The translations under genes and the position numbers were made by a program. Below the pieces are notes generated by a model. It had not been told where the DNA came from. It was given only the letters and a program-made list of their open reading frames with translations, and did no database searches. Shown here piece after piece: positions 1 to 64,000 of a stretch of DNA of 64,000 bases. The DNA comes from Cryobacterium aureum. GTDB taxonomy: Bacteria > Actinomycetota > Actinomycetes > Actinomycetales > Microbacteriaceae. Location of the stretch: NCBI RefSeq assembly GCF_002954245.1, contig NZ_PPTG01000048.1, positions 496,001 through 560,000 of the forward strand. Reading direction: 5' to 3'. Each line of letters starts with the position of its first letter. Positions within the stretch are counted from its first letter, which is position 1.

Positions 1-72
1 ACGGCCGCTACTCGGCGCGTGCGGTCTGAACCCAGACTCCCCGAACGGCCGTCGATGGCGCGCTCTTTCTGC

Positions 73-196
73 TAAAGTAAATGGCTGGCCATCTGGCCAA
101 CCAGCTTGTCGTTATCCCAGACGGCGGGGCCCAACAATTGAACAGCACTGTGACCAGTTACAAGTCTGTTCACCAGAAGTGCAAGAGGAAATCTTC
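73..196 (+). promoter_or_regulatory. putative promoter and structured leader of rpmE2
   Basis: A TAAAGT hexamer at 73-78 could serve as a -10 element. Just downstream is an imperfect inverted repeat, TGGCTGGCCA (82-91) and TGGCCAACCA (94-103), followed by about 90 nt of leader. The ribosome binding site AGAGGAA (184-190) precedes the ATG at 197. L31 genes in many bacteria have autoregulatory leaders; whether this one does is inference. Nothing coding is recognised in bases 1-72. Confidence 0.35.
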
Positions 197-448
197 ATGA
201 AGTCTGACATTCACCCCGAGTACGCTGCCGTTGTGTTCCGCGACCTCGCCTCCGGCGCGACCTTCCTGACCCGTTCGACGGTCTCCAGCAAGAAGACCAT
301 CGAATGGGAAGACGGAACCACGTACCCGGTCATCGACGTGGAAATCTCCTCCGAGTCGCACCCGTTCTACACGGGCAAGCAGCGCATCATGGACTCCGCC
401 GGCCGCGTGGAGAAGTTCAACTCGCGTTACAAGGGCTTCGGCAAATAG
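197..448 (+). CDS. rpmE2: 50S ribosomal protein L31 type B
   Basis: This 83-residue ribosomal protein bridges the large and small subunits. It begins MKSDIHPEY and has the type-B features: no cysteines (the zinc-free form), a HPFYTGKQR segment around residues 56-64, and a C-terminal RYKGFGK. An ATG at 197 with AGAGGAA 7 nt upstream is preferred to an upstream in-frame codon at 179. Type-B L31 often replaces the zinc-binding form under zinc limitation, and some actinobacteria have only this form. The gene is monocistronic, ending in a strong hairpin terminator. No Zur box was identified by eye. Confidence 0.96.
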
Positions 449-480
449 CACCAGGTTTGTGAACGAAGTCTTCATCAAGA

Positions 481-510
481 AAGGCGACCAGCTGCGGCTG
501 GTCGCCTTTT
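481..510 (+). terminator. intrinsic terminator of rpmE2
   Basis: A perfect 12-bp stem, AAGGCGACCAGC (481-492) and GCTGGTCGCCTT (497-508), closes on a TGCG loop and ends in TTTT. It lies between the convergent rpmE2 and exonuclease genes and could act in both directions. Confidence 0.9.
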
Positions 511-535
511 CTGTGTGTCCGTCAGCGGGGAGCGC

Positions 536-1222
536 TCAGCGCTTTGGCCAGGCGGTGTCCGCCAGAAATTCTGGGTCGCGACCGCGCCGCATGTACTCCT
601 GAAAGCTTTCGGCCTGCTGGCGGTACCAGGTGACCTGCAACGCGTGCAGTTCGTCGAGAGTGGCCGGCAGAGCGCCTTCATGGGCCCGGTGAATGGCTTG
701 GGCGACACGACCGGCGGCGATCGCGTCGGCCCCGGCATCATGGGCATCGTCCAGAGCGACACCATAGAACGCGCTCGTGACCTCGAGGGTGCGCTTGCCC
801 TTGCGATACTTATCGACGGCCTTGTCGATAACCAGGGGGTCTACGACCGGACTGGGGGAGTCCAACGGGGCGATGCCGTAGCGCAGGGCCTCACGATCGA
901 GCAGGGTGAGGTCGTAAGGAGCGTTGTAGGCCACGATGGGCAGGCCGTCGCTCAGGTGTCCGCGCAGGGCTGTGACGATCTCGGCTACGGCCTCGGCGGC
1001 GACCCGCCCGTGTTCCACGGCCCGCTCCGTCGTGATGCCGTGCACGTTGGTAGCTCCGATTGGAATGTCGATGCCCGGATCGACCAGCCAATCGATGCGC
1101 TCAACGGCCGTGCCGCTCGCGTCGAGAACGGCAACGGTGGCCGACACGATGCGGCAGGTTTCCACGTCGATGCCGGTGGTTTCAAGGTCGAATACGGCGA
1201 GGTGATCGCTCCAGGTGCTCAT
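536..1222 (-). CDS. DEDDh-family 3'-5' exonuclease
   Basis: A 228-residue exonuclease of the DnaQ/polymerase III epsilon family. All three motifs are visible: FDLETTG (ExoI, residues 11-17, with D12 and E14), YNAPYDL (ExoII, about residue 98) and HDAGADA (ExoIII, about residue 160). A two-metal mechanism on single-stranded 3' ends is expected. There is no attached polymerase, BRCT or helicase domain, so this is a stand-alone proofreading or repair nuclease. The start chosen is ATG at 1222, preceded by GGTGGA; an upstream codon would add 11 unlikely residues. It is last in a leftward run with the GAF-ANTAR genes. Confidence 0.9.
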   Translation of the reverse strand: MSTWSDHLAVFDLETTGIDVETCRIVSATVAVLDASGTAVERIDWLVDPGIDIPIGATNVHGITTERAVEHGRVAAEAVAEIVTALRGHLSDGLPIVAYNAPYDLTLLDREALRYGIAPLDSPSPVVDPLVIDKAVDKYRKGKRTLEVTSAFYGVALDDAHDAGADAIAAGRVAQAIHRAHEGALPATLDELHALQVTWYRQQAESFQEYMRRGRDPEFLADTAWPKR

Positions 1223-1305
1223 ACTTCCACCATAGGGGCGACCACCGACAGCCATCCGCGCGGCCGGCCGGTGCTCTGACTCACAGCGAGGTCAGTCGTG
1301 TGAAA

Positions 1306-2019
1306 TCAGAGTTGTATACGCCGGTTGATGACGTTCTCGGCGCTCTCGTGCATGGTGCGATTGTTCGCGCGGGCATCCGCTCGCAGTCGCTTGAACGCTT
1401 CGTCCATATTCACCGTGCTGATCTGGGCGATGACGCCCTTGGCCTGTTCGATCAGAATGCGACTGTTCAGTGCCCGCTGCAACTGTTCATTGACGACGCC
1501 GTCTTCACGCACGGTGCGTTCCTGCAGAATGCTGATGGTTGCGACGTCGGCCATGGCCTGCCCGATCGCGGCGTCTTCGGGGGTGACATCACCGGTGGCT
1601 TCACGAAACAGGTTGAGCGCACCGATTGCCCGATCGCGCACGCGCATCGGGATGGCGTGCACCGAGCGAAAGCCCTGAGACAGTGCAGCGGCCACAAAAT
1701 CCGGGTAGGTCTTGTCGAATGCGGCGATGTCTCCGAGGGTGACGACCTTACCGGTGAGGTAGCAGTCCACACAGGGACCAGCCCCAGCCTGCTGTTGTAG
1801 AACCTCCACGAGGTAGCTCTCCTCGCTGGTGGAGGCGACGACCTGGAGTTCTCCGCTCGGGTCGGCCAGCAGCAGGCCGGCCGCAGTGGCGTCGAGCAAC
1901 TCGACGCACTCCTCGACCAGAGTATGCAGCACATCGAGAACGTCATATTTGCCCACCAGAGTGTCCGTCAATTTCACGAACGCGGCGCTCACCAGCGAGG
2001 CGCGAGTCATAGTGGCCAT
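1306..2019 (-). CDS. GAF and ANTAR domain regulator
   Basis: A 237-residue signalling protein. Residues about 20-165 form a GAF sensor domain, and residues about 175-232 an ANTAR RNA-binding helix bundle (ALNSRILIEQAKGVIA segment). ANTAR proteins bind paired hairpins in nascent RNA and act as antiterminators; the GAF domain would bind a small ligand. A TAGAAT hexamer on the minus strand (2031-2026) ends 6 nt before the ATG at 2019, so the mRNA may be leaderless. It lies directly downstream of a second GAF-ANTAR gene. The ligand and RNA targets cannot be told from sequence. Confidence 0.9.
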   Translation of the reverse strand: MATMTRASLVSAAFVKLTDTLVGKYDVLDVLHTLVEECVELLDATAAGLLLADPSGELQVVASTSEESYLVEVLQQQAGAGPCVDCYLTGKVVTLGDIAAFDKTYPDFVAAALSQGFRSVHAIPMRVRDRAIGALNLFREATGDVTPEDAAIGQAMADVATISILQERTVREDGVVNEQLQRALNSRILIEQAKGVIAQISTVNMDEAFKRLRADARANNRTMHESAENVINRRIQL

Positions 2020-2047
2020 GAAGAAATTCTAAGACCTTTTCTGATTT

Positions 2048-2752
2048 TTAGTCGGTTTCCGGGGTGAATTGCAGTCGTCGGGCCACCACGTCGCCTGCGA
2101 TGGCGCGCACCGTCGTGCCGTGGGCGAAGGCGTGTGCGCGGAGCAGCAACAAGGCCTCCGTCGGTGTGACGTTCATCTGCACCAGCACCATTCCGGTGGC
2201 CTGGTGAATTTCCCGCCGCGACAGCGGGGATCCGGTGGAGACCGGGTCCGCGGTGGAAGTCTCCGATGTTTCGCCGGCAGCGGCCGCCTGCATCCGGAGC
2301 AGATGGTCGAGCAGGTTCCAGGCGGTCTCGTTGGCCAGGACCAGCGCTTTCGCGCGGTCAGCGCGATCCATTACCCCCGCAGTCGTGCTGTACAGCTCGA
2401 CGATACCGACGTTGAGCGCTCCGAGAATGAGGGGGAAAACGTAGAGCGCCTCGACCGTTGTGTCCATCAGGGCGGTGTGAAAGACCGGCCATAGTGGATG
2501 CTCTGCCTCACGGACTTGAGGTTCCAAAACGGGCAGTCGGGTTCGGGCTGCCTCCCAACGGGGGCCCTCACCGAGATCGAATTGCAGTTCATCGAGTCGA
2601 GCGGCGAGGCGATCGGTGGCACAGACGATCGATTCGGGCATCGCACCGCCGAAAACGGACACAGCAGCACCAGTCACGGGTAAGACGTCGAGAAAATGGG
2701 CGCACACCGCAGTGTCCTCGACGCCGCCTTCTGAACTAGACCATTCAGCCAC
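2048..2752 (-). CDS. GAF and ANTAR domain regulator (second copy)
   Basis: A 234-residue GAF-ANTAR protein, clearly diverged from its neighbour. The GAF part covers about residues 10-150, followed by a Ser/Thr/Ala-rich linker and an ANTAR helix bundle (REIHQATGMVLVQMNV, near the C-terminus). The reading frame is open upstream to a TTG at 2821, but the GTG at 2752 has GGAG 7 nt upstream and gives a normal N-terminus, so it is preferred. It lies between treS and the first GAF-ANTAR gene, all leftward. Co-transcription with treS is plausible, but not proven. Confidence 0.85.
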   Translation of the reverse strand: MAEWSSSEGGVEDTAVCAHFLDVLPVTGAAVSVFGGAMPESIVCATDRLAARLDELQFDLGEGPRWEAARTRLPVLEPQVREAEHPLWPVFHTALMDTTVEALYVFPLILGALNVGIVELYSTTAGVMDRADRAKALVLANETAWNLLDHLLRMQAAAAGETSETSTADPVSTGSPLSRREIHQATGMVLVQMNVTPTEALLLLRAHAFAHGTTVRAIAGDVVARRLQFTPETD

Positions 2753-2874
2753 GACCGGACTCCAGACCTTGGGCGATGGCTTGCTTGATCCAAGACTACG
2801 TCGTGAAAGCGACCGCGACAATGAAAGTTCGCGCCGAAATCAGTTGCACCTTGGCACTCCAGCGGCTCCAGCGG

Positions 2875-4572
2875 TCAGCCGCAGTGCAGCCAATAGAAAC
2901 TTTGTGCGCCAAGAGTGAGGGTCAGCGAGCCCTCGTCATTGAAACTGGGGAAGACTGCGCCGCCGAACAGGTCGTACAACCGGGTTCCAGCCATGTCGAT
3001 GTCGTCGATGGTGAAGGCCACCGGGTTGTGGGAGAAGCTGAATACGCACATGACGGTCTCTGGCTGGTCGCCGAACATTGAGCCGGATCCCGCATAACTG
3101 CGGGTGAACACCAGAACTGATTCATGGTTGGTGGTGAGCACGCGAATCGTGCCCAGCCCGAAAGTTGGATGCGCCTTACGCACGTGGATCACGTTGCGAA
3201 TCCAGTGCAGGAGTGACCCGGACTGGGCCAACTGCGACTCCACATTGGTCTGGGTGAAGTTGTACACGAGCGATTGCACAATGGGCAGGAACAGCTTGCC
3301 GGGATCGGCATCCGAGAATCCGGCGTTACGGTCGGGAGTCCACTGCATCGGTGTGCGTGAACTGTCCCGGTCGGGAAGCCAGATATTGTCGCCCATCCCG
3401 ATTTCGTCACCGTAGTACAGAAACGGGCTGCCAGGCAGGGCGAACAGCAGGGCGTGGGCGAGTTCCAGCTCGGCCCGAGAATTATCGAGCAACGGCGCCA
3501 GCCTTCTGCGGATGCCGATATTGGCGCGCATTCGTGGGTCATAGGCGTACCAGCCATACATGGCCTGGCGGTATTCTTCGCTCACCATTTCCAGGGTGAG
3601 TTCGTCATGGTTGCGCAGGAACACGCCCCAGCCGGCACCGTCCGGAATGTCGGTTGTTTCGGAGAGTACCCGCACCAGCTCGTTCGCTTGCTGCGAGCGT
3701 AGGGAATAGAAGATGCGCGGCATCACCGGAAAGTCGAACGCCATGTGGCATTCGGGTTCGTCGTCGGTGCCGAAGAAGGCGGCGACCTCACGCGGCCACT
3801 GGTTCGCTTCGGCGATCATGACCCGGCCGGGATACTCGCGGTCGACCATGGCCCGCAGCCGCTTGACGAACTCGTGGGTCGGCGGCTCACCCTCGCCGTT
3901 GCCCTCCTCCGATTCGAACAGGTAGGGGATCGCGTCCAGTCGAAAGCCATCAACGCCGAGGTCGAGCCAGAAGCGAATGACATCGAAGATGGCCTCCTGC
4001 ACGGCCGGGAGCTCGAAGTTGAGATCGGGCTGGTGCGAGAAGAACCGGTGAAAGAAGAACTGACGACGAACCGGGTCGAAGGCCCAGTTCGATTCTTCGG
4101 TGTCGGTGAAGATGATGCGAATATTCGGATACCGCTCGTCGGTATCGCTCCAGACGTAGAAGTCCCCGTATGGCCCGTCAGGATCTTCGCGGGACTGTTG
4201 AAACCACTCGTGCTGATCGGACGTGTGATTGAGCGGAAAGTCGATCACGATGCGCATGTTGCGTTCGTGCGCCTTGGTGACGAGGTCCTTGAACTCTTCG
4301 AGGGTGCCGAATTCCGGAAGAATGGTTCGGTAATCGGAAACGTCATAGCCGCCGTCTTTCAGCGGGGAGTTGAAGAACGGCGGAATCCACAGTGCGTCGA
4401 TGCCGAGCCACTGCAGGTAATCAAGCTTTGACACCAGACCCGACAGATCGCCGGAGCCGTCGGCATTGCTGTCCACAAAGGAGCGAACCATTACCTCGTA
4501 GAAGACGGCGCGTCGATACCACCGCGGATCGAGGGCCAAACCGGGCAACTGAATGGGTGCGGTAAAGCTCAC
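2875..4572 (-). CDS. treS: trehalose synthase, GH13 family
   Basis: A 565-residue maltose alpha-D-glucosyltransferase that interconverts maltose and trehalose in the cytoplasm. The (beta/alpha)8 GH13 signatures are present: DFPLNHTS (111-118), GFRLDAIP with nucleophile D213, MIAEANQW with acid/base E255, and FLRNHDE with D323. The length matches stand-alone TreS; no maltokinase domain is fused and no pep2 gene lies beside it. The start is GTG at 4572 with GGAAGGAAA just upstream. The gene is divergent from the hydrolase at 4689. A role in osmotic or cold protection, or in feeding the GlgE glucan pathway, is known for the family. Confidence 0.94.
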   Translation of the reverse strand: MSFTAPIQLPGLALDPRWYRRAVFYEVMVRSFVDSNADGSGDLSGLVSKLDYLQWLGIDALWIPPFFNSPLKDGGYDVSDYRTILPEFGTLEEFKDLVTKAHERNMRIVIDFPLNHTSDQHEWFQQSREDPDGPYGDFYVWSDTDERYPNIRIIFTDTEESNWAFDPVRRQFFFHRFFSHQPDLNFELPAVQEAIFDVIRFWLDLGVDGFRLDAIPYLFESEEGNGEGEPPTHEFVKRLRAMVDREYPGRVMIAEANQWPREVAAFFGTDDEPECHMAFDFPVMPRIFYSLRSQQANELVRVLSETTDIPDGAGWGVFLRNHDELTLEMVSEEYRQAMYGWYAYDPRMRANIGIRRRLAPLLDNSRAELELAHALLFALPGSPFLYYGDEIGMGDNIWLPDRDSSRTPMQWTPDRNAGFSDADPGKLFLPIVQSLVYNFTQTNVESQLAQSGSLLHWIRNVIHVRKAHPTFGLGTIRVLTTNHESVLVFTRSYAGSGSMFGDQPETVMCVFSFSHNPVAFTIDDIDMAGTRLYDLFGGAVFPSFNDEGSLTLTLGAQSFYWLHCG

Positions 4573-4688
4573 GGCTTTCCTTCCGTCCCGGCAAAGGGCT
4601 CTCTCGATGCAAGTGGTGGCTAGAGTCTAGATCGACCACCCCGGTGCACGTCCAGCCTGGCCGAAGTCTCGCGCCTAAACTAGGGCCG

Positions 4689-5630
4689 ATGATCGTTTCT
4701 TCTCCATACGACAAGCTTCTGCAGAGCCTCCCGGTGCGCGAGCTCACCGCATCCGTTCCCGGCACCGACGGGCAGAGCAGTGACACGCGGTACTGGGACT
4801 ACGGTGACCCCGCTGCTGCGACCACGCTCGTGCTGGTGCATGGCTTTCGTGGCGACCACCACGGGCTGCAACTGGTCGTGGCTGAGTTGCTGAACGGCGA
4901 CCCACAAACGCCCGCGCTGCGCATCCTGGCACCCGACCTGCCCGGTTTCGGCGAGTCTGCTGCGTTCCCCGACGGGGTCCATTCCCTCGCGGCGTACGCC
5001 GGCTGGATTCAGGGATTCCTCGGCGTGATCGCCCCGACCGGTCGGCTGGTGGTGCTGGGCCATTCGTTCGGTTCGATCGTGGTCGCGGCGGCGGCGGCGG
5101 CTGCAGACAGGCTGACCGCCGATGAGATCATCCTGGTCAATCCGATCGCGGCGCCGGCGCTGTCGGGGCCGCGTGGGGTGCTAACCCGGCTCGCTGTTTT
5201 TTATTACTGGGCTGGGGCGAAATTGCCGGAGCGCTGGGGCTACGCGCTGCTGCAGAACCGTGCCATCGTGCGCATCATGAGCGTCAGCATGGCCAAAACG
5301 CGCAATCCGGCTCTGCGCCGCTGGATCCACAGTCAACACGACCGCTATTTCAGTGCCTTCGCCAACCGCCAGGTCGTTATGAATGCGTTCACGGCTTCAG
5401 TCAGCCACGATGTGAGCGAGTTCGCTGCCTGCATCCTTCAGCCGACGCTGCTGATCGCGGCCGACAAAGACGACATCACCCCGCTCGCGGCGCAATATCG
5501 ACTGCAGACGCTCTTTCCCAACGCCAGGTTGCGGGTTATCGACAACGTCGGGCACCTGATCCACTACGAACAACCAAAACCGGCCGCGGTGTTCATCCGG
5601 GAATTCATGGCCGAGGAGCTGGCGCTGTGA
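4689..5630 (+). CDS. alpha/beta hydrolase
   Basis: A 313-residue alpha/beta-hydrolase. HGFRGDHHG (51-59) forms the oxyanion region, GHSFGS (124-129) the nucleophile elbow with S126, AADKDDITP a likely acid-loop Asp, and VGHLIHYE the C-terminal histidine. The family is broad (esterases, haloperoxidases, dehalogenases), so no substrate is proposed. ATG at 4689 is chosen because TAAACT (4676-4681) lies 7 nt upstream, a leaderless configuration. Its stop overlaps the glycosyltransferase start by 4 nt, so the two are translationally coupled. Confidence 0.85.
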   Translation: MIVSSPYDKLLQSLPVRELTASVPGTDGQSSDTRYWDYGDPAAATTLVLVHGFRGDHHGLQLVVAELLNGDPQTPALRILAPDLPGFGESAAFPDGVHSLAAYAGWIQGFLGVIAPTGRLVVLGHSFGSIVVAAAAAAADRLTADEIILVNPIAAPALSGPRGVLTRLAVFYYWAGAKLPERWGYALLQNRAIVRIMSVSMAKTRNPALRRWIHSQHDRYFSAFANRQVVMNAFTASVSHDVSEFAACILQPTLLIAADKDDITPLAAQYRLQTLFPNARLRVIDNVGHLIHYEQPKPAAVFIREFMAEELAL

Positions 5631-6700
5631 GAATCGTCGTCGACTGCCGGTACGTTCGCTTCGACCACCATGACGGCATCAGCCGCTACACGGCCGGGCT
5701 GGTGACCGAGTTGGGCCGCTTGCATCCGCTCACCATGCTCATAAGTGACCATCGTCAACTCGTCATGTTGCCGGCGCTGCCATGGCAGCTGGTGCGCGCC
5801 CCGACCAGCCTGCTCGAACCACTCATCGCCCGGTCGGTCAACCGCCTGAAGCCCGACGTCGTGTTCAGTCCGATGCAGACGATGGGATCCTGGGGCCGAA
5901 AGTACCGGTTGTTCCTGACCGTGCACGACCTCATCTACTACCGCAATCGCACGCCCCCGCGTGACCTGTCGCCGTTCATCCGACTGCTCTGGCGTGCTTA
6001 CCACCTCTCCTGGTGGCCACAACGGATGCTGCTGAACGGCGCCGACGGCATCGTGACGGTGTCCGAGACCACCCGTTCACTGATCACAGAGCATCATCTC
6101 ACCCGGCGTCCGGTCACCGTGGTGCCGAACGCCGCTGACACCGTTCCGGGCATTCCCAGCCATCGGAGCATCCCGGCGACCACCCGTCTGATCTATATGG
6201 GTTCTTTCATGCCGTACAAGAACCTGGACACTCTCGTGCTGGCCCTGGCCGATCTGCCGGAGTACGAACTGCACCTGCTCAGCCGGGTGTCGGTGACCGA
6301 ACGGACCCGGCTGACCCGCCTGGCTCCGCAAGCTCGGCTGGTCTTTCACGACGGGGTGACCGATCAGGAATACCACGCCCTGGTGCGCTCGGCTACCGCC
6401 CTCGTGACCGCGTCGCTCGATGAGGGCTTCGGGATTCCCCTGGTCGAGGCGATGAGCCTCGGCATCCCCGTCGTGGTCAGCGCCATTCCGATCTTTCGGG
6501 AGATCGGTGGTGATGCCGCGCTGTACTTCGACCCGCGCTGTGTGGAGGCCATTGCTGACGCCGTTCGGCGTCTGGCGGAGCCGGGGGAGTGGGCCGCGCG
6601 CTCCGCGCGCTCGATTGAGCAAGCCGCTCGGTTCACCTGGGCGGCCTCCGCCCGCACCCTGCTCGGGGTGCTCGAGGGAACTGTTCCGACTGCCCCGTAG
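5627..6700 (+). CDS. glycosyltransferase family 4 (GT-B fold)
   Basis: A 357-residue retaining glycosyltransferase. The N-terminal acceptor domain carries the early HDGISRYT loop, and the C-terminal nucleotide-sugar domain has the E-x7-E motif in DEGFGIPLVEAMSLGIPVV at about residues 264-282. Family members transfer mannose, glucose or similar residues to lipids or polysaccharides at the membrane. The GTG start at 5627 overlaps the hydrolase stop (GTGA), so the pair probably forms an operon. The sugar and acceptor are unknown. Confidence 0.9.
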   Translation: MRIVVDCRYVRFDHHDGISRYTAGLVTELGRLHPLTMLISDHRQLVMLPALPWQLVRAPTSLLEPLIARSVNRLKPDVVFSPMQTMGSWGRKYRLFLTVHDLIYYRNRTPPRDLSPFIRLLWRAYHLSWWPQRMLLNGADGIVTVSETTRSLITEHHLTRRPVTVVPNAADTVPGIPSHRSIPATTRLIYMGSFMPYKNLDTLVLALADLPEYELHLLSRVSVTERTRLTRLAPQARLVFHDGVTDQEYHALVRSATALVTASLDEGFGIPLVEAMSLGIPVVVSAIPIFREIGGDAALYFDPRCVEAIADAVRRLAEPGEWAARSARSIEQAARFTWAASARTLLGVLEGTVPTAP

Positions 6701-6780
6701 CTGTATTTTCACGCCGCGCGGGAGCTGCGCAACGACGCGGGTCCAGCGTGACTCGCGGCATCCGTGCGGTTAGCTACCGG

Positions 6781-7434
6781 TCAGAGCACCGGCGACGCCG
6801 CAGCCTCGCCGCGGTCACCGGGAGACCGAGTAGTCGCATCGAAGTGGGTCAGCAGCAGTTGGTCGTTCTCCCACCGAAAATCGTGCACGGACCCGTTCGC
6901 GATGAATTCACCGTGCCGCGGCCGCTCGCCCTCGGTGACGTGGCGCAACAGCGTGCCGATGATGCCGCCGTGGCTCAGTACGAGCACCCGTTGACCTGCG
7001 CGCCCTGCCGCGAGCGCAGCCAGTGCGGCGAGCACTCGATCGACGACGTCGCGCCGAGTTTCCAAGCCCGGAACAACGACGCCATCGGGAAAGCGGTGCT
7101 GGCGCTCGACAAAGGTGAGCCCTTCGATGGCACCGTGGTGGCGTTCGGTGAGCGCGGGAACAATGAGCGGTTCGCCCAGCCCGAGCTCTGCCGCGATGAT
7201 GCGGGCTGACTCTGCGGCCCGAAGCAGCGGGCTGGTCACAATGGAGTCCCAGCGGTGGTCCTGCAATCTTGCAGCGGCGGCAGCAGCCTCGGACCGCCCG
7301 GTGTCGTTGAGAGGAATGTCCGTGCTGCCCTGGATGCGGTGATGCAGGTTCCAGTCCGTCTGACCGTGACGCACGATGGAGAACGTGGTCGTGGCCGGTT
7401 CACCCGATGGATCGGGGCTTCGCTGGGCAGACAC
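6781..7434 (-). CDS. histidine phosphatase family protein
   Basis: A 217-residue phosphoglycerate-mutase-like enzyme. The catalytic RHG triplet lies at residues 22-24 (VRHGQTDWN), the general acid is likely the Glu in LTERHHG, and the second histidine is in LSHGG near residue 150. These give either broad phosphatase or cofactor-dependent mutase chemistry; the sequence does not separate them. The GTG start at 7434 lies 6 nt after the sirtuin stop with no obvious ribosome binding site, implying translation coupled to the upstream gene. Confidence 0.87.
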   Translation of the reverse strand: MSAQRSPDPSGEPATTTFSIVRHGQTDWNLHHRIQGSTDIPLNDTGRSEAAAAAARLQDHRWDSIVTSPLLRAAESARIIAAELGLGEPLIVPALTERHHGAIEGLTFVERQHRFPDGVVVPGLETRRDVVDRVLAALAALAAGRAGQRVLVLSHGGIIGTLLRHVTEGERPRHGEFIANGSVHDFRWENDQLLLTHFDATTRSPGDRGEAAASPVL

Positions 7435-7440
7435 GAGCGG

Positions 7441-8394
7441 TCAGCCCAGCAGACGGTCGGCGAGTGCGGCGAGAGTTTCGGAGGTGCCGGCCTCGAGCTT
7501 GTGCAGGGCACGCCCGTCACCCTTGGTCACGCCGCGGTTGATGACGATGATCGGCAGCTTGCGCCGGCGTGCCTGTTCGACCAGCCGGATTCCGGAATTA
7601 ACCGCCAGCGATGACCCAGCCACAATGAGCGCGTCCGCGCTCTGGATCAAAGCGGATGCCTCCAGAAACGTTTCGGTCGGAACGAGCTCGCCGAAGAAGA
7701 CCACGTTCGGCTTCAGCATTCCTCCGCAGACCGTGCACGCTGGAACGACGAAGTCGTCGATATTTCCCACGTCGGCATCGCCGTCGGGAGCGATGCGGAT
7801 GCTGTCCGGGTTGCGGAGCACCGGGTTGTCCGATTCGAGTCGCGCGGCGATACTGTCACGGCCGAAGGCCTGCCCACAGGCCAGACAGATGACCCGGTCG
7901 AGGGACCCGTGCAGCTCGACGACATGGCGTGAACCGGCGCGGGTGTGCAGACCGTCGACATTCTGGGTGATCACTCCGGCAATGGCCCCGGCGCTTTCGA
8001 GCTGAACCAGCGACCGGTGTCCGAGGTTTGGTTCGGCCCGATGAAACACCTTCCAGCCCAGGTGGCTGCCGGCCCAATAGCGTTTGCGTGACCGTTCATC
8101 AGCGACGAAGGTCTGAAAGTTCATCGGAGTTCGCGTCGGTGCGCCCGCGCCGCGATAGTCCGGAATGCCGGAATCGGTGCTGAGGCCGGCACCGGTGAGC
8201 ACGGCGGCACGTTTGCCGCGCAGCAGGGCCGCGACGGTATCCACTACCCGTTCCGAATCGAGCGCGAGCGCGGAGGCGAGCGCCGCGGCGGTGTCGGGGG
8301 CGTCGGCGGGCTCGAGCGCGTCGAGCAACACCGTACCGTCCACGGCAGGGCCGTTCGCAGCCGCGTCGCTGGGCAGAGCCGAGTCGGCGGTCAT
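7441..8394 (-). CDS. NAD-dependent protein deacylase, Sir2 family
   Basis: A 317-residue sirtuin. GAGLSTDSGIPDYRG (68-82) is the NAD-binding signature, TQNVDGLH (143-150) the ribose-binding motif, and VELHG contains catalytic H162. A structural zinc site is formed by C170/C173 and C220/C223. It removes acyl groups from lysines using NAD; acetyl-CoA synthetase is a common bacterial target. An unusually long Ala-rich N-terminal stretch of about 60 residues precedes the fold. AAAGGAG lies upstream of the ATG at 8394. It leads a two-gene operon with the phosphatase. Confidence 0.93.
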   Translation of the reverse strand: MTADSALPSDAAANGPAVDGTVLLDALEPADAPDTAAALASALALDSERVVDTVAALLRGKRAAVLTGAGLSTDSGIPDYRGAGAPTRTPMNFQTFVADERSRKRYWAGSHLGWKVFHRAEPNLGHRSLVQLESAGAIAGVITQNVDGLHTRAGSRHVVELHGSLDRVICLACGQAFGRDSIAARLESDNPVLRNPDSIRIAPDGDADVGNIDDFVVPACTVCGGMLKPNVVFFGELVPTETFLEASALIQSADALIVAGSSLAVNSGIRLVEQARRRKLPIIVINRGVTKGDGRALHKLEAGTSETLAALADRLLG

Positions 8395-8524
8395 CGGCGC
8401 TCCTTTCGTAGCTGTTGAGCAATAACAGCTGCTCGTCCCTTGATTCTAAACTCGTCTGTTTTCCTGTTTGTCTCCCCAGCTGTCAGGCTTGGGCTTAATC
8501 TCTCATATCGAAGGGCACTTTTTC

Positions 8525-9334
8525 GTGCAGATCACCCGCATCACCGACCTGTCCAGCCCGGGTCTCGCCGACTATTCGCGTTTGACCGATGTCGCCCTCC
8601 GCCGTGTTCTTGAGCCAGCCGGCGGCCTGTATATCGCTGAGTCACCCAAGGTGATCGCCCGGGCGCTGAACGCCGGGCATCAGCCGCGGTCGTTGCTGAT
8701 TCAGGAACAGTGGATGCCAGACGCCGAGCGGCTTCTGGCCGACTGGCCCGACGTGCCGGTCTACGTGGGTGAGGCTAGCGTGCTGGAGCAGCTCACCGGC
8801 TACAACCTGCACCGCGGTGCCCTCGCCGCCATGCACCGCCCCGCACTGCAATCGGTCGAAGCGCTGATCAAGACGGCTTGCCGGATCGTGATTCTCGAGG
8901 ACATCGTCGACCATACCAACGTCGGAGCCATCTTTCGTTCGGTGGCCGGGCTCGGCGCCGACGCCGTACTGATCACCCCGCGCTGTGCCGACCCGCTGTA
9001 CCGACGAAGCGTGCGCGTGAGCATGGGCACCGTACTGCAGGTGCCGTGGACCCGGCTGCCGGAGTGGAGCGTGGCCACCCCCCTGCTGCACGCCGAGGGC
9101 TTCCACCTGGCCGCCCTGGCGCTGGCCGACAATGCGGTCTCGCTCGACGTGTTTGCCGAGTCGGCACCCGAACGGCTCGCCATCATCCTCGGTGCCGAGG
9201 GCGACGGGCTCAGCCAGCACGCTTTGGCTGCCGCCGACACGGTCGTGACAATTCCGATGCTGCACGGCGTCGACTCGCTTAACGTCGCCTCAGCGAGCGC
9301 GGTCGCGCTCTACGCCCTGCGAGTTCGCTCGTGA
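8525..9334 (+). CDS. SpoU/TrmH-family RNA 2'-O-methyltransferase
   Basis: A 269-residue SPOUT methyltransferase that moves a methyl group from SAM to a ribose 2'-OH of rRNA or tRNA. The knot motifs are NVGAIFRS (motif 1), ILGAEGDGLS (motif 2) and IPMLHGVDSLNVASA (motif 3). An N-terminal substrate-binding domain (VLEPAGGLYIAESPKVI) matches the rRNA-modifying branch. GTG at 8525 is chosen because AAGGG (8511-8515) lies 9 nt upstream; an ATG at 8468 would add an atypical leader. The target nucleotide is unknown. Confidence 0.88.
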   Translation: MQITRITDLSSPGLADYSRLTDVALRRVLEPAGGLYIAESPKVIARALNAGHQPRSLLIQEQWMPDAERLLADWPDVPVYVGEASVLEQLTGYNLHRGALAAMHRPALQSVEALIKTACRIVILEDIVDHTNVGAIFRSVAGLGADAVLITPRCADPLYRRSVRVSMGTVLQVPWTRLPEWSVATPLLHAEGFHLAALALADNAVSLDVFAESAPERLAIILGAEGDGLSQHALAAADTVVTIPMLHGVDSLNVASASAVALYALRVRS

Positions 9335-9379
9335 TCTCGGCGGGCCGGCTGCGCGCCACGAAGAAGTTAGGCTGAACGG

Positions 9380-10621
9380 ATGTCTCCCTCCCGGCGTGTC
9401 CTCCTCCGGCGCCGAAGGCTGGCCGTCTTCAGTGTTCTCCTCGTTGTAGTGGGCGGAATCGGCTATGTCGGCGCCACCAACCTGGCCCCCGTACCGGGCA
9501 GCGCAGCAGCCCTCGTGCAACCGGCCGCACTCACCCAACCGGCGGCTGCACCGACCTGGCCGACCTTCGGCGAGAGTGCCATCGGGGCGGTGGGTTTTCC
9601 CGGCGTTCTGGCCTCGACCGGCGAGCAGGACACAGTGCCGATCGCGAGCATCACCAAAATGGTCACGGCCCTGGTCATCCTCGATGCCAAGCCACTCGCT
9701 GCCGGTGAGGACGGACCCGACATTACCTTCACCGACGCCGACGTGGACAGGTACTACGACGCGATCGCCGAGAACGGTTCGGTGGCACCGGTCGTCTCTG
9801 GAATGGTGCTCACCCAACGTGAGGCTTTTGAGGCGATGCTGCTGCCGTCGGCCAACAACTATGCATCTTCCCTCGCGGCGTGGGCGTACGGATCCGTGGA
9901 CAACTACCTGACGGCTGCGAAAACTTGGCTGGCCGACAACGACCTGAGCCGGACAAGTATCGCCGACACGAGTGGCCTCTCCTCGTCGAGCGTAAGCAGC
10001 CTGGCCGACCTGGTCGAGATCGGCAAACTGGTCGTCGGCCACCCGGCCCTGGCCGAAATCGTCGCCCTCCCCTCGGCGGTCCTGCCAGTCATCGGCACCA
10101 TCACCAACACCAACAAGCTGCTGGGGCGCGACGGGGTTGACGGCATCAAGACCGGTACAACGGATGTCGCTGGCGCCTGCCTACTGTTCTCGACCGATTT
10201 CACGGTCGGCACCAGCACGGTCACCCTCGTCGGGGTGGTGCTCGGCGGTGACACGCACTCCGAGCTCAACTCGGCAATCGGCGCGCTGATCGAGAGCGTG
10301 CAGCCCGGTTTTCATGAGGTGGTCCTCGCCGAAGAAGGTGCCGTGTTCGGCAGTTACACGACCGAGTGGGGTGATGAGAGCAACATCGTGGCCGAGAAGG
10401 CGGCATCCGTTCTGGTCTGGTCGGATTCACCGATCACCGGAGCGGTGACGGCCGATGATGTGCAGCTCGGCCGGGCCGGTGACGAGGTCGGTGACGTGAT
10501 GTTCACGATCGGTGGCGCAACACCGACGACGATAGCCGTGCCGCTCGAACTCCACCAGACCCTGGCCGACCCCGGTCCGGCATGGCGCATGGGGCACCCC
10601 GGCCAACTCGCGGCCGGCTGA
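9380..10621 (+). CDS. D-alanyl-D-alanine carboxypeptidase (S11, PBP5-like)
   Basis: A 413-residue penicillin-binding protein that trims the terminal D-Ala of peptidoglycan stem peptides outside the membrane. An Arg-rich start plus a hydrophobic segment (about 14-33) forms a signal anchor. The catalytic motifs are SITK (S90 and K93), SAN near residue 155 and KTGT near residue 258. The C-terminal 100 residues form a beta-rich domain. TAGGCT (9368-9373) lies 6 nt before the ATG, a leaderless arrangement. Confidence 0.9.
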   Translation: MSPSRRVLLRRRRLAVFSVLLVVVGGIGYVGATNLAPVPGSAAALVQPAALTQPAAAPTWPTFGESAIGAVGFPGVLASTGEQDTVPIASITKMVTALVILDAKPLAAGEDGPDITFTDADVDRYYDAIAENGSVAPVVSGMVLTQREAFEAMLLPSANNYASSLAAWAYGSVDNYLTAAKTWLADNDLSRTSIADTSGLSSSSVSSLADLVEIGKLVVGHPALAEIVALPSAVLPVIGTITNTNKLLGRDGVDGIKTGTTDVAGACLLFSTDFTVGTSTVTLVGVVLGGDTHSELNSAIGALIESVQPGFHEVVLAEEGAVFGSYTTEWGDESNIVAEKAASVLVWSDSPITGAVTADDVQLGRAGDEVGDVMFTIGGATPTTIAVPLELHQTLADPGPAWRMGHPGQLAAG

Positions 10622-10686
10622 CTCGCACCCGATCGACCGGCACGTTTCACGCCGCACTGCATCAAAACGAATGCGGGAAACTCCGG

Positions 10687-11475
10687 TCAGACCGGGGGGA
10701 GCGTGAACGGGCCGGCATCGGGCCGCTTGGGCAGCACGTGGTCGCCAGAGGACTGGTGGCGCACCCGGCGCAGCACCCAGGGCACCAGGTATTCCCGAGC
10801 CCAGGCGAGGTCTTCCGTGCGAGCCTGTCGCCAGGTGGTGCCCGGCATCGGCTCGGGTTCACTCGGTTCGAGGGAATTGCGCACGTTGAGGGTCTGCAAC
10901 ACCATGCGCGCGACCGTGTGGTGCCCGAGCGCGTTCAGGTGCAATCGGTCGGGCGCCCACCTGCGCGGGTCCTGAATCTCGGTGAGCTGCCACATGTCGG
11001 CCACTATGCAGTCGTACTTCGTGGCGATCGCGCGGATGTTCTCGTTGTAGATGGCGACCTTGCCGCGGATGCTGCGAAAAACGGGGGAGAAGCCCACATC
11101 GGCGCCGGTGAACAGCACGACCGTCGCGCCGTCGCTGGTCAAACGGGAAATGGCTTCGTCACAGCGGGCCGCGATGACGTCCGGGTCGGTTCCAGGGCGA
11201 ATCACGTCGTTGCCGCCAGCCGAGATGGTGATCAGATCCGGGCGCAGGGCCAGAGCTGGTTCGATCTGCTCATCGGCAATCTGCCGGATGAGTTTGCCGC
11301 GCACGGCCAGGTTGGCGTACGCGAAATCCTCGGTGCCGTCACTGAGAATTTCGGCGACCCGGTCAGCCCAGCCGCGGTGCCCGCCGGGGCTCTGCTCTTC
11401 CGGATCGCCGATGCCCTCGGTGAATGAATCGCCGAGCGCGACGTAGCGCGACCATGGATGCTGTTGCTTCGTCAT
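10687..11475 (-). CDS. SGNH/GDSL hydrolase
   Basis: A 262-residue SGNH-fold esterase. GDSFTEG (block I, Ser16), an Asn-containing ANLAVRG (block II/III), SAGGNDV (block III) and DRLHLNALGHH with the catalytic Asp and His (block V) are present. There is no signal peptide, so a cytoplasmic esterase or lipase acting on acyl or acetyl esters is likely. It is divergent from the helicase at 11557, with an 81-bp shared upstream region. The substrate is unknown. Confidence 0.88.
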   Translation of the reverse strand: MTKQQHPWSRYVALGDSFTEGIGDPEEQSPGGHRGWADRVAEILSDGTEDFAYANLAVRGKLIRQIADEQIEPALALRPDLITISAGGNDVIRPGTDPDVIAARCDEAISRLTSDGATVVLFTGADVGFSPVFRSIRGKVAIYNENIRAIATKYDCIVADMWQLTEIQDPRRWAPDRLHLNALGHHTVARMVLQTLNVRNSLEPSEPEPMPGTTWRQARTEDLAWAREYLVPWVLRRVRHQSSGDHVLPKRPDAGPFTLPPV

Positions 11476-11556
11476 CGACCCATTCTGTCTGAACAGCCCC
11501 CGCTGGTCGAACCCGGCGCACGCGAACGTCGGTGGCCTTTGGTAGATTTGTCAGAA

Positions 11557-13374
11557 GTGAATACTCCATCGGTTTTCGGTCCCGCACAGGGAACGAGTGC
11601 AGCCGAACACCTGTCGCCGTCCTTCCCCGAACGCGCCGCCTGGGGCACCGCCGGCAAACTGCGTGCCTGGCAGGCCGAGGCGCTTGAAGCCTATTTCGTG
11701 CACGAACCGCGCGACTTTCTGGCCGCGGCCACGCCGGGCGCCGGCAAGACCACGTTTGCCCTGCGACTCGCTGCTGAACTTCGGTCCCGGCGCACCATCG
11801 ATCGCATCACCGTCGTGGCGCCGACAGAGCATCTCAAGAACCAGTGGGCGGATGCCGCGGCGCGCGCGGGCATCCGTCTGGATCCCATGTTCAAGAACGC
11901 CGACCGCAGTTACGGCAGCCACTACCACGGCGTCGTGGTGACCTACGCGCAGGTGGCGGCGCGTGCCGCCCTCCACAAGCAGCTCACCGAGTCGAGTCGT
12001 ACGCTCGTCATCCTCGACGAGATCCACCACGGAGGAGACGCCCTGAGCTGGGGCGACGCCATCCGCGAGGCCTTCGGCCCGGCCACTCGCCGTCTGTCCC
12101 TTACCGGCACTCCGTTCCGCTCGGACACCTCGCCCATCCCGTTCGTCAGCTACCTGCCCGATAAGCACGGCATCCGCATGTCGCAGAGCGACTACGCCTA
12201 CGGCTACGGGCGCGCCCTGGCCGACGGCGTCGTGCGCCCGGTGATGTTCATGGTCTACGCCGGGCACATGAAGTGGCGCACCCGCGCCGGCGACGAGATG
12301 GAAGCCAAGCTCGGCGAGGGCAATACCAAGGACATCACCAGCCAGGCCTGGCGCACCGCGCTCGAGCCGAGCGGCCAGTGGATCCCCTCCGTATTGCGTG
12401 CCGCCAACTCGCGCCTGACCGAAGTGCGGCACGGAATACCGGATGCCGGCGGCCTCGTCATCGCCACCGACCAGACCACCGCACGCGCCTACGCGGTCAT
12501 CCTCGAGGACATCTGTGGCGAGCCGGTCACTATCGTGCTGTCCGACGAGAAGGAGGCGAGCGACCGCATCGATGAGTTCTCCAAGAACACCCGCCGCTGG
12601 ATGGTGGCTGTGCGCATGGTGTCAGAGGGCGTCGACGTTCCGCGCCTCGCCGTCGGCGTCTACGCGACTAGCGCAGCGACCCCGCTGTACTTCGCCCAGG
12701 CGATCGGCCGGTTTGTGCGGGCGCGGCGACGCGGTGAGACTGCATCCATTTTTCTGCCGAACGTTCCCGGGCTGCTCAGCCTGGCCAACGCGCTCGAGCT
12801 GGAACGCGACCACGCCCTCGATCGCAGCAACCGTGAAGACGGCGACGACGGCATGTACAACCCCGAAGACGCCATGGTCGCCGCGGCGAACAAGGAGGAG
12901 AAAGCGTCCGATGACCTCGGCCTGGACGATTTCACCTGGCAGGCCCTCGACTCCCAGGCCACCTTCGACATGGTCATGTTCGACGGAGATGAATTCGGCG
13001 AGCTGGCTGAGCCTGGCACCGACGAGGAGTTCGACTTCATCGGTATCCCGGGCCTGCTCGAGCCGGAGCAGGTCTCTGAGCTGCTTCGGCAACGCCAGTC
13101 GCGGCAGTCCAAGCGCTCCACCGATAAGCGCAAAGACCCGGTGACCGGTGAAATCGCCCCGCTTGAGCCGCCGCCCCTGTATCGCACCCTCAAGGAACAG
13201 CGCACCCTGCTGTCGAGCCTGGTCGGCATGTGGTCGAAGCTGGCTAATGAACCGCACGGCATGATCCACGCCGAGATGCGGCGAATCTGTGGCGGGCCTG
13301 CCGTTGCCCAGGCCAGCGTCACCCAGCTGCAGATGCGCATCGACCTGCTGCGCCGGCGCCTCGGCCGCAGCTGA
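11557..13374 (+). CDS. DEAD/DEAH-box SF2 helicase
   Basis: A 605-residue ATP-dependent helicase. The N-terminal RecA domain has PGAGKTT (Walker A), DEIHHGG (motif II) and LTGTPFRSD (motif III). The second RecA domain has SEGVDVPRL and QAIGRFVRAR (motif VI). The C-terminal third is acidic and charged, with no recognised nuclease domain. This type resembles the XPB/RecG-like or type III restriction-like single-chain helicases common in actinobacteria. The start is GTG at 11557, with TAGATT (11543-11548) 8 nt upstream; the open frame reaches 11458, but that would run into the divergent gene. Confidence 0.88.
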   Translation: MNTPSVFGPAQGTSAAEHLSPSFPERAAWGTAGKLRAWQAEALEAYFVHEPRDFLAAATPGAGKTTFALRLAAELRSRRTIDRITVVAPTEHLKNQWADAAARAGIRLDPMFKNADRSYGSHYHGVVVTYAQVAARAALHKQLTESSRTLVILDEIHHGGDALSWGDAIREAFGPATRRLSLTGTPFRSDTSPIPFVSYLPDKHGIRMSQSDYAYGYGRALADGVVRPVMFMVYAGHMKWRTRAGDEMEAKLGEGNTKDITSQAWRTALEPSGQWIPSVLRAANSRLTEVRHGIPDAGGLVIATDQTTARAYAVILEDICGEPVTIVLSDEKEASDRIDEFSKNTRRWMVAVRMVSEGVDVPRLAVGVYATSAATPLYFAQAIGRFVRARRRGETASIFLPNVPGLLSLANALELERDHALDRSNREDGDDGMYNPEDAMVAAANKEEKASDDLGLDDFTWQALDSQATFDMVMFDGDEFGELAEPGTDEEFDFIGIPGLLEPEQVSELLRQRQSRQSKRSTDKRKDPVTGEIAPLEPPPLYRTLKEQRTLLSSLVGMWSKLANEPHGMIHAEMRRICGGPAVAQASVTQLQMRIDLLRRRLGRS

Positions 13375-13404
13375 TTCAGCGAAACTCCCGAGCGGCTGCC
13401 CGAT

Positions 13405-14607
13405 CTAGCCGGCTTCACCGTAGCTGCTGCCCGCACCGACCGGCACCCGGGCCACCAACAGGGCGGTCAGAATGTCGTCCATCAGGTCGTCTACGTGCTC
13501 CAGCCCAATGGAGATCCGCACGATCCCGGCGGCCGGCCGGGCGTCGGGCGCGACCGGTCGGTGCGTGAGTGACGCCGGATGCTGCACCAGGGAGTCGACA
13601 CCGCCGAGCGACACGGCGTGGGTGATCAGACGCAGTGCCTCGGTGAAACGCAGGGCCGCCGCGTAGCCGCCGAGATCTAGGGCGAGGAGCGACCCGGCGC
13701 CCGAGCACTGCCGCCCGATCAACCCCTGCGGATCCTGGCCGGGCAGGCCGGGGTAGAGCACACGCACCAGAGCCGGGTGTCCAGCCAGTCGACTCGCCAC
13801 TTCCGCCGCCGTCGCCTGCTGGGCGCGTACCCGCACCGGAAGGGTACGCAATCCGCGGTGCAGCAGGTAGGCATTGAACGGGGTCAGCAGCCCACCGGTG
13901 AGCGCCCGCACCTGCCGCAGGCGCACCATCCACTCGTCGGGCCCGGAGACAGTCCCGCCCATGGCGTCGCCGTGTCCGCCGAGAAACTTGGTTGCGCTGT
14001 GCAGCACGAGCGTGGCGCCGCACTGCAGCGGACGCTGAAGTACGGGAGTGGCAAAGGTGTTGTCCACCAGCACCGGCACGTCGCCGGCCGCGTCGACGAC
14101 CGCCCGAATATCGGTCAGTTCAAGGGTCGGGTTGGCCGGCGTCTCCAGAATGACCAGGCCGGTGTCCGAGCGGATGGCCGCGGTCAGCCCGACCAGATCG
14201 GTCCAGGTGACCGTTGTGCCGAGCAGCCCGCTCGCCAGGACGTGATCGGTCCCACCATACAGCGGTCGCAGGGCGACGATGTGCGGTTTGCCGGCGGTGA
14301 CCGTCGCGATCAGGGTCGCGGTGAGGGCGGCCATTCCGGTCGCGAAGGCGACTGTGCCTTCGGCTTGTTCCAACGCCGCGAGCGCGCTTTCGAAGCGGGC
14401 GACTCCGGGCTGCCAGAGGCGCTGGTACACGGCCGAGTCCCCTGGTTTCGGGGTTCCGCCGGTCGCGAGATTCTCGTACGACTCACCGCCGGACTCCACG
14501 CCGCGCAGCGGATTGGTGGTGGATAGGTCGATACTCGGAACGTGAACGCTGGCCTCGGTGAGGCCGTCCATTCCGGCATGCACGGCAAGGGTTTCAATAT
14601 GTGACAT
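13405..14607 (-). CDS. trans-sulfuration PLP enzyme (cystathionine gamma-synthase/lyase family)
   Basis: A 400-residue gamma-family PLP enzyme. The cofactor lysine is K207 in HSATKFLGGHGD, the pyridine-binding Asp is in LVDNTFATP (about residue 182), and YGGT is the phosphate/substrate loop. It could act as cystathionine gamma-synthase, gamma-lyase or methionine gamma-lyase; sequence alone does not decide. ATG at 14607 is chosen (GAGGG about 13 nt upstream); ATG at 14619 is an alternative. It is divergent from an Lrp/AsnC regulator, a frequent pairing that suggests amino-acid-responsive control. Confidence 0.9.
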   Translation of the reverse strand: MSHIETLAVHAGMDGLTEASVHVPSIDLSTTNPLRGVESGGESYENLATGGTPKPGDSAVYQRLWQPGVARFESALAALEQAEGTVAFATGMAALTATLIATVTAGKPHIVALRPLYGGTDHVLASGLLGTTVTWTDLVGLTAAIRSDTGLVILETPANPTLELTDIRAVVDAAGDVPVLVDNTFATPVLQRPLQCGATLVLHSATKFLGGHGDAMGGTVSGPDEWMVRLRQVRALTGGLLTPFNAYLLHRGLRTLPVRVRAQQATAAEVASRLAGHPALVRVLYPGLPGQDPQGLIGRQCSGAGSLLALDLGGYAAALRFTEALRLITHAVSLGGVDSLVQHPASLTHRPVAPDARPAAGIVRISIGLEHVDDLMDDILTALLVARVPVGAGSSYGEAG

Positions 14608-14725
14608 CGGTGGCAGCATGCCCTCACAGAAACAGATTCTGTGCGCCCGCGCAAGTGACCCTGCAGACCCTTGCAAATCCAAGACCCGAATCGCATAAAC
14701 TCCTTAGTAACGAGGGAGTCTGTTG

Positions 14726-15205
14726 ATGGAATCGAAGAAGCCGGAACTTGATCGGGTTGACCGCGCGCTGTTGCGCGCCCTGTCGGTCAATGCCAGGGCT
14801 TCGGGAGCTGCCCTGGCCAGTGAAATCGGCGTTGCCGAGTCCACTGTGTCGTTGCGCCTGCGTCGCCTGCAGCAGCTCGGCCACATTCGTGGCTACCGGG
14901 CCAATATCGACCTGGCTGCCCTTGGTGCCAGCCTGCAGGCGCTTATCTCGGTGCGGCTGGCCAAGCACGCCCGGGTGCAGATCGACGACTTTCGGAACGC
15001 CGCCCCGCACTGGCCCGGTGTGATCGGGCTGTTCCACACGGCTGGTGCCGACGACTACCTGCTGCACGTGGCCGCAGCGGATGCGTCCCACTTGCGTGAC
15101 TTCGTGCTCGAGCACCTGGCCGAGCATCCGGCAGTCGCCCACACCGAGACCAACCTCATCTTTGAGTATGTCGACGGCGATGGCTGGCAGGACCTGGTGA
15201 AGTAA
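14726..15205 (+). CDS. Lrp/AsnC-family transcriptional regulator
   Basis: A 159-residue feast/famine regulator. The N-terminal winged helix-turn-helix (DRALLRALSVNARASG, then VAESTVSLRLRRL) occupies residues about 7-60, followed by a RAM ligand-binding domain with the characteristic GADDYLLHV segment. These proteins form dimers or octamers and bind amino acids. ATG at 14726 has GAGGGAG 9-10 nt upstream; the TTG codon just before it is rejected. It probably controls the divergent PLP enzyme and itself from the 118-bp intergenic region. Confidence 0.92.
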   Translation: MESKKPELDRVDRALLRALSVNARASGAALASEIGVAESTVSLRLRRLQQLGHIRGYRANIDLAALGASLQALISVRLAKHARVQIDDFRNAAPHWPGVIGLFHTAGADDYLLHVAAADASHLRDFVLEHLAEHPAVAHTETNLIFEYVDGDGWQDLVK

Positions 15206-15252
15206 CCGGTGGCCTGCCCCGGCATCAGCGGGCGGGCGCATCCGCTTAAAAC

Positions 15253-15286
15253 AAGAACGCCCCCCGCGTGAGCGGGAGGCGTTCTT
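15253..15286. terminator. bidirectional terminator between lrp-type gene and cspA
   Basis: AAGAACGCC (15253-15261) pairs with GGCGTTCTT (15278-15286), and CCCGC (15263-15267) with GCGGG (15272-15276), closing on GTGA with a single C/A mismatch. The U-tract is short on both strands. It lies between two convergent genes. Confidence 0.85.
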
Positions 15287-15298
15287 CGCAAGCTCTAT

Positions 15299-15502
15299 TT
15301 AGAGGGCGCGGATGTTCTCGGCCTGAGGACCCTTGGGGCCCTGGGTTACCTCGAACTCGACCTTCTGGTTCTCGTCGAGGGACTTGTAGCCATTCGACGC
15401 GATCGCGGAGTAGTGCGCGAAAACATCGGCGCTTCCGTCGTCGGGTGCGATAAAGCCGAAGCCCTTTTCAGCGTTGAACCATTTCACGGTACCTGTTGCC
15501 AT
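15299..15502 (-). CDS. cspA: cold-shock protein
   Basis: A 67-residue OB-fold RNA chaperone. [12 protein letters not shown] carries RNP1 (KGFGFI) and DVFAHYSAI carries RNP2 (VFAHY, with His in place of the usual second Phe). It melts secondary structure in mRNA at low temperature. GGAGGAG lies about 9 nt before the ATG. The leader is long and structured, as in other csp genes. Confidence 0.96.
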
Positions 15503-15811
15503 TTGTAAAACTCCTCCAGGAGTGTTAGACCGGCCCCGACTGTCGGGACCGTTCGTCGCGGTATTCGTCGTCCGCTTCCGAAAGGAATGTGGCGCACTGA
15601 CTACGATCCAGATGAATCACGATCAGTGCGTTTAAGACGTGCAAGCACTACAACTTCGAGTCCAACACTAGCCCACATGTCTGGATGGTTTCGGAATTCC
15701 CAGCTTTTTTGACATGAAAGCGTTACGTTTGCAGTAAAAAAACGGTGAACTCCGGGTCTACCACTGGCAGCCGGCCCTCTGGGAGCATCGCGAAATACTG
15801 TTCCCGGCGTG
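15503..15811 (-). promoter_or_regulatory. long structured leader and promoter region of cspA
   Basis: This 309-bp stretch holds no gene. On the minus strand the ribosome binding site lies inside a small hairpin, ACTCC-TGGA-GGAGT (15508-15521 region). Further upstream are GGCCCCGAC/GTCGGGACC (about 15531-15549, one mismatch) and CGCACTGA (15593-15600) with TCAGTGCG (15623-15630). These could form a temperature-responsive leader. The promoter was not placed with confidence. The distal part, toward 15811, contains A-rich runs and the DUF3097 stop. Confidence 0.45.
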
Positions 15812-16648
15812 TCACTCGGCTGTCACAAAGTCGATCAGGTGTTCCACTCGGCCGAGAAGTTGCGGTTCCAGGTCGGCAAACGTGCGCACCTGGCCGAGAA
15901 TGCGCTGCCAGGCCCTGGCGATGTCGGCCTGCTCCTCGCGCGGCCAGCCAAGCGCGTCGCAGATGCCGTGTTTCCACTCGACACTCCGAGGTATCTCCGG
16001 CCACGCCGTGAGGCCCACCCGGGCCGGTTTCACAGATTGCCAGACGTCGACGAACGGATGCCCAACCACCAGCACGCTCGCCGCATACGGCCCGCGCGCC
16101 ACCGCTTCGGCAATGCGGCTCTCCTTCGAGCCCGGCACGAGGTGATCCACCAGAACTCCCACCCGACGCCCCGAGCCCGGACGGAATTCTCGAAGGATTT
16201 CGTCGAGATTATCGACACCCTCGATGTATTCCACGACGACCCCCTCGATGCGCAGGTCGGCGCCCCAGACCTTTTCCACCAGCTCGGCGTCATGCCGTCC
16301 CTCCACAAAGATGCGGCTGGCGCGAGCGATCCGGGCCGGAGCGTTCGGCACAGCGGTCGAGCCCGAGGCCGTGCGTACGCGTCCCAGCGCCGCGGCCATT
16401 GTCGGAGCGATCAGGGTGACCGGGCGCCCGTCGATCAGAAAGCCGGAACCGAGCGGAAACAGACGCAGTTTGCCGTGCCGATCTTCCAGTGTGACGATTT
16501 TCTTCTCCACGCGGATGACGGCACCGCAGAATCCGGTGGCGATTTCTTCGACGACCAGGTCACGGGTGGCCTCCTGGGTCGGAATGATTATGCGGCCGGC
16601 GTCGCGCCAGCCGGGGGAGAGCACGTCTGCACTGTATCGATCGTCCAT
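15812..16648 (-). CDS. DUF3097 family protein
   Basis: A 278-residue actinobacterial conserved protein. The N-terminal 90 residues are a beta-rich SH3-like part, and the remainder looks Toprim-like: FVEGRHDAELVEKVWG gives the conserved Glu, and VLVDHLVPGSKE a downstream Asp pair. This similarity suggests a nucleic-acid-related metal site, as in small primase or RNase M5-type proteins, but no function is established. The start is ATG at 16648, divergent from the SRAP gene, with only 59 bp between them. Confidence 0.85.
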   Translation of the reverse strand: MDDRYSADVLSPGWRDAGRIIIPTQEATRDLVVEEIATGFCGAVIRVEKKIVTLEDRHGKLRLFPLGSGFLIDGRPVTLIAPTMAAALGRVRTASGSTAVPNAPARIARASRIFVEGRHDAELVEKVWGADLRIEGVVVEYIEGVDNLDEILREFRPGSGRRVGVLVDHLVPGSKESRIAEAVARGPYAASVLVVGHPFVDVWQSVKPARVGLTAWPEIPRSVEWKHGICDALGWPREEQADIARAWQRILGQVRTFADLEPQLLGRVEHLIDFVTAE

Positions 16649-16707
16649 TGCATCGACGCTAGCCGACGTCCGCTCTGCGCCCCGGTAGGACGCGGTATTC
16701 TGAAAAT

Positions 16708-17418
16708 ATGTGTGGTCGATTCATCATTACCGATACGGCGCCGGATCTGGCGGCCATGTTCGATGTCGAGCATGAGGGGGAGAACCTCCCGGAGCCGTCG
16801 TGGAACATCCGGCCTACCGAGCAGATTCCGATCGTGCTCGAATCCAAACGCACCGACCCGGCCGTGCGCCGCTTGGAATCGGCACGCTGGTCGCTGATCC
16901 CGTCTTTTGCGACCGAACCGACGTCGAAATTTCCGACCTTTAACGCTCGGGCAGAAACCGCCGCTGAAAAGCCGACGTTCAAGACCAGTGTCAGGTCACG
17001 GCGTGCCTTGGTTCCGGCGACCGGCTACTTCGAGTGGCACACCGAAGGCACCGTCAAAACGCCGTACTTCATCCACTCGGACGATGGCCTGCCGCTCGCG
17101 TTAGCCGGCCTGTATTCCTGGTGGAAGAATCCGGCCGCCGCTGACGCCGATCCGGCTCGGTGGGTGCTCTCAGCAACAATTTTGACCACGGAGGCCCAGG
17201 GCCCGCTCGCGCAGATTCACGACCGCACCCCGGTCGCCCTGCCGGAGGATTGGTGGGACCAGTGGTTGGATCCCGCCACCGAGGGCGATCAATCCCTGGT
17301 GGATGCCGCAGTGGCGGCGTCCCGCGAGGTGGTGGAATCGCTCAACTTTTACCAGGTTGCGCCGTTAACGGGTAACGGCCCCGAACTGATCGAGCCGGTC
17401 GACAACGATTCGATGTAA
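16708..17418 (+). CDS. SOS response-associated peptidase (SRAP/HMCES family)
   Basis: A 236-residue SRAP protein, which shields abasic sites in single-stranded DNA by forming a thiazolidine crosslink. Cys2 is exposed after Met removal (MCGRF), NIRPTEQIPIV follows, the catalytic Glu is in GYFEW (about residue 111) and the His in QIHDRTPV (about residue 171). TATTCT (16696-16701) lies 6 nt before the ATG at 16708, a leaderless promoter. No LexA box was recognised by eye. Confidence 0.93.
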   Translation: MCGRFIITDTAPDLAAMFDVEHEGENLPEPSWNIRPTEQIPIVLESKRTDPAVRRLESARWSLIPSFATEPTSKFPTFNARAETAAEKPTFKTSVRSRRALVPATGYFEWHTEGTVKTPYFIHSDDGLPLALAGLYSWWKNPAAADADPARWVLSATILTTEAQGPLAQIHDRTPVALPEDWWDQWLDPATEGDQSLVDAAVAASREVVESLNFYQVAPLTGNGPELIEPVDNDSM

Positions 17419-17521
17419 TCGCACTCGGCCCCAACCGGTACGCTCGATTTAGTACTAATACTCTGTACGTTCAAATCAGTGGCTGCACACTTGCGCGGGC
17501 GCTGCACTGAAAGGAACAGCC

Positions 17522-17686
17522 ATGAACATTGTCGCCTTCATCGTCGCGTTTGCGATCTTCGTCTTCGGTTTTTGGCTGTTCGGCCTGGCCTTCTCGGTCA
17601 CCTCGCTGATGGCGCCGATTTTCATCGGCGGAATCCTGTGCGTGGCCATCGCCATGGCCATCCCATTTCACCTGCTGCGCAACTAG
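17522..17686 (+). CDS. small membrane protein, 54 residues
   Basis: A 54-residue peptide starting MNIVAFIVAF, with two hydrophobic segments (about 3-24 and 31-50) separated by a short polar turn and ending HLLRN. AAGGAAC (17511-17517) is a good ribosome binding site. Upstream, AGTACTAATACT (17451-17462) is a near palindrome that may be an operator or overlap the promoter. No family is recognised. The short length, clear ribosome binding site and clean topology support a real gene. Confidence 0.65.
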   Translation: MNIVAFIVAFAIFVFGFWLFGLAFSVTSLMAPIFIGGILCVAIAMAIPFHLLRN

Positions 17687-17933
17687 GCTCAGGCCCGCTG
17701 GTTGGCCGTCTAGTTGTACTGCCCAGCCACGAGGTCCCGAGCAGCAGCACGACGATGGCGCCGAGGCTCGCGAGCCCGGCCAATAGGACTCAATGGTCAC
17801 AGGCTGATCGGGTCCAGAATGGACCGGTCACCCGCACAGCGCACGCTCGGCGCAGTGTCAGAATCGCACTGTATTGTGGGTTCTCGGTCGATTTCGCATC
17901 GATTGTCGTCGAATACGAGAGGTCCCGCCCAGG

Positions 17934-18869
17934 ATGCAAGACAGCCCGGCCGCATCCACCCCCTACGAGGTCCTCGGAGTGAGCCCAACCGCGACCGAGG
18001 ATGAGTTGCGTCGCGCCTATCGGTTGCTACTGCGTCAGACCCACCCCGATGTCGGCGGCAGCGCCACCAAATTCCATGCCGTGCAGCTCGCTTGGGAACG
18101 CATCGGCAGTCCGGAGAACCGGGCCGCCTACGATCGTCGCCGCTTCGGTGATCCAGAGCAGTCCGCTCCGGCGGATGCCTACGCCGCCCCCTCCGCCCGC
18201 GGCCCCGCCACCAAATCCAGCCTGAAAACCCGCATGCACGGCCACCCAGGCGGCCAGGCGCGCCTGAGATACCTCGATTTAGTGCGCGAATGGGCTGGCC
18301 GCGGCACGGTCATTAGCGATCCGTACGCCCCCGCGCTGATTCGCAGCGCCCCGAAACTTGTGCGGCACTGCCTGGCGAAGGCGCTGGCCGAAGAGGCCAC
18401 AGCCCAGCTTGTGGCCAATCTCGGCATTGGTTTCACGGCCTGGCACGACATCGACACCGGGGGTCAGACCGACAAACTCGACCACATCGTCCTCGGCCCG
18501 GCCGGACTCTTCGGTCTGCTCTCTGAAGATTGGGGCGGCCAAGTGCAGTTGCGCCGCGGCGAACTGGTCGGCGATGAACTGCCGGAGGAGGATCGCCCGA
18601 TTCACCAGTTCGAGGATGCCGCCCGCTCGATCAGTCGAACGCTGAAGGTACGCTTCACCGCGCTGATCGTCGTACTTCCCGACGGCACCCTTGATGGACC
18701 GGTCTCGCTGCCCAAGCGGGGCAGGCGACCGATGATCATTGTGATTCCGCGGTCCCGCCTGGTCGGCGTGCTGCGCGAGGGACTGACCGGTATGGAACGC
18801 GGCAGCTTCGAGAAAGTTTTCGAGCTGCGCAGCACCCTGCAAAACGGCATCCGCTTCGTGAATACCTAG
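17934..18869 (+). CDS. J-domain protein with C-terminal NERD-like domain
   Basis: A 311-residue protein. Residues about 9-66 are a DnaJ J-domain with the HPD tripeptide (RQTHPDVGG), so it should stimulate an Hsp70 ATPase. After a Pro/Ala linker, residues about 145-230 resemble NERD (nuclease-related) domains: LDHIVLGPAGLFGLL matches the core strand pair. Where active NERD proteins have Asp-x-Lys, this one reads LSEDW, so nuclease activity is doubtful. ATG at 17934 is chosen; an upstream TTG at 17874 is possible. The stop codon shares CTAG with the convergent HAD gene. Confidence 0.8.
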   Translation: MQDSPAASTPYEVLGVSPTATEDELRRAYRLLLRQTHPDVGGSATKFHAVQLAWERIGSPENRAAYDRRRFGDPEQSAPADAYAAPSARGPATKSSLKTRMHGHPGGQARLRYLDLVREWAGRGTVISDPYAPALIRSAPKLVRHCLAKALAEEATAQLVANLGIGFTAWHDIDTGGQTDKLDHIVLGPAGLFGLLSEDWGGQVQLRRGELVGDELPEEDRPIHQFEDAARSISRTLKVRFTALIVVLPDGTLDGPVSLPKRGRRPMIIVIPRSRLVGVLREGLTGMERGSFEKVFELRSTLQNGIRFVNT

Positions 18870-19744
18870 GCCGGCAGGGCCAGCTTCTTCACCCAGTACC
18901 GCAGAAAGGTTGCCCCTGCCTCGTCGTGGATCTGGTCGCCGATCACGATCACGGGGTACGGCCGATCCAGAATGCCGTCGGACGGGCGTACGTCGACGTG
19001 GGATACGTCGTAGCCGGCCTCGTGCAGGTGATCGGCCATGCGATAGTCGCTGCGGGAATCGCCCATTGATCGCCAGAGTCGGGGCAACGGGCCGCTCTTG
19101 GAGAAGTGGGCGAGGGCTCGCTTCGCGGCATGGTCTTTGTCGAGCGTGACCGACTCGATATCGGTTGAGATGATGGTGGGGTCCAGCCGAAACGGAATTT
19201 GACCAGATTCGTCGGGCGACCGGCGATCGTCGAGACGCACGCCGAGCCCATGGTTCACCATGAGCGCAAAAGCGGCGTCGTTGAATGCAGATTGGCGGGC
19301 GAGAAAGTCCGCATGGCTCACATCTGTGCGCTGTTCGACCGAGATCATCGCCTGCTTGGTCTCGTCAAAGAACATCTCGGCTGCGAACGAGTCAACAACC
19401 AGCTGACGCACGTCGTCGATGACGGACGCCGGCAGGGCAACACTCTGATCGACGATGACGTCCCCCATGCCGTCAGGCCCGATCGGAAACCACACCGCGC
19501 CCTTTTCACAGACGCCGTACATGCGAAAGGTCTCAGGCAGCCCTGCCTCGACGAGCGGATCGACAACTTGTTCCCGAATAAAGTCGGCTGAACGCCCGGT
19601 GATGAATGCGATCGGTACGTGTCCGGCCGCCAGAGTGATCAGGTCCGCGAGAATGCTCGGCGTCGCAATGGTGCGCGTGATCGGGCTCGCAATCGGGCCG
19701 TCGACATCGAGGAGCAGTCCGAGCGGCGGCAGGGGAGCAGGCAT
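18866..19744 (-). CDS. HAD-superfamily hydrolase
   Basis: A 292-residue HAD phosphatase of the Cof/sucrose- or trehalose-phosphatase-like type. DVDG near the N-terminus holds the nucleophile and general acid, FITGR is motif II, the Lys in TLDKDHAAKRAL is motif III, and GDSRSDYRM is motif IV with the metal-binding Asp pair. The cap is large (about 100 residues). The substrate is unknown; a sugar phosphate is the usual choice. ATG at 19744 is preferred over TTG at 19762. The 3' end overlaps the convergent J-domain gene by 4 nt. Confidence 0.82.
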   Translation of the reverse strand: MPAPLPPLGLLLDVDGPIASPITRTIATPSILADLITLAAGHVPIAFITGRSADFIREQVVDPLVEAGLPETFRMYGVCEKGAVWFPIGPDGMGDVIVDQSVALPASVIDDVRQLVVDSFAAEMFFDETKQAMISVEQRTDVSHADFLARQSAFNDAAFALMVNHGLGVRLDDRRSPDESGQIPFRLDPTIISTDIESVTLDKDHAAKRALAHFSKSGPLPRLWRSMGDSRSDYRMADHLHEAGYDVSHVDVRPSDGILDRPYPVIVIGDQIHDEAGATFLRYWVKKLALPA

Positions 19745-19838
19745 GTCGCCATTGTTCCACAAGGGTCGCAGCTGAATCGGGCCGCAGCTTGTAGTGGATG
19801 CTGCGCCCGGCCAACCAAACGCCTATCGTTGTAGAAAG

Positions 19839-20219
19839 ATGATTACGCGACGAGAAGTAGCACTGCGCCTGGACATACCGCTGGAAATGGCGGCACGCCA
19901 CGGGATCCCGTCGCGCCTCAGCGAGGGCCAACTCGCCAAACTCGAGGCCGAACCGCCGGCCTGGCTGGTGCAGTCGCGCGCCAATCGCACCGGAAAGAAG
20001 CCCGTTTGGGTGCAATTGACCTGCACGATCTGTGGATACACCGAAGCTGTACGCCCCAAGAAGTGGTGGCCGACGTTTACCTACATCAGTTGTTCGAACC
20101 ACGGTTTCGATGAACTGCCCGAACCGGCCGCCGGCTTTGGCCGCACCGAGTGTGACGGCATCGGCAGCCAGTTCATCGGCATCACCGATGAGGCGCTGAG
20201 CCCGCCCGAACCGAGCTGA
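19839..20219 (+). CDS. conserved hypothetical protein with CxxC
   Basis: A 126-residue protein of unknown function. The first 35 residues resemble a DNA-binding helix-turn-helix (RREVALRLDIPLEMAARHGI). A CTICGY motif and two further cysteines (SCSNH, TECDG) follow, which could bind zinc, and KKWWPTF is aromatic-rich. ATG at 19839 is preferred to an upstream in-frame codon at 19794. Coding bias and spacing fit a real gene. No pathway can be assigned. Confidence 0.7.
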   Translation: MITRREVALRLDIPLEMAARHGIPSRLSEGQLAKLEAEPPAWLVQSRANRTGKKPVWVQLTCTICGYTEAVRPKKWWPTFTYISCSNHGFDELPEPAAGFGRTECDGIGSQFIGITDEALSPPEPS

Positions 20220-20292
20220 CCCGCCCTCCGCGCTGCTGAAAGTACGCTGATCGGGCAGCCGATGGGCACCGCAAGGGGCGTACGATCCAGGT

Positions 20293-20319
20293 ATGAATCT
20301 GAACGCATCGGGTCGTTGA
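20293..20319 (+). CDS. putative leaderless 8-codon upstream ORF
   Basis: TACGAT (20281-20286) lies 6 nt before ATG 20293, the spacing seen at leaderless genes in this window. The ORF encodes MNLNASGR and stops at TGA 20317-20319, 2 nt before the ATG of the LolA-like gene. It could couple or attenuate translation of that gene. It may simply be chance in a short 5' UTR. Confidence 0.35.
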   Translation: MNLNASGR

Positions 20320-20321
20320 CC

Positions 20322-21473
20322 ATGTCCCGCAAATCATTGAAGTGGCTTCCGGCCGTCGTCGTACCTGCCGTCGTCGTCGCAGCTGTCATCGCCGTGCCGC
20401 TTGCGGCCGGTGCTGCCGTCGATTTGCCCGACAAGACGGCCGAGCAGGTTCTGCTCCTGGTCAACGACAGCACGGTGTCGACCTTCTCGGGAACGGTCGC
20501 CCAATCCACTGATCTTGGCCTGCCCAGTCTCGACCTGGGCGCGGGCATGTCAGGGGCCATGCCGAAAGGCACGAGCGATTCCGGTGCCGGGATGTCGTCG
20601 GCCGATGCCGTGAGCACGGCCATCGAACTGCTCAGCGGCTCCCACGAGTTTCGCGTGTACGTCGGTGGCGAGAGCCAGTCCCGCGTACAAATCAAGGACC
20701 GCATGGCTGAACGCGATGTCGTGCACAACGGCAGCGACGTCTGGTTGTACGACTCGAGCACCAACGCGGCGACCCACCTGAGCATTCCGGCCGATCTTCT
20801 GGCCACCGCCCAGTCGAAGGCCGCTGAACTCGACTCGAAGCTCCCGGCCGACCTGTCGACTCCGGCTCAGGTCGCCGAGCGTTTTCTTGAAAACCTAGAC
20901 CCGAGTACAACGGTCTCGGTCGGCACCGACACCCGGGTCGCCGGGCGCAGCGTCTATCAGCTGGTGCTGACTCCGAAAACGACCGACACCCTCGTCGCAT
21001 CCGTTTCGATCGCGGTGGACTCTGAGACCGGCCTGCCGCTGCAGGTGACCGTCGAAGCTCAGGGGCAGAATGCTCCGGCTCTGATGGTGGGATTCACCGC
21101 CATTGACTTCGCGGCTCCGAACGCTGACCTGTTCGATTTCGTGCCGCCGGCCACCGCCGCGGTGACGGAGCAGGCACTACCGACCAGGCCCGACGGCGCT
21201 GACAGCGCTACCGACAGCCACCCGGGCGACCACAGCCCGGCAGCGGTGGATTCCCCGGTCGTCACGGGCACGGGCTGGTCCAGCATCGTCGAGGTGCCCG
21301 CCACCGCAGTACCGGCCGAGTTAGGCGATAACCCCATGCTCGAGCAGCTCACCGAAACCGTCGCGGGTGGACGAGCCCTGACCACGTCGCTCCTGACGGT
21401 ATTCCTGGCCGCCGACGGTCGCGTCTTCGCCGGTGCAGTTCCACTGGCGCAGCTCCAGGCCGCCGCCGAGTGA
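20322..21473 (+). CDS. LolA-like/DUF2092-type secreted protein
   Basis: A 383-residue exported protein. A signal peptide or anchor spans residues about 5-33 (Val/Ala-rich). The body is rich in Ser, Thr, Asp and Ala and has the pattern of the LolA/RseB lipid-carrier-like fold: repeated beta strands with VSTFSGTVAQ and a later SIAVDSETGLPLQVTVEA strand pair. Actinobacterial members often lie beside ABC exporters, as here (21517-23365). A role in binding lipids or sensing envelope stress is inferred. ATG 20322 is chosen because it follows the short upstream ORF directly; 20262 is an alternative. Confidence 0.78.
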   Translation: MSRKSLKWLPAVVVPAVVVAAVIAVPLAAGAAVDLPDKTAEQVLLLVNDSTVSTFSGTVAQSTDLGLPSLDLGAGMSGAMPKGTSDSGAGMSSADAVSTAIELLSGSHEFRVYVGGESQSRVQIKDRMAERDVVHNGSDVWLYDSSTNAATHLSIPADLLATAQSKAAELDSKLPADLSTPAQVAERFLENLDPSTTVSVGTDTRVAGRSVYQLVLTPKTTDTLVASVSIAVDSETGLPLQVTVEAQGQNAPALMVGFTAIDFAAPNADLFDFVPPATAAVTEQALPTRPDGADSATDSHPGDHSPAAVDSPVVTGTGWSSIVEVPATAVPAELGDNPMLEQLTETVAGGRALTTSLLTVFLAADGRVFAGAVPLAQLQAAAE

Positions 21474-21516
21474 CCCGCATCGCAGCGGTCGTCACGGCAA
21501 CGTTTCGAACAATACC

Positions 21517-22503
21517 GTGACTAGCGTCACCCCGGAGCTCACCCCGCCCGCCCAGAGCCTCGCCATCGAGAGTCGGAGTCTCACCAAACGGTTTGGCCGC
21601 CAAACTGCGGTTAACGGCATCGACCTCACTGTTCCCCGCGGCTCCGTATTTGGTTTTCTCGGTCCCAACGGTTCCGGTAAAACCACCACGATTCGTATGC
21701 TGCTGGCCCTCAGCCAGGCCACCAGCGGAACGATCACCGTGCTCGGCCAGAGCATGCCGGCCGGGCTGCACGAGGTGCTACCCCGCGTCGGCGCCCTGGT
21801 TGAAGGTCCCGCGTTCTATCCCTTTCTCTCCGGGGCGGCCAATCTGCGCCGGCTGGACACCGCCGATCGGCACGCGCCAGGTCAGACCCGCCGCGCCCGG
21901 GTGCACCTGGCCCTGGAACGCGTGGGCCTCACCCACGCCGCCGACAAAAAGGTGCAGGCCTATTCACTGGGCATGAAGCAGCGGCTGGGCATTGCCAACG
22001 CCCTGCTGCTCCCCAGGGAGCTGCTCATCCTCGATGAGCCCACAAACGGCCTCGACCCCCAGGGCACCCGGGAAGTGCGCAGCCTCGTGCGCTCCCTGGC
22101 TGCCGAGGGAACGACCGTGTTCGTCTCCAGCCATTTGCTGGCCGAGGTCGAGCAGATGTGCACGCACGCTGCAGTGATGAGCGCCGGCAGCATCGTTGCG
22201 CAGGGCACCCTGGCCGCCCTGCGCGCAGTTGGGGAGGCCCGGATACGCGTGCGCACACCGGATACCGCGGGCGCCCTCCGCGTACTGACCCACCTGGGGC
22301 TGGAGCCAACGCGCGCTCCGCTGGACGATCCTGACCCGAACGTCGTGGTTGCACCGCTGGTCGGTGATAGCTGGCTCCCTGAGGCGATCGTGACCGCTCT
22401 CGTGGCCGGCGGGGTGCGCATTCGCGGCTTCGCGATCGAGGACCCCAGCCTCGAGGAACGCTTCGTCGCTCTGACCGGGGAGGGGTTCGATGTCGTCCAG
22501 TGA
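21517..22503 (+). CDS. ABC transporter ATP-binding protein (DrrA-like)
   Basis: A 328-residue ATPase. GPNGSGKTTT is Walker A, YSLGMKQRLGIA the signature motif, LLILDEPTNGLDP Walker B, and SSHLLAEVEQ the switch His region. A C-terminal extension of about 80 residues matches drug-exporter (CcmA/DrrA) ATPases. The GTG at 21517 avoids overlap with the LolA-like gene. It overlaps the permease start by 14 nt, so together they make a heteromeric exporter. The substrate is unknown; the upstream lipid-carrier-like protein hints at lipids or envelope-active compounds. Confidence 0.92.
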   Translation: MTSVTPELTPPAQSLAIESRSLTKRFGRQTAVNGIDLTVPRGSVFGFLGPNGSGKTTTIRMLLALSQATSGTITVLGQSMPAGLHEVLPRVGALVEGPAFYPFLSGAANLRRLDTADRHAPGQTRRARVHLALERVGLTHAADKKVQAYSLGMKQRLGIANALLLPRELLILDEPTNGLDPQGTREVRSLVRSLAAEGTTVFVSSHLLAEVEQMCTHAAVMSAGSIVAQGTLAALRAVGEARIRVRTPDTAGALRVLTHLGLEPTRAPLDDPDPNVVVAPLVGDSWLPEAIVTALVAGGVRIRGFAIEDPSLEERFVALTGEGFDVVQ

Positions 22504-23365
22504 CGTGCGGCGAGGTGCGCGACCGAGCGTAATGCCAAAGCGCAGCAGCAGCGGATGGTCGCTGCTTGGTTCCGAAATCTCGGTACTGTTCCGTCGACGC
22601 CGAACCTGCGCCATGCTGGCCGCCGTGGCCCTCATCCCGATTCTGCTCGCTGTGGCCGTGCGACTGTCGTCGGAGGCACTGGCCCCGGGGGAAGGACCGC
22701 CGTTTCTGGATCGAGTGACCCAGAACGGCCTGTTCGTCGGCTTCACCGCGATGGTCGTTGCCATTCCGCTGTTCCTGCCGCTGACCATTGGAGTGGTCGC
22801 GGGGGATACCATCGCCGGGGAAGCCGGCCTCGGCACCCTGCGCTACCTGCTGGTGGCGCCGGCCGGCCGCGTGCGGCTCCTGCTCGTCAAATACGCCGGA
22901 GCTGCCCTGTTCTGCCTGGTGGCGACGCTGACCCTCACGGTGTCCGGAGCGATCATCGGGGCGGTACTGTTCCCGGTCGGTCCAGTCACGCTGCTCTCCG
23001 GCGACACCATCAGCGTCAGCGAATCGCTCGCGCGCTCACTGCTGGTGGCCTCCTATGTCACGGTGTCCCTGCTGGGCCTGTCCATGATCGGGCTGTTCAT
23101 CTCTACGCTCACCGACGTTCCCGTCGGGGCCATGGCGGCGACGATCGTGGTCTCGGTGGTCGCGCAGATCCTCGATGTCATCCCGCAGCTGTCCTGGCTG
23201 CACCCGTGGCTGTTCAGCCACTACTGGCTCGGTTTCGCTGACCTGCTGCGGCAGCCTCTCGACCTCGGCTCGTTCGGGCAGAATGCGATCCTGCAGCTGT
23301 GCTACCTGGCCATTTTCGGGGCGTTGGCCTACAGCCGGTTCGTGACCAAGGACATCCTGTCCTGA
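22490..23365 (+). CDS. ABC transporter permease
   Basis: A 291-residue integral membrane protein with about six hydrophobic segments, typical of ABC-2 permeases partnered with DrrA-type ATPases. The N-terminal 30 residues are cytoplasmic and basic. The first membrane span is at about residues 41-60, and a GxxGD/E-like loop (VAGDTIAGEAGLG) precedes the third. The ATG at 22490 lies inside the end of the ATPase gene, so translation is coupled. A strong hairpin follows 18 bp after the stop. Confidence 0.88.
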   Translation: MSSSDVRRGARPSVMPKRSSSGWSLLGSEISVLFRRRRTCAMLAAVALIPILLAVAVRLSSEALAPGEGPPFLDRVTQNGLFVGFTAMVVAIPLFLPLTIGVVAGDTIAGEAGLGTLRYLLVAPAGRVRLLLVKYAGAALFCLVATLTLTVSGAIIGAVLFPVGPVTLLSGDTISVSESLARSLLVASYVTVSLLGLSMIGLFISTLTDVPVGAMAATIVVSVVAQILDVIPQLSWLHPWLFSHYWLGFADLLRQPLDLGSFGQNAILQLCYLAIFGALAYSRFVTKDILS

Positions 23366-23382
23366 CGGAGCCTAGCAACGAG

Positions 23383-23413
23383 ACAGGGCCGGATCCAATG
23401 GATCCGGCCCTGT
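23383..23413. terminator. bidirectional hairpin between ABC permease and tRNA-Leu
   Basis: A perfect 14-bp stem, ACAGGGCCGGATCC (23383-23396) and GGATCCGGCCCTGT (23400-23413), with an AAT loop. There is no U-tract, which is common for actinobacterial terminators. It may end both the rightward ABC operon and the leftward tRNA transcript. Confidence 0.85.
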
Positions 23414-23460
23414 GAACTGTCTCAACCAGTCCTCGTTGATCTCTCGAAAGAAATCTCCGT

Positions 23461-23544
23461 GTCCGAGATGGGAATTGAACCCACACGCCCTTAACGGGCA
23501 CTGGCACCTCAAGCCAGCGCGTCTACCAATTCCGCCACCCGGAC
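23461..23544 (-). tRNA. tRNA-Leu (anticodon GAG)
   Basis: A class II tRNA of 84 nt. The acceptor stem is GTCCGGG paired with CTCGGAC (one G-U pair). The D-arm is GCGGAATTGGTAGACGC. The anticodon stem CTGGC/GCCAG encloses loop TTGAGGT with anticodon GAG, reading CUC and CUU. The long variable arm is CCCGTTAAGGG, and the T-arm is GTGGG-TTCAATT-CCCAT. The CCA end is not encoded; the next bases are ACGGAG. Confidence 0.97.
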
Positions 23545-23650
23545 TGGGTGAAACGGCCTCCGGATGAACCGGCTGCCGAGGTAATAACTTAGCACGGATT
23601 AGAACCCCCGTTGTGTCACCGGCACCGGTGCCGACGGGTAGCGTTTGACC

Positions 23651-25018
23651 ATGGCTTCCCTTTCGAACATGCCCCCGGCCGCAAAATCCGCTGAATCAGT
23701 GGCTCGCCCGCCGATAGCGCTCGCCCAGAAACTTGATCTGACTGCGAAGATCGCGCGGGATCTCATCCGCTTCGACACCACGAACTACGGTGAGGGGCGT
23801 TCCAACGGCGAAACGGATGCCGCCGAGTACGTGGCCGAGAAGCTGCGCGCCCTCGGCCTGAAACCCGAGCTGTTCGATTCCGAACCGGGCCGCACCAGTG
23901 TGGTGGCGCGGGTGAAGGGACGCGATGCGTCGCGACCAGCCCTGGTCGTGCACGGTCATCTCGATGTCGTACCGGCCGACGCGGCCAACTGGAGCGTCGA
24001 CCCGTTCGCCGGCGTCATCAAGGACGGACTGCTCTGGGGTCGTGGCGCTGTCGACATGAAGAACATGGACGCGATGATCCTGGCCTCGCTGCAGGACGTG
24101 ATCGGCGCCCAAGGCGCACCGGAGCGTGACCTTGTCATCGCGTTCTTCGCCGATGAGGAGGCGGGCGGCGTGCTCGGCTCGCACTTTCTAGTCAAAGCGC
24201 ATCCGCACCTGTTCGACGGGGCCACCGAAGCGATCAGCGAGGTCGGCGGCTACTCGATCACTCTCGGCGGCAAACGTGCCTACCTGCTGCAAACCGGGGA
24301 GAAGGCGCTGATCTGGGTCAAGCTCGTCGCGCGCGGTGAGGCCGGACACGGCTCCCGTATGCACCCGAACAACGCCGTCACCCGGCTCGCGGAGGCCGTG
24401 GCGAAACTCGGGCGGCACGAATGGCCGATTCGCCTGACCGATACGACCGAGCAGCTGCTCGGCGAAATCGCCCGCATTCTCGATGTCGATCCGCAACGGG
24501 TCGGCCCCGACGAGCTCGCCCTGGCTACCGGCACAGCATCCGGTTTCATCCAGGCCAGCCTGCGCACGACGGCCAACCCCACCGGACTGACCGCCGGTTA
24601 CAAGCACAACGTAATCCCCGATATGGCCGAAGCGCTCATCGACATTCGTTCGCTGCCGGGCGAGGAAGACCTCGTACTCGCCCAGATTCAGGAGATTGTC
24701 GGTTCCGACATAGAGATCGTCACGATGCACCGCGACATCGGGTTGGAGACCGAATTCAGCGGACCCCTGATCGAGGCGGTCGTGGGCACCCTGGAGCGCC
24801 ACGACCCCGGGGCACCGGTGTTGCCGTACCTGTTGTCGGCAGGAACGGACAACAAGGCGCTGAGTACCCTCGGCATCAAGGGGTACGGCTTTGCACCGCT
24901 TCGCCTCCCGGCTGACTTGGACTTTCCTGCAATGTTCCACGGGGTGGATGAGCGGGTGCCGCTGGACGCATTAGTGTTTGGCAGGCAGGTTCTGACCGAC
25001 CTGCTGTCCAGCTATTGA
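23651..25018 (+). CDS. M20/M25/M40 family metallohydrolase
   Basis: A 455-residue di-zinc hydrolase of the ArgE/DapE/ACY1 group. The metal-site motifs are HGHLDVVP (His and Asp), WGRGAVDMKN (bridging Asp), ADEEAGG (catalytic Glu and metal Glu) and a C-terminal His in MFHGVDE. GEAGHGS marks the lid/dimer domain. Substrates may be dipeptides or N-acyl amino acids; no specific one can be named. TAGCGT (23639-23644) lies 6 nt before ATG 23651, so the transcript is likely leaderless; the upstream TTG at 23645 is rejected. Confidence 0.91.
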   Translation: MASLSNMPPAAKSAESVARPPIALAQKLDLTAKIARDLIRFDTTNYGEGRSNGETDAAEYVAEKLRALGLKPELFDSEPGRTSVVARVKGRDASRPALVVHGHLDVVPADAANWSVDPFAGVIKDGLLWGRGAVDMKNMDAMILASLQDVIGAQGAPERDLVIAFFADEEAGGVLGSHFLVKAHPHLFDGATEAISEVGGYSITLGGKRAYLLQTGEKALIWVKLVARGEAGHGSRMHPNNAVTRLAEAVAKLGRHEWPIRLTDTTEQLLGEIARILDVDPQRVGPDELALATGTASGFIQASLRTTANPTGLTAGYKHNVIPDMAEALIDIRSLPGEEDLVLAQIQEIVGSDIEIVTMHRDIGLETEFSGPLIEAVVGTLERHDPGAPVLPYLLSAGTDNKALSTLGIKGYGFAPLRLPADLDFPAMFHGVDERVPLDALVFGRQVLTDLLSSY

Positions 25019-25107
25019 CCTGAGCCCTGCCTGACCCAGGTGCGTCCGGGCTCGCTGGACAATTTGAGTAGCCCGAATATTCCGAGTAATCCGAGAAAGC
25101 GAAGCGT

Positions 25108-25962
25108 GTGGATTTTCTGAATGCCATCATCCTGGGCCTCGTTCAGGGGTTGACCGAGTTCCTTCCGGTGTCGTCGAGCGCCCATATCACCATCGTCGGC
25201 CAGTTTCTCGGCACCGGTGAAGACCCGGGGGCTCGGTTCACGGCCATCACCCAGATCGGTACCGAGGCTGCGGTCGTCATCTTCTTTTGGCGTGACATCG
25301 TGCGCATCATCGGCCAGTGGGCGAAATCTCTCACCGGTCGGGTTTCCCGCAAGGATCCGGATGCCCGCATGGGCTGGCTGATCATCCTGGGCTCGCTGCC
25401 CATCATCGTTCTCGGCCTGCTGTTTCAGAATCAGATCGAGACCGTGCTGCGCTCGCTCTGGATCACCGCCACCATGCTCATCGTCTTCGGAATTCTGCTC
25501 GGTATCGCCGACCAAGTCGGTGCCAAGCGGCGCCGACTGCAGGACATCACCTACGGGCACGGCGCAATCTACGGTTTCGCCCAGGCTCTCGCGCTCATCC
25601 CAGGGGTGTCCCGGTCAGGCGGTACCATCACCGCCGGGCTGTTCCTCGGTTACGAGCGCGCCGCTGCGGCCCGCTACGCCTTCCTGCTGGCGATTCCCGC
25701 CGTGCTCGGCAGCGGCTTTTACCAGGTCTACAAGTCCATCGCCGATCCCTGCCTGGCCGGCGCGACCACCTGCACTCCAGAAATTTTCGGACCGCTCGAA
25801 ACCCTCGTGGCAACGATCATCGCCTTTTTCGTGGGTCTCGGCGTGATCGCCTTCTTCATGAACTACATCTCCAAGCGCAGCTTTCTGCCGTTCGTGATCT
25901 ATCGCATCCTGCTCGGCATCGTGCTATTCGTGCTCCTCGGCACCAACGTCATCTCGGCTTAG
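25108..25962 (+). CDS. uppP: undecaprenyl-diphosphatase
   Basis: A 284-residue polytopic membrane enzyme that dephosphorylates undecaprenyl pyrophosphate to recycle the lipid carrier for cell-wall synthesis; it gives bacitracin resistance when abundant. The signatures are [13 protein letters not shown] (about 14-26), with the catalytic Glu and Ser cluster, and [10 protein letters not shown] (about 168-177) with the catalytic Arg. About eight membrane spans are visible. The start is GTG at 25108. Confidence 0.95.
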
Positions 25963-26024
25963 CAGTAGCGAGCCCGGCCAGGCCGGCGCGCGAAGCGCTG
26001 CCCAGGGAAAGCTAGGCTGATTGA

Positions 26025-27362
26025 ATGCGTGCATGGGAACGACCCGAAATTGACTCTGTCCCCGGCGAGTCGGGTGCACCCTGGCTCCACGACACAAAAA
26101 CCGACAGCCTGGTGCTGGCCCAACCGCGCGATGCCGCCCGCCTTTACGTCTGCGGCATCACGCCCTACGACGCAACCCACATCGGCCACGCGAACACCTA
26201 CCTCGCCTTCGACACCCTGCAGCGGGTCTGGATCGACGCCGGGTTTCGCGTGCACTACGCCCAGAACGTGACGGATGTCGACGACCCGCTCCTGGAGCGC
26301 GCGAGCGCCACCGGTGTCGACTGGCGCGACCTGGCCGAGTCGCAGGTTGAACTCTTCCGCACCGACATGCAAGCTCTCGGAATCATTCCGCCGAACGACT
26401 TTGTCGCCGTGACCGAGGTCATCGACGAGGTCGCCGCTGCCGTCGCGCTGCTGCAGGAAGCCGGACTGGCCTACCCGGTGCCGACCGACGACGCCATCGC
26501 CGGCGCCGACGGAACCATCGCCGCCGACCTCTACTTCGACATTCAGGCCGCCGAAGCCAGCACCGAGTGGACCCTGGGCGACGAAAGCAACCTCGACCAG
26601 GCCAGCATGCTCCGCCTGTTCGCCGAGCGCGGGGGAGACCCCGACCGGGCGGGCAAGCGCGATCGCCTTGACCCGCTGCTCTGGAAGGCGGCGCGTGCCG
26701 GTGAACCGGCCTGGGAATCGGCCGTGGGCGCTGGGCGCCCCGGTTGGCACATCGAGTGTTCGGTCATCGCCCTCAAGGAACTTGGCACGGACTTCACCGT
26801 GCAGGGCGGCGGGTCAGACCTGATCTTTCCGCACCACGATATGAGTGCCGGGCACGCCGAGGCGTTGTCCGGGCATCCGCTTGCCGGGGTCTACAGCCAC
26901 ACCGGCATGGTCGCTTACCGCGGCGAGAAGATGAGCAAGTCGCTCGGCAACCTCGTTCTGGTTTCGGGACTTCGTGCCCAGAATGTTGATCCCCGAGCGA
27001 TTCGACTCGCTCTGCTGGCCCGCCATTACCGCACGGACTGGGAGTGGACCGCGGCTCTTCTGGATGAGGCCGTCGAGCGCCTGTCCATTTGGTCTGCGGC
27101 CTTCGGCGCAGAGTCGGTCGGCGCAGCGTCGGTCGGCACTGCGTCGGTCGGCACTGCAGCCGCGAACGCCTCCGAGAGCGCTGACGTGACGGCGACATCT
27201 GGTTCGGCGGCCGCTCTGGTGGGCGATCTCCGCCTGGCGCTCCGCCATGACCTGGATACGCCAGCGGCCCTGCAGCTCATCGATGACGCGGTCGCCAAGC
27301 CGATCGATGACGTCGGACTGGTCAATCAGGCCATCAGCGCGCTGCTCGGCGTCGCCCTGTAG
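26025..27362 (+). CDS. mshC: L-cysteine:GlcN-Ins ligase (mycothiol synthesis)
   Basis: A 445-residue class I cysteinyl-tRNA-synthetase-like enzyme that joins cysteine to 1-D-myo-inosityl-2-amino-2-deoxy-glucopyranoside, the penultimate step of mycothiol synthesis. HIGH (THIGHANTY) and KMSKS (GEKMSKSLG) form the adenylation site. YVCGITPYDATH holds the zinc-binding Cys, with WHIECS and PHHDMS as further metal ligands. It is slightly longer than usual because of a repeat-encoded Ala/Ser/Val/Gly stretch (27108-27152). TAGGCT (26013-26018) lies 6 nt before the ATG. Confidence 0.95.
   Translation: MRAWERPEIDSVPGESGAPWLHDTKTDSLVLAQPRDAARLYVCGITPYDATHIGHANTYLAFDTLQRVWIDAGFRVHYAQNVTDVDDPLLERASATGVDWRDLAESQVELFRTDMQALGIIPPNDFVAVTEVIDEVAAAVALLQEAGLAYPVPTDDAIAGADGTIAADLYFDIQAAEASTEWTLGDESNLDQASMLRLFAERGGDPDRAGKRDRLDPLLWKAARAGEPAWESAVGAGRPGWHIECSVIALKELGTDFTVQGGGSDLIFPHHDMSAGHAEALSGHPLAGVYSHTGMVAYRGEKMSKSLGNLVLVSGLRAQNVDPRAIRLALLARHYRTDWEWTAALLDEAVERLSIWSAAFGAESVGAASVGTASVGTAAANASESADVTATSGSAAALVGDLRLALRHDLDTPAALQLIDDAVAKPIDDVGLVNQAISALLGVAL
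27108..27152 (+). repeat. 15-bp tandem repeat inside mshC, three copies
   Basis: Three in-frame 15-bp units with a shared GTCGGTCGGC core encode SVG-containing pentapeptides (ESVGA, SVGTA). The units lie in a low-complexity surface loop between the catalytic core and the C-terminal helix bundle. Copy number could vary by slippage without shifting the frame. Confidence 0.85.
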
Positions 27363-27409
27363 GCACCACGACGTGCGCGTGCCGCTGAACCGGGGTCGAG
27401 TGCCGGTGC

Positions 27410-28384
27410 TTAGTGCCGTGGCCCGTCTGGCCTGGTACCGGGGCCGTCGGGACGGCCGTCGGCACGTCCATCGCGTCCGTCGCGTCCGTCGCGTCCGTCG
27501 GTGCCGCGCTTGCGCAGGTATTTCTCGAATTCCTGGGCGATCGCTTCGCCACTCGCCTCCGGCGAGTCAACGGTGTCGCGGGCCTGCTCCAGCTGAGCGA
27601 TGTAGGCGGCCATCTCCTCGTCCTCGCCGGCCAGCACATCGATCCCGCTCTCCCATTCGGCCGCCTCGGTCACCAATGCGCCCCGGGGTATCACCACGTC
27701 GATGACCTCTTCCAGCTTGTCGATCAACGCGAGCATCGCCTTGGGCGACGGTGCGTTGTGCACGTAGTGGGGAACGGATGCCCAAATCGACAGGGTAGGA
27801 ATGCCCACCGTCTCGGCGGCGTCCGACAGGACGCTGAGAATCCCGACGGGCCCCTCGTAATTGCTGCGTTCGATTTGCAGCTCGGCGCGCACCTGGGTGT
27901 TATCACTCGACACGAAGATCGAAATGGGCCGGGTGTGCGGAACGTCGGCGAGCATCGCGCCGAGGAACACGACGCCGCTCACGTCAGCGGCGAGGGCGGC
28001 GTCGAGAATCTCCGCAGCAAAACTCTTCCAACTGCGCGACGGCTCGGTCCCGATCAGCAGGTAGATATTGCCGGCATTCGTTCCACTGACCCGCAGCTGC
28101 GCGTCTTCGGCCAGCGGCACATTCGCCGCACCGGGGGTCGTCGGACCGTACATGATTGCGCTCGGCCAGCCGAGCGCGCGCACGCCAGCTTCATTCGTTG
28201 ACACCGTCGGCCGGTTGAACTGGTAGTCGAAGTACAACTCCGGATCGACCTCGGTGATCATCTCGACGTCGAGAAGGTCTTTCAGCGCGCGAACCGCGCC
28301 GGTCGCGGCCTCGCCGGCATCGTTCCAGCCTTCGAAAGCAACGACCAGCAGCCGTCCGCCCAGAAACCCATTACCGTCAGCCAC
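27410..28384 (-). CDS. PAC2 family protein
   Basis: A 324-residue PAC2 (proteasome-assembly-chaperone-like) protein conserved in actinobacteria. The N-terminal half has the LLVVAFEGWNDAGEAA signature and a Rossmann-like fold (IYLLIGTEPS, GVVFLGAMLADVPHTRP). The C-terminal half has WASVPHYV and a helical region. The tail is Asp/Gly/Arg-rich because of a 9-bp repeat. GTG at 28384 is preferred: GAGGA lies 8 nt upstream, while the open frame begins at a TTG (28435) without a ribosome binding site. Its biochemical role in bacteria is not established. Confidence 0.88.
   Translation of the reverse strand: MADGNGFLGGRLLVVAFEGWNDAGEAATGAVRALKDLLDVEMITEVDPELYFDYQFNRPTVSTNEAGVRALGWPSAIMYGPTTPGAANVPLAEDAQLRVSGTNAGNIYLLIGTEPSRSWKSFAAEILDAALAADVSGVVFLGAMLADVPHTRPISIFVSSDNTQVRAELQIERSNYEGPVGILSVLSDAAETVGIPTLSIWASVPHYVHNAPSPKAMLALIDKLEEVIDVVIPRGALVTEAAEWESGIDVLAGEDEEMAAYIAQLEQARDTVDSPEASGEAIAQEFEKYLRKRGTDGRDGRDGRDGRADGRPDGPGTRPDGPRH
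27469..27499. repeat. 9-bp tandem repeat at the 3' end of the PAC2 gene
   Basis: Three exact copies of TCGCGTCCG and a partial fourth encode repeated Arg-Asp-Gly on the minus strand, in the disordered C-terminal tail of the PAC2 protein. Confidence 0.85.
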
Positions 28385-28465
28385 CGTGTTTGTCCTCAAT
28401 TCCTCGTGCCTTCCGCGTGGAGGGCCTTCAGTCAAGGATAGGCGGTGGCCCTACACTTGAACCCC

Positions 28466-29233
28466 GTGAATGTTTTTCCTCTGCCGTTGCCCACGCCCGC
28501 TTCCCTTCCCGCCGCCGTTCTGTGGGACATGGACGGCACGATCGTTGACACCGAACCGTATTGGATGCGTGCGGAAACCGAGCTGGTGGCCGAATTCGGC
28601 GGCGTCTGGACCCACGATGACGGAATGCTGCTGGTCGGGTCCGGGTTGTGGAACTCGGCCGCGATCCTGCAAGCCCGAGGCGTAGACCTTACGCCTGATG
28701 CCATCGTCGCGCGCCTCACCGACCGCGTGCAGGAACAGCTGGCCGAACACGGTATTCCCTGGCGTCCAGGTTCTCGTGAGCTCCTGCAGCAACTGAAGAT
28801 CGCCGGCGTACCGACCGCGCTCGTCACCATGTCGGTGGAGCGCATGGCCCGCCAGATCATCGACCTCATCGATTTCGCCGCCTTCGACGTTGTCGTCGCC
28901 GGCGACATGGTGAAAAACAGCAAGCCGCATCCGGATCCCTACCTGGTCGCCGCCGCGCGACTCGGCGTCGACCCGGCGGAATGCATCGCGATCGAGGATT
29001 CCGTGCCCGGTGTCGCATCCGCTGTCGCTGCTGGCACCATCACCATCGCAGTTCCCCACCAGGTCGACCTGCCGGAGAGCGCCGTGTACACTCGCTGGTC
29101 GACGCTCGACGGGCGAACGATCCACGACATTGCGGAGCTGTTTCAATCGTCGGAGCATTCCGATTCAGCCGCTCCCGTTCATCCTCTCGCCCCCATCGGG
29201 TTCGCCCGCAACGAAAGCGCACCACTCGCATGA
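28466..29233 (+). CDS. HAD-superfamily hydrolase (beta-phosphoglucomutase-like)
   Basis: A 255-residue HAD-IA phosphatase. WDMDGTIVDTEPYW is motif I with the nucleophile Asp, VTMSVERM motif II, KPHPDPYL motif III with the Lys, and IEDSVPGVASAVAAG motif IV. GTG at 28466 is chosen because TACACT (28452-28457) lies 8 nt upstream (leaderless); GTG at 28445, with AAGG upstream, is an alternative. The stop overlaps the trmI ATG. The substrate is probably a small sugar phosphate, not determinable here. Confidence 0.87.
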   Translation: MNVFPLPLPTPASLPAAVLWDMDGTIVDTEPYWMRAETELVAEFGGVWTHDDGMLLVGSGLWNSAAILQARGVDLTPDAIVARLTDRVQEQLAEHGIPWRPGSRELLQQLKIAGVPTALVTMSVERMARQIIDLIDFAAFDVVVAGDMVKNSKPHPDPYLVAAARLGVDPAECIAIEDSVPGVASAVAAGTITIAVPHQVDLPESAVYTRWSTLDGRTIHDIAELFQSSEHSDSAAPVHPLAPIGFARNESAPLA

Positions 29234-30231
29234 GCAGCAACCAGGTTATTCAAAATAGTGGACTCTTCCGCATCGGCGACCGGGTGCAACTCACCGGGCC
29301 CAAAGGGCGCATGAACACCATCACCCTGCAGGAAGGCCTGACCTTTCACACCCATCGCGGCATTCTCGCGCACGACGACATCATCGGTCAGCCGGACGGC
29401 TCGGTCGTCACCAACAACGTCGGCGTCGAACACCTCGCGCTGCGCCCGCTGCTCGTGGACTTCGTGATGAGCATGCCACGCGGTGCCGCCATCATCTATC
29501 CCAAGGATGCTGCCCAGATTCTGGCGCAGGCGGACATCTTTCCGGGCGCCACCGTGGTCGAGGCCGGCGTCGGTTCGGGGGGGCTCTCACTCTGGCTGCT
29601 GCGCGCCATCGGACCGGCCGGCCGCCTCGCATCCTTTGAACGGCGTGAAGAATTCGCCGACGTCGCCCGCGACAACATCGCCACCTTTCTCGGAAACGAT
29701 CCGCAAAACTGGACCATCACGCTCGGGGACCTCGCCGAGACGCTTCCCGACACCATGCCGTCCCAGAGCGTCGACCGGGTCGTCCTCGACATGCTGGCCC
29801 CCTGGGAATGCCTGGGCGCCGTCTCAGACGCTCTCAAGCCCGGTGGAGTGCTGCTGTGCTATGTCGCCACGGTGACGCAGCTGTCTCGCGTGGCCGAGGC
29901 CATCCGCGGTACCGGCTTGTACACCAATCCGGATTCCAACGAAACGATGATTCGCGGTTGGCATGTGGAAGGTCTCGCGGTACGACCCGACCACCGGATG
30001 ATCGGCCACACCGGCTTCCTGATCACAGCTCGTCGCCTCGCTCCCGACACGATCCTGCCCGAATTGAAACGGCGTCCGTCGAAGACGGACTTCAGCGACG
30101 CCGATGTCGAAGCCTGGACGCCGGGAGCGCTCGGTGAGCGCAACGTCAGCGCGAAGGTCATGCGCAAACGCGTGCGCGCCGCGGGATCCAGCGCGGAGCT
30201 CTCCAAGGCTCGAGACCTCGACGCCGGTTAG
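29230..30231 (+). CDS. trmI: tRNA (adenine(58)-N1)-methyltransferase
   Basis: A 333-residue class I SAM methyltransferase that makes m1A58 in the T-loop of tRNAs. The N-terminal beta domain carries FHTHRGILAHDDIIGQPDG. The catalytic domain has VEAGVGSGGLSLWLL (SAM site) and DRVVLDMLAPWECL (motif IV). Bacterial members form homotetramers. The ATG overlaps the HAD stop (ATGA). In mycobacteria this gene lies next to the proteasome/Pup region; here it is followed by an FKBP gene. Confidence 0.93.
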   Translation: MSSNQVIQNSGLFRIGDRVQLTGPKGRMNTITLQEGLTFHTHRGILAHDDIIGQPDGSVVTNNVGVEHLALRPLLVDFVMSMPRGAAIIYPKDAAQILAQADIFPGATVVEAGVGSGGLSLWLLRAIGPAGRLASFERREEFADVARDNIATFLGNDPQNWTITLGDLAETLPDTMPSQSVDRVVLDMLAPWECLGAVSDALKPGGVLLCYVATVTQLSRVAEAIRGTGLYTNPDSNETMIRGWHVEGLAVRPDHRMIGHTGFLITARRLAPDTILPELKRRPSKTDFSDADVEAWTPGALGERNVSAKVMRKRVRAAGSSAELSKARDLDAG

Positions 30232-30352
30232 GATAGGTTCGGCCCTTCAGGTTGTACCACGCCGAAGCCTGCGCCCCAGTTTCAACCGCACCCACCTCAC
30301 ACCCGCGCAACAGATCCACGCTGCGCACCACCCTGTACCGAAAGAAGGACCT

Positions 30353-31291
30353 GTGCGCAAAGCATCCGCGCTGATCATCACCGCCGGCCTCGTGATGACG
30401 GCACTGACGGCGTGTGCCACCCCCGGCACTGCTCAGGCATCCTGTGAAACCGGGGCACCTTCGGGCGCTGCTTCGAAACTGGTCTCGGTGAACGGGGACT
30501 TTGGCGCAGTTCCGGACGTCAGCTTTCCCACACCCTTGAAGTCATCCACCACTCAGCGCACCGAAATCATCGCGGGTTCCGGGCAGAAGATCCTTCCCGG
30601 CCAGATGGTCTCCGTCGAGTCGAACCTGTACAACGGCACGACCGGCGAGCCCCTGCAACTGAGCGCTTTCGACGGCAGTACGGCCATAGCGCTCGGTCTG
30701 GGTGACGCTACCATTCCGGGAATTGTCGCCGGTCTGGTCTGTGCGCGCGTGGGTGAGCGCATCGCGGTCGTCATCGCGCCGGACGACGGTATCGGTGTCA
30801 ACGATCAGTTGCGCGTTGGCGCGACGGATTCCCTCGTTTTCGTCGTTGACATCGTGAAGGCATTCCTGCCGCGAGCCGATGGAGCCGACCAGGCCGTCGC
30901 CAACGGTCTTCCTGCCGTAGTCCTGGATGCCGACGGCACCCCCGGAATCGTCCTTCCTTCCGCTGATGTGCCGAAGGAGTTGGAATTCGGTGTGCTCAAG
31001 AAGGGAACTGGCGAGAAAGTCGCGTCAGACGCTACCGTCGTGATCCACTACACCGGCCTGTCATGGGCGAGTGACAAGGTCTTCGATTCCACTTGGGCGA
31101 CGAGAACTCCTCGGGTGGTGCCACTTTCCGACCTTCCCCAGGGCCTGGCGACCGCGATTTCTGGTCAGACCATTGGCTCGCAGCTGGTCGTCGTTATTCC
31201 GCCCGCCCTGGGCTTTGGCGCAGCGGCGCAAGGCCAGGTTCCGGCTAATTCAACGCTGGTGTATGCGGTGGACATTCTGGGCGTCAACTGA
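30353..31291 (+). CDS. lipoprotein with two FKBP-type prolyl isomerase domains
   Basis: A 312-residue exported peptidyl-prolyl isomerase. The N-terminus has a lipobox (LTALTAC, Cys about residue 22), so it is predicted to be membrane-anchored outside the cell. Domain 1 (about 75-165) is a degenerate FKBP; domain 2 (about 205-312) has TVVIHYTGLSW, VFDSTW and VVVIPPALGFG and looks active. AAGAAGGAC precedes GTG 30353. The same gene order (FKBP before pafBC-tatA-tatC) occurs in other actinobacteria. Confidence 0.9.
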   Translation: MRKASALIITAGLVMTALTACATPGTAQASCETGAPSGAASKLVSVNGDFGAVPDVSFPTPLKSSTTQRTEIIAGSGQKILPGQMVSVESNLYNGTTGEPLQLSAFDGSTAIALGLGDATIPGIVAGLVCARVGERIAVVIAPDDGIGVNDQLRVGATDSLVFVVDIVKAFLPRADGADQAVANGLPAVVLDADGTPGIVLPSADVPKELEFGVLKKGTGEKVASDATVVIHYTGLSWASDKVFDSTWATRTPRVVPLSDLPQGLATAISGQTIGSQLVVVIPPALGFGAAAQGQVPANSTLVYAVDILGVN

Positions 31292-31361
31292 TTGTCGAGG
31301 CTCAACCCACCGCGCCCGTGCCACCGCGTCTGACGCCTGGTTCGGACGATAGAATCACACC

Positions 31362-33506
31362 GTGACTTCGACGCCTCCGCATCCCGATTCGACCGAGGGA
31401 ACCGTTCTCAAGCCATCGGCGATCACGGCTCCTGAGCGACTGTTCAGCCTCGTCCTGGCCCTCGTGGCAACGGATTCGGGGTTGACCAAGGCCGATATCC
31501 TTCAAAACGTGCAGGGCTACCGCCAGCGCTATGCATCCTCCGGTTCGAACGAGAGCCTGGAGCGCCAGTTTGAGCGAGACAAGGACGACCTGCGTGAGTT
31601 GGGCATTCCGCTCGAGACGATTGAGCCCCCGGACGACCCGGGAAGCAACCACTTTCTGCGGTATCGAATACCGAAGGGTCTCTACGACCTGCCGGCTGAC
31701 GTGACCTTCACGCCCGGCGAGGTTTCCCTGCTGAAACTGGCCGGCACGGTGTGGCGCGAAGGATCTCTATCCGGGGAATCCCGCCGTGCCCTAATGAAGT
31801 TGAACTCGTTGGGTGTGGAGTCGAGTGAACCGGTACTCGGCTACGCGCCCCTGCTGCGAACGCGCGATGCGAGTTTCGAACCGCTCAGCAAGGCGCTCGA
31901 CCGTGCGCAGGTCGTGGCTTTTCTGTACCTCAAGCCGGGGGAAACCACGCCGGTGCGTCGTGTGGTGGCTCCGCGCGCGCTCGTGCAGCACGAAGGCCGC
32001 TGGCACCTGTACGCCGCGGATGAGACCGTTCACGAACCGCGCACGTTTCTGCTGGCTCGTATCGTCGGTTCAGTCGCAGTTGTCAGCACAGCGGCTGTCG
32101 TTTCCACCGTGACGCCGGGTCCGGTCATCGACGGTGCGACCGACAGCGCTCGAGCCCTGGCCGAGCTCGAGGCCCTCTGGGCGGGTAATATCGCCCGCAT
32201 CGTCGTGGTGCCCGGATCCGACGCCGCTGTGCGTCTCGGCGCGCGCCAGGAAATGCAGCACCCAGCCTCCCCGGTCCAGCAGTCCACGGGACTCGAGCGC
32301 AGCCTGCACTTCACCGACCTGAATATCCTCGCCGACGAACTAGCCGGATTCGGCCCGGAGGTATTCGTCGAGAGCCCGCTCGCCTTACGCACTGCCGTGG
32401 AGAATCGGCTGCTCGCAACCACGGACGCTCATTCAGGCCCGCTGCCCGCAGCTTCTTCCGGAAGCACGCCTCGCCGCCGAACACCGTCGCTCCGCGCGCG
32501 GTCGAGTGCAGCTTCCCAGCCACGGGTAGCCGGTGACCAGCTCACGCTGCTGCTATCCCTCGTTCCGTACCTCATCGACCGGGGGAGCGTCACCGTCACC
32601 GAGGTGGCGGAGCATTTCGGGCTGTCGGCGGAACGAGTTCGTGCACTGGTCAGCCTGATCGCACTGTCCGGCATCCCCGGGGAAACACGCCAGTACCTGC
32701 ACGGCGACCTGTTTGACATTCAGTGGGACGAATTCGAGACAAACGATCGGATCGTGCTCACCCACCAGGTCGCAATCGACGACTCCCCGCGATTCTCCGC
32801 CCGCGAGGCCGCAGCGCTAATCGCCGGCCTGCAATACCTGTCAGCGCTGCCCGACAACGCCGATACCGACGCCATCGCATCGCTGATGGCCAAGCTGACC
32901 CGCAGCGCATCGGCACCCCCGACCCAGGTGGCCGTCGCACAGCGCGATGCCGGAACCACCCGAAACATCGTGCAGACGGCGCTCAGCACGCAGATGCAGG
33001 TTGAGTTCGACTATCTGAACGCTCGCGGCGACCAGGAACACCGGCTCGTCGACCCGCTGCGCATTGAGTCCGTCGATAACGACTGGTACTTGCGCGGCTG
33101 GTGCCATCTTCGCGAAGCCGTGCGCACGTTCCGACTGGACCGCATGAGCGAACCGCGCGTGACGGACGTGCCACGCAGCACGCACCCGGCCGACCTGGTT
33201 CTGCCCAATACACTGTTTCAGGCCTCTACCAGAGACGTCGATGTTCGACTCGAGCTGCCGACCACGGCGTTGCCGTTGCTGGCGGACTACCGCCCGGAAC
33301 GAGCAGAGCCGGTCGGATCGGGCGAACGCACTCGCATCACACTGCGCGTCGCCCATTCCCACGCGCTCAAGCGCCTGGTCACCGGCCTGGCCGGCATCGT
33401 CACCGTTCTCGAACCCGCCGAATCACGCCAGGTGGTCGCTGACTGGGCGGCAGCCGGGTTCGCCCAGTACGCCGACGATCATCAGCGCCGGTCGAAGGCG
33501 GAGTAG
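31362..33506 (+). CDS. pafBC: PafBC, fused WYL-domain DNA-damage regulator
   Basis: A 714-residue natural fusion of PafB and PafC. Each half has a winged helix-turn-helix (first: RLFSLVLALVATDSG; second: LLLSLVPYLIDRGSV) followed by a WYL domain and a C-terminal WCX domain. PafBC activates the LexA-independent DNA-damage regulon of actinobacteria, probably sensing single-stranded DNA through WYL. In mycobacteria the halves are separate genes. TAGAAT (31350-31355) lies 6 nt before GTG 31362, so the transcript is leaderless. Confidence 0.94.
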   Translation: MTSTPPHPDSTEGTVLKPSAITAPERLFSLVLALVATDSGLTKADILQNVQGYRQRYASSGSNESLERQFERDKDDLRELGIPLETIEPPDDPGSNHFLRYRIPKGLYDLPADVTFTPGEVSLLKLAGTVWREGSLSGESRRALMKLNSLGVESSEPVLGYAPLLRTRDASFEPLSKALDRAQVVAFLYLKPGETTPVRRVVAPRALVQHEGRWHLYAADETVHEPRTFLLARIVGSVAVVSTAAVVSTVTPGPVIDGATDSARALAELEALWAGNIARIVVVPGSDAAVRLGARQEMQHPASPVQQSTGLERSLHFTDLNILADELAGFGPEVFVESPLALRTAVENRLLATTDAHSGPLPAASSGSTPRRRTPSLRARSSAASQPRVAGDQLTLLLSLVPYLIDRGSVTVTEVAEHFGLSAERVRALVSLIALSGIPGETRQYLHGDLFDIQWDEFETNDRIVLTHQVAIDDSPRFSAREAAALIAGLQYLSALPDNADTDAIASLMAKLTRSASAPPTQVAVAQRDAGTTRNIVQTALSTQMQVEFDYLNARGDQEHRLVDPLRIESVDNDWYLRGWCHLREAVRTFRLDRMSEPRVTDVPRSTHPADLVLPNTLFQASTRDVDVRLELPTTALPLLADYRPERAEPVGSGERTRITLRVAHSHALKRLVTGLAGIVTVLEPAESRQVVADWAAAGFAQYADDHQRRSKAE

Positions 33507-33509
33507 CGG

Positions 33510-33824
33510 ATGCCGTGGTGGTCGTGGCTGCTCATCTGGTGCGTTCTGGCTCTGGGACTGCTCGCTGTGCTCGGCTGGTTTGCGGTAACGCTGTTCCGTA
33601 AGGCCCGCGGTACCCTGCGAGCGCTGGAATCGCTCCGCGATCAGCTGCCCACAGGGGAATTCGATCGATCGGCCGCTTCCGCTCCTGGAGACCTGGCCGT
33701 ATTCGCCGATTCGGCCGTGCTGCTCGGAAAGGTCGAGCAATTGCGAGCAGAACGGGCCCACCGCAACCAGATGCGTCGCGATGGGCGGATCGTGCGGGGT
33801 AAACTGATCCAGAACGCCCGCTAA
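33510..33824 (+). CDS. hypothetical single-span membrane protein
   Basis: A 104-residue protein with an N-terminal membrane span (about 5-27, Trp- and Leu-rich) and a charged cytoplasmic tail that may form a coiled coil (KARGTLRALESLRDQL; LLGKVEQLRAERAH). It starts 4 nt after the pafBC stop and precedes tatA, so it belongs to this operon. No family is recognised with certainty. Confidence 0.75.
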   Translation: MPWWSWLLIWCVLALGLLAVLGWFAVTLFRKARGTLRALESLRDQLPTGEFDRSAASAPGDLAVFADSAVLLGKVEQLRAERAHRNQMRRDGRIVRGKLIQNAR

Positions 33825-33870
33825 CCGCCACGCCCGCTGCACTACTCGCTAAGACAGAGGACACGCCCTC

Positions 33871-34128
33871 ATGCTGCAAAACCTGACCGGATGGCATTTC
33901 CTGATCATCCTCGTCGTCGTACTGCTTCTCTTCGGTGCGCCCAAGCTCCCCGGACTCGCTCGCAGCCTGGGCCAGTCCATGAAGATCTTCAAGAGTGAGA
34001 TCAAGAGCGACGCGGTCGATCCCGACCCCAGCACCCCTGCTCGGTCGACGAGCACCACGGGAGACGACGCGTCCGGCACGGCCGGCTCCACCGCGGTCGG
34101 CCCAACCGACCCCGCCGCGAAGCCTTAG
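33871..34128 (+). CDS. tatA: Sec-independent translocase subunit TatA
   Basis: An 85-residue pore-forming Tat component. One membrane span at about residues 8-22 is followed by the [14 protein letters not shown] amphipathic hinge and an acidic, Ser/Thr-rich tail. AAGACAGAGGA precedes the ATG. It exports folded, twin-arginine proteins together with TatC. Confidence 0.93.
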
Positions 34129-34134
34129 CGCCGC

Positions 34135-34926
34135 ATGGTCCGCGCCGAGCGGAGTGCGACCAAAGCAGGAAAGATGTCATTGGGGCAACACCTGATCGAA
34201 CTGCGCAAGCGCCTCTACCTGGCTGCTGCCGGCCTCCTCATTGGAGCCGTTATCGGTTGGTTCCTCTCCGATTTTGTTTGGGATCAGCTGCGGGAACCGA
34301 TTTACGCCATCATCAAGGCGCAGCATCGGAATGCCCAGATCAACTACCCCGATATCACGAGTGCCTTCGACCTCAAACTCAAGATTTCTCTCTACGTTGG
34401 TCTGATAGTTTCCAGCCCCGTGTGGCTGTATCAGGTCTTCGCCTTCCTGGTGCCGGGGCTCACTCGAACTGAGAAGAAATACACCTTCGGGTTTCTGTTC
34501 ACGGCCATTCCGCTGTTCCTGGCCGGCTGCGCAGCGGGTTGGATCGTCTTGCCGCACGTGGTCGAGCTCATGACCGGGTTCGCCCCGCCAGAGGATTCCG
34601 CGTTCATCAACGCTCAGGGCTACTTCGACTTTGTGCTTAAACTCGTAGTGGCGATCGGCATCGCGTTCGTGCTGCCCGTGTTTATCGTGCTGCTTAATTT
34701 CGCCGGCGTCATCAGCGCAGCGTCGATCATCAAGTCCTGGCGGATCGCCATTCTGGTCATCGTGCTGTTCACGGCGATCGCCACCCCGGCCGCCGACGTG
34801 GTCTCAATGTTCCTGTTGGCCATTCCCATGGTCATGTTGTACTTCGCCGCCTACGGTATCGCCTGGTTGCACGATCGACGCGCGGCCAAAAAAGTGCTCG
34901 CCTTTGAGAAAGAATTCGCGCTCTAA
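34135..34926 (+). CDS. tatC: Sec-independent translocase subunit TatC
   Basis: A 263-residue six-span membrane protein that recognises twin-arginine signal peptides. MSLGQHLIELRKRL near the N-terminus is the conserved cytoplasmic binding segment, and TSAFDLKLK with PVWLYQVFAFLVPGL are further signatures. The start is ATG at 34135; ATG at 34174 with AGGAAAG upstream is also possible, but many actinobacterial TatC proteins have the extra basic N-terminus. It follows tatA by 6 nt. Confidence 0.95.
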   Translation: MVRAERSATKAGKMSLGQHLIELRKRLYLAAAGLLIGAVIGWFLSDFVWDQLREPIYAIIKAQHRNAQINYPDITSAFDLKLKISLYVGLIVSSPVWLYQVFAFLVPGLTRTEKKYTFGFLFTAIPLFLAGCAAGWIVLPHVVELMTGFAPPEDSAFINAQGYFDFVLKLVVAIGIAFVLPVFIVLLNFAGVISAASIIKSWRIAILVIVLFTAIATPAADVVSMFLLAIPMVMLYFAAYGIAWLHDRRAAKKVLAFEKEFAL

Positions 34927-34964
34927 GCTGTCGCGAGACACGCTGTAGCAATTGTTAGGATCAC

Positions 34965-37424
34965 GTGACGCACACGCAATCGCCGGCCGATCGGTACTCG
35001 GCTGCGCGCATCCGGGCCGCCAAGCCGCTCCTGCAGGGCTTCGAGAGCGGCTTAGGCTTCGACCTCGACCCGTTCCAACGTGAAGCCTGCGCGTGCCTGG
35101 AGGCCGGCAACAGCGTGCTCGTTGCCGCCCCGACCGGAGCTGGCAAGACGATCGTGGCCGAATTCGCGATCTACCTGGCGATGCAGCGGTCCCGGGCAAA
35201 GGTGTTCTACACGGCTCCGATGAAGGCCCTCAGCAACCAGAAGTTTCAGGAGTTCGTGGCCGAGTACGGTGCGGACCAGGTCGGATTGCTCACCGGAGAT
35301 AGCAACGTCAACCCGGGGGCCCGCATCGTGGTCATGACCACCGAAGTGCTGCGCAACATGCTCTACGCCGATTCCGATTTACTGACCGACCTGGCCTTCG
35401 TGGTGATGGACGAGGTGCACTATCTCGCGGACCGTTTTCGCGGAGCTGTCTGGGAAGAGGTGATTATCCACCTGCCACAGCCGGTGCGCATGGTATCGCT
35501 CAGCGCGACAGTGTCGAACGCGGAGGAATTCGGTGACTGGCTGCAGGCCGTCCGCGGTGAGACCGACGTGATCGTTTCTGAGGAGCGGCCGGTTCCGCTC
35601 GAGCAGCACGTGCTGGTCAAGAACAATATGCTCGATCTGTTCGACTCCACGGGGCTGATCGGCGCGCATCGGGTCAATCCCGAACTCGTGCGCCTGGCGC
35701 ACGCGGGCGGACGTTCGGCCGGCGGGCGCGGCCGAGGATCCGGTCGCCAGGGCAGTCAATCCGGGGGGTACCGGGGTCATGACAAGCAACGCCCCCAGTT
35801 TGACGCCGGACGGATGGACCGCGGGGACATCGTGCGCATGCTCGACGGTAAACATCTGCTGCCAGCTATCTTCTTCATCTTCAGTCGGGTCGGCTGCGAC
35901 CAGGCCGTTCGGCAGGTGCTCCGCTCGGGCGTACGCCTGACTCAGGAACACGAACGCGAAGAAATCCGCCAGATCGTCGACGACCGATGCCGCACCCTGC
36001 TGGACGAAGATCTCGGCGTGCTCGGCTACTTCGAATGGCTCGACGGGCTCGAACGCGGAGTCGCTGCGCACCACGCCGGTCTGCTGCCGGCGTTCAAGGA
36101 GGTTGTCGAGGAGCTCTTTCAAAGGAAGTTGGTCAAGGCTGTCTTCGCCACTGAAACGCTCGCCCTCGGCATCAACATGCCCGCCCGCACGGTCGTACTC
36201 GACAAACTGGAGAAATTCAACGGCGAGGCTCGCGTACCGATCACCCCGGGGGAGTATACGCAGCTCACCGGTCGGGCCGGTCGCCGCGGAATCGACACCC
36301 TCGGCCACTCGGTCATCCAGTGGGCCCAGGGACTGGACCCGCAGGCCGTAGCCTCGCTCGCCTCCCGGCGCACCTATCCGCTGAATTCGAGTTTCAAACC
36401 CACCTACAACATGGGCGTCAACCTGATCGACCAGTTCGGCGTCACGCGTACTCGCGGTGTGCTTGAGTCCTCGTTCGCCCAGTTCCAGGCCGACCGCGCC
36501 GTCGTCGACCTGGCCCGCTCCGTGCGCCAGCAAGAGGAATCCCTGGCCGGGTTCAAGACCAGCATGACCTGCCACTTGGGTAATTTTGAAGAGTACTCTG
36601 CTATTCGCCGTCGCCTCACCGAGGTGGAACGCGAGGGTGCCAAAGCCGACAACTCCTTGCGCGGTGAACGCGACAAACGACAGCGGGAGGTCGCCAGCCT
36701 GCGCAAGCAGATGCGCGCCCACGGCTGCCATCACTGTCCCGATCGAGAAGCACACTCCCGCTGGGCGGAACGCTGGTTCAAACTCAAGCGCCAAACGGAT
36801 GCCCTCAACCAGCAAATCTCGCAGCGCACCGGAGCCATCGCCCGCGTCTTCGACCGTGTGACCGACGTTCTGCTCGGCTATGGCTATCTCCAATCCGATG
36901 CCAGCGGCACGATCGCACTCAGCGAGAGTGGACGTATCCTGCGCCGCATCTACGCCGAACGGGACCTGCTGGTCGCCGAATCTCTGCGCCGAGGCCTGTG
37001 GAACGAACTCGATGCCGCAAGCCTCGCAGCGATGGCCTGTGCGCTTGTCTTCGAACCGCGACGCGAAGAGGGACTCATCGATGCCCGCTACCTGCCGACG
37101 GGGCCGTTCCGCCCGGCGCTGGACGAGACGCAAGACCTCTGGAGTCGGATTGACGACCTCGAGCGTGACCACAAACTGCCCGGCAGCAACCCGCTCGCGG
37201 TCGGCCTCAGCCTCGCCATGTGGAAGTGGGCACGCGGCGCATCCCTTGCCGACGTGCTCTACGAGGCTGAGATGGCTGCCGGCGATTTCGTGCGCTGGAC
37301 CAAACAGACCATCGACCTGCTCGACCAGCTGAGCATTGCCGGCGACGGACACGTCGGGCCGACAGCACGCACCGCGATGGACGCGATCCGACGCGGCATT
37401 GTCGCCTACTCCTCGGTGGCCTGA
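34965..37424 (+). CDS. helY: SKI2/DOB1-like DEVH-box RNA helicase
   Basis: An 819-residue SF2 helicase. APTGAGKT is Walker A, DEVHYL motif II, SLSATVSN motif III, and QLTGRAGRRGID motif VI. A Gly/Arg/Ser-rich insertion (about 245-270) interrupts the RecA domains, and a DSHCT-type C-terminal helical domain follows. Bacterial HelY is thought to help RNA decay or processing. The GTG start at 34965 is 38 nt after tatC; this tatAC-helY order is conserved in actinobacteria. Confidence 0.92.
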   Translation: MTHTQSPADRYSAARIRAAKPLLQGFESGLGFDLDPFQREACACLEAGNSVLVAAPTGAGKTIVAEFAIYLAMQRSRAKVFYTAPMKALSNQKFQEFVAEYGADQVGLLTGDSNVNPGARIVVMTTEVLRNMLYADSDLLTDLAFVVMDEVHYLADRFRGAVWEEVIIHLPQPVRMVSLSATVSNAEEFGDWLQAVRGETDVIVSEERPVPLEQHVLVKNNMLDLFDSTGLIGAHRVNPELVRLAHAGGRSAGGRGRGSGRQGSQSGGYRGHDKQRPQFDAGRMDRGDIVRMLDGKHLLPAIFFIFSRVGCDQAVRQVLRSGVRLTQEHEREEIRQIVDDRCRTLLDEDLGVLGYFEWLDGLERGVAAHHAGLLPAFKEVVEELFQRKLVKAVFATETLALGINMPARTVVLDKLEKFNGEARVPITPGEYTQLTGRAGRRGIDTLGHSVIQWAQGLDPQAVASLASRRTYPLNSSFKPTYNMGVNLIDQFGVTRTRGVLESSFAQFQADRAVVDLARSVRQQEESLAGFKTSMTCHLGNFEEYSAIRRRLTEVEREGAKADNSLRGERDKRQREVASLRKQMRAHGCHHCPDREAHSRWAERWFKLKRQTDALNQQISQRTGAIARVFDRVTDVLLGYGYLQSDASGTIALSESGRILRRIYAERDLLVAESLRRGLWNELDAASLAAMACALVFEPRREEGLIDARYLPTGPFRPALDETQDLWSRIDDLERDHKLPGSNPLAVGLSLAMWKWARGASLADVLYEAEMAAGDFVRWTKQTIDLLDQLSIAGDGHVGPTARTAMDAIRRGIVAYSSVA

Positions 37425-37431
37425 ACCCGCC

Positions 37432-38988
37432 ATGTGGGGGAGTGAGCGTGCGTTTAGCCTGCCGCTGTGGGCATCCGTCCTGGTCGCGGCCGGTGCCGGA
37501 GCAGTTCTCGATGCCGGTTTCCCGGATCGCGACTGGTGGTTTCTCGCGCCGGTGGGGGTGGCGCTCATGCTCCTGGCGCTGCTCGGTCGAAGCCTCGCGA
37601 CCGGGCTACTCGTTGGTCTGGTCGCCGGACTATCGTTCTGGCTGATTCATATCTTCTGGATCACCCTGTACCTCGGTCTCGTGCCGTGGTTCGCGCTCGG
37701 CGGGCTGGAGAGCCTGTTCTTCGCCGTCGGGCTCGGGCTCACCGCGGTCGTTCTGCGGCACGGTCCCCGGGTCTGGCCGAGCGTCTGGGGTCGTCTCGGT
37801 CTGGTGCCGGTCATCGTTGCCGGGTTGTGGACAGCCAGGGAGGCAATCAGCGCGGTCTGGCCCTACGGCGGCTTTGCCTGGGGCCGCGTTGCGCTCTCCC
37901 AGTCGGAGAGTCCGTTCGGACCGCTCGTGGCCTGGGTCGGCTTCTCCGGCCTGAGCTTCATCGTGGTCTGGCTGAGCGCCCTGGTCGTGCAGTTGTTCCG
38001 CGAACCCGAGCTGGCGCGCACGCTGCGCACGGGCATCGCCGTTGGTGCCGTCGCGCTGGTGCTCGCCGTCCCGTCCTGGCCGACCATCCACAGCGGCGAG
38101 GTTCGCCTCGCCGCCGTGCAGGGCAACGCCGATGCCGGCCTGTTTGCGGAGAATTCACCGGGGCAGATTCTGCAGGACCATACCTCGGCCACCCTGCCGC
38201 TGATCGGCGAGAGGGTCGATTTCGTGGTTTGGCCGGAAAACGCGAGCGACATCGATCCCACCCGTTCCGAGGCAGCCGCGCAGGTGCTCGACTACATCAG
38301 TGCCGAAATGGATGCCCCGCTTATCACCGGCACCATCACCAAGCCGGGGGACACCTACTACAACAGCTCGCTGCTGTGGAAAGCGGGCCGCGGTGCCGTC
38401 GACGTGTACGACAAAGTGCACCCGGTGCCCTTTGCGGAATATATGCCGGATCGGGCCTTCTGGCGCCCTTTCGCCCCGGAGCTAATCGACCTCATCGGCC
38501 GGGATTACGGCATCGGCACCCGTGACAATATCTTCGATATCAATGGGGTCCTGGCCGGGATCGCTATCTGTTTCGATATCGCCGACGACCAGCTGGTGCA
38601 CGAGATGATCGACGATAAAGCCCAGATCATTCTCGCCCAAACAAACAATGCCGATTTCGGGCACACCGACGAGAGCGTGCAGCAGCTCGCAATTGCCCGG
38701 CTGCGCGCGATCGAGACCTCCCGTACTGTAGTGAACATCTCCACGGTCGGATCGAGCGCCATCATCACTCCCGACGGGCACACCCAGGACAGCTTGCCGA
38801 CCTTCACGGCCGGCGCGATGGTGCAAACGGTGCCGCTCAGTGACAGCATCACGCCGGCGATGGTCGCCGGCCGGGGCGTCGAGTGGCTCGTGTCGGGGCT
38901 CGGCCTGGCCGGGCTGGCGCTCTGCTTCGGCGCCGCTGGATGCCAACGTCGCAGCTTGGCGCGCGCCGCTTTGCTGACACGGCTTTAA
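37432..38988 (+). CDS. lnt: apolipoprotein N-acyltransferase
   Basis: A 518-residue membrane enzyme that adds the third acyl chain to lipoproteins. The N-terminal half has about six to seven membrane spans. The periplasmic nitrilase-like domain has WPEN (Glu), YDKVHPVPFAEYMP (Lys) and GIAICFDI (Cys), completing the Glu-Lys-Cys triad. The ATG at 37432 lies 7 nt after the helY stop; the frame is open further upstream, but inside helY. It fits with the lipoprotein FKBP encoded upstream. Confidence 0.93.
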   Translation: MWGSERAFSLPLWASVLVAAGAGAVLDAGFPDRDWWFLAPVGVALMLLALLGRSLATGLLVGLVAGLSFWLIHIFWITLYLGLVPWFALGGLESLFFAVGLGLTAVVLRHGPRVWPSVWGRLGLVPVIVAGLWTAREAISAVWPYGGFAWGRVALSQSESPFGPLVAWVGFSGLSFIVVWLSALVVQLFREPELARTLRTGIAVGAVALVLAVPSWPTIHSGEVRLAAVQGNADAGLFAENSPGQILQDHTSATLPLIGERVDFVVWPENASDIDPTRSEAAAQVLDYISAEMDAPLITGTITKPGDTYYNSSLLWKAGRGAVDVYDKVHPVPFAEYMPDRAFWRPFAPELIDLIGRDYGIGTRDNIFDINGVLAGIAICFDIADDQLVHEMIDDKAQIILAQTNNADFGHTDESVQQLAIARLRAIETSRTVVNISTVGSSAIITPDGHTQDSLPTFTAGAMVQTVPLSDSITPAMVAGRGVEWLVSGLGLAGLALCFGAAGCQRRSLARAALLTRL

Positions 38989-38994
38989 CCAACA

Positions 38995-39019
38995 ACGACC
39001 CCGGCACGAAGTGCGGGGT
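38995..39019. terminator. hairpin between lnt and rbpA
   Basis: ACGACCCCGGCAC pairs with GTGCGGGGTCGT (12 bp with one bulged G) around a GAA loop. There is no U-tract. It lies between two convergent genes and may serve both. Confidence 0.75.
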
Positions 39020-39040
39020 CGTCTGGGGTGGAACCGGCGG

Positions 39041-39409
39041 TTAGGCGCCGATCTTCTGCTGGCCACCACGGCGCAGGCGCAACACGGAGAGGCGCTCTTC
39101 GAGCAGTTCTTCGAGTTCGTCTCTGGTGCGTCGCTCCAGCAGCATGTCCCAGTGGGTCCGAGGAATCTTCTCGTCGGAGTGGTCAACGATCACCGGCAGG
39201 GAATCGACCAGTCGGGTCGCCGTCCGTGCGCAATATTTGCATTCCCATTCATCCGGAGGCTCGGCTTCGGCCGAGAAAATCATTACCGTCTCACGCCCAC
39301 ACGTTTCACACCGGTAGGTGTGCGGAACCCGGGGGGAGAAGGTTACGCCTTCTTCGCTCTGTAGGCTTTGTGCGCCTAATCTCATGCCACGCAAACTGCG
39401 GTCAGCCAT
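39041..39409 (-). CDS. rbpA: RNA polymerase-binding protein RbpA
   Basis: A 122-residue transcription activator that binds group I/II sigma factors and core RNA polymerase and stabilises open complexes. Four cysteines (CETC near 34-37, CKYC near 57-60) form the zinc-ribbon-like core domain. The basic linker and the sigma-interacting helices (HWDMLLERRTRDELEELLEERL) follow. RbpA is restricted to actinobacteria. A candidate SigR-type promoter lies upstream (39477-39494). Confidence 0.96.
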   Translation of the reverse strand: MADRSLRGMRLGAQSLQSEEGVTFSPRVPHTYRCETCGRETVMIFSAEAEPPDEWECKYCARTATRLVDSLPVIVDHSDEKIPRTHWDMLLERRTRDELEELLEERLSVLRLRRGGQQKIGA

Positions 39410-39476
39410 AGTGTGGTCTCCTCTCGCTCGCGATCACAATTCGACCACGATGCTGTCACATTTGTAAACCATCAAG

Positions 39477-39494
39477 CTGGGTGTTAACCTTCCC
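39477..39494 (-). promoter_or_regulatory. candidate SigR/SigH-type promoter upstream of rbpA
   Basis: On the minus strand GGGAAG, then 19 nt, then GTT resembles the disulfide-stress sigma consensus GGAAT-N18/19-GTT. rbpA is under SigR control in Streptomyces. The fifth -35 base is G instead of T, so this remains tentative. Confidence 0.4.
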
Positions 39495-39520
39495 GGACCC
39501 CCCGTTCTGGGAGGTAATTC

Positions 39521-40285
39521 TCAGGTTCGACGACTAATGGCCGCCACAGCAAGATCGGTGCGATCCGTGACGACGCCGTCGACACCCAGATCAAGCAGTC
39601 GAATCAGGTCTGCCGGGTCGTTCACTGTCCACACATGCACCTCGATATTCACCCGATGCATCATCGCGATGAAACGGGGCGTCACGATTCGAACCGGCCC
39701 GGCGCATTCTGGTACCTGCACGGCGACGCAGCCCGCCAGCGTGCGACGAACTACCGACGTGAGGCCTAAGTTCATCGCTGCGACGGCGCGGACGACGAGC
39801 GGTGATGAGGCGGAGGACACCACGCCGGGCAGCAGATCGACCACCCGACGGCGGCGTGGTTCGTTGAACGAGGTCACGAGGACCCGCGGCGTGGCTTGCT
39901 GGTGGCGAATGGCCCGAGCGGCGGGCTCGACGGCGGCATCCGTCTTGATGTCAATATTAAACCGGGCCGATGGGAATGCCTCGAGGGCATCGGCGAGGGA
40001 CGTGAACGATTGACCGAAACCGAGGTTGATGCGTTTCAGTTCGGTCAGGGTCAGCTGGTCGATGCGCACGTCCCGGCCGAGCGCAGTCAAGTCGGGGTCG
40101 TGGCTGATCACGGCCACACCGTCGAGCGACACGTGTACGTCGGTTTCGAGGTGGGTGGCCCCGCCGGCCAACGCTTTCACGAAGGCGAGAAGTGTGTTTT
40201 CCGGCGCTTCCTGCGCTAGACCGCGATGGGCAAAAACCCTAGGGTGCGGTGCATCCAGAAATACTGACGGGGCGTTCTCGACCAC
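39521..40285 (-). CDS. glycerophosphodiester phosphodiesterase
   Basis: A 254-residue GDPD-family TIM-barrel enzyme that releases glycerol 3-phosphate from glycerophosphodiesters. The signature residues are AHRGL (catalytic His), ENTLLAF, HLETDVH (metal-binding Glu and Asp) and SHDPDL (second His). A C-terminal VWTVNDPADLIRLLDLGVDGVVTD strand-helix closes the barrel. There is no signal peptide, so it is cytoplasmic. It follows the SPFH gene by 3 nt and may be co-transcribed with it. Confidence 0.91.
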   Translation of the reverse strand: MVENAPSVFLDAPHPRVFAHRGLAQEAPENTLLAFVKALAGGATHLETDVHVSLDGVAVISHDPDLTALGRDVRIDQLTLTELKRINLGFGQSFTSLADALEAFPSARFNIDIKTDAAVEPAARAIRHQQATPRVLVTSFNEPRRRRVVDLLPGVVSSASSPLVVRAVAAMNLGLTSVVRRTLAGCVAVQVPECAGPVRIVTPRFIAMMHRVNIEVHVWTVNDPADLIRLLDLGVDGVVTDRTDLAVAAISRRT

Positions 40286-40288
40286 CGC

Positions 40289-41233
40289 CTAGGCTTGCGG
40301 CGTTGCGGATGCGGCGGGTGCGGTCGAGGGGTTCTGGGTATTGGCACCAAACGCGCTGCCGATTCCCTTCATGGCCTCGGTGAGTTCGCTCGGCACAATC
40401 CACAGCTTGTTGGCGCTGCCTTCCGCCAGCTTGGGCAGGGTGAGCAGGTACTGGTAGGCGAGCAGCTTCGGGTCAGGGTCTCCATCGTGAATAGCCTTGA
40501 AGACCGTGGTGATGGCTTCGGCCTCACCCTGCGCGCGCAGCACGGCAGCTTTGGCGTCACCCTCGGCTTCGAGGATGGCGGCCTGGCGGGCGCCCTCAGC
40601 GGTGAGAATAGCGGACTGCTTGGTGCCCTCGGCGGTGAGGATCAGCGCACGACGATCACGTTCGGCACGCATCTGCTTCTCCATGGAATCCTGGATGGAG
40701 TGGGGCGGCTCGATGGCCTTGAGTTCGACTCGGCCCACGCGGATGCCCCATTTGCCGGTAGCCTCGTCGAGCACGATGCGCAACTGGCTGTTGATGTTGT
40801 CTCGGCTGGTCAATGCCTCTTCAAGGTTCAACCCGCCGACCACGTTGCGCAGGGTGGTCGTGGTGAGCTGCTCGACCGCGCCGAGGTAGTTGTTGATCTC
40901 GTAGGTGGCGGCGCGGGCATCCGTCACCTGAAAGTAGACGACCGTGTCGATAGAGACCACGAGGTTGTCCTCGGTGATTACGGGCTGCGGGGGAAACGAC
41001 ACTACCTGCTCGCGAATATCAAGCAGCGGCCGCACTCGGTCGACGAACGGCACGAGCAGATTCAGACCGGGCAGCAGCGTCTTATGATACTTGCCGAGGC
41101 GCTCCACCACCCCGGCGTTACCCTGCGGAATGATGCGAATGGCGCGCACGAGAATGACGATGACGAACACCGCCAACACGGCGAGCAGGGCGATCACGAA
41201 GATCTGACCGATGAAAGCTGCGGGGTCAAGCAT
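40289..41233 (-). CDS. SPFH/Band 7 (stomatin-like) membrane protein
   Basis: A 314-residue SPFH protein. An N-terminal membrane segment (about 8-30) is followed by the Band 7 domain (GNAGVVERLGKYHKTL; PQPVITEDNLVVSIDTVVYF) and a long Ala/Glu-rich helical region (ILTAEGTKQSAILTAEG repeats), ending in a Pro/Ala tail. SPFH proteins assemble into ring-like membrane scaffolds. ATG 41233 is chosen; it overlaps the NfeD stop by 8 nt, forming the classical NfeD-SPFH operon. Confidence 0.92.
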   Translation of the reverse strand: MLDPAAFIGQIFVIALLAVLAVFVIVILVRAIRIIPQGNAGVVERLGKYHKTLLPGLNLLVPFVDRVRPLLDIREQVVSFPPQPVITEDNLVVSIDTVVYFQVTDARAATYEINNYLGAVEQLTTTTLRNVVGGLNLEEALTSRDNINSQLRIVLDEATGKWGIRVGRVELKAIEPPHSIQDSMEKQMRAERDRRALILTAEGTKQSAILTAEGARQAAILEAEGDAKAAVLRAQGEAEAITTVFKAIHDGDPDPKLLAYQYLLTLPKLAEGSANKLWIVPSELTEAMKGIGSAFGANTQNPSTAPAASATPQA

Positions 41234-41738
41234 TGTTCTGGGTCCTTTCGGCGGGGATGACGACGGCGGTGGAGCCTTCGATGAGGTGCACGGTGACCGG
41301 CTGGCCCGGTTCAGCGGATGCTGCGGTGCCGCTACTCGCGGTACCGGAGGCGCCAAGCCCGGGGCGGGACGTCAGCAGCCGAGCGGTCCAGGTCTCACCG
41401 TTGGCCAGTTTCACCAGCCCGCCGGTTTCGGTCACCGTCGACAGGACCCGGCCGCTCATTCCGATCAGGGCGTCGATATTCGACAGGGCCGGATCGCCGC
41501 CCTTGCGCAGAGCCCGCAACAGGAACGGTCGGATGGTCAGCAACAGCAGCACCGAGAGTCCGGCGGCGACGACGATCTGAAGCCACCAGTCCAGGCCGAG
41601 CAAATTGGCGGCCAAACCGCCCAGGCTGCCGATGGAGATCATCAGGAACGTGAATTCCAGGCTTAGCAGTTCGATGGTGATGGCCACGAGAATGAACACG
41701 AGCCACAAGATCCAGAGATAGTCGGTCAGATCGACCAT
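41226..41738 (-). CDS. NfeD family membrane protein
   Basis: A 170-residue short-form NfeD. Two to three membrane spans in residues about 8-80 are followed by an OB-fold domain (ALIGMSGRVLSTVTETGGLVK region). NfeD1b proteins work with SPFH partners in membrane microdomain organisation. ATG 41738 with GGAGGG 8 nt upstream is preferred to the ATG at 41756. Confidence 0.88.
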   Translation of the reverse strand: MVDLTDYLWILWLVFILVAITIELLSLEFTFLMISIGSLGGLAANLLGLDWWLQIVVAAGLSVLLLLTIRPFLLRALRKGGDPALSNIDALIGMSGRVLSTVTETGGLVKLANGETWTARLLTSRPGLGASGTASSGTAASAEPGQPVTVHLIEGSTAVVIPAERTQNNA

Positions 41739-41903
41739 GTGTGACACCCTCCACATTCCGTTTCACCTCGAAACTAGCAGGTGCGGGCGACAATACGCGG
41801 GCGGAGCGGCCGAGGCTTGTTGATAAGGTCGAAAGCGCAGGTAGTGGCCGATCAGGTCACCCTTCATCATGGACCAAACAGACCGAATTCTTGAGGAGCA
41901 CGC

Positions 41904-42668
41904 GTGACCAATCCACTTGCAGCAGGATCACTCGAGGGCAAGCGCGTACTCGTCACCGGCTCGTCCCGCGGTATCGGTGCCGACACCGCCGGTTTTTTTG
42001 CCGAGGCCGGTGCGCGCGTCGTCATCAACTACCGCAATAAGGAGGTACGCGCGAACAAACTTCGCGATGCCATTCGCGCCGCCGGGGGAGACGCCATCAC
42101 GGTCGGCGCCGACCTGACTGATCCGGCATCGGTTGCCGCGATGTTCGCGACCATCATGAGCGAATTCGGCGGCCTTGACATTCTCGTGATGAACGCATCC
42201 GGCGGCATGGAGAGTGGGATGGCGCCTGACTACGCCATCAAGCTCAATCGTGACGCCCAGGTCAATCTGCTCAACGGCGCCATCCCCCTGCTCGGTGACG
42301 ATTCCCGGGTGGTCTACGTCACCAGCCACCAGGCCCACTTCATCAAGACCACACCCACCATGTCGGAGTATGAGCCGGTCGCCCGCAGCAAACGCGCCGG
42401 TGAAGACGCCCTGCGCGCCGTCATTCCCCAGCTCGAAGAGTCCGGTATCGGATTCGTCGTGGTTTCCGGAGACATGATCGAGGGCACCATCACGGCGACG
42501 CTGCTCGAACGGTCCAACCCGGGTGCCCTCGACGCCCGGAAGGAGGCGGCCGGTCGACTGTACAACGTGAGCGAGTTCGCGGCGGAAATCGCCCTGGCCG
42601 CGATCGAACCGGTCCCGGCCGGTAACACTCGCCTGGTCGGCGACACGTCCGGATTCGCCGGCGAGTAG
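41904..42668 (+). CDS. SDR-family oxidoreductase with atypical active site
   Basis: A 254-residue short-chain dehydrogenase-like protein. TGSSRGIG (about 19-26) binds the dinucleotide, and NASGG replaces the usual NNAG. VYVTSHQAH gives the catalytic Ser region. At the YxxxK position the sequence reads VARSK, so the general-base Tyr is missing; the nearest Tyr (SEYEP) is three residues upstream. It may be a redox-inactive or altered SDR. The start is GTG 41904 with GAGGAG upstream. It precedes the S9 peptidase by 14 nt. Confidence 0.87.
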   Translation: MTNPLAAGSLEGKRVLVTGSSRGIGADTAGFFAEAGARVVINYRNKEVRANKLRDAIRAAGGDAITVGADLTDPASVAAMFATIMSEFGGLDILVMNASGGMESGMAPDYAIKLNRDAQVNLLNGAIPLLGDDSRVVYVTSHQAHFIKTTPTMSEYEPVARSKRAGEDALRAVIPQLEESGIGFVVVSGDMIEGTITATLLERSNPGALDARKEAAGRLYNVSEFAAEIALAAIEPVPAGNTRLVGDTSGFAGE

Positions 42669-42682
42669 CGCGCAATCAACCG

Positions 42683-44860
42683 ATGAAGGCTGCTGATCTT
42701 CCACTCCTCGGGTCGCTGTCGCGCCCGACGATCCATCCCGATGGTTCGCGGGCGGTGTTCTCCCGGGTGCACGCCGATTTTTTAGCGGATGATTACGTCG
42801 GCCAGCTCTGGACCGTCGCGCTGATGGGGGAGCCGGCTCCGCGTCGCATCACGCGCGGTTTTCGTGACTCGGCACCCCGGTTTTCGCCGGATGGCAACCT
42901 GATCGGGTTTCTCCGTGCCGATGCCGGCGGCGCCGCGCAGCTGCACGTTGTCGATGCGGCCGGGGGCGAGCCCCTGGTCATGACCGACGCGGCTCTCGGC
43001 GTGACCGATTTTCGCTGGCATCCGACCAGTGACCGGATCGCGTTCCTGGCGCGCGTCCCCGAGCAGGGGCGGTACGGCACGGTTGCCGGTCTGTCGGCCG
43101 AATCGGAACCGGCTCGCCGCTTCGATACCGTGCGCTACAAATCGAACGGGGTCGGCTACACCAACGACCGCCGCGTGCACGTGTTCCTCGCCGTGGTACC
43201 GGATGTCTGGGGCGAACCAACACCCGCCGCCGCTCCGTCCGTGGCCGACGCACCCCGGGCAAAGTCAGGCAACGAGCCGGGCACTGCGCCAACACCGGAT
43301 CTTCCGGAGCCGGCCAGAATGGTGACCGGGCTTCCGGTCGCCCGCCAGCTAACCGAGGGGGACTTCGATCATTCCGGACTCACCTTCTCGCCCGACGGTT
43401 CCGGTCTCCTCACCATCTCGGCGCGTCATGCGGGCCGGGACAACGACCTCCGCAGCGAAGTGGTCGAACTCACACTCAGCGAGAGCACCGATACCGCTGC
43501 AAACGGCACCATCGCTCCGCTTCGCACCGTCGTGCCAGCGGCCGGGAACCTCAGTATCTCGGCGCTGGCCTGCGCCGAGGACGGTAGCCTCTGGCTGCTC
43601 GCAACCGACGTTGGTGCGACCGGCCTGGACTTCGTCGGCCGGGTGACGGCCCTGTACCGCAGCGGTGGCGCCGACAACGGTTCAGCACCGATCCGCGTGA
43701 CGGATCCGCAGCAGACCGACCAGGATCTGTTAGACCTCGATGCCACCGGCGGAATCAGTCCATTGGCAGATGGCTCCGTGCTCGTACTGCAGGGCAGTCG
43801 CGGCCGGGTTGATCTAATTCGCGTCGAGCGGGATGGGCAGGCGCAGTCACTCGACTGCGGCGCCACCGTCGCCAGCTCTATGGATGCGTGCGGCGACGCT
43901 GTCGTTGTCGCGGTGCAGTCCGCCGGTACCTCCGGTGACCTCGTTCTGGTTCGCCCGGTCCTCTCCGGTACTCGAACGCCCGAGACCCCGCCGAAACGCC
44001 TCACCGATTTCTCGGTACCCCTGCGCGCCACCGGCCTGGTCCCCGGAATCGAACTCACGGTCACTGGACGAGACGGCTATCCAGTGCACGGCTGGGTGCA
44101 CACTCCTGCCGGGCCGGGACCGCATCCGGTGCTCCTGACCATTCACGGCGGCCCGTACGCCCAATATACCGGCGCGCTCCTCGATGAGACCCAGGTCTAC
44201 GTCGACGCGGGCTACGCGGTGGTCCTCTGCAACCCGCGCGGGTCATCCGGTTATGGCGAAGCCCACGGGCGCGCCATCCGCCAGCGCATGGGAACCCTCG
44301 ACCTGGCCGACGTACTGGACTTTCTCGACGGCGCTCTCAGCGCCGAGCCCGCCCTCGACGCCCACCACGTCGGCATCATGGGTGGGTCTTACGGCGGCTA
44401 TCTGACCGCGTGGACGATCGCCAATGACCACCGATTCGCGGCGGCCATCGTGGAACGCGGCTTTCTCGATCCACAAGGCTTCGTCGGAACCAGTGACATC
44501 GGCGACTTCTTCGGCGACGAATACGCCGGGACGGATGCCGCCCTGCTGCAGACTCAAAGCCCACAGTTTCTGGTCGGCCGGGTGAAAACCCCGACCCTGG
44601 TGCTGCACTCCGCGCAGGACCTGCGCTGCCCGTTGTCGCAGGGCGAGCGCTACTACGCTGCGCTCAAACGTGGGGGAGTGGAGACCGAACTGGTCGTTTT
44701 CCCGGGGGAGAACCACGACCTCAGCCGCACCGGTCGCCCCCGGCACCGTTTGCAACGGTTCGAGATTATTCTGGACTGGTGGGCCCGACACCTGCCAAGT
44801 GCCAATAATCACAGGAGAACCGATGAGCGAGACCACTACAGCAAGCACCCCGGCAGCTGA
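42683..44860 (+). CDS. S9 family prolyl oligopeptidase-like peptidase
   Basis: A 725-residue enzyme with an N-terminal beta-propeller (TolB/WD40-like DPP-IV repeats, about 1-440) and a C-terminal alpha/beta hydrolase domain. GGSYGGY contains the catalytic Ser, HSAQDLRCP the Asp, and GENHDLSRTG the His. It probably cleaves small peptides or acyl-peptides in the cytoplasm, since no signal peptide is seen. The last 38 nt overlap the next gene in another frame, implying coupling. Confidence 0.9.
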   Translation: MKAADLPLLGSLSRPTIHPDGSRAVFSRVHADFLADDYVGQLWTVALMGEPAPRRITRGFRDSAPRFSPDGNLIGFLRADAGGAAQLHVVDAAGGEPLVMTDAALGVTDFRWHPTSDRIAFLARVPEQGRYGTVAGLSAESEPARRFDTVRYKSNGVGYTNDRRVHVFLAVVPDVWGEPTPAAAPSVADAPRAKSGNEPGTAPTPDLPEPARMVTGLPVARQLTEGDFDHSGLTFSPDGSGLLTISARHAGRDNDLRSEVVELTLSESTDTAANGTIAPLRTVVPAAGNLSISALACAEDGSLWLLATDVGATGLDFVGRVTALYRSGGADNGSAPIRVTDPQQTDQDLLDLDATGGISPLADGSVLVLQGSRGRVDLIRVERDGQAQSLDCGATVASSMDACGDAVVVAVQSAGTSGDLVLVRPVLSGTRTPETPPKRLTDFSVPLRATGLVPGIELTVTGRDGYPVHGWVHTPAGPGPHPVLLTIHGGPYAQYTGALLDETQVYVDAGYAVVLCNPRGSSGYGEAHGRAIRQRMGTLDLADVLDFLDGALSAEPALDAHHVGIMGGSYGGYLTAWTIANDHRFAAAIVERGFLDPQGFVGTSDIGDFFGDEYAGTDAALLQTQSPQFLVGRVKTPTLVLHSAQDLRCPLSQGERYYAALKRGGVETELVVFPGENHDLSRTGRPRHRLQRFEIILDWWARHLPSANNHRRTDERDHYSKHPGS

Positions 44861-47213
44861 ACGCCAGGTCGCAGACAGTCACGATCTGATCCGCGTGCAG
44901 GGCGCACGCGAAAACAATCTCAAGAATGTCAGCGTTCAGATTCCGAAGCGCCGACTGACCCTGTTCACCGGGGTGTCCGGCTCCGGAAAAAGCTCGCTCG
45001 TATTCGGCACCATCGCGGCCGAGTCCCAGCGCATGATCAACGAAACCTACAGCACGTTCGTCCAGGGCTTCATGCCTGCCCTGGCCAGGCCTGACGTCGA
45101 TGTGCTCGACGGCCTGACGACCGCCATCATCGTCGACCAGGAGCGGATGGGCGCCAACTCGCGCTCCACCGTCGGCACCGCCACCGACGCGAACGCGCTG
45201 CTGCGCATCCTGTTCAGCCGACTCGGCCAGCCCTACCTCGGCTCGCCGCAGGCCTATTCGTTCAACGTCGCCTCGATCAGCGGAGCGGGCGCGGTCTCGA
45301 TCGAACGCGGCGGAGCGACCGTGAAGGAACGCCGCAGCTTCAGCATCACCGGGGGCATGTGTTCGCGCTGCGAGGGGCGGGGTTCGGTCACCGACATCGA
45401 CCTGACCGCCCTATACGACGACAGCAAGACCATCAACGGTGGCGCACTGAAGATCCCCGGCTACAGCATGGACGGCTGGTACGGTCGCATCTTCAACGGT
45501 TGTGGCTTCTTCGACGCCGACAAACCGATCAGGGACTTCACCACGAAGGAACTGGCCGACCTCCTGCACAAGGAGCCGACCAAGATCAAAATCGAGGGAA
45601 TCAACCTCACCTACGAAGGCCTGATTCCGAAGATTCAAAAATCCATGCTCAGCAAAGACGTCGACACCCTGCAGCCGCACATTCGCGCGTTTGTCGAGCG
45701 AGCGGTCACGTTCACTGTCTGCCCCGATTGCAACGGCACCCGACTCAACGAGGGTGCCCGATCGTCGAAAATCAACGAGATCAGCATTGCGGATGCCTGT
45801 GCCATGCAGATCAGCGACCTCGCCGAGTGGGTCACCGGTCTGAACGAATCGTCCGTCGCGCCCCTGCTTACAGCCCTGCGTCTCCTCTTGAACTCGTTTG
45901 TGCAGATCGGGCTGGGCTACCTGTCCCTCGACCGGGCCTCCGGTACTCTCTCCGGCGGTGAGTCGCAGCGCACCAAGATGATCCGTCACCTCGGATCCTC
46001 CCTCACCGACGTCACCTATGTCTTCGACGAACCGACCATCGGACTGCACCCACACGACATCCAGCGTATGAACGCCCTGCTGGTGCAGCTTCGCGATAAG
46101 GGCAATACCGTGCTCGTTGTCGAGCACAAGCCGGAGATGATCCAGATCGCCGACCACGTCATCGATCTCGGCCCGGGCGCCGGAACGGACGGCGGCGAGG
46201 TGGTCTTTGAGGGTTCCCTCGCCGGGCTTCGAACCAGCGGCACGCTGACCGGTCGGCACCTGGATGACCGCGCGACCGTGAAACCGACAGTGCGTGCGCC
46301 CTCGGGAGTTCTGCAGGTGCGCGGCGCGAGCGCGCATAACCTGACCAACGTCGACGTCGATATTCCGCTCGGCGTCCTGACAGTGCTGACCGGCGTCGCC
46401 GGGTCGGGGAAAAGCTCACTGATCACCGGATCAGTCTCGGGGCGGGACGGCGTGGTGTCCGTCGACCAGGGTGCGATCAAGGGCTCGCGGCGCAGCAATC
46501 CGGCGACGTACACGGGTATGCTCGACTCGATCCGCAAGGCATTCGCGAAGGCTAACGGGGTGAAGCCTGCCCTGTTCAGTTCCAATTCCGAGGGGGCGTG
46601 CCCGAGCTGCAACGGTGCCGGCGTCATCTACACGGACCTTGGAATAATGGCCGGCGTCGCTATTCCCTGCGAGGTCTGTGAGGGTAAGCGGTTTCAGGCA
46701 TCCGTTTTGGACTATCACCTGGGCGGACGCGACATCAGTGAGGTTCTGGCGATGTCGGTGACCGAAGCCGAGGAGTTCTTCGGTGTGGGGGAGTCTCGGA
46801 TTCCGGCCGCATATGCCATTCTGGTGCGCCTGGCCGATGTCGGCCTCGGCTACCTCCGCCTCGGCCAACCGTTGCCGACACTGTCCGGCGGTGAGCGCCA
46901 GCGCCTGAAGCTCGCCACTCAGATGGCCGACAAGGGCGAGGTATACGTTCTGGATGAGCCGACCGCAGGCCTCCACCTCGCCGACGTTGAGAATCTGCTC
47001 GGTCTGCTCGACCGGCTCGTCGACTCGGGCAAGTCCGTCATCGTGATTGAGCACCATCAGGCTGTCATGGCGCACGCCGACTGGATCATCGACCTGGGTC
47101 CTGGGGCCGGCCACGACGGCGGCCAAATCGTGTTTGAGGGAACACCGGCCGACCTCGTGGCCGGGCGCTCTACCCTGACCGGCCAGCATCTCGCTGCCTA
47201 CGTCGGAGCCTGA
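44823..47213 (+). CDS. UvrA-like ABC ATPase (short form)
   Basis: A 796-residue protein with two ABC ATPase units arranged as in UvrA. Walker A motifs are GVSGSGKSS (early) and GVAGSGKSS (about residue 525). Signatures are LSGGESQRTKM and LSGGERQRLKL. Walker B motifs are VFDEPTIGLHP and VLDEPTAGLHL. Zinc-type clusters are CSRCEGRG, CPDCNGTR, CPSCNGAG and CEVCEGKR. It is about 150 residues shorter than canonical UvrA, matching the UvrA2/DrrC-like class tied to drug tolerance or alternative repair. ATG 44823 has AGGAGA just upstream. Confidence 0.9.
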   Translation: MSETTTASTPAAERQVADSHDLIRVQGARENNLKNVSVQIPKRRLTLFTGVSGSGKSSLVFGTIAAESQRMINETYSTFVQGFMPALARPDVDVLDGLTTAIIVDQERMGANSRSTVGTATDANALLRILFSRLGQPYLGSPQAYSFNVASISGAGAVSIERGGATVKERRSFSITGGMCSRCEGRGSVTDIDLTALYDDSKTINGGALKIPGYSMDGWYGRIFNGCGFFDADKPIRDFTTKELADLLHKEPTKIKIEGINLTYEGLIPKIQKSMLSKDVDTLQPHIRAFVERAVTFTVCPDCNGTRLNEGARSSKINEISIADACAMQISDLAEWVTGLNESSVAPLLTALRLLLNSFVQIGLGYLSLDRASGTLSGGESQRTKMIRHLGSSLTDVTYVFDEPTIGLHPHDIQRMNALLVQLRDKGNTVLVVEHKPEMIQIADHVIDLGPGAGTDGGEVVFEGSLAGLRTSGTLTGRHLDDRATVKPTVRAPSGVLQVRGASAHNLTNVDVDIPLGVLTVLTGVAGSGKSSLITGSVSGRDGVVSVDQGAIKGSRRSNPATYTGMLDSIRKAFAKANGVKPALFSSNSEGACPSCNGAGVIYTDLGIMAGVAIPCEVCEGKRFQASVLDYHLGGRDISEVLAMSVTEAEEFFGVGESRIPAAYAILVRLADVGLGYLRLGQPLPTLSGGERQRLKLATQMADKGEVYVLDEPTAGLHLADVENLLGLLDRLVDSGKSVIVIEHHQAVMAHADWIIDLGPGAGHDGGQIVFEGTPADLVAGRSTLTGQHLAAYVGA

Positions 47214-47226
47214 CCCGGCCGCCGGC

Positions 47227-47451
47227 GCGCCCGGTCATTGGCAGAAGAATGACGCCCTTTTTCACCCGGATACTGCGGCCGCCGAGACGAAGCGGGCGCT
47301 GCTCGCGCGGGCCGATCGCAAGGTGCTGCTGCTGGACGACAGCAAGTTTCAGGCCAATGGTCTCTATCACGTTGCTGACCTGGCCGATTTCAACGACGTG
47401 GTCGTCAACGCCGAACTCCACGCTGAGCGTCGTGAGCGCGCAGCCGCATGA
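47227..47451 (+). pseudogene. 3' remnant of a DeoR-family regulator
   Basis: Read toward the TGA at 47449-47451, the frame gives the effector-domain C-terminus typical of DeoR proteins: LFHPDTAAAETKRALLARA, then KVLLLDDSKFQANGLYHVAD and DFNDVVVNAEL. The DNA-binding N-terminus is missing; the upstream neighbour is the complete UvrA-like gene. It therefore appears 5'-truncated by about two thirds. A dyad, ATAATG-CA-CATTAT (47455-47468), follows the stop. Confidence 0.7.
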
Positions 47452-47537
47452 CCGATAATGCACATTATGTCAGCAAGCAGAGATTAGAGCGCCTCGACCT
47501 GGTCGCCTCGGTCCCGTGGCGTCCAACGGTACTGTCC

Positions 47538-47707
47538 TGTCTCATCTATCATGAGGCAGTCTCACGCAACTTGAGGCATTAGGCCTTTCCGTCTCACGTA
47601 AGTTGAGGCATTAGGCCTTCCTGTCTCACGTAAGTTGAGGCATTAGGCCTTCCTGTCTCACCTAAGTTGAGGCATTGTGCGGCGTGTCTCACCTAACTTG
47701 AGGCATT
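47538..47707 (+). repeat. array of 22-bp repeats, probable Tn7-like transposon end
   Basis: Five copies of GTCTCACSYAASTTGAGGCATT begin at 47559, 47591, 47623, 47655 and 47686 (period 32, 32, 32, 31), with a degenerate outermost copy at 47539. The spacers between the inner copies are near-identical (AGGCCTTCCT). The array points into the TnsA-like gene, as do the multiple 22-bp TnsB sites at Tn7 ends. The outer end would start TGTCTCA at 47538. No opposite end or second array was found in the window. Confidence 0.75.
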
Positions 47708-47726
47708 CTCTGCTTACTGTTTGGTC

Positions 47727-48214
47727 ATGGGACGTGCCGTGGCGGCGTCCGACCTCGTTGCCGGGCGTGAATGTGGTGAAGGAACCTTGACCTTCAGGGA
47801 ACAGTATTCCTCTGCTCCGGCCCAGGGAAGCCTCCACGACAGGTGGATGGTCCCGTTCGAAAACGCCGACCCGCCCGACGACGACCTATAAGGGGCAACG
47901 GAATTTCGGCGGGTTGTGGTGGTGCGCGACAAACGAACGTCACGTTGGTTTTGAATCCTGGTGCGAACGCGACCAACTGATGTGCTTGGACTTCGATCCT
48001 CGGGTCACCGGCATCTCCTCCCAACCGTTTCGGATGCAAATGCCGGCGTCACTCCCCCAAAGTTCGCATGTCCCGGATTTCTTCGTCCGCCACGCGGACG
48101 GGAGCGCCATCGTTGTCGACGTGCGGCCAGAATCCCGAGTGTTCGAGGCCGACCAACTCGTTTTCGCGTACGTCCCGCCGGCACAACCGACGGCTTCGGG
48201 CGTAACATCGCACC
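47727..48214 (+). pseudogene. TnsA-like transposase endonuclease, frameshifted
   Basis: Two overlapping frames together give a TnsA-like protein of Tn7-type elements. The ATG at 47727 opens a 54-codon frame starting MGRAVAASDLVAG and containing RWMVPFENADPP, which stops at TAA 47889. The +1 frame continues at once with YKGQRNFGGLWW, HVGFESWCERDQLMCLDFDP, SSQPF, HVPDFFVRHADGS and VVDVRP, the nuclease core with its ESW Glu and PDF Asp. Homology fades near 48168. The frameshift and missing C-terminus indicate a dead copy, unless a programmed shift operates. No tnsB, tnsC or tniQ follows. Confidence 0.72.
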
Positions 48215-48784
48215 ATGGTCATAAGGCAGGTTGCGTTCGTCAACGGTCGAGCTCTGGCTTCCGCCCTCTGGGTTATGTCCGCATTGGGTCACAAGACGAG
48301 TTCTCTTGGAACGCTTCAACTGGCTCCGAACCAGCCGATCAGAAGCGCGTCCGACAGGGCTTTGTTGGAGGCGTGTTCCTGGGCTGCCGAGTACGGCATG
48401 GCGTTTCCAGGAGATGTTGAACGCATTCGTGCAACCGCTCCCGGTGTCGCAGAGCGACACTTCTTGGCTGAGGTGCTTGCACAGCTCGAGCCACGTCTCG
48501 ACGGTTGGTTGAAGGAAGTTTGGCCGGAAAATGTAGCGGTCGAACCTGCCGCGAACGAGCATCTGCATTGGATGCTTCGACACGGAGTTCGCGGTCGCGC
48601 CTCCTCCGAAACATACCTCATCCTGCCGACAGTTGAACCCATCGGCCGCAGAGTCGAGGACTCCGCCTGGGTGGTCTCGCGGTCACTACTGAATGATCGA
48701 GACGCGTTCCGCCGCTGGTTGAGAGGTCGCGCGAAGTTGCCGATTGCGTCCTTAGACACTTTATTCGTCGACGCCGGTGCGTAA
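48215..48784 (+). CDS. hypothetical protein downstream of tnsA remnant
   Basis: A 189-residue protein with no recognised family. It is mostly helical by composition, with an ERIRATAPGVAERHFLAEVL helix and a Trp-rich LDGWLKEVWPENV segment, and has no membrane span or signal peptide. TAACAT (48203-48208) lies 6 nt before ATG 48215, a leaderless promoter like those of clear genes here, which supports expression. It sits within the decayed transposon island and may be cargo. Confidence 0.6.
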   Translation: MVIRQVAFVNGRALASALWVMSALGHKTSSLGTLQLAPNQPIRSASDRALLEACSWAAEYGMAFPGDVERIRATAPGVAERHFLAEVLAQLEPRLDGWLKEVWPENVAVEPAANEHLHWMLRHGVRGRASSETYLILPTVEPIGRRVEDSAWVVSRSLLNDRDAFRRWLRGRAKLPIASLDTLFVDAGA

Positions 48785-48907
48785 GTAAACAGCTGACTGG
48801 CGAACGGAAGACAGCATTACGGGCTCATCGCATTCGAGAGTCGTCGCCGAAGGGGCCCTGCGGTCGCGGTGTGCTCATGAATGCTGCCTCCGTTCGGCGG
48901 TGATCGG

Positions 48908-49279
48908 TTAGAACCGGAGGTCCGGGCCGGTCCGGCTGAACCGTCTCGTGGGACAGTACGCGAACGTGCGGTCGCCGGAGAAGCCAACCGTGGAGTCCAA
49001 GAGGTCCGTCACATCTTGCGCGTCGATGACCAGGCTCGAGATGCCCTCTTGGATCAGAAGATGGCATCCGGCGCTTGCAGCGCTCGTTACCGGGCCGGGA
49101 ACGGCGCCGACGGGCCGGCCCAGGGAGTGGGCTTGCCCGGCGACGTTGAGCGAGCCGGAGCGATGCCCGGCTTCGACGACGACGGTTGCGCCGAACCGGG
49201 CGACCAGTGTTCCGGTGACGATGTCGCCGGGCTCGGAGAGTGCCGCGAGCGTCATCCTCGCGTCGCGCTCGTCGTCCAT
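48908..49279 (-). pseudogene. dprA: dprA with large internal deletion
   Basis: The 123-codon frame joins two distant parts of DprA. Residues 1-28 (DERDARMTLAALSEPGDIV) match the extreme N-terminus. From about residue 31 it continues with TVVVEAGHRSGSLNVAGQA, GRPVGAVPGPVTSAASAGCH and VIDAQDVTDLL, which belong near the C-terminal end of the Rossmann domain. About 200 residues are missing in frame. The tail after the last motif is unlike a normal DprA winged helix. DprA loads RecA on incoming DNA during transformation; this copy cannot. Confidence 0.75.
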
Positions 49280-49360
49280 GGTCTCGGTCAGGGCAGTGCC
49301 TCCTCGATCTGAATACGAGCTACACCCAGGGGCCCGAGCCTCGGCGCATTCGTCTCCCTC

Positions 49361-49513
49361 ATGGTGGTTCCCACTACGGACAAACCTCGCACCAGGCCCG
49401 TGGGAACAGCGTTGCGTTCCGCTGCGTCCGGCGTATTTTCGAACGCGTTACCGAGCAAAGACGACCTGGCCGAGATCTTCAACCTCGCCCAGCGGGCCCC
49501 GAAGAAAAGTTAG
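49361..49513 (+). CDS. possible 50-residue small ORF
   Basis: The ATG at 49361 opens a 50-codon frame with a plausible composition: a basic N-terminus (TDKPRTRPVG), then a helix (KDDLAEIFNLAQRAPKK). A ribosome binding site is weak. No family is recognised. It may be the remnant of a longer gene. The region from here to 49741 otherwise holds only short repeats. Confidence 0.25.
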   Translation: MVVPTTDKPRTRPVGTALRSAASGVFSNALPSKDDLAEIFNLAQRAPKKS

Positions 49514-49741
49514 GTCATACATGTGGCTTTTGCCGCGAAATGGCGGTGTTCTTTCATTTCAGAATGGCGGTTCTGCTGCGCCTTAAAGGAAAGTGTGCCA
49601 GCCTGTGATCGCATGAGCGGCCACATACCGCAAAGGTATCGGTTACTTCGGGCCCAGAATCGTGACGATGTCGCATAACCGAAGTAGGCCTTCACCTTTT
49701 TGTGGACGCGAACCGGTTTGTGCGTACGAACGGAGGGAACC
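49514..49741. other. non-coding stretch with inverted and direct repeats
   Basis: AATGGCGGT occurs twice, near 49545 and 49562, each followed by TTCT. TACTTCGG (49644-49651) and CCGAAGTA (49679-49686) form a perfect 8-bp inverted repeat with a 27-nt loop. No gene is seen. This could be the scar of an excised or decayed mobile element. Confidence 0.35.
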
Positions 49742-50545
49742 GTGCAACTCATAACCGGTGCGGCCGAGGCCGACTGGATTGATATTGCGCTTGAGTTTTC
49801 TGCTCGCGTCATAGGCACCGTCCCAGGCGGCTACGAAGCCTACCTGCGAATTTTTCACCCTGGTGTGGCGATAACGGTCATTTCCATGGAAGGAACAGGC
49901 TTCACCGCAGTGAGCTGGGGCGCCGTTGCTCAAGCTACCGGCGCCACCGTGCACCCCGCTATGCAGTGGACCTCGATCATCGGTAACACCGAAGGCGTCA
50001 TGCAGCTACCTGACGGGCGTATCGTGCGTCCTCCCGAAGACCGGCTACTCAGCGTCAGTGAATTTGCAGCAGTTACACGGCCCCTGTCAGCAAGCACCAC
50101 CAGTGGGAGCATCACGGCCGCTTATTGGGCTGGATGGGAGCCACTAGCCACTGGAAGCACGGCGCTCGGGCCGGAAACCGCAACGCTCATCCGCGACGGC
50201 CATACCGCGGTCATACAAGGCGAAAGATACCTGCTTGCTCGCTTCCCGAGATCCGAACTCGTGACGGCTGCGCAAGTGGGCGTGATCGAGTGGGGAAAAG
50301 GTGCTTCTCTGACTCCGAACATGTTATGGCCTGACGACCGCGCATGGTTCATGGCCAACCATCATGACTTCAACTTCACAGTTATCGGAGGCACGACCGA
50401 ACTCGCCAAGACAATTCAAGAAAATCGCGAACTTGAAGCAATGCTAATTGCTCCTGATGCCGATCTGAGTCTGCACGGTGATCATGTGAACCCATCACCG
50501 TTGCCTCCGCATGCAGGCACCATTGGTAATCACTCCGACGTTTAA
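49742..50545 (+). CDS. conserved actinobacterial hypothetical protein
   Basis: A 267-residue protein of an uncharacterised actinobacterial family. Its pattern is recognisable: a GGYEAYLRIFHP motif, then AVSWGAVAQATGATVHPAMQW, a YWAGWEPL strand and a late WPDDRAWFMANHHDFNFTVIGG segment. No catalytic motif, membrane span or signal is evident. GTG 49742 with GGAGGG just upstream is chosen over an upstream TTG/ATG frame. It seems intact, unlike its neighbours. Confidence 0.7.
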   Translation: MQLITGAAEADWIDIALEFSARVIGTVPGGYEAYLRIFHPGVAITVISMEGTGFTAVSWGAVAQATGATVHPAMQWTSIIGNTEGVMQLPDGRIVRPPEDRLLSVSEFAAVTRPLSASTTSGSITAAYWAGWEPLATGSTALGPETATLIRDGHTAVIQGERYLLARFPRSELVTAAQVGVIEWGKGASLTPNMLWPDDRAWFMANHHDFNFTVIGGTTELAKTIQENRELEAMLIAPDADLSLHGDHVNPSPLPPHAGTIGNHSDV

Positions 50546-50570
50546 AGACAAACTCAACGGCCATGGTGCG

Positions 50571-50590
50571 AGGAACCCCCATATGAAACA
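50571..50590 (+). repeat. boundary motif copy h (degenerate)
   Basis: AGGAACCCCCATATGAAACA resembles the GGGGAACCC-N4-CGGGACG motif with three to four changes and one extra C. It lies exactly where the homology of the kinase remnant begins. Confidence 0.4.
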
Positions 50591-50888
50591 CTGTTTGGCT
50601 GCCGGGCAGCATGTGATCCTGGACGGAATCTTCAATGCAGGCCGGTACTAGCCTATGCTCGCACGCGTTCGATCCATGACTAACGATGCCCGCTTCTACG
50701 CTTTCGACCTCAGTCTTGAGGACACGATCAAACGCCACCGATCTCGTTCCAAGACCGTCGATTTCACAGTCAAGGACATGGCCGCCTGGTACCACGGATG
50801 GCAACCGCTCAGTTTTGTTCGGGAGCGCCGAATTGGAAGGTCCGAAACGGTCAGTGCCATCGTCACCCGAGTCCTCGAAGACCGGTAG
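50583..50888 (+). pseudogene. truncated P-loop kinase with in-frame stop
   Basis: In one frame, MKHCLAAGQHVILDGIFNAG is followed by RY, a TAG stop at 50649-50651, then PMLARVRSMTNDARFYAF, RHRSRSKTVDFTVKDM and a C-terminal helix ending EDR. This matches the C-terminal two thirds of small zeta-toxin/AAA-type kinases, which read HVILEGI and later FDETIRRH-like segments. The P-loop half is absent. Both truncation and nonsense mutation mark it as dead. It begins at a boundary-motif copy. Confidence 0.65.
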
Positions 50889-50992
50889 TAGACGATTCCA
50901 CCATCCGTCCGGCAGACGGCCGATAGCCGGACGTCGAAAGCCACAGGTGTGGGGCCAAACTACCTGGCGCCCGAGTTCGCCGACGTTGTGTC

Positions 50993-51015
50993 GCAGGGGA
51001 ACCCTTTACGGGACG
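50993..51015 (+). repeat. boundary motif copy a
   Basis: GCAGGGGAACCCTTTACGGGACG. It lies in a 251-bp gap (50889-51139) that otherwise holds nothing recognised, between the kinase remnant and a small membrane-protein gene. Confidence 0.6.
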
Positions 51016-51139
51016 AGCGGAGCGGGAGCGTGGGTTCAACCAGGAACGAGCAGCCGCCGGCGCTGCGGTATCGAGGACAGGTTAGAGAGACTGACGTTCT
51101 ACCTCGCGCACCGATCGCAGAGCTGGCTAGCCTGTGGCC

Positions 51140-51349
51140 ATGACCAGAAGACTGAACCCCGCCGCAGCAGCAAGGGTGTTCCTGACGATCGGCATCGTCG
51201 GCATTTTCCTTGTAGTTGCCGACGTGCTGCTCATTTTTTTCGACCCGAGCCGACTCGCCCCGTACTTTACTGCGGTCTGCGGTATCTGCCTCATCGTTGC
51301 GGGATTCGTCGGCCACCGGGCAGTTCGGAACACGGGCTCGGCAGGATAG
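51140..51349 (+). CDS. small two-span membrane protein
   Basis: A 69-residue protein with two membrane spans (about 13-33 and 41-61) and short basic ends. TAGCCT (51128-51133) lies 6 nt before ATG 51140, a leaderless start. The upstream GTG at 51134 would lie within the spacer. No family is recognised. Confidence 0.6.
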   Translation: MTRRLNPAAAARVFLTIGIVGIFLVVADVLLIFFDPSRLAPYFTAVCGICLIVAGFVGHRAVRNTGSAG

Positions 51350-51454
51350 GACGGCCTCTGGTTTCCTAGCAGGTCTGGCCGGAGGACGTCCGACTGCTTC
51401 CGCCCACGACAGACTCACCGTGGCCAAATGGGGAACGTCCCACGGGATCGCGTG

Positions 51455-51757
51455 CTACTGGCCAATTCGGGTGGATTTGTTGTGAATCGCGATGACTACC
51501 AACGGGGGCACGTACACCGAACAGATCAAGAGAATGGCGCCCGCTCCCCAGACGATGAGTAAGAAGGCTGCTCCAATTCCGACGAGGAGCGTCGCCGCTA
51601 TTTGCACAAGGACGCTGGCCCGCGGGCGTCGGTATCGTGGGTCGGTTTTCCACAGCGGGATTTGTCGCCCACCTGCGGCTCGCGCCTCGAGAATCCCCGA
51701 ACGCGTCGATAAAGCAAGACCCGCACCGACAAAAAGAACGCCAATAACGAAAGTCAC
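51455..51757 (-). CDS. hypothetical membrane protein
   Basis: A 100-residue protein with membrane spans near the N-terminus (TFVIGVLFVGAGLAL) and near the C-terminus (two spans, AATLLVGIGAAFLLIVW and ILLICSVYVPPLVVIAI), linked by a basic loop (WKTDPRYRRPRAS). GTG 51757 is chosen; a TTG at 51841 extends the frame with an atypical 28-residue leader. The start is uncertain. No family is recognised. Confidence 0.5.
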   Translation of the reverse strand: MTFVIGVLFVGAGLALSTRSGILEARAAGGRQIPLWKTDPRYRRPRASVLVQIAATLLVGIGAAFLLIVWGAGAILLICSVYVPPLVVIAIHNKSTRIGQ

Positions 51758-51916
51758 CGTAACGTCCAATCGAAGCCCAGTCGGTAGTGCTTGCGTTCCC
51801 CAGACTGTACTCCGACGAACTGCCCAGGGACCGCCTCGCAAATGGACGCTGCAATCGGGCCATAGTCGTTGACCGGGACATAAGAACGGTCAATCGAGGC
51901 TCGTGTTCTGTTTCGG

Positions 51917-51937
51917 TAGAGGAACCCTCTGCGGGTT
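51917..51937 (+). repeat. boundary motif copy b (partial)
   Basis: AGAGGAACCCTCTGCGGGTTC. It shares the AACCC-N4-CGGG core and lies between the membrane protein and the GNAT gene. Confidence 0.45.
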
Positions 51938-51999
51938 CAGTATTGATGCGCACGCCAACCGGAACGCAATAGGTTTTCCCGGTGCCATAGTGTCGGACC

Positions 52000-52605
52000 A
52001 TGGATCTCTTGGAATCGCCCACGCTCTCAGGACTGCTCGTCACTCTTGAGCCTCTTTCATTCGATCACCTAGCCGAGCTGTGTGAAGCTGCGAACGAGGG
52101 CGAACTCTGGCGAACGTGGTACACATCCATACCGAGCCCGGAAGGGATGGCTGCGGAGGTTGAACGCCGACTCAGCCTGCACGAGCGGGGAAAGATGCTC
52201 CCTTGGGCCACTCGGCTTGCGTCAACGGGGCGAATCGTTGGCATGACGACCTTTATGAATCCGAGCGCTGATGCCCCGCGATTGGAAATCGGCTCTACTT
52301 GGCTGGCTGGAAGCGCTCAAGGTACGGGTGCGAACCGAGAGGCCAAGCTTCTCCAACTGACTTACGCCTTCGACGATTTGAAGTGCATTGCCGTAGAGTT
52401 TCGCACTCACTGGCACAACCGCCAATCACGAAAGGCAATAGCCGCTTTAGGCGCCAAGGAAGATGGAGTACTGCGCAGTCACTCGGTTGGACCGGACGGT
52501 GCTCTCCGCGACACAGTCGTGTTCTCGATTACTGCTAGTGAATGGCCAGCCGTGCGCGTGGGACTTCGGCATTCTTTGGCCACGAGGAAGTTGTCCCTCC
52601 AGTAA
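52000..52605 (+). CDS. GNAT family N-acetyltransferase (RimJ/RimL-like)
   Basis: A 201-residue acetyltransferase. VTLEPLSFDHL begins the fold, GRIVGMTTFMN gives the central strands, and LEIGSTWLAGSAQGTGANREAK contains the acetyl-CoA pyrophosphate loop (GTGANRE). A late VEFRTHWHNRQSRKAIAALGA matches the C-terminal fold of the RimJ/L branch. TAGTGT (51988-51993) lies 6 nt before the ATG (leaderless). The substrate (ribosomal N-terminus, antibiotic or metabolite) is unknown. Confidence 0.87.
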   Translation: MDLLESPTLSGLLVTLEPLSFDHLAELCEAANEGELWRTWYTSIPSPEGMAAEVERRLSLHERGKMLPWATRLASTGRIVGMTTFMNPSADAPRLEIGSTWLAGSAQGTGANREAKLLQLTYAFDDLKCIAVEFRTHWHNRQSRKAIAALGAKEDGVLRSHSVGPDGALRDTVVFSITASEWPAVRVGLRHSLATRKLSLQ

Positions 52606-52657
52606 TTGCGTCACATCGCCAGCTCAGCCGCTCGATTTCGCAAGGACCTCACTCCGA

Positions 52658-52683
52658 ATGACGAACCCTCTGCGGGACGACCG
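52658..52683 (+). repeat. boundary motif copy c
   Basis: ATGACGAACCCTCTGCGGGACGACC. It lies 12 bp beyond the 3' end of the first membrane-protein paralog and 52 bp after the GNAT gene. Confidence 0.55.
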
Positions 52684-52695
52684 CGGCATGATTCA

Positions 52696-53091
52696 TCAGG
52701 GCAGAGTGTTCCACGTCTGTCGAGTGGCGAGCCGGGCGGTCAAGAAGAGTGTGACGCCTAGGAGTCCAAGGATGCCGGCACAGGTAATTCCCCAGTCCCA
52801 CACGCTCGCTTGGGTGTGCACTAGAAGGAGTTCGTGTTTGCTCGTGTAATAGGAGCATTGGACGGCGATGGGGAAAAACGAAAAGACACCGTCTGCGGTC
52901 CAGCTGGCCGCGGGCAGAGCCAAATTACCAAGGTGAGGATTCTGATAACACGATTCGCCGATGCCCGCGTGAGAAATAGACGCGAACTGAAGCTCGGCCA
53001 GGGTTATGAGGGTGACAGAAGGAATGCCAAGTATCCAAGACCGCGCAGATACAGCAAGGGCTACAGGGAAAGCGGGTCTGTGCAGTTGCAT
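52696..53091 (-). CDS. membrane protein, paralog 1
   Basis: A 131-residue protein with an N-terminal span (about 10-40), an extracytoplasmic loop with two cysteines (GESCYQ, VQCSYY) that could form a disulfide, and a C-terminal span (about 100-120). It is about 75 % identical (98 of 131 positions) to the protein at 59258-59653. ATG 53091 with AAGGGAG upstream is preferred to ATG 53226. No family is recognised. It lies between two boundary-motif copies. Confidence 0.7.
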   Translation of the reverse strand: MQLHRPAFPVALAVSARSWILGIPSVTLITLAELQFASISHAGIGESCYQNPHLGNLALPAASWTADGVFSFFPIAVQCSYYTSKHELLLVHTQASVWDWGITCAGILGLLGVTLFLTARLATRQTWNTLP

Positions 53092-53187
53092 ATCGTGTGC
53101 TCCCTTATGAACAGGGTATTCGCTGACAGACACGAAGGAATGCACTTGTGACCGGGCGCGAGAAACCGATGCCCGACAGAGTCGGGC

Positions 53188-53207
53188 AAACCCTAGAAAC
53201 GGCGACC
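53188..53207 (+). repeat. boundary motif copy f' (degenerate)
   Basis: AAACCCTAGAAACGGCGACC, 97 bp upstream of the paralog 1 start, corresponds in position to copy f upstream of paralog 2. A GACAGAGTC sequence precedes it at both loci. The rest of 53092-53296 holds no gene. Confidence 0.4.
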
Positions 53208-53296
53208 GCCACATCCGAACGGTCAAATGACAACTCTGGCTTCATTCCGCGTAGGGAACGATCAACGAGTCATGAGCTCTTTCCCGGGTGGCTCGC

Positions 53297-53686
53297 TCAG
53301 CGCGCCCTGAACGCGTCCGATGTTGGGGGTTGAATTGACTGCTCGGGCCAGATTGCACGGAGGATACGGATGGTGTCGTCCAGCCCGATGCCGGCCTGGG
53401 TGCTGGTTGCCGCGAGTTGCCGGGCGACGTCCAACACTGGCCGCGGTATTGTCGTGGCGCTCCGGCTCACACGGGTGCCTCCACCGGTACGGGCCGTGAG
53501 GTAGCCCTCAGTTTCGAGCGCCTTGTATGCCTTTGCTACGGTGCCGGGGGCGACGCCGAGGTCCTTCGCGAGCTGACGGACCGAGGGAAGGCGCTCGTCG
53601 GCTGCGAGTCGACCCGACGCGATGAGCCCGCGGATTTGATCGCGGATCTGCTCCGTGGGCGGGGCAGATCCTGACAGGGTGATCAT
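53297..53686 (-). CDS. GntR-family transcriptional regulator (YtrA type)
   Basis: A 129-residue regulator. The winged helix-turn-helix occupies residues about 12-75 (PPTEQIRDQIRGLIASG, LPSVRQLAKDLGVAPGTVAKAY). The C-terminal part is a short helical dimerisation region, as in YtrA-type members, not a full FadR or HutC ligand domain. ATG 53686 overlaps the upstream membrane-protein stop (ATGA). The frame is open upstream, but that belongs to the neighbouring gene. It probably represses its own operon through the 54619 palindrome. Confidence 0.88.
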   Translation of the reverse strand: MITLSGSAPPTEQIRDQIRGLIASGRLAADERLPSVRQLAKDLGVAPGTVAKAYKALETEGYLTARTGGGTRVSRSATTIPRPVLDVARQLAATSTQAGIGLDDTIRILRAIWPEQSIQPPTSDAFRAR

Positions 53687-54600
53687 CGGGTTGTGACCGT
53701 GGCCGGTGCCCACCGCCGCGCCGGAATCGCTGAGAGGACGACAGCGACGCACAGCGCTAACCCGATCACCGCGGCAACAGCGGATGCGCCAGCGAACACT
53801 GGCTGTAGCCCAGCAAACGTGGTCCAGAACGTCACACTTCCCTTCGAGGTCGGGAACGAGGATGTAATCGATACGGTGCTGGCGAGTGAGCTGAGTATGA
53901 ACCCGAGGTGCATGAGTAGGGCACTGGTTCCGATCGCAAGAACGTTTCCCGTGCGGAAAGTTCGAATGTGAACGTCGTGCTCGCGGTTGGCGGCCGGTGT
54001 GGGTCGAGCGATGAGCATCAGGACCACGATGGTGACAATGATCAGGACGCCGATCAGAATCAGCGACGGAATGGAGTTGTACCACCCGTAGATACTCGAG
54101 CCCATTTCACGTCCGCCCCCAAGGTCCACAAGGTACATCGTGTATTGGCCAGTGCTGGGGTCCGGCTGGGAGGCGGCACCGGCCGTCACGGTAACGCTGA
54201 AGATGAGCGCCAGAAGCAGGGCAGGGGCGACGAACCACCAGCCTCGCGCAAAAGTCAGCGGCGTCCGTGGTGTGAGATCCGCAACGCCCCGCCCGCTTCG
54301 ACCGTAAACCGGGAAAGCGAGAAGAACCATCCCGACGATCCCGAGCAGAAGTGGGCTCGTGAATCGGTAGTTGTGATACCAGACAAAGTATTCAGGTGGC
54401 AGATGTAGCGGAAACAGCCCGGTACCGAGCAGCAGCAAGGCAACGGCGCCGCCGCCAAGAAGCAAGCCCGCCGCCACAGTGAACGCTCCCACACCGCCGC
54501 CGGCGAGCTGCCTCTTACGCCCCCAAATCAGCCACCACACCAGGGCGAGAAGGATGCCCGCGAACACCGGACCCAGTACCACGAAGTAAAACCAAGTCAT
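53683..54600 (-). CDS. polytopic membrane protein in GntR operon
   Basis: A 305-residue protein with about seven to eight membrane spans (for example FVVLGPVFAGILLALVWWLI at the start). An extracytoplasmic loop contains YTMYLVDLGGGREMGSS. No ATPase is encoded nearby, unlike classical YtrA operons. The family is not recognised with certainty; a transporter or envelope-stress protein is possible. ATG 54600 with GAGGGGTG upstream is chosen over the frame start at 54705. Confidence 0.75.
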   Translation of the reverse strand: MTWFYFVVLGPVFAGILLALVWWLIWGRKRQLAGGGVGAFTVAAGLLLGGGAVALLLLGTGLFPLHLPPEYFVWYHNYRFTSPLLLGIVGMVLLAFPVYGRSGRGVADLTPRTPLTFARGWWFVAPALLLALIFSVTVTAGAASQPDPSTGQYTMYLVDLGGGREMGSSIYGWYNSIPSLILIGVLIIVTIVVLMLIARPTPAANREHDVHIRTFRTGNVLAIGTSALLMHLGFILSSLASTVSITSSFPTSKGSVTFWTTFAGLQPVFAGASAVAAVIGLALCVAVVLSAIPARRWAPATVTTR

Positions 54601-54618
54601 CTCGACACCCCTCACCTC

Positions 54619-54638
54619 TGTATTACCTGAACAATACA
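54619..54638. promoter_or_regulatory. candidate GntR (YtrA-type) operator
   Basis: TGTATT-N8-AATACA is a perfect 6-bp palindrome 19-38 nt upstream of the membrane-protein start. A related half-site, TGTATC, follows at 54643. Its position suits repression of the two-gene operon by the GntR protein. Confidence 0.6.
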
Positions 54639-55027
54639 CTTCTGTATCATCTGATTGCCACAAGTTGCAGGTGAGGCCGGGCTCAATGCGAATGCGCCAT
54701 GTCATTCACACAGCGTGGGCCACGCGTACATCGCTCGCCGTCCTCCGGAGGGCGGGCCCCGACGCAAGCGCCCACGCAATGCTGACGCATCTAGTCATCG
54801 CCTGAACCAGGCAAGAACACATTCTCAACGCGGATGCGTCGCGGCACTCCGCTTACGACGCGCCTGAACTGACGTGCTTCCGAGGTAGCTTGCTGCTGGA
54901 CCTCTTCGAGGCGGCACCTTCAAGGAGGGTTCGGTGGAGTTCTCGACTTGCTGGGATCGGCCCAAACCTGCCCGCAGGGAACGTCTTGCGGTACTGGGTT
55001 TGGAACGGCGTGGGCGAAGTTGCCCGT
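54639..55027. other. 389-bp intergenic stretch without recognised gene
   Basis: Contains the distal promoter of the GntR operon (about 54640-54660) and a CCTCCGGAGG palindrome near 54741. No convincing gene or RNA is seen between it and the GNAT stop. The reading frames present lack ribosome binding sites and recognisable similarity. Confidence 0.4.
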
Positions 55028-55552
55028 TTAATGGGAATCGGTGAGCAGCTGATACATGAGATGGTCCTGCCACCGGCCCGCAATTTTCAGGTATTTGGGT
55101 GCAGTTCCGTAGCGCACGAAGCCCACGCGTTCGAGGACTCGTTGGGAGCGCGCGTTGGGGATCAGCGTCTCGGCCTGGATTCTGTGCAGACTCAATTCTT
55201 TGAATGCCAGTGCGGTCATCGCTCGAACTGCGTTGGTGGCATAGCCACGTCCGTTGCTCTCTTGAGCGACCCAGTAGCCCATGTTGCAGGACTGAAAGGC
55301 TCCGTAGGTGATCCCACTGAACGTGATTCGACCTACAACCTGCGAATCCTCGTCGAGAATCACGTGTGGCACGGCCTCGCCTCGGCCGTGCCGAGCGAGC
55401 GCGTTTTCAACTTCCGCCTGCTGACCTGCCACCGTGAAGTAGGGGTCCGCGCGGATTGGGTCCCATGGAGCTAAGAAAAGCCGACTGGATAGCTGAAGGT
55501 CGGCGAGGCGCTCCACATCGTTGACGGATATGAGTCGAGTAGTAGCAGGCAT
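55028..55552 (-). CDS. GNAT family N-acetyltransferase (RimJ-like)
   Basis: A 174-residue acetyltransferase. FLAPWDPIRADPYFT near the N-terminus, VVGRITFSGITYGAFQS, the acetyl-CoA loop QESNGRGYATNAVRAM and a C-terminal LHRIQAETLIPNARSQRVLE are classical RimJ/SpeG-type motifs. ATG 55552 is preferred to 55609. It could acetylate a protein N-terminus or an antibiotic. It is divergent from the PadR-ABC module. Confidence 0.9.
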   Translation of the reverse strand: MPATTRLISVNDVERLADLQLSSRLFLAPWDPIRADPYFTVAGQQAEVENALARHGRGEAVPHVILDEDSQVVGRITFSGITYGAFQSCNMGYWVAQESNGRGYATNAVRAMTALAFKELSLHRIQAETLIPNARSQRVLERVGFVRYGTAPKYLKIAGRWQDHLMYQLLTDSH

Positions 55553-55591
55553 TAGAGAATGCTGCCACACGCGACTCAAATCACCCGCGCC

Positions 55592-55620
55592 CGCAAAGGG
55601 GAACCCCATACGGGACGGTC
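55592..55620 (+). repeat. boundary motif copy d
   Basis: GGGGAACCCCATACGGGACG embedded in a Cys/Gly-free non-coding stretch between the GNAT gene and the PadR operator. A perfect match to the consensus. Confidence 0.6.
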
Positions 55621-55654
55621 ACGTTTCGGGGTGACTACGACCACGACGGTGCGT

Positions 55655-55687
55655 CTATACACCTCAAGTATACGTGTGGTGTATAGT
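55655..55687 (+). promoter_or_regulatory. PadR operator overlapping a leaderless promoter
   Basis: CTATACACC (55655-55663) and GGTGTATAG (55678-55686) form a perfect 9-bp inverted repeat with a 14-nt spacer. The second arm overlaps TATAGT (55682-55687), a -10 element 7 nt before the padR ATG. Binding by the PadR protein would block transcription directly. Confidence 0.8.
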
Positions 55688-55694
55688 CGTGTTT

Positions 55695-56222
55695 ATGGAC
55701 AACACGCAGACTCTTTTGGGCCTGCTCGGTACCGGACCGAGCTACGGCTATGACTTGAAGCACGGTTACGACCGGTTCTTCGGTGCGGAGAAACCGCTGG
55801 CCTTCGGGCAGGTCTACGCGACTCTCGCGCGTCTTCTACGTGACGGCCTGATCGATCTGCTCGGTGAGCAACCGGGAGGGGGACCCGACCGGAAGCGATA
55901 TGAGATCACCGAGCTTGGACGGGCGCGGGTTGCTACGTGGATGTTCACCCCTGACGCTCCCGAGCCGTTACTGCAGAGAAACCTGTTCGCCAAAACAGTC
56001 ATCGCGTTGTTGCTGGGTGATGACGCGGGACGCCTGTTGGACGGGCAGCGCGCAGAGCACATGAAACGACTTCGGGAACTGACAGCGGCAAAACGCGGTG
56101 CCGATCTCATCAAGGTTCTGGTGTGCGACCATGCCATGTTCCACATCGAGGCTGACTTGCGATGGATCGACCTCACAAGCGCTCGCCTGACCGAGTTGCG
56201 GGCGCAGGTGGCCGGCGCATGA
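55695..56222 (+). CDS. PadR-family transcriptional regulator
   Basis: A 175-residue repressor. The PadR winged helix occupies residues about 4-75 (LLGLLGTGPSYGYDL, FGQVYATLARLLRDGLID, DRKRYEITELGRA), followed by a C-terminal helical dimerisation region (Vir-C type). These proteins often sense the compounds exported by the adjacent transporter. Its 3' end overlaps the ABC ATPase start (ATGA). It likely autoregulates the three-gene operon. Confidence 0.92.
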   Translation: MDNTQTLLGLLGTGPSYGYDLKHGYDRFFGAEKPLAFGQVYATLARLLRDGLIDLLGEQPGGGPDRKRYEITELGRARVATWMFTPDAPEPLLQRNLFAKTVIALLLGDDAGRLLDGQRAEHMKRLRELTAAKRGADLIKVLVCDHAMFHIEADLRWIDLTSARLTELRAQVAGA

Positions 56223-56932
56223 GAATGCAGCTGCACGAACCTGCCGGACCGCTGTTATCGGGCCGGGACCTTCGAGTCGCGTTCGGCGGCACCGAAGCGC
56301 TGCGGGGCGTAAATATCGATATTCATGCCGGTGAGATCGTTGCGGTAATGGGGCCATCGGGATCCGGAAAGTCGACACTGCTGCACGTCCTGGCTGGGGT
56401 GTTGAAGCCTGATACCGGCTCCGTCACCTACAACAAGGTCGAAATCACAGCGCTCAATGAAGCCGCACGTTCTGCGTTACGGCTGAGCGACTTCGGATTC
56501 GTGTTTCAGTTCGGTCAGCTGCTTCCGGATTTGACCGCGATCGATAACGTCACCATCCCCCTTATGCTCTCGGGGGTGAAACGGCGTGACGCGCTGCGGC
56601 AGGCTGCGACCTGGCTGGACCGTCTGGGCTTGAACGGACACGGCGACAAGCTCCCCGGCGAGCTCTCCGGCGGCCAGGCACAGAGAGTCGCGATCGCCCG
56701 TGCCCTGGTCACGGCACCCCAAGTGGTTTTCGCCGATGAGCCGACGGGGTCCTTGGACTCGCTGGCTGCGGAGAACGTGATGGTCACCCTGACCGAGCTG
56801 GCGCGGGCGACTGGGACCACCGTAGTGATCATCACCCACGACCCCCGAACCGCGTCGTATGCGGATCGGGAGGTCATTGTCCGGGATGGCCGCATCACGG
56901 CCGGACAGAGCGCGGAAGCGCTCCGGCTATGA
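56219..56932 (+). CDS. ABC transporter ATP-binding protein (MacB/LolD-like)
   Basis: A 237-residue ATPase. GPSGSGKST is Walker A, LSGGQAQRVAIARAL the signature, VFADEPTGSLD Walker B, and ITHDPRTA the His switch. This type works with FtsX-like permeases in peptide or drug efflux. It overlaps both neighbours by 4 nt, so all three genes are coupled. Confidence 0.93.
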   Translation: MRMQLHEPAGPLLSGRDLRVAFGGTEALRGVNIDIHAGEIVAVMGPSGSGKSTLLHVLAGVLKPDTGSVTYNKVEITALNEAARSALRLSDFGFVFQFGQLLPDLTAIDNVTIPLMLSGVKRRDALRQAATWLDRLGLNGHGDKLPGELSGGQAQRVAIARALVTAPQVVFADEPTGSLDSLAAENVMVTLTELARATGTTVVIITHDPRTASYADREVIVRDGRITAGQSAEALRL

Positions 56933-59103
56933 GCTTCCAACTCACCAGACTGCTGACCGTGAACAACGGGGACGCGAAAAAGCGCCTCCTGGGGATCTCG
57001 GCCGGAGTCGCTGTCGGAGTCACACTCCTGCTGCTGATTTGGGGCGCGTACAACGGAATACACCAGCGAGAACTCCGCTCCGCGTGGACACAACTCGGCG
57101 GCCCCTCTGCAGTGCAGCTGACCGACCAAACGAGCCCGTCGGCGTCAGGTCAGGTCCTTGCCACCATGTCGGGAGATTATTACCAGGGTCAGTCCATCAC
57201 GCTCGTCACAGTCGCCGCAGAACCTGGCTCAACTGTTCGCATTCCTGGAATGGACCACTTCCCCGAGCCCGGACAATACTTTGCCTCGCCGGCGCTCATC
57301 GACCTCATCACTGCGGTTCCCTCCAACGAGCTGGGCGACCGGTACGGCACTCCCGAGGGCGAGATCCCGGAGACCGCATTGGCGAGCCCGGACTCCCTCG
57401 TTGTCATCGTCGGGCAAACCCCCGAACGCCTCGCTACGGAGACCAACGTCACCGTTGTGACTGCATTCACCGGAGCGCTGTTCGGTGGAAACTGGGCTTA
57501 CTTGACCCTCGCGATCATCGGCGCAATCGCGATCCTCATCCCCGTGCTGCTCCTGGTGAGCATTGTGACCGCGCTCGGGGCAACGCAACGACGAGAACGG
57601 TTCGCCACTCTTCGCCTCATTGGCGCAGCTCCCGCCGCCGTGGCGCGCATCGCGGCGACCGAGACTGCGGTGACCAGTCTCTTCGGCGCTATAGCCGGGG
57701 TGATACTCGCGATTCTGCTAGCGCCCCTGGCCGCGCTGGTCCCGATCGACGGCCTAACCTTCTTCGTTACCGACATTCTTGTCGACCCGATCAGTGCCAC
57801 CGTCATCATTGCCATCACGATCGCCGGGAGCACCCTCGTGGCGTGGCACCGGGCACGACGAGCAGGCTTCGGCCCCCTCGGTGCTTCACGCCAAGAGCAT
57901 GAGCGGACACCGCGACTCGTGTCGGTCCTACCGCTTATCGTCGGGCTCAGCGCGTTGATTGCTTCAGCACTCGCACCCCGCGTCGCCTTCATCATCCCGA
58001 ACTCTCAACTCGTCATCATCGCCGGATTCGTGCTCACCACGATCGGGTTACTGATCGCCGGCCCCTACCTCACCTTCCTGACCAGCCGGATAGCCACGCG
58101 CCACGCGCGCACCGCAGCGGGTGTGATCGCGTTCAATCGCATCCGGCTCCTACCCCGCACCACTTTCCGATCCGTCAGCGGCCTCGTTCTCGCCCTCTTC
58201 CTCGTCTCGGTCTTCGCGACCGCGGTGACAGCTGTAGAAGAAGCGACCGCTCTCGCCGACGATGACGCACATCTGTCCATGTCAACGCTCATCAATCGTC
58301 CGCTCACCGACCCCACCGACAAACAGATCTCGGCACTCGCGGCCGCCCCCGGCGTGGAACACGTCGGGCTCGCTTCCTTCACGTTGCAACAGTATGACGG
58401 GCCGTATCTCAGTCGGTCCGACGCCCTGCACCTCGGCATACTTACCGCCGCAGAAGCTGCGACCATCACCACCGACTACGTCGGCATAACGCCCGGCTTC
58501 GAGAACAACGAACCTCTGAACGTCACGGCAGCGCCCGACATCTTGCAATCAGAACTAGCCAATCCGATCCTTCTAATCGCCACAGACGGCACCGCGGCAG
58601 GTCTAGAGCGAGCCCGCACGGCAGCCGTCAACAGCGAAATAGCGTCCTACAACGTGCCGAGCACACGCGCAGAGCTGCAAACCAACTACACGGCGACCCT
58701 GGCGAACAGCTTCGCCGGCCTCGCCAATATCGGAATCGTCATCATCACGCTCATCTCCGTGATCTCCCTCGCCGTAGCCACGATCGCGGGTATCCTCGCC
58801 CGCCGCCGTGTGTTCGGTCTACTTCGACTGATGGGAATGCCGAGCAGGACCCTTCGTCGCGTCATCGCCAGCGAAACCGCGCTCCCTCTGGCGACCGTGT
58901 TTGCTGCATGCATCGGCTTTGGTGTCGTCGTCGCCTGGGCACTCGTAACCGGGCTCTCCCCAGGGGTGCGCACCATCGATTGGCCCGGTCCCTCCTACTA
59001 CATCGTCATCGCGTTCAGCCTGATCCTCGCCACGCTCTCCGTCCTCACAACATTCGCCAGCGCCACAAAGAACACAGACATCACAAGCACCCGATACGAA
59101 TAG
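56929..59103 (+). CDS. FtsX-like ABC transporter permease
   Basis: A 724-residue permease with two FtsX domains. A single N-terminal span (about 22-42) precedes a large extracytoplasmic domain (about 45-185), then three spans; a second extracytoplasmic region (about 430-600) precedes the last three spans. This is the duplicated form used in bacitracin- or lantibiotic-type exporters. It partners the upstream ATPase. ATG 56929 overlaps the ATPase stop. A boundary-motif copy follows at 59217. Confidence 0.9.
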   Translation: MSFQLTRLLTVNNGDAKKRLLGISAGVAVGVTLLLLIWGAYNGIHQRELRSAWTQLGGPSAVQLTDQTSPSASGQVLATMSGDYYQGQSITLVTVAAEPGSTVRIPGMDHFPEPGQYFASPALIDLITAVPSNELGDRYGTPEGEIPETALASPDSLVVIVGQTPERLATETNVTVVTAFTGALFGGNWAYLTLAIIGAIAILIPVLLLVSIVTALGATQRRERFATLRLIGAAPAAVARIAATETAVTSLFGAIAGVILAILLAPLAALVPIDGLTFFVTDILVDPISATVIIAITIAGSTLVAWHRARRAGFGPLGASRQEHERTPRLVSVLPLIVGLSALIASALAPRVAFIIPNSQLVIIAGFVLTTIGLLIAGPYLTFLTSRIATRHARTAAGVIAFNRIRLLPRTTFRSVSGLVLALFLVSVFATAVTAVEEATALADDDAHLSMSTLINRPLTDPTDKQISALAAAPGVEHVGLASFTLQQYDGPYLSRSDALHLGILTAAEAATITTDYVGITPGFENNEPLNVTAAPDILQSELANPILLIATDGTAAGLERARTAAVNSEIASYNVPSTRAELQTNYTATLANSFAGLANIGIVIITLISVISLAVATIAGILARRRVFGLLRLMGMPSRTLRRVIASETALPLATVFAACIGFGVVVAWALVTGLSPGVRTIDWPGPSYYIVIAFSLILATLSVLTTFASATKNTDITSTRYE

Positions 59104-59216
59104 TTGGCCCCGCTACGAATATCGCGCAGCTCGATCAAACGCGCGGTAATCAGCGGTTCGAAGTCACCGCATCTGCGCCAAGATTCGACACTCCTAGCCA
59201 GGACGTGGCCGCGCTC

Positions 59217-59243
59217 CGCAAGGGGAACCCCCGACGGGACGGT
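59217..59243 (+). repeat. boundary motif copy e
   Basis: GCAAGGGGAACCCCCGACGG, continuing GACGGTC, is a full match. It lies 14 bp beyond the 3' end of membrane-protein paralog 2. The gap 59104-59257 holds nothing else. Confidence 0.6.
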
Positions 59244-59257
59244 CTGGGTCTAATTCT

Positions 59258-59653
59258 TCAGAGAGATTCGTGCCAGGACCGTCGAGTTGCGAGTCGAGCC
59301 GTCAGAAAGAGAGCAAAGCCCAGGACTCCGAGGATCGCGGCGAATGTGATTCCCCAGTCCCACACGCTGCTCTGGGTATGTACTAGGAGGAGTTCATGAT
59401 CGCTCGTGAAATAGGAGCATTGGACCCCAATGGGGAAGAACGAAAATGCGCCGTCAGTAGTCCAGCCTGGTGGGGGCAGAGCCAGATTACCTAGCTCGGG
59501 GATCTGATAGCAAGATTCTCCGAGACCCGCATGGGACATGATCGCGAACTGAAGCCCAGCCACGGCGATGAGGGCCAGCGACGGAATGCCGAGGATCCAG
59601 GACCGCGCAGTCACGGCGAGGAGCACGGGAAAGGCCGGTCTTTGCAGTTGCAT
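59258..59653 (-). CDS. membrane protein, paralog 2
   Basis: A 131-residue protein with the same topology and two cysteines (GESCYQ, VQCSYF) as the protein at 52696-53091, about 75 % identical to it. ATG 59653 has a strong AAGGAGGGGG upstream and is preferred to the open frame at 59695. No family is recognised. It lies between the two PadR-ABC modules and between boundary motifs e and f. Confidence 0.72.
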   Translation of the reverse strand: MQLQRPAFPVLLAVTARSWILGIPSLALIAVAGLQFAIMSHAGLGESCYQIPELGNLALPPPGWTTDGAFSFFPIGVQCSYFTSDHELLLVHTQSSVWDWGITFAAILGVLGFALFLTARLATRRSWHESL

Positions 59654-59986
59654 TTCGTGTACCCCCTCCTTGACAAAGTACGTGCTGCCAGACACGGGGG
59701 TAAGCGTTTGAAGAAATCACTAGCCTGACAGAGTCAGTGCCCGTAGCCGAACCCTCAACGGGAAGGCCCACCGCTAGCGACTGGCGCGTGCGGTGCGGAA
59801 ACGAGGATCTCCCGTACATCGATCGTGGCTAATGCATTGCCACCGTCGAGAACACGGTCTAGAACGTGTCTCTTCCCGCGTGTCGTGGCCGATTTGGTGC
59901 ATTCTCGGTATATCAATACTATGTAACTAGATACGTGGTTTGCATTACTCTTCCGCGACCGCAACACGCAACTTCAGGGAGCACCT
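59654..59986 (+). promoter_or_regulatory. intergenic region with padR2 promoter and AT-rich patch
   Basis: No gene is seen in these 333 bp. The part near 59908-59945 is AT-rich (TATCAATACTATGTAACTAGATA) and bounded by a weak TATC/GATA dyad; it may hold the promoter and operator of the second padR. A ribosome binding site, AGGGAG, precedes ATG 59987. The left part carries the promoter of paralog 2 and boundary motif f. Confidence 0.4.
59747..59767 (+). repeat. boundary motif copy f
   Basis: GCCGAACCCTCAACGGGAAGG, about 94 bp upstream of paralog 2, with GACAGAGTC nearby (59727-59735). It is the counterpart of copy f' upstream of paralog 1. Confidence 0.5.
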
Positions 59987-60616
59987 ATGTCCGTTCGTCA
60001 AAGCCTTCTCGCAATCCTCAATCAGGGACCGTGCTACGGCTACCAGCTGCGAACGGAGTTCGACCGCCGGACCGGGTCGATCTGGCCGCTGAATGTTGGC
60101 CAGATCTACAACACTCTCGACCGACTCGAGCGCGATGGCCTCGTCGCTAAGGGCGACACCGACGATCACGGCCACGTTTATTACCAGATCACGGATGCCG
60201 GTCACACCGAAGTCACGAGCTGGCTCAGCTCTCCCGTGGTGCGCTCAGCTGCCGCGCGTGACGAGCTCGCGATCAAGCTGGCCATCGCGGTCACCCTGCC
60301 CGGTGTAGACATCTCCGAAGTGATCCAGGTGCAGCGCCGTGGGAGCCTGCGCACACTGCAGGATCTGACGAAGACCAAGAACGCGAGCGGCGAGCCGGAG
60401 TCCGCCGGAGACCTCGCCTGGCAGCTCGTCGTCGACTCGCTCATCTTCGCCGCAGAAGCCGAGGTGCGCTGGCTGGACCATTCGGAGGCCAGGCTGGCAC
60501 GGGCATCCGCCGCCGGTCTGATGGCGCCGATGCAGCTCAAGCTGGAACCGCCGAAACGCGGCCGACCGGTCAGGGCGGCTGCGGATAACGACGCACAGGT
60601 CGCTGGTTCGCGATGA
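59987..60616 (+). CDS. PadR-family transcriptional regulator (second)
   Basis: A 209-residue repressor with the PadR winged helix (LLAILNQGPCYGYQLR, VGQIYNTLDRLERDGLV, HVYYQITDAGH) and a longer C-terminal dimerisation region ending in a basic Pro/Arg/Ala tail (EPPKRGRPVRAA). It is only distantly similar to the first PadR. Its stop overlaps the ABC ATPase ATG at 60613. Confidence 0.92.
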   Translation: MSVRQSLLAILNQGPCYGYQLRTEFDRRTGSIWPLNVGQIYNTLDRLERDGLVAKGDTDDHGHVYYQITDAGHTEVTSWLSSPVVRSAAARDELAIKLAIAVTLPGVDISEVIQVQRRGSLRTLQDLTKTKNASGEPESAGDLAWQLVVDSLIFAAEAEVRWLDHSEARLARASAAGLMAPMQLKLEPPKRGRPVRAAADNDAQVAGSR

Positions 60617-61377
60617 GCACGCACCTCGCCGCTGGTTCGACGCGCCCCACAATGCCCGATGAACTTCTGCGCCTCGACGGGGTCGCCATGCACTACGGCA
60701 AGGGCGAGACCTCCGTCATGGCCCTTTCCGGCATTGACCTCACGGTATCCCGCGGCGAGCTCGTCGCAATCATGGGTGCGTCTGGTTCGGGCAAATCGAC
60801 CCTGCTGACAATCGCCGGTGGGCTGACCCAGCCGACTAGCGGTGAAGTCGTCATCGAGGGCCAATGGCTCTCCGACCTGCCCTCCGCGCAAATTGCCGTC
60901 CTGCGTCGCCGAACGCTTGGCTTCGTGTTCCAGGACTTCAATCTGATCCCGACGCTCACCGCCCTGGAAAACGTCACCCTGCCGCTCGAACTGGACGGAT
61001 GGCCTCGCCGGAAGACGCGCACGGCCGGCCTCGACGCACTCGCGGCGGTCGGGCTGAAGGACCGCGCGCAGCGTTTCCCCGATGACCTGTCCGGTGGCCA
61101 GCAGCAGCGGGTCGCGATCGCCCGCGCCATCGTCGGCACCAGACGCCTGATCCTCGCCGACGAACCCACCGGCGCCCTCGACTCCGCTACCGGGGAGGGC
61201 GTCCTGCGGATGCTGCGCGACCGGGTGGATGCCGGTGCCGGCGGCATTCTGGTCACCCACGACGCACGCCACGCGGCCTGGGCCGATCGCATTGTGTTCC
61301 TCCGAGATGGCCGGATCGTGGACGAGCACGTACGCGATCATCCCGAATCACTACTCGCCGGACGGCGCACAACATGA
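60613..61377 (+). CDS. ABC transporter ATP-binding protein (second)
   Basis: A 254-residue MacB/LolD-type ATPase. GASGSGKST is Walker A, LSGGQQQRVAIARAI the signature, LILADEPTGALD Walker B, and THDARHA the switch. It overlaps the padR and permease genes by 4 nt each, so the operon is fully coupled. Same architecture as the module at 55695-59103, but diverged. Confidence 0.93.
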   Translation: MSTHLAAGSTRPTMPDELLRLDGVAMHYGKGETSVMALSGIDLTVSRGELVAIMGASGSGKSTLLTIAGGLTQPTSGEVVIEGQWLSDLPSAQIAVLRRRTLGFVFQDFNLIPTLTALENVTLPLELDGWPRRKTRTAGLDALAAVGLKDRAQRFPDDLSGGQQQRVAIARAIVGTRRLILADEPTGALDSATGEGVLRMLRDRVDAGAGGILVTHDARHAAWADRIVFLRDGRIVDEHVRDHPESLLAGRRTT

Positions 61378-64000
61378 AACGTTCTGGAACCCGCCGCGCT
61401 CCCGCGCAAGCCGCCCCGGCAGGACCACACCGGGGCCCCAGCATGGCAAGCACTCCGCCCCGACTCCTCGCCGCCCTCCGCCGGGCAACGGTCGCCCTGC
61501 GAATCGCCCGCCGGTCGAGCGCCCGGTCTCCGGGTCGCAGCGCACTGATCGTCGCGCTGGTCGCGCTGCCGGTAGCCGGAATGGCCGCCATCGCCCTGAT
61601 CATCCCGAGCACGGTGGCGACGACGGCAGAACATTTGGCCGTCACCCTCGGGCACACACAAGCTCAGATTCAGCTCTCTATGCCGGGCAGGAGCATCCAA
61701 CAAGACCCGTTCTCGATGATGTCCAGGGGCTCAATCGGCGAAGAGACCGAGCCGGTCGAACTGCGCGCACTGTTCCCAGCCGACACCCGGATGATCCCCG
61801 TTTTCCCCACGTCAGTGACGGCGAAAACCCGCTCCGGTGTAGCAGTACTGAATGCCGTGGAGGGCGAAACCTGGGACCCGTCGATGGCGGGCCACTATGA
61901 CGTGACGGCTGGCCAGACTCCTCAAAACACGAACGAGGTGCTGGTGTCCGCAGCGATGCTAGACCGGTTGGGTCTTAGCCTCGGCGATGAGGCCGAGCTG
62001 CTTGCACCGGTGAAGAAGACGGTCACTGTGGTTGGCGAACTCGATGATCGCACCCAGCCCTCCAGCGGTCAGACTCTGTTCGGATTTCCCGGAACCTTCG
62101 GCGGAGACACAGGCGCCGAGAACAATCCGGGAGCGTACACCTACCTTCCAGACACGATTGTTGACTGGGCACAAGTTCAAAAGCTGAACGAGCACGGCAT
62201 TGTCGCGCTCTCGCGTGATGTCTTCGAAAATCCGCCTCCGGCTGCCGCGCCTCCCGCCGTGAGCGACGTTAACGCCCTCGGCACCTGGATCGTGGTCGCC
62301 GGGTTGATCATGGGATTCGGTCTCCTCGAAGTGATGCTCCTCGCGGGTGCCGCATTCGCAGTAGGTGCCAGGGCCCAGGAGCGTTCGCTTGCGACGGTCG
62401 CCAGCGTCGGCGCGAACCGTTCGACCATCTTCTCGATCATCGCGGCAAATGGCGTTGTCCTCGGCGCGCTCGGCGGCATCGCGGGGGCAGGAGTCGGCAT
62501 TGGAGCTGGCTCGGTGTTCATGCTGCTCACCGACGACGGCAGCGCGACCATGTACTTCGGCTACCACCTCTGGTGGCCCGCCATGATCGGCATCGCCATC
62601 TTCGCCATCTTAATCGGATGGGCCGGCGCCGTCGTTCCCGCAATCCGCGCTTCGAAACTCGACGTGATCGCTGCTTTGCGCGGTGCCAGACGTCGCTCCA
62701 ACCCGAGCAAACGACGACCGATCATTGGCATCATCGCCGTGCTGGTCGGGATTTCCATAACGCTCTTTGGCGGCATTCTGAACATCGTTCTGGCCGATCA
62801 GGGCTTCCTCGACTCCACGGGCGTACTTTACGGGGCGCTGTTCGCAATGTTGCTCTCGGGGCCGATCCTGGCTCAGCTCGGTCTACTCCTATGCAGCGGA
62901 CTCGTACTCCGACTCCTCGCGCGACTGCTCTCGAAAAAAGGAGTCGCTGCCCGACTGGCATCCCGAGATGCCGCACGCAATACCGGCCGAAGCATTCCTG
63001 CCTTGGCCGTGATCATGACCACGGTATTCGCCGCCGTCTTCGCCATGACGATGATGACGAGTAACGAAACGACCAACCGCGACAACTATCAGTATTCGAC
63101 CATGCCAGGACAGGTGCGGCTGACGCTCAACTATCGGGATCAGGAGACACGCACAGATACGACTTTTGCCAAGCCGGACGCGTTCGTCGCTGCGGCACGG
63201 GCCTCCGTGGACGTCGACACGGTGCGCACGCTCATGAGCGTCGCGGATCCTCGACGCCCGGTGTCGCTGGACACTCGACTGTCCGACACAGAGGCGGCTC
63301 AACTCGTGCCCGCTCTCGCTCTCCCTCCGGCCAACCGGTGCTCCGCCATATCCGCGTGGGATGGTCCGCTAACGAACCAGGCTGCGCGAAAGGCCTTGAA
63401 GGAGATGGAAGCCGACTGGCGGTGTCAGCACTCGTTCGTCACGAGCGGCATCGTTGCTTTTGGTGGCCAAGACCACATCATGGTCGGCGATGAGACCGAT
63501 CTGGCGCTCGTCCTGGGTTCGGAACCAACCCAAGCGGCCAAGGATGCGCTGGCGAATGGCGAAGCAGTCTCGCTCTATCCGGAGTATCTGGCCGACGGCA
63601 AGGTGACGATGGCATGGTGGACGGCCGCATCGTGGCAGGAGTCCTATAGAGAGGACCATTTCGGCGAGGGAATGGGTGACGGCGCAAAAAGCGTGAGCAT
63701 CAACGCGGTGGTCAACGAGGCCGCCCTTCCGATCAACTTCGGCATATTCATCTCCGAGCAGACCGCTCAGAAGCTCGGGCTCGACTATGCCGATTCGATA
63801 GTTCTCGCCTCCACCACCTCACTGCCGACAGATAGCCAAACGGATGCGCTCAACGCGGCGATTGGCACGCTGATCCAACAACCCGGTCAATACTGGGCCG
63901 AAGTGGAGCGCGGGCCGACGACCGCATCAGACGCCCTGTCCTGGGGGCTCCTGGGCTTGAGCGCACTGATTGCCGTCGGCGCGGCTGCCGTGGCGATCGG
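61374..64000 (+). CDS. FtsX-like ABC transporter permease (partial, 3' end beyond window)
   Basis: Open from ATG 61374 to the window end (875 codons, no stop). It has an N-terminal span (LIVALVALPVAGMAAIALII), a large extracytoplasmic domain, a first FtsX triple-span domain (VAGLIMGFGLLEVMLL; IIAANGVVLGALGGIAG), a second long extracytoplasmic region, and a final span starting at about 63940. Partner of the ATPase at 60613. It is longer than its counterpart at 56929. Confidence 0.9.
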   Translation, partial: MKRSGTRRAPAQAAPAGPHRGPSMASTPPRLLAALRRATVALRIARRSSARSPGRSALIVALVALPVAGMAAIALIIPSTVATTAEHLAVTLGHTQAQIQLSMPGRSIQQDPFSMMSRGSIGEETEPVELRALFPADTRMIPVFPTSVTAKTRSGVAVLNAVEGETWDPSMAGHYDVTAGQTPQNTNEVLVSAAMLDRLGLSLGDEAELLAPVKKTVTVVGELDDRTQPSSGQTLFGFPGTFGGDTGAENNPGAYTYLPDTIVDWAQVQKLNEHGIVALSRDVFENPPPAAAPPAVSDVNALGTWIVVAGLIMGFGLLEVMLLAGAAFAVGARAQERSLATVASVGANRSTIFSIIAANGVVLGALGGIAGAGVGIGAGSVFMLLTDDGSATMYFGYHLWWPAMIGIAIFAILIGWAGAVVPAIRASKLDVIAALRGARRRSNPSKRRPIIGIIAVLVGISITLFGGILNIVLADQGFLDSTGVLYGALFAMLLSGPILAQLGLLLCSGLVLRLLARLLSKKGVAARLASRDAARNTGRSIPALAVIMTTVFAAVFAMTMMTSNETTNRDNYQYSTMPGQVRLTLNYRDQETRTDTTFAKPDAFVAAARASVDVDTVRTLMSVADPRRPVSLDTRLSDTEAAQLVPALALPPANRCSAISAWDGPLTNQAARKALKEMEADWRCQHSFVTSGIVAFGGQDHIMVGDETDLALVLGSEPTQAAKDALANGEAVSLYPEYLADGKVTMAWWTAASWQESYREDHFGEGMGDGAKSVSINAVVNEAALPINFGIFISEQTAQKLGLDYADSIVLASTTSLPTDSQTDALNAAIGTLIQQPGQYWAEVERGPTTASDALSWGLLGLSALIAVGAAAVAI

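Follow-up and report, generated by a model that had tools for sequence, protein, structure and literature searches.

A 28-bp motif that stands between accessory genes of Cryobacterium aureum very probably serves as the recombination site for a hitherto undescribed system of gene cassettes. Its swappable genes are lined up in long rows as in integrons, and the cassettes are apparently moved by a resolvase-type enzyme that they carry themselves and that is other than the integron's. The motif, GTCCCGYAAGSSGAACCCYNTRCGGGAC, is an imperfect palindrome and extends far past the window, i.e. the whole stretch of 64,000 nt that was analysed.

Site motif, copy number and orientation

Six strong copies in one orientation had been described in an earlier note on the window, and all were present within a few bases of the places named there, scoring 18.0–26.5 bits (E = 4e-7 to 2e-4, filters off) with model R1, which, like a position weight matrix also used, was trained on sites of the same genome including these six, so that window and own-genome scores are partly circular. 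The absence of such a run from the core at 1–47 kb was likewise borne out: the next-best place in the window scored 8.1 bits (R1, at 46208), and the matrix reached at most 7.2 in that core vs 9.6 in a shuffled copy. A plain pattern with up to three mismatches recovered the copies in part; its six window matches comprised five of the six, missed that at 51917 and included one in the core at 31938. Shuffled windows gave a mean of 2.16 matches and 2 of 100 reached six, so the window taken alone is no more than suggestive. The motif was settled as real because the genome contains 18 exact copies of GAACCCNNNNCGGGACG and none of the reversed pattern, and these copies are clustered, each cluster having a single strand orientation.

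The C. aureum genome gave 73 R1 matches at E ≤ 10 (150 of 1522 candidates scored), 70 of which fall in about ten runs (tallied from tables), nearly always with a single orientation per run. Arrays of the same kind were found in the comparison genomes, which appear to be Cryobacterium as well and are referred to as congeners. Twenty congener loci outside the R1 training set, representing 16 array regions from 11 congeners, contained, over 329 kb, 130 matches with E of at most 1, and 129 of them lay on the majority strand of their own locus (tallied from tables). A pattern scan of the congeners matched only 4 of the 10 drawn and is therefore insensitive.

Sites of at least 16 bits numbered 277, in 35 of 40 regions (own regions among them). 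The majority orientation was shared by 269, and the remaining 8 came from two regions that each contain a pair of opposed arrays. The motif had been placed at gene boundaries by the earlier note, for which equal frequency within genes would have spoken against a cassette process; genes predicted with a simple purpose-made gene caller contained only 3 of the 277 sites, vs 58.8% of random array positions. Genes ran with the site strand in 212 cases and against it in 231. Gene-less units were present, some sites were near-perfect inverted repeats, and some centres were variants (GGAC, GATC).

The window array and its carrier

The array in the window lies within a Tn7-like transposon. Repeated end sites and a 5-bp target duplication, which are among the marks of such a carrier, were found, with GGTAC at 47528–47532 repeated after the right end.

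47533..64000, no strand: Tn7-like transposon bearing the window array; left end at 47533, right end past the window at C43:573162; end repeats
47914..48420, +: TnsA-like endonuclease remnant; NCBIfam NF033179, 113 bits (cut-off 110), profile positions 30–116 of 212

The probable recombination sites (28-bp cores) are as follows.

50987..51014, +: first strong site of the array; central AA 51000–51001; R1 20.6 bits at 50995
51910..51937, +: site; central AA 51923–51924; R1 18.0 bits at 51912
52651..52678, +: site; central AA 52664–52665; R1 23.3 bits at 52653
53176..53203, +: decayed site, end of paralog-1 cassette; no model score; aligned by eye with the intact paralog-2 site
54967..54994, +: decayed or weak site, start of second GNAT cassette; no model score; missed by the earlier note
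55589..55616, +: site; central AA 55602–55603; R1 21.6 bits at 55595
59213..59240, +: site; central AA 59226–59227; R1 26.5 bits at 59214
59737..59764, +: site; central AA 59750–59751; R1 20.3 bits at 59740

Three weaker forms had also been proposed. No R1 match was obtained at 48849, and that at 50571 scored 5.0 bits (E = 3.5); because neither was confirmed, the earlier statement that the kinase remnant begins at a copy does not hold. The form at 53188 received no score, and by eye it reads as a decayed copy in the same place as the intact 59740 site of the paralog cassette. The sites at 59214 and 59740 fit the AACCC-core spacings reported earlier for the two paralogs (525 and 524 nt).

These sites divide the row into the following cassettes.

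51002..51922, no strand: cassette 1, between two sites; ORFs 51134–51349 (+) and 51455–51841 (−)
51925..52663, +: cassette 2, GNAT acetyltransferase (52000–52605); Acetyltransf_3, 64.8 bits
52666..53188, −: cassette 3, membrane-protein paralog 1 (ORF); shares a 300-nt DNA repeat (73%) with cassette 6
53191..54979, −: cassette 4, GntR regulator and membrane protein; GntR, 62.2 bits
54982..55601, −: cassette 4b, GNAT acetyltransferase; Acetyltransf_3, 76.9 bits
55604..59225, +: cassette 5, PadR-like regulator, ABC ATPase and permease; ATPase families and ORFs, PadR and permease labels from the earlier note
59228..59749, −: cassette 6, membrane-protein paralog 2; G028_C26 matches 539 nt at 91%
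59752..64000, +: cassette 7, second PadR-like/ABC/permease set; continues to a site at C43:560376, just past the window

The functional units listed earlier need amendment at the GntR operon plus GNAT, which is probably two cassettes (4 and 4b). The ORFs of cassette 1 are small and by eye membrane-like; that at 51455–51841 (−) had no Pfam match.

Exchange of units and position of the presumed crossover

Site-to-site units recur across species beside unrelated neighbours. Inside arrays, 37.7% of 653 alignment ends lay within 20 bp of a site centre, vs 3.4% at random. A C. aureum unit at C43:560389–562463 is shared with G033 (97.6%) and G034 (96.4%), and window positions 59215–59753 with G028 (91%). 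The latter match, to cassette 6, has its edges at both window sites, and in G028 a scored site is present only at the first edge. An 86% match to cassette 2 in congener region G010_C11 stops at the site, and G028_C26 matches 1413 nt of cassette 4 at 83%. The unit of cassette 4b occurs in G037_C34 at 96%, flanked by two sites of that region; the match starts at the GAAC centre of 54967..54994, and the left halves differ. Unit edges thus fall at the motif as had been predicted, in comparisons between species rather than strains of one species.

The intergenic bias and these edges favour the cassette-recombination reading over the other explanation offered earlier, an intergenic repeat family carried along by duplication. 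A repeat between genes, or a sequence resembling a terminator, that duplication and homologous recombination had spread would suit the near-perfect inverted repeats and the nearly exclusive intergenic position, but would leave unexplained that unit edges lie inside the site with unrelated sequence beyond it, and that orientation is uniform regardless of gene strand. A length of 28 bp is also short for homologous exchange, and we regard this explanation as very unlikely.

The crossover was mapped on a 32-nt window around the site. With homologous left flanks (121 pairs) excess identity ran through offset 15, and with homologous right flanks (70 pairs) it began at offset 14; the map was unchanged when one pair per family was used (44 left and 46 right families). 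The palindrome centre is AA at offsets 14–15. The comparisons confine the presumed exchange to the central AA plus or minus one base (offsets 14–16), as for serine recombinases, which would fit a 2-bp overlap; offsets 13–16 are nearly invariant in all sites, so that the map narrows exchange to 14–16 and stops short of proving 2 bp. Offset 14 differed in 3 of 191 junction pairs. The variable centres count against strict 2-bp identity, which would bar recombination between some pairs. Empty and occupied junctions were few (4 qualifying among 27 gap pairs, 2 with sites at both edges).

A spacing of 70 nt was seen in 12 of the 21 site pairs lying within 150 nt of each other. An attC-like compound site, with such pairs as two attC ends, was considered and rejected: these are 70-bp mini-units whose left and right neighbours differ and which showed no excess folding. 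They belong to a few sequence families. One is 97–100% identical across two C. aureum and two congener loci and has two looser members besides, another is identical in two loci, and four more are at 64–77%.

A serine recombinase packaged beside the sites

The gene for a small serine recombinase is itself packaged as a cassette. The predicted protein has a Resolvase catalytic domain (PF00239, 144 bits, cut-off 23.3) and HTH_7 (PF02796, 29.1 bits, cut-off 23.8), which places it in the resolvase/invertase class, and its nearest solved chains are a DNA invertase, which we take to be Gin, and gamma-delta resolvase. A site on the gene's strand at −54/−55, −129 to −143 or +49 to +62, ranges picked after inspection of the data, was found at 20 of 27 congener loci, on both sides in 3; the other 7 had no site in these ranges, and two of the 27 had downstream sites on the opposite strand.

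Among the matches listed, which reach E of about 7e-24 so that short fragments may escape, full or partial copies (at least 60% identity) occurred in 28 of 57 genomes, all 28 of which have sites. At least five sites were present in 17 of these 28 vs 4 of the 29 without a listed copy (p = 3e-4), a comparison of genomes that are not independent and in which the co-occurrence is partly built in because the recombinase cassette brings its own sites. None of 15 site-free congeners had the recombinase among the matches listed, site-free meaning no match at E ≤ 0.01 among up to 126 scored candidates per genome under stricter filters.

An upstream motif scan covered all 80 loci; another examination covered 63 of the 80, and 22 upstream stretches were inspected by eye. 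In distant relatives (39 loci, 71–82% identity) the motif lay 105–140 nt upstream in 20 (at least 8 bits), vs 1.1% of random windows, and in 13 of 32 after removal of 7 Cryobacterium loci. Of the 41 closest loci only 8 reached 8 bits for a site near −54 upstream. Near −50 the distant relatives share another conserved block, which by eye resembles a res accessory site; it was not seen at most array sites. Classical resolvases require accessory sites. In Curtobacterium a hairpin and a GGATC/GGAGC centre lie beside the recombinase, and no array was established there. The recombinase-bearing contig C15 of C. aureum was considered as a possible circle, which was rejected since its ends do not overlap.

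Tests of integron and tyrosine-recombinase identity

Directly repeated sites between exchangeable gene cassettes, the arrangement of an integron, were found. Remnants of integrons, i.e. attC arrays without integrase (CALIN), would look similar, with co-oriented sites between accessory genes, gene-less units and no integrase in cis. The C. aureum genome had no TIGR02249 (IntI) match over the cut-off of 265 bits, the best reaching 82.3. Against single-base shuffles, 202 sites showed no excess of attC-type hairpin folding over far controls (mean z of −0.27 upstream and −0.38 downstream vs −0.17 and −0.36). The unit edge also lies mid-way in one short site and genes point both ways, and we regard CALIN as very unlikely.

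It is also conceivable, though unlikely, that the cassette arrays are real and are served in trans by another enzyme, either XerC/XerD or a tyrosine recombinase that escaped recognition, the serine recombinase being only a frequent passenger. The site-rich genomes G013 (11 sites), G028 (21) and G053 (19) had no serine recombinase among the matches listed. In G053 a broken tyrosine recombinase, split over two frames, begins some 10 nt or less from a site, in the same strand orientation. The length of 28 bp would suit an 11-6-11 Xer-type layout too, a reading of the site that was abandoned on the crossover map: exchange at offsets 14–16 is narrower than the 6–8 bp of tyrosine recombinases, and the 6-bp central exchange and both orientations that mark Xer/pdif sites were not found (exchange below 6 bp; 269 of 277 in the majority orientation). 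The motif upstream of the serine recombinase's distant relatives also argues against such an enzyme. Tyrosine recombinases gave 17 matches in C. aureum and 85 in ten congeners, and no site adjoined the 47 loci considered (17 of 17 and 30 of 85). In 41 loci scanned for them, the deliberately included C13, C14 and C42 loci were joined only by a degenerate one of phage type, at C43:131 kb; 16 further regions gave the split G053 enzyme that starts at a site, and matches in G037_C34 and G033_C38, 3.1 and 17 kb from a site, respectively. Putative XerC/XerD (best PF00589 matches) are present in site-free genomes too.

Proposed mechanism and known systems

We therefore favour, as likely, integron-like arrays that encode their own operating enzyme, a member of the resolvase family whose activity as a recombinase is presumed from sequence. 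The motif would be a crossover site, like res site I, of the small serine recombinase, and a mobile cassette in the directly repeated rows of accessory genes would reach from one site centre to the next. Double-strand cuts by the enzyme at the central AA would leave two sites with a 2-nt overlap, and strand exchange would then either release a unit in circular form or integrate such a circle elsewhere, an insertion for which the simple 28-bp site would suffice. Encoded by one cassette, the enzyme would act in trans on all arrays in the cell; rows would be extended and remodelled as single units or runs of units are gained and lost, and units would pass between species. We lean, with less assurance, towards the wider reading that this is a second, independently evolved kind of integron, whose recombinase, itself a cassette, descends from an ordinary resolvase of the res type in Actinomycetes and underwent amplification in Cryobacterium, spreading genes there from species to species.

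Like integrons, these arrays have rows of exchangeable accessory-gene units, co-oriented sites, gene-less units and arrays without the enzyme in cis. Integrons differ in their tyrosine recombinase and folded attC, whereas here a probable serine recombinase and a plain 28-bp site are found, with exchange within 1–3 bp, genes on both strands, and the enzyme gene inside a cassette with no fixed platform found. The res and gix sites of resolvases and invertases are 28 bp with a central dinucleotide, like the array site. The Tn3-type enzymes (gamma-delta, Gin, Hin) share the protein architecture, and in the distant relatives the site precedes the gene in a res-like manner; known members resolve cointegrates or invert a segment, whereas the sites here number dozens and form the borders of mobile gene units. 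In SCC elements of staphylococci the Ccr serine recombinase is similarly encoded within the mobile unit, but these have large recombinases and one chromosomal site, and are not known to form arrays of many small units. The pdif modules of Acinetobacter (XerCD) also carry genes between short Xer-type sites without a transposase of their own; orientation here is uniform, and the site sequence and probable enzyme class are other.

No serine-recombinase cassette array was recognised in titles and abstract beginnings of the open-access PMC literature, nothing was found there pairing Cryobacterium with a serine recombinase, and PMC5704250 offered nothing relevant. Capture of gene cassettes is known from integrons, which have a tyrosine integrase and folded sites and are nearly absent from Actinobacteria according to PMC9024848. 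If the preferred reading is true, cassette capture evolved more than once, here with a serine recombinase and plain double-stranded sites; the phylum would have its own route for sharing small genes, much Cryobacterium accessory DNA would be explained, and a compact recombinase/site pair with directly testable rules would be available.

The row in the window rides in the Tn7-like transposon, and integrons have also been reported on such transposons (PMC8649781). In one congener another array is located on a small replicon of 79 kb.

The site and its copies in the genome

The earlier note had reported copies of GGGGAACCC-N4-CGGGACG separating accessory genes at 48.8–59.8 kb of the window. With up to 3 mismatches allowed, the window held 6 matches, 5 of them in that run, against 2.16 expected; taken alone, this count was suggestive only. 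Across the whole genome of C. aureum (4.31 Mb, 52 contigs) the motif was borne out: GAACCCNNNNCGGGACG occurred in 18 exact copies and the reversed pattern in none, and the copies were clustered, on a single strand per cluster. Comparison of their flanks extended the motif to GTCCCGYAAGSSGAACCCYNTRCGGGAC, with arms GTCCCGTA and TACGGGAC around an asymmetric centre, GAAC, making a site of 28 bp with AA at its middle.

A sequence-only site model, R1, was built from 48 sites of this genome. At E ≤ 10, with 150 of 1522 candidates scored, it gave 73 matches in the genome, 70 of them within runs on contigs C15, C25, C36, C37, C43 (two places), C47, C49 (two places) and C52. Six sites in the window, all used in building R1, scored 18–26.5 bits, and the next best place scored 8.1 bits. 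The window spans C43:496001–560000, and its array runs on past the window end. Elsewhere on C43, at 135–151 kb (L026), two arrays face each other.

Arrays in congeners and beyond

At E ≤ 0.01, 42 of 57 genomes of the genus had at least one R1 match and 15 had 10 or more. Twenty congener loci (16 regions, 11 genomes) contained 130 matches in 329 kb, and all but one shared the prevailing strand of their locus. Sites of 16 bits or more were counted in 35 of 40 regions (n = 277): 269 had the majority orientation, and the remaining 8 came from two regions, each with a pair of opposed arrays. The location between genes was upheld here, as predicted genes held 3 of the 277 sites versus 58.8% of random positions. 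The median unit in the same 35 regions was 1448 bp; 43 of 235 units had no predicted gene, and 212 genes lay with the site strand and 231 against it.

The motif was rare outside the genus, being found in 3 of 388 genomes of the rest of the family (one doubtful; stricter, insensitive pattern search) and 2 of 294 genomes of the order (this genus excluded). One of the three family genomes, G132, had five sites scoring at least 16 bits, all in one row. Two congener arrangements were also seen: in G013 (C24, 90–106 kb, L092) two arrays are divergent, and in G025, an assembly of two contigs, an array with a single site orientation (C2, 39.2–47.3 kb, L140 and L141) lies on a contig of 79 kb that may be a plasmid.

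Exchange of units at the site centre

When 26 regions were compared all against all, 37.7% of the alignment ends inside arrays (n = 653) were no more than 20 bp from a site centre, versus 3.4% of random positions. Other species carried copies of units, at up to 98% identity, with unrelated neighbours. Window units 59215–59753 and 51948–52666 had counterparts in G028 (91%) and G010 (86%), and the GNAT unit at 54978–55617 had one of 96% in G037, where it is also one unit of an array. In four of 27 gap pairs the closed junction had a single site and the extra stretch at least two; two of these pairs had sites at both edges, the third had one site about 100 bp off the alignment edge, and in the fourth edges and sites disagreed. 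Several remaining gap pairs resembled insertion sequences of about 1.45 kb; C49:5.7–7.2 kb and similar pairs had 3–7-bp overlaps at the ends. Gene-free units of 70 bp occurred at C25:12.9 kb, C36:149.6 kb and congener loci, and one of 68 bp at C47:4.3 kb; one family of the 70-bp units was 97–100% identical over species and contexts.

To map the crossover, site pairs sharing one flank only were compared for excess identity by offset in a 32-nt window. For the 121 pairs homologous on the left and unrelated on the right, excess identity extended to offset 15 and was almost gone at 17; for the 70 pairs homologous on the right, it started at offset 14. Restricting the sets to a single pair from each family (44 left, 46 right) gave the same map. 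The exchange is thus confined to offsets 14–16, and not more narrowly because offsets 15–16 are nearly invariant; the central AA occupies offsets 14–15. In resolvases and invertases the overlap is 2 bp, centred in a 28-bp palindrome, and in tyrosine recombinases it is 6–8 bp.

A serine recombinase as candidate enzyme

Clustering of array proteins brought up a small serine recombinase with Resolvase and HTH_7 domains, resembling solved DNA invertases and gamma-delta resolvase. The C. aureum copy is as follows.

C15:2911–3486, serine recombinase, between sites at C15 2841 and 3533

A site on the gene's strand was found at -54/-55, -129 to -143, or +49 to +62 in 20 of 27 congener recombinase loci. 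Among the matches listed, 28 of 57 genomes had the gene, complete or in part, at 60% identity or more; none of these 28 was among the 15 genomes without R1 matches. Five or more sites occurred in 17 of the 28 genomes with a copy versus 4 of the 29 others among the matches listed (p = 3e-4), a co-occurrence partly built in because the recombinase gene brings its own sites. Separate support for the link comes from the sequences of distant relatives (71–82% identity), in which the motif lay 105–140 nt upstream in 20 of 39 loci versus 1.1% of random windows. Without Cryobacterium loci, 13 of 32 had it (Arthrobacter, Paeniglutamicibacter, Pseudonocardia, Solirubrobacterales and one Actinomycetes MAG). 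By eye, a second conserved block near -50 in the distant relatives resembled a res accessory site. In Curtobacterium (L249, L250, L253, L254, L256) a hairpin closes the recombinase unit; the site after it has GGATC or GGAGC at its centre and may be a co-evolved variant.

We read the motif as site I for this resolvase family, now serving as the edge of mobile gene units; the recombinase itself would ride as one unit. We infer activity of the recombinase, a circle form, and sufficiency of the simple site.

A tyrosine recombinase could instead move the units. Integrons are described in one report as extremely rare in Actinobacteria (PMC9024848). A search of the C. aureum genome gave no integron integrase over the model cut-off. 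Its tyrosine recombinases were XerC-, XerD-, transposon-type-group- and phage-type-integrase-like (labels by eye), and no sites were near tyrosine recombinases at 47 loci examined. The array loci searched, besides those included on purpose, held only a degenerate one. Against the serine recombinase, G013 (11 matches), G028 (21) and G053 (19) are site-rich yet had no copy among the matches listed, and in G053 (C13, 261.0–262.4 kb, L144) a tyrosine recombinase whose gene is broken into two frames begins at a site, on the same strand. This gene could be a further passenger, or could point to a different enzyme. The degenerate recombinase of the array loci, a phage-type integrase at C43:131 kb (L102:14967–15772), lies a few kb ahead of an array, and tyrosine recombinases in transposon-like clusters of two or three occur on C13, C14 and C42 (391.8–393.9 kb).

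The carrier of the array

The array of the window lies in a larger element, with the following features.

Window 47528 to C43:573167, Tn7-like element, 29.6 kb, carrying the cassette array
Window 47914, TnsA-like remnant, inside the element
Window 48908–49279, DprA-like remnant, inside the element

Its end repeats are at 47538–47707 and, as an inverted copy, near C43:573.1 kb; the ends read TGTCC...GGACA, with GGTAC flanking both sides. Carriage of the array by this element resembles that of integrons, which one report also describes as cargo of Tn7-like elements (PMC8649781).
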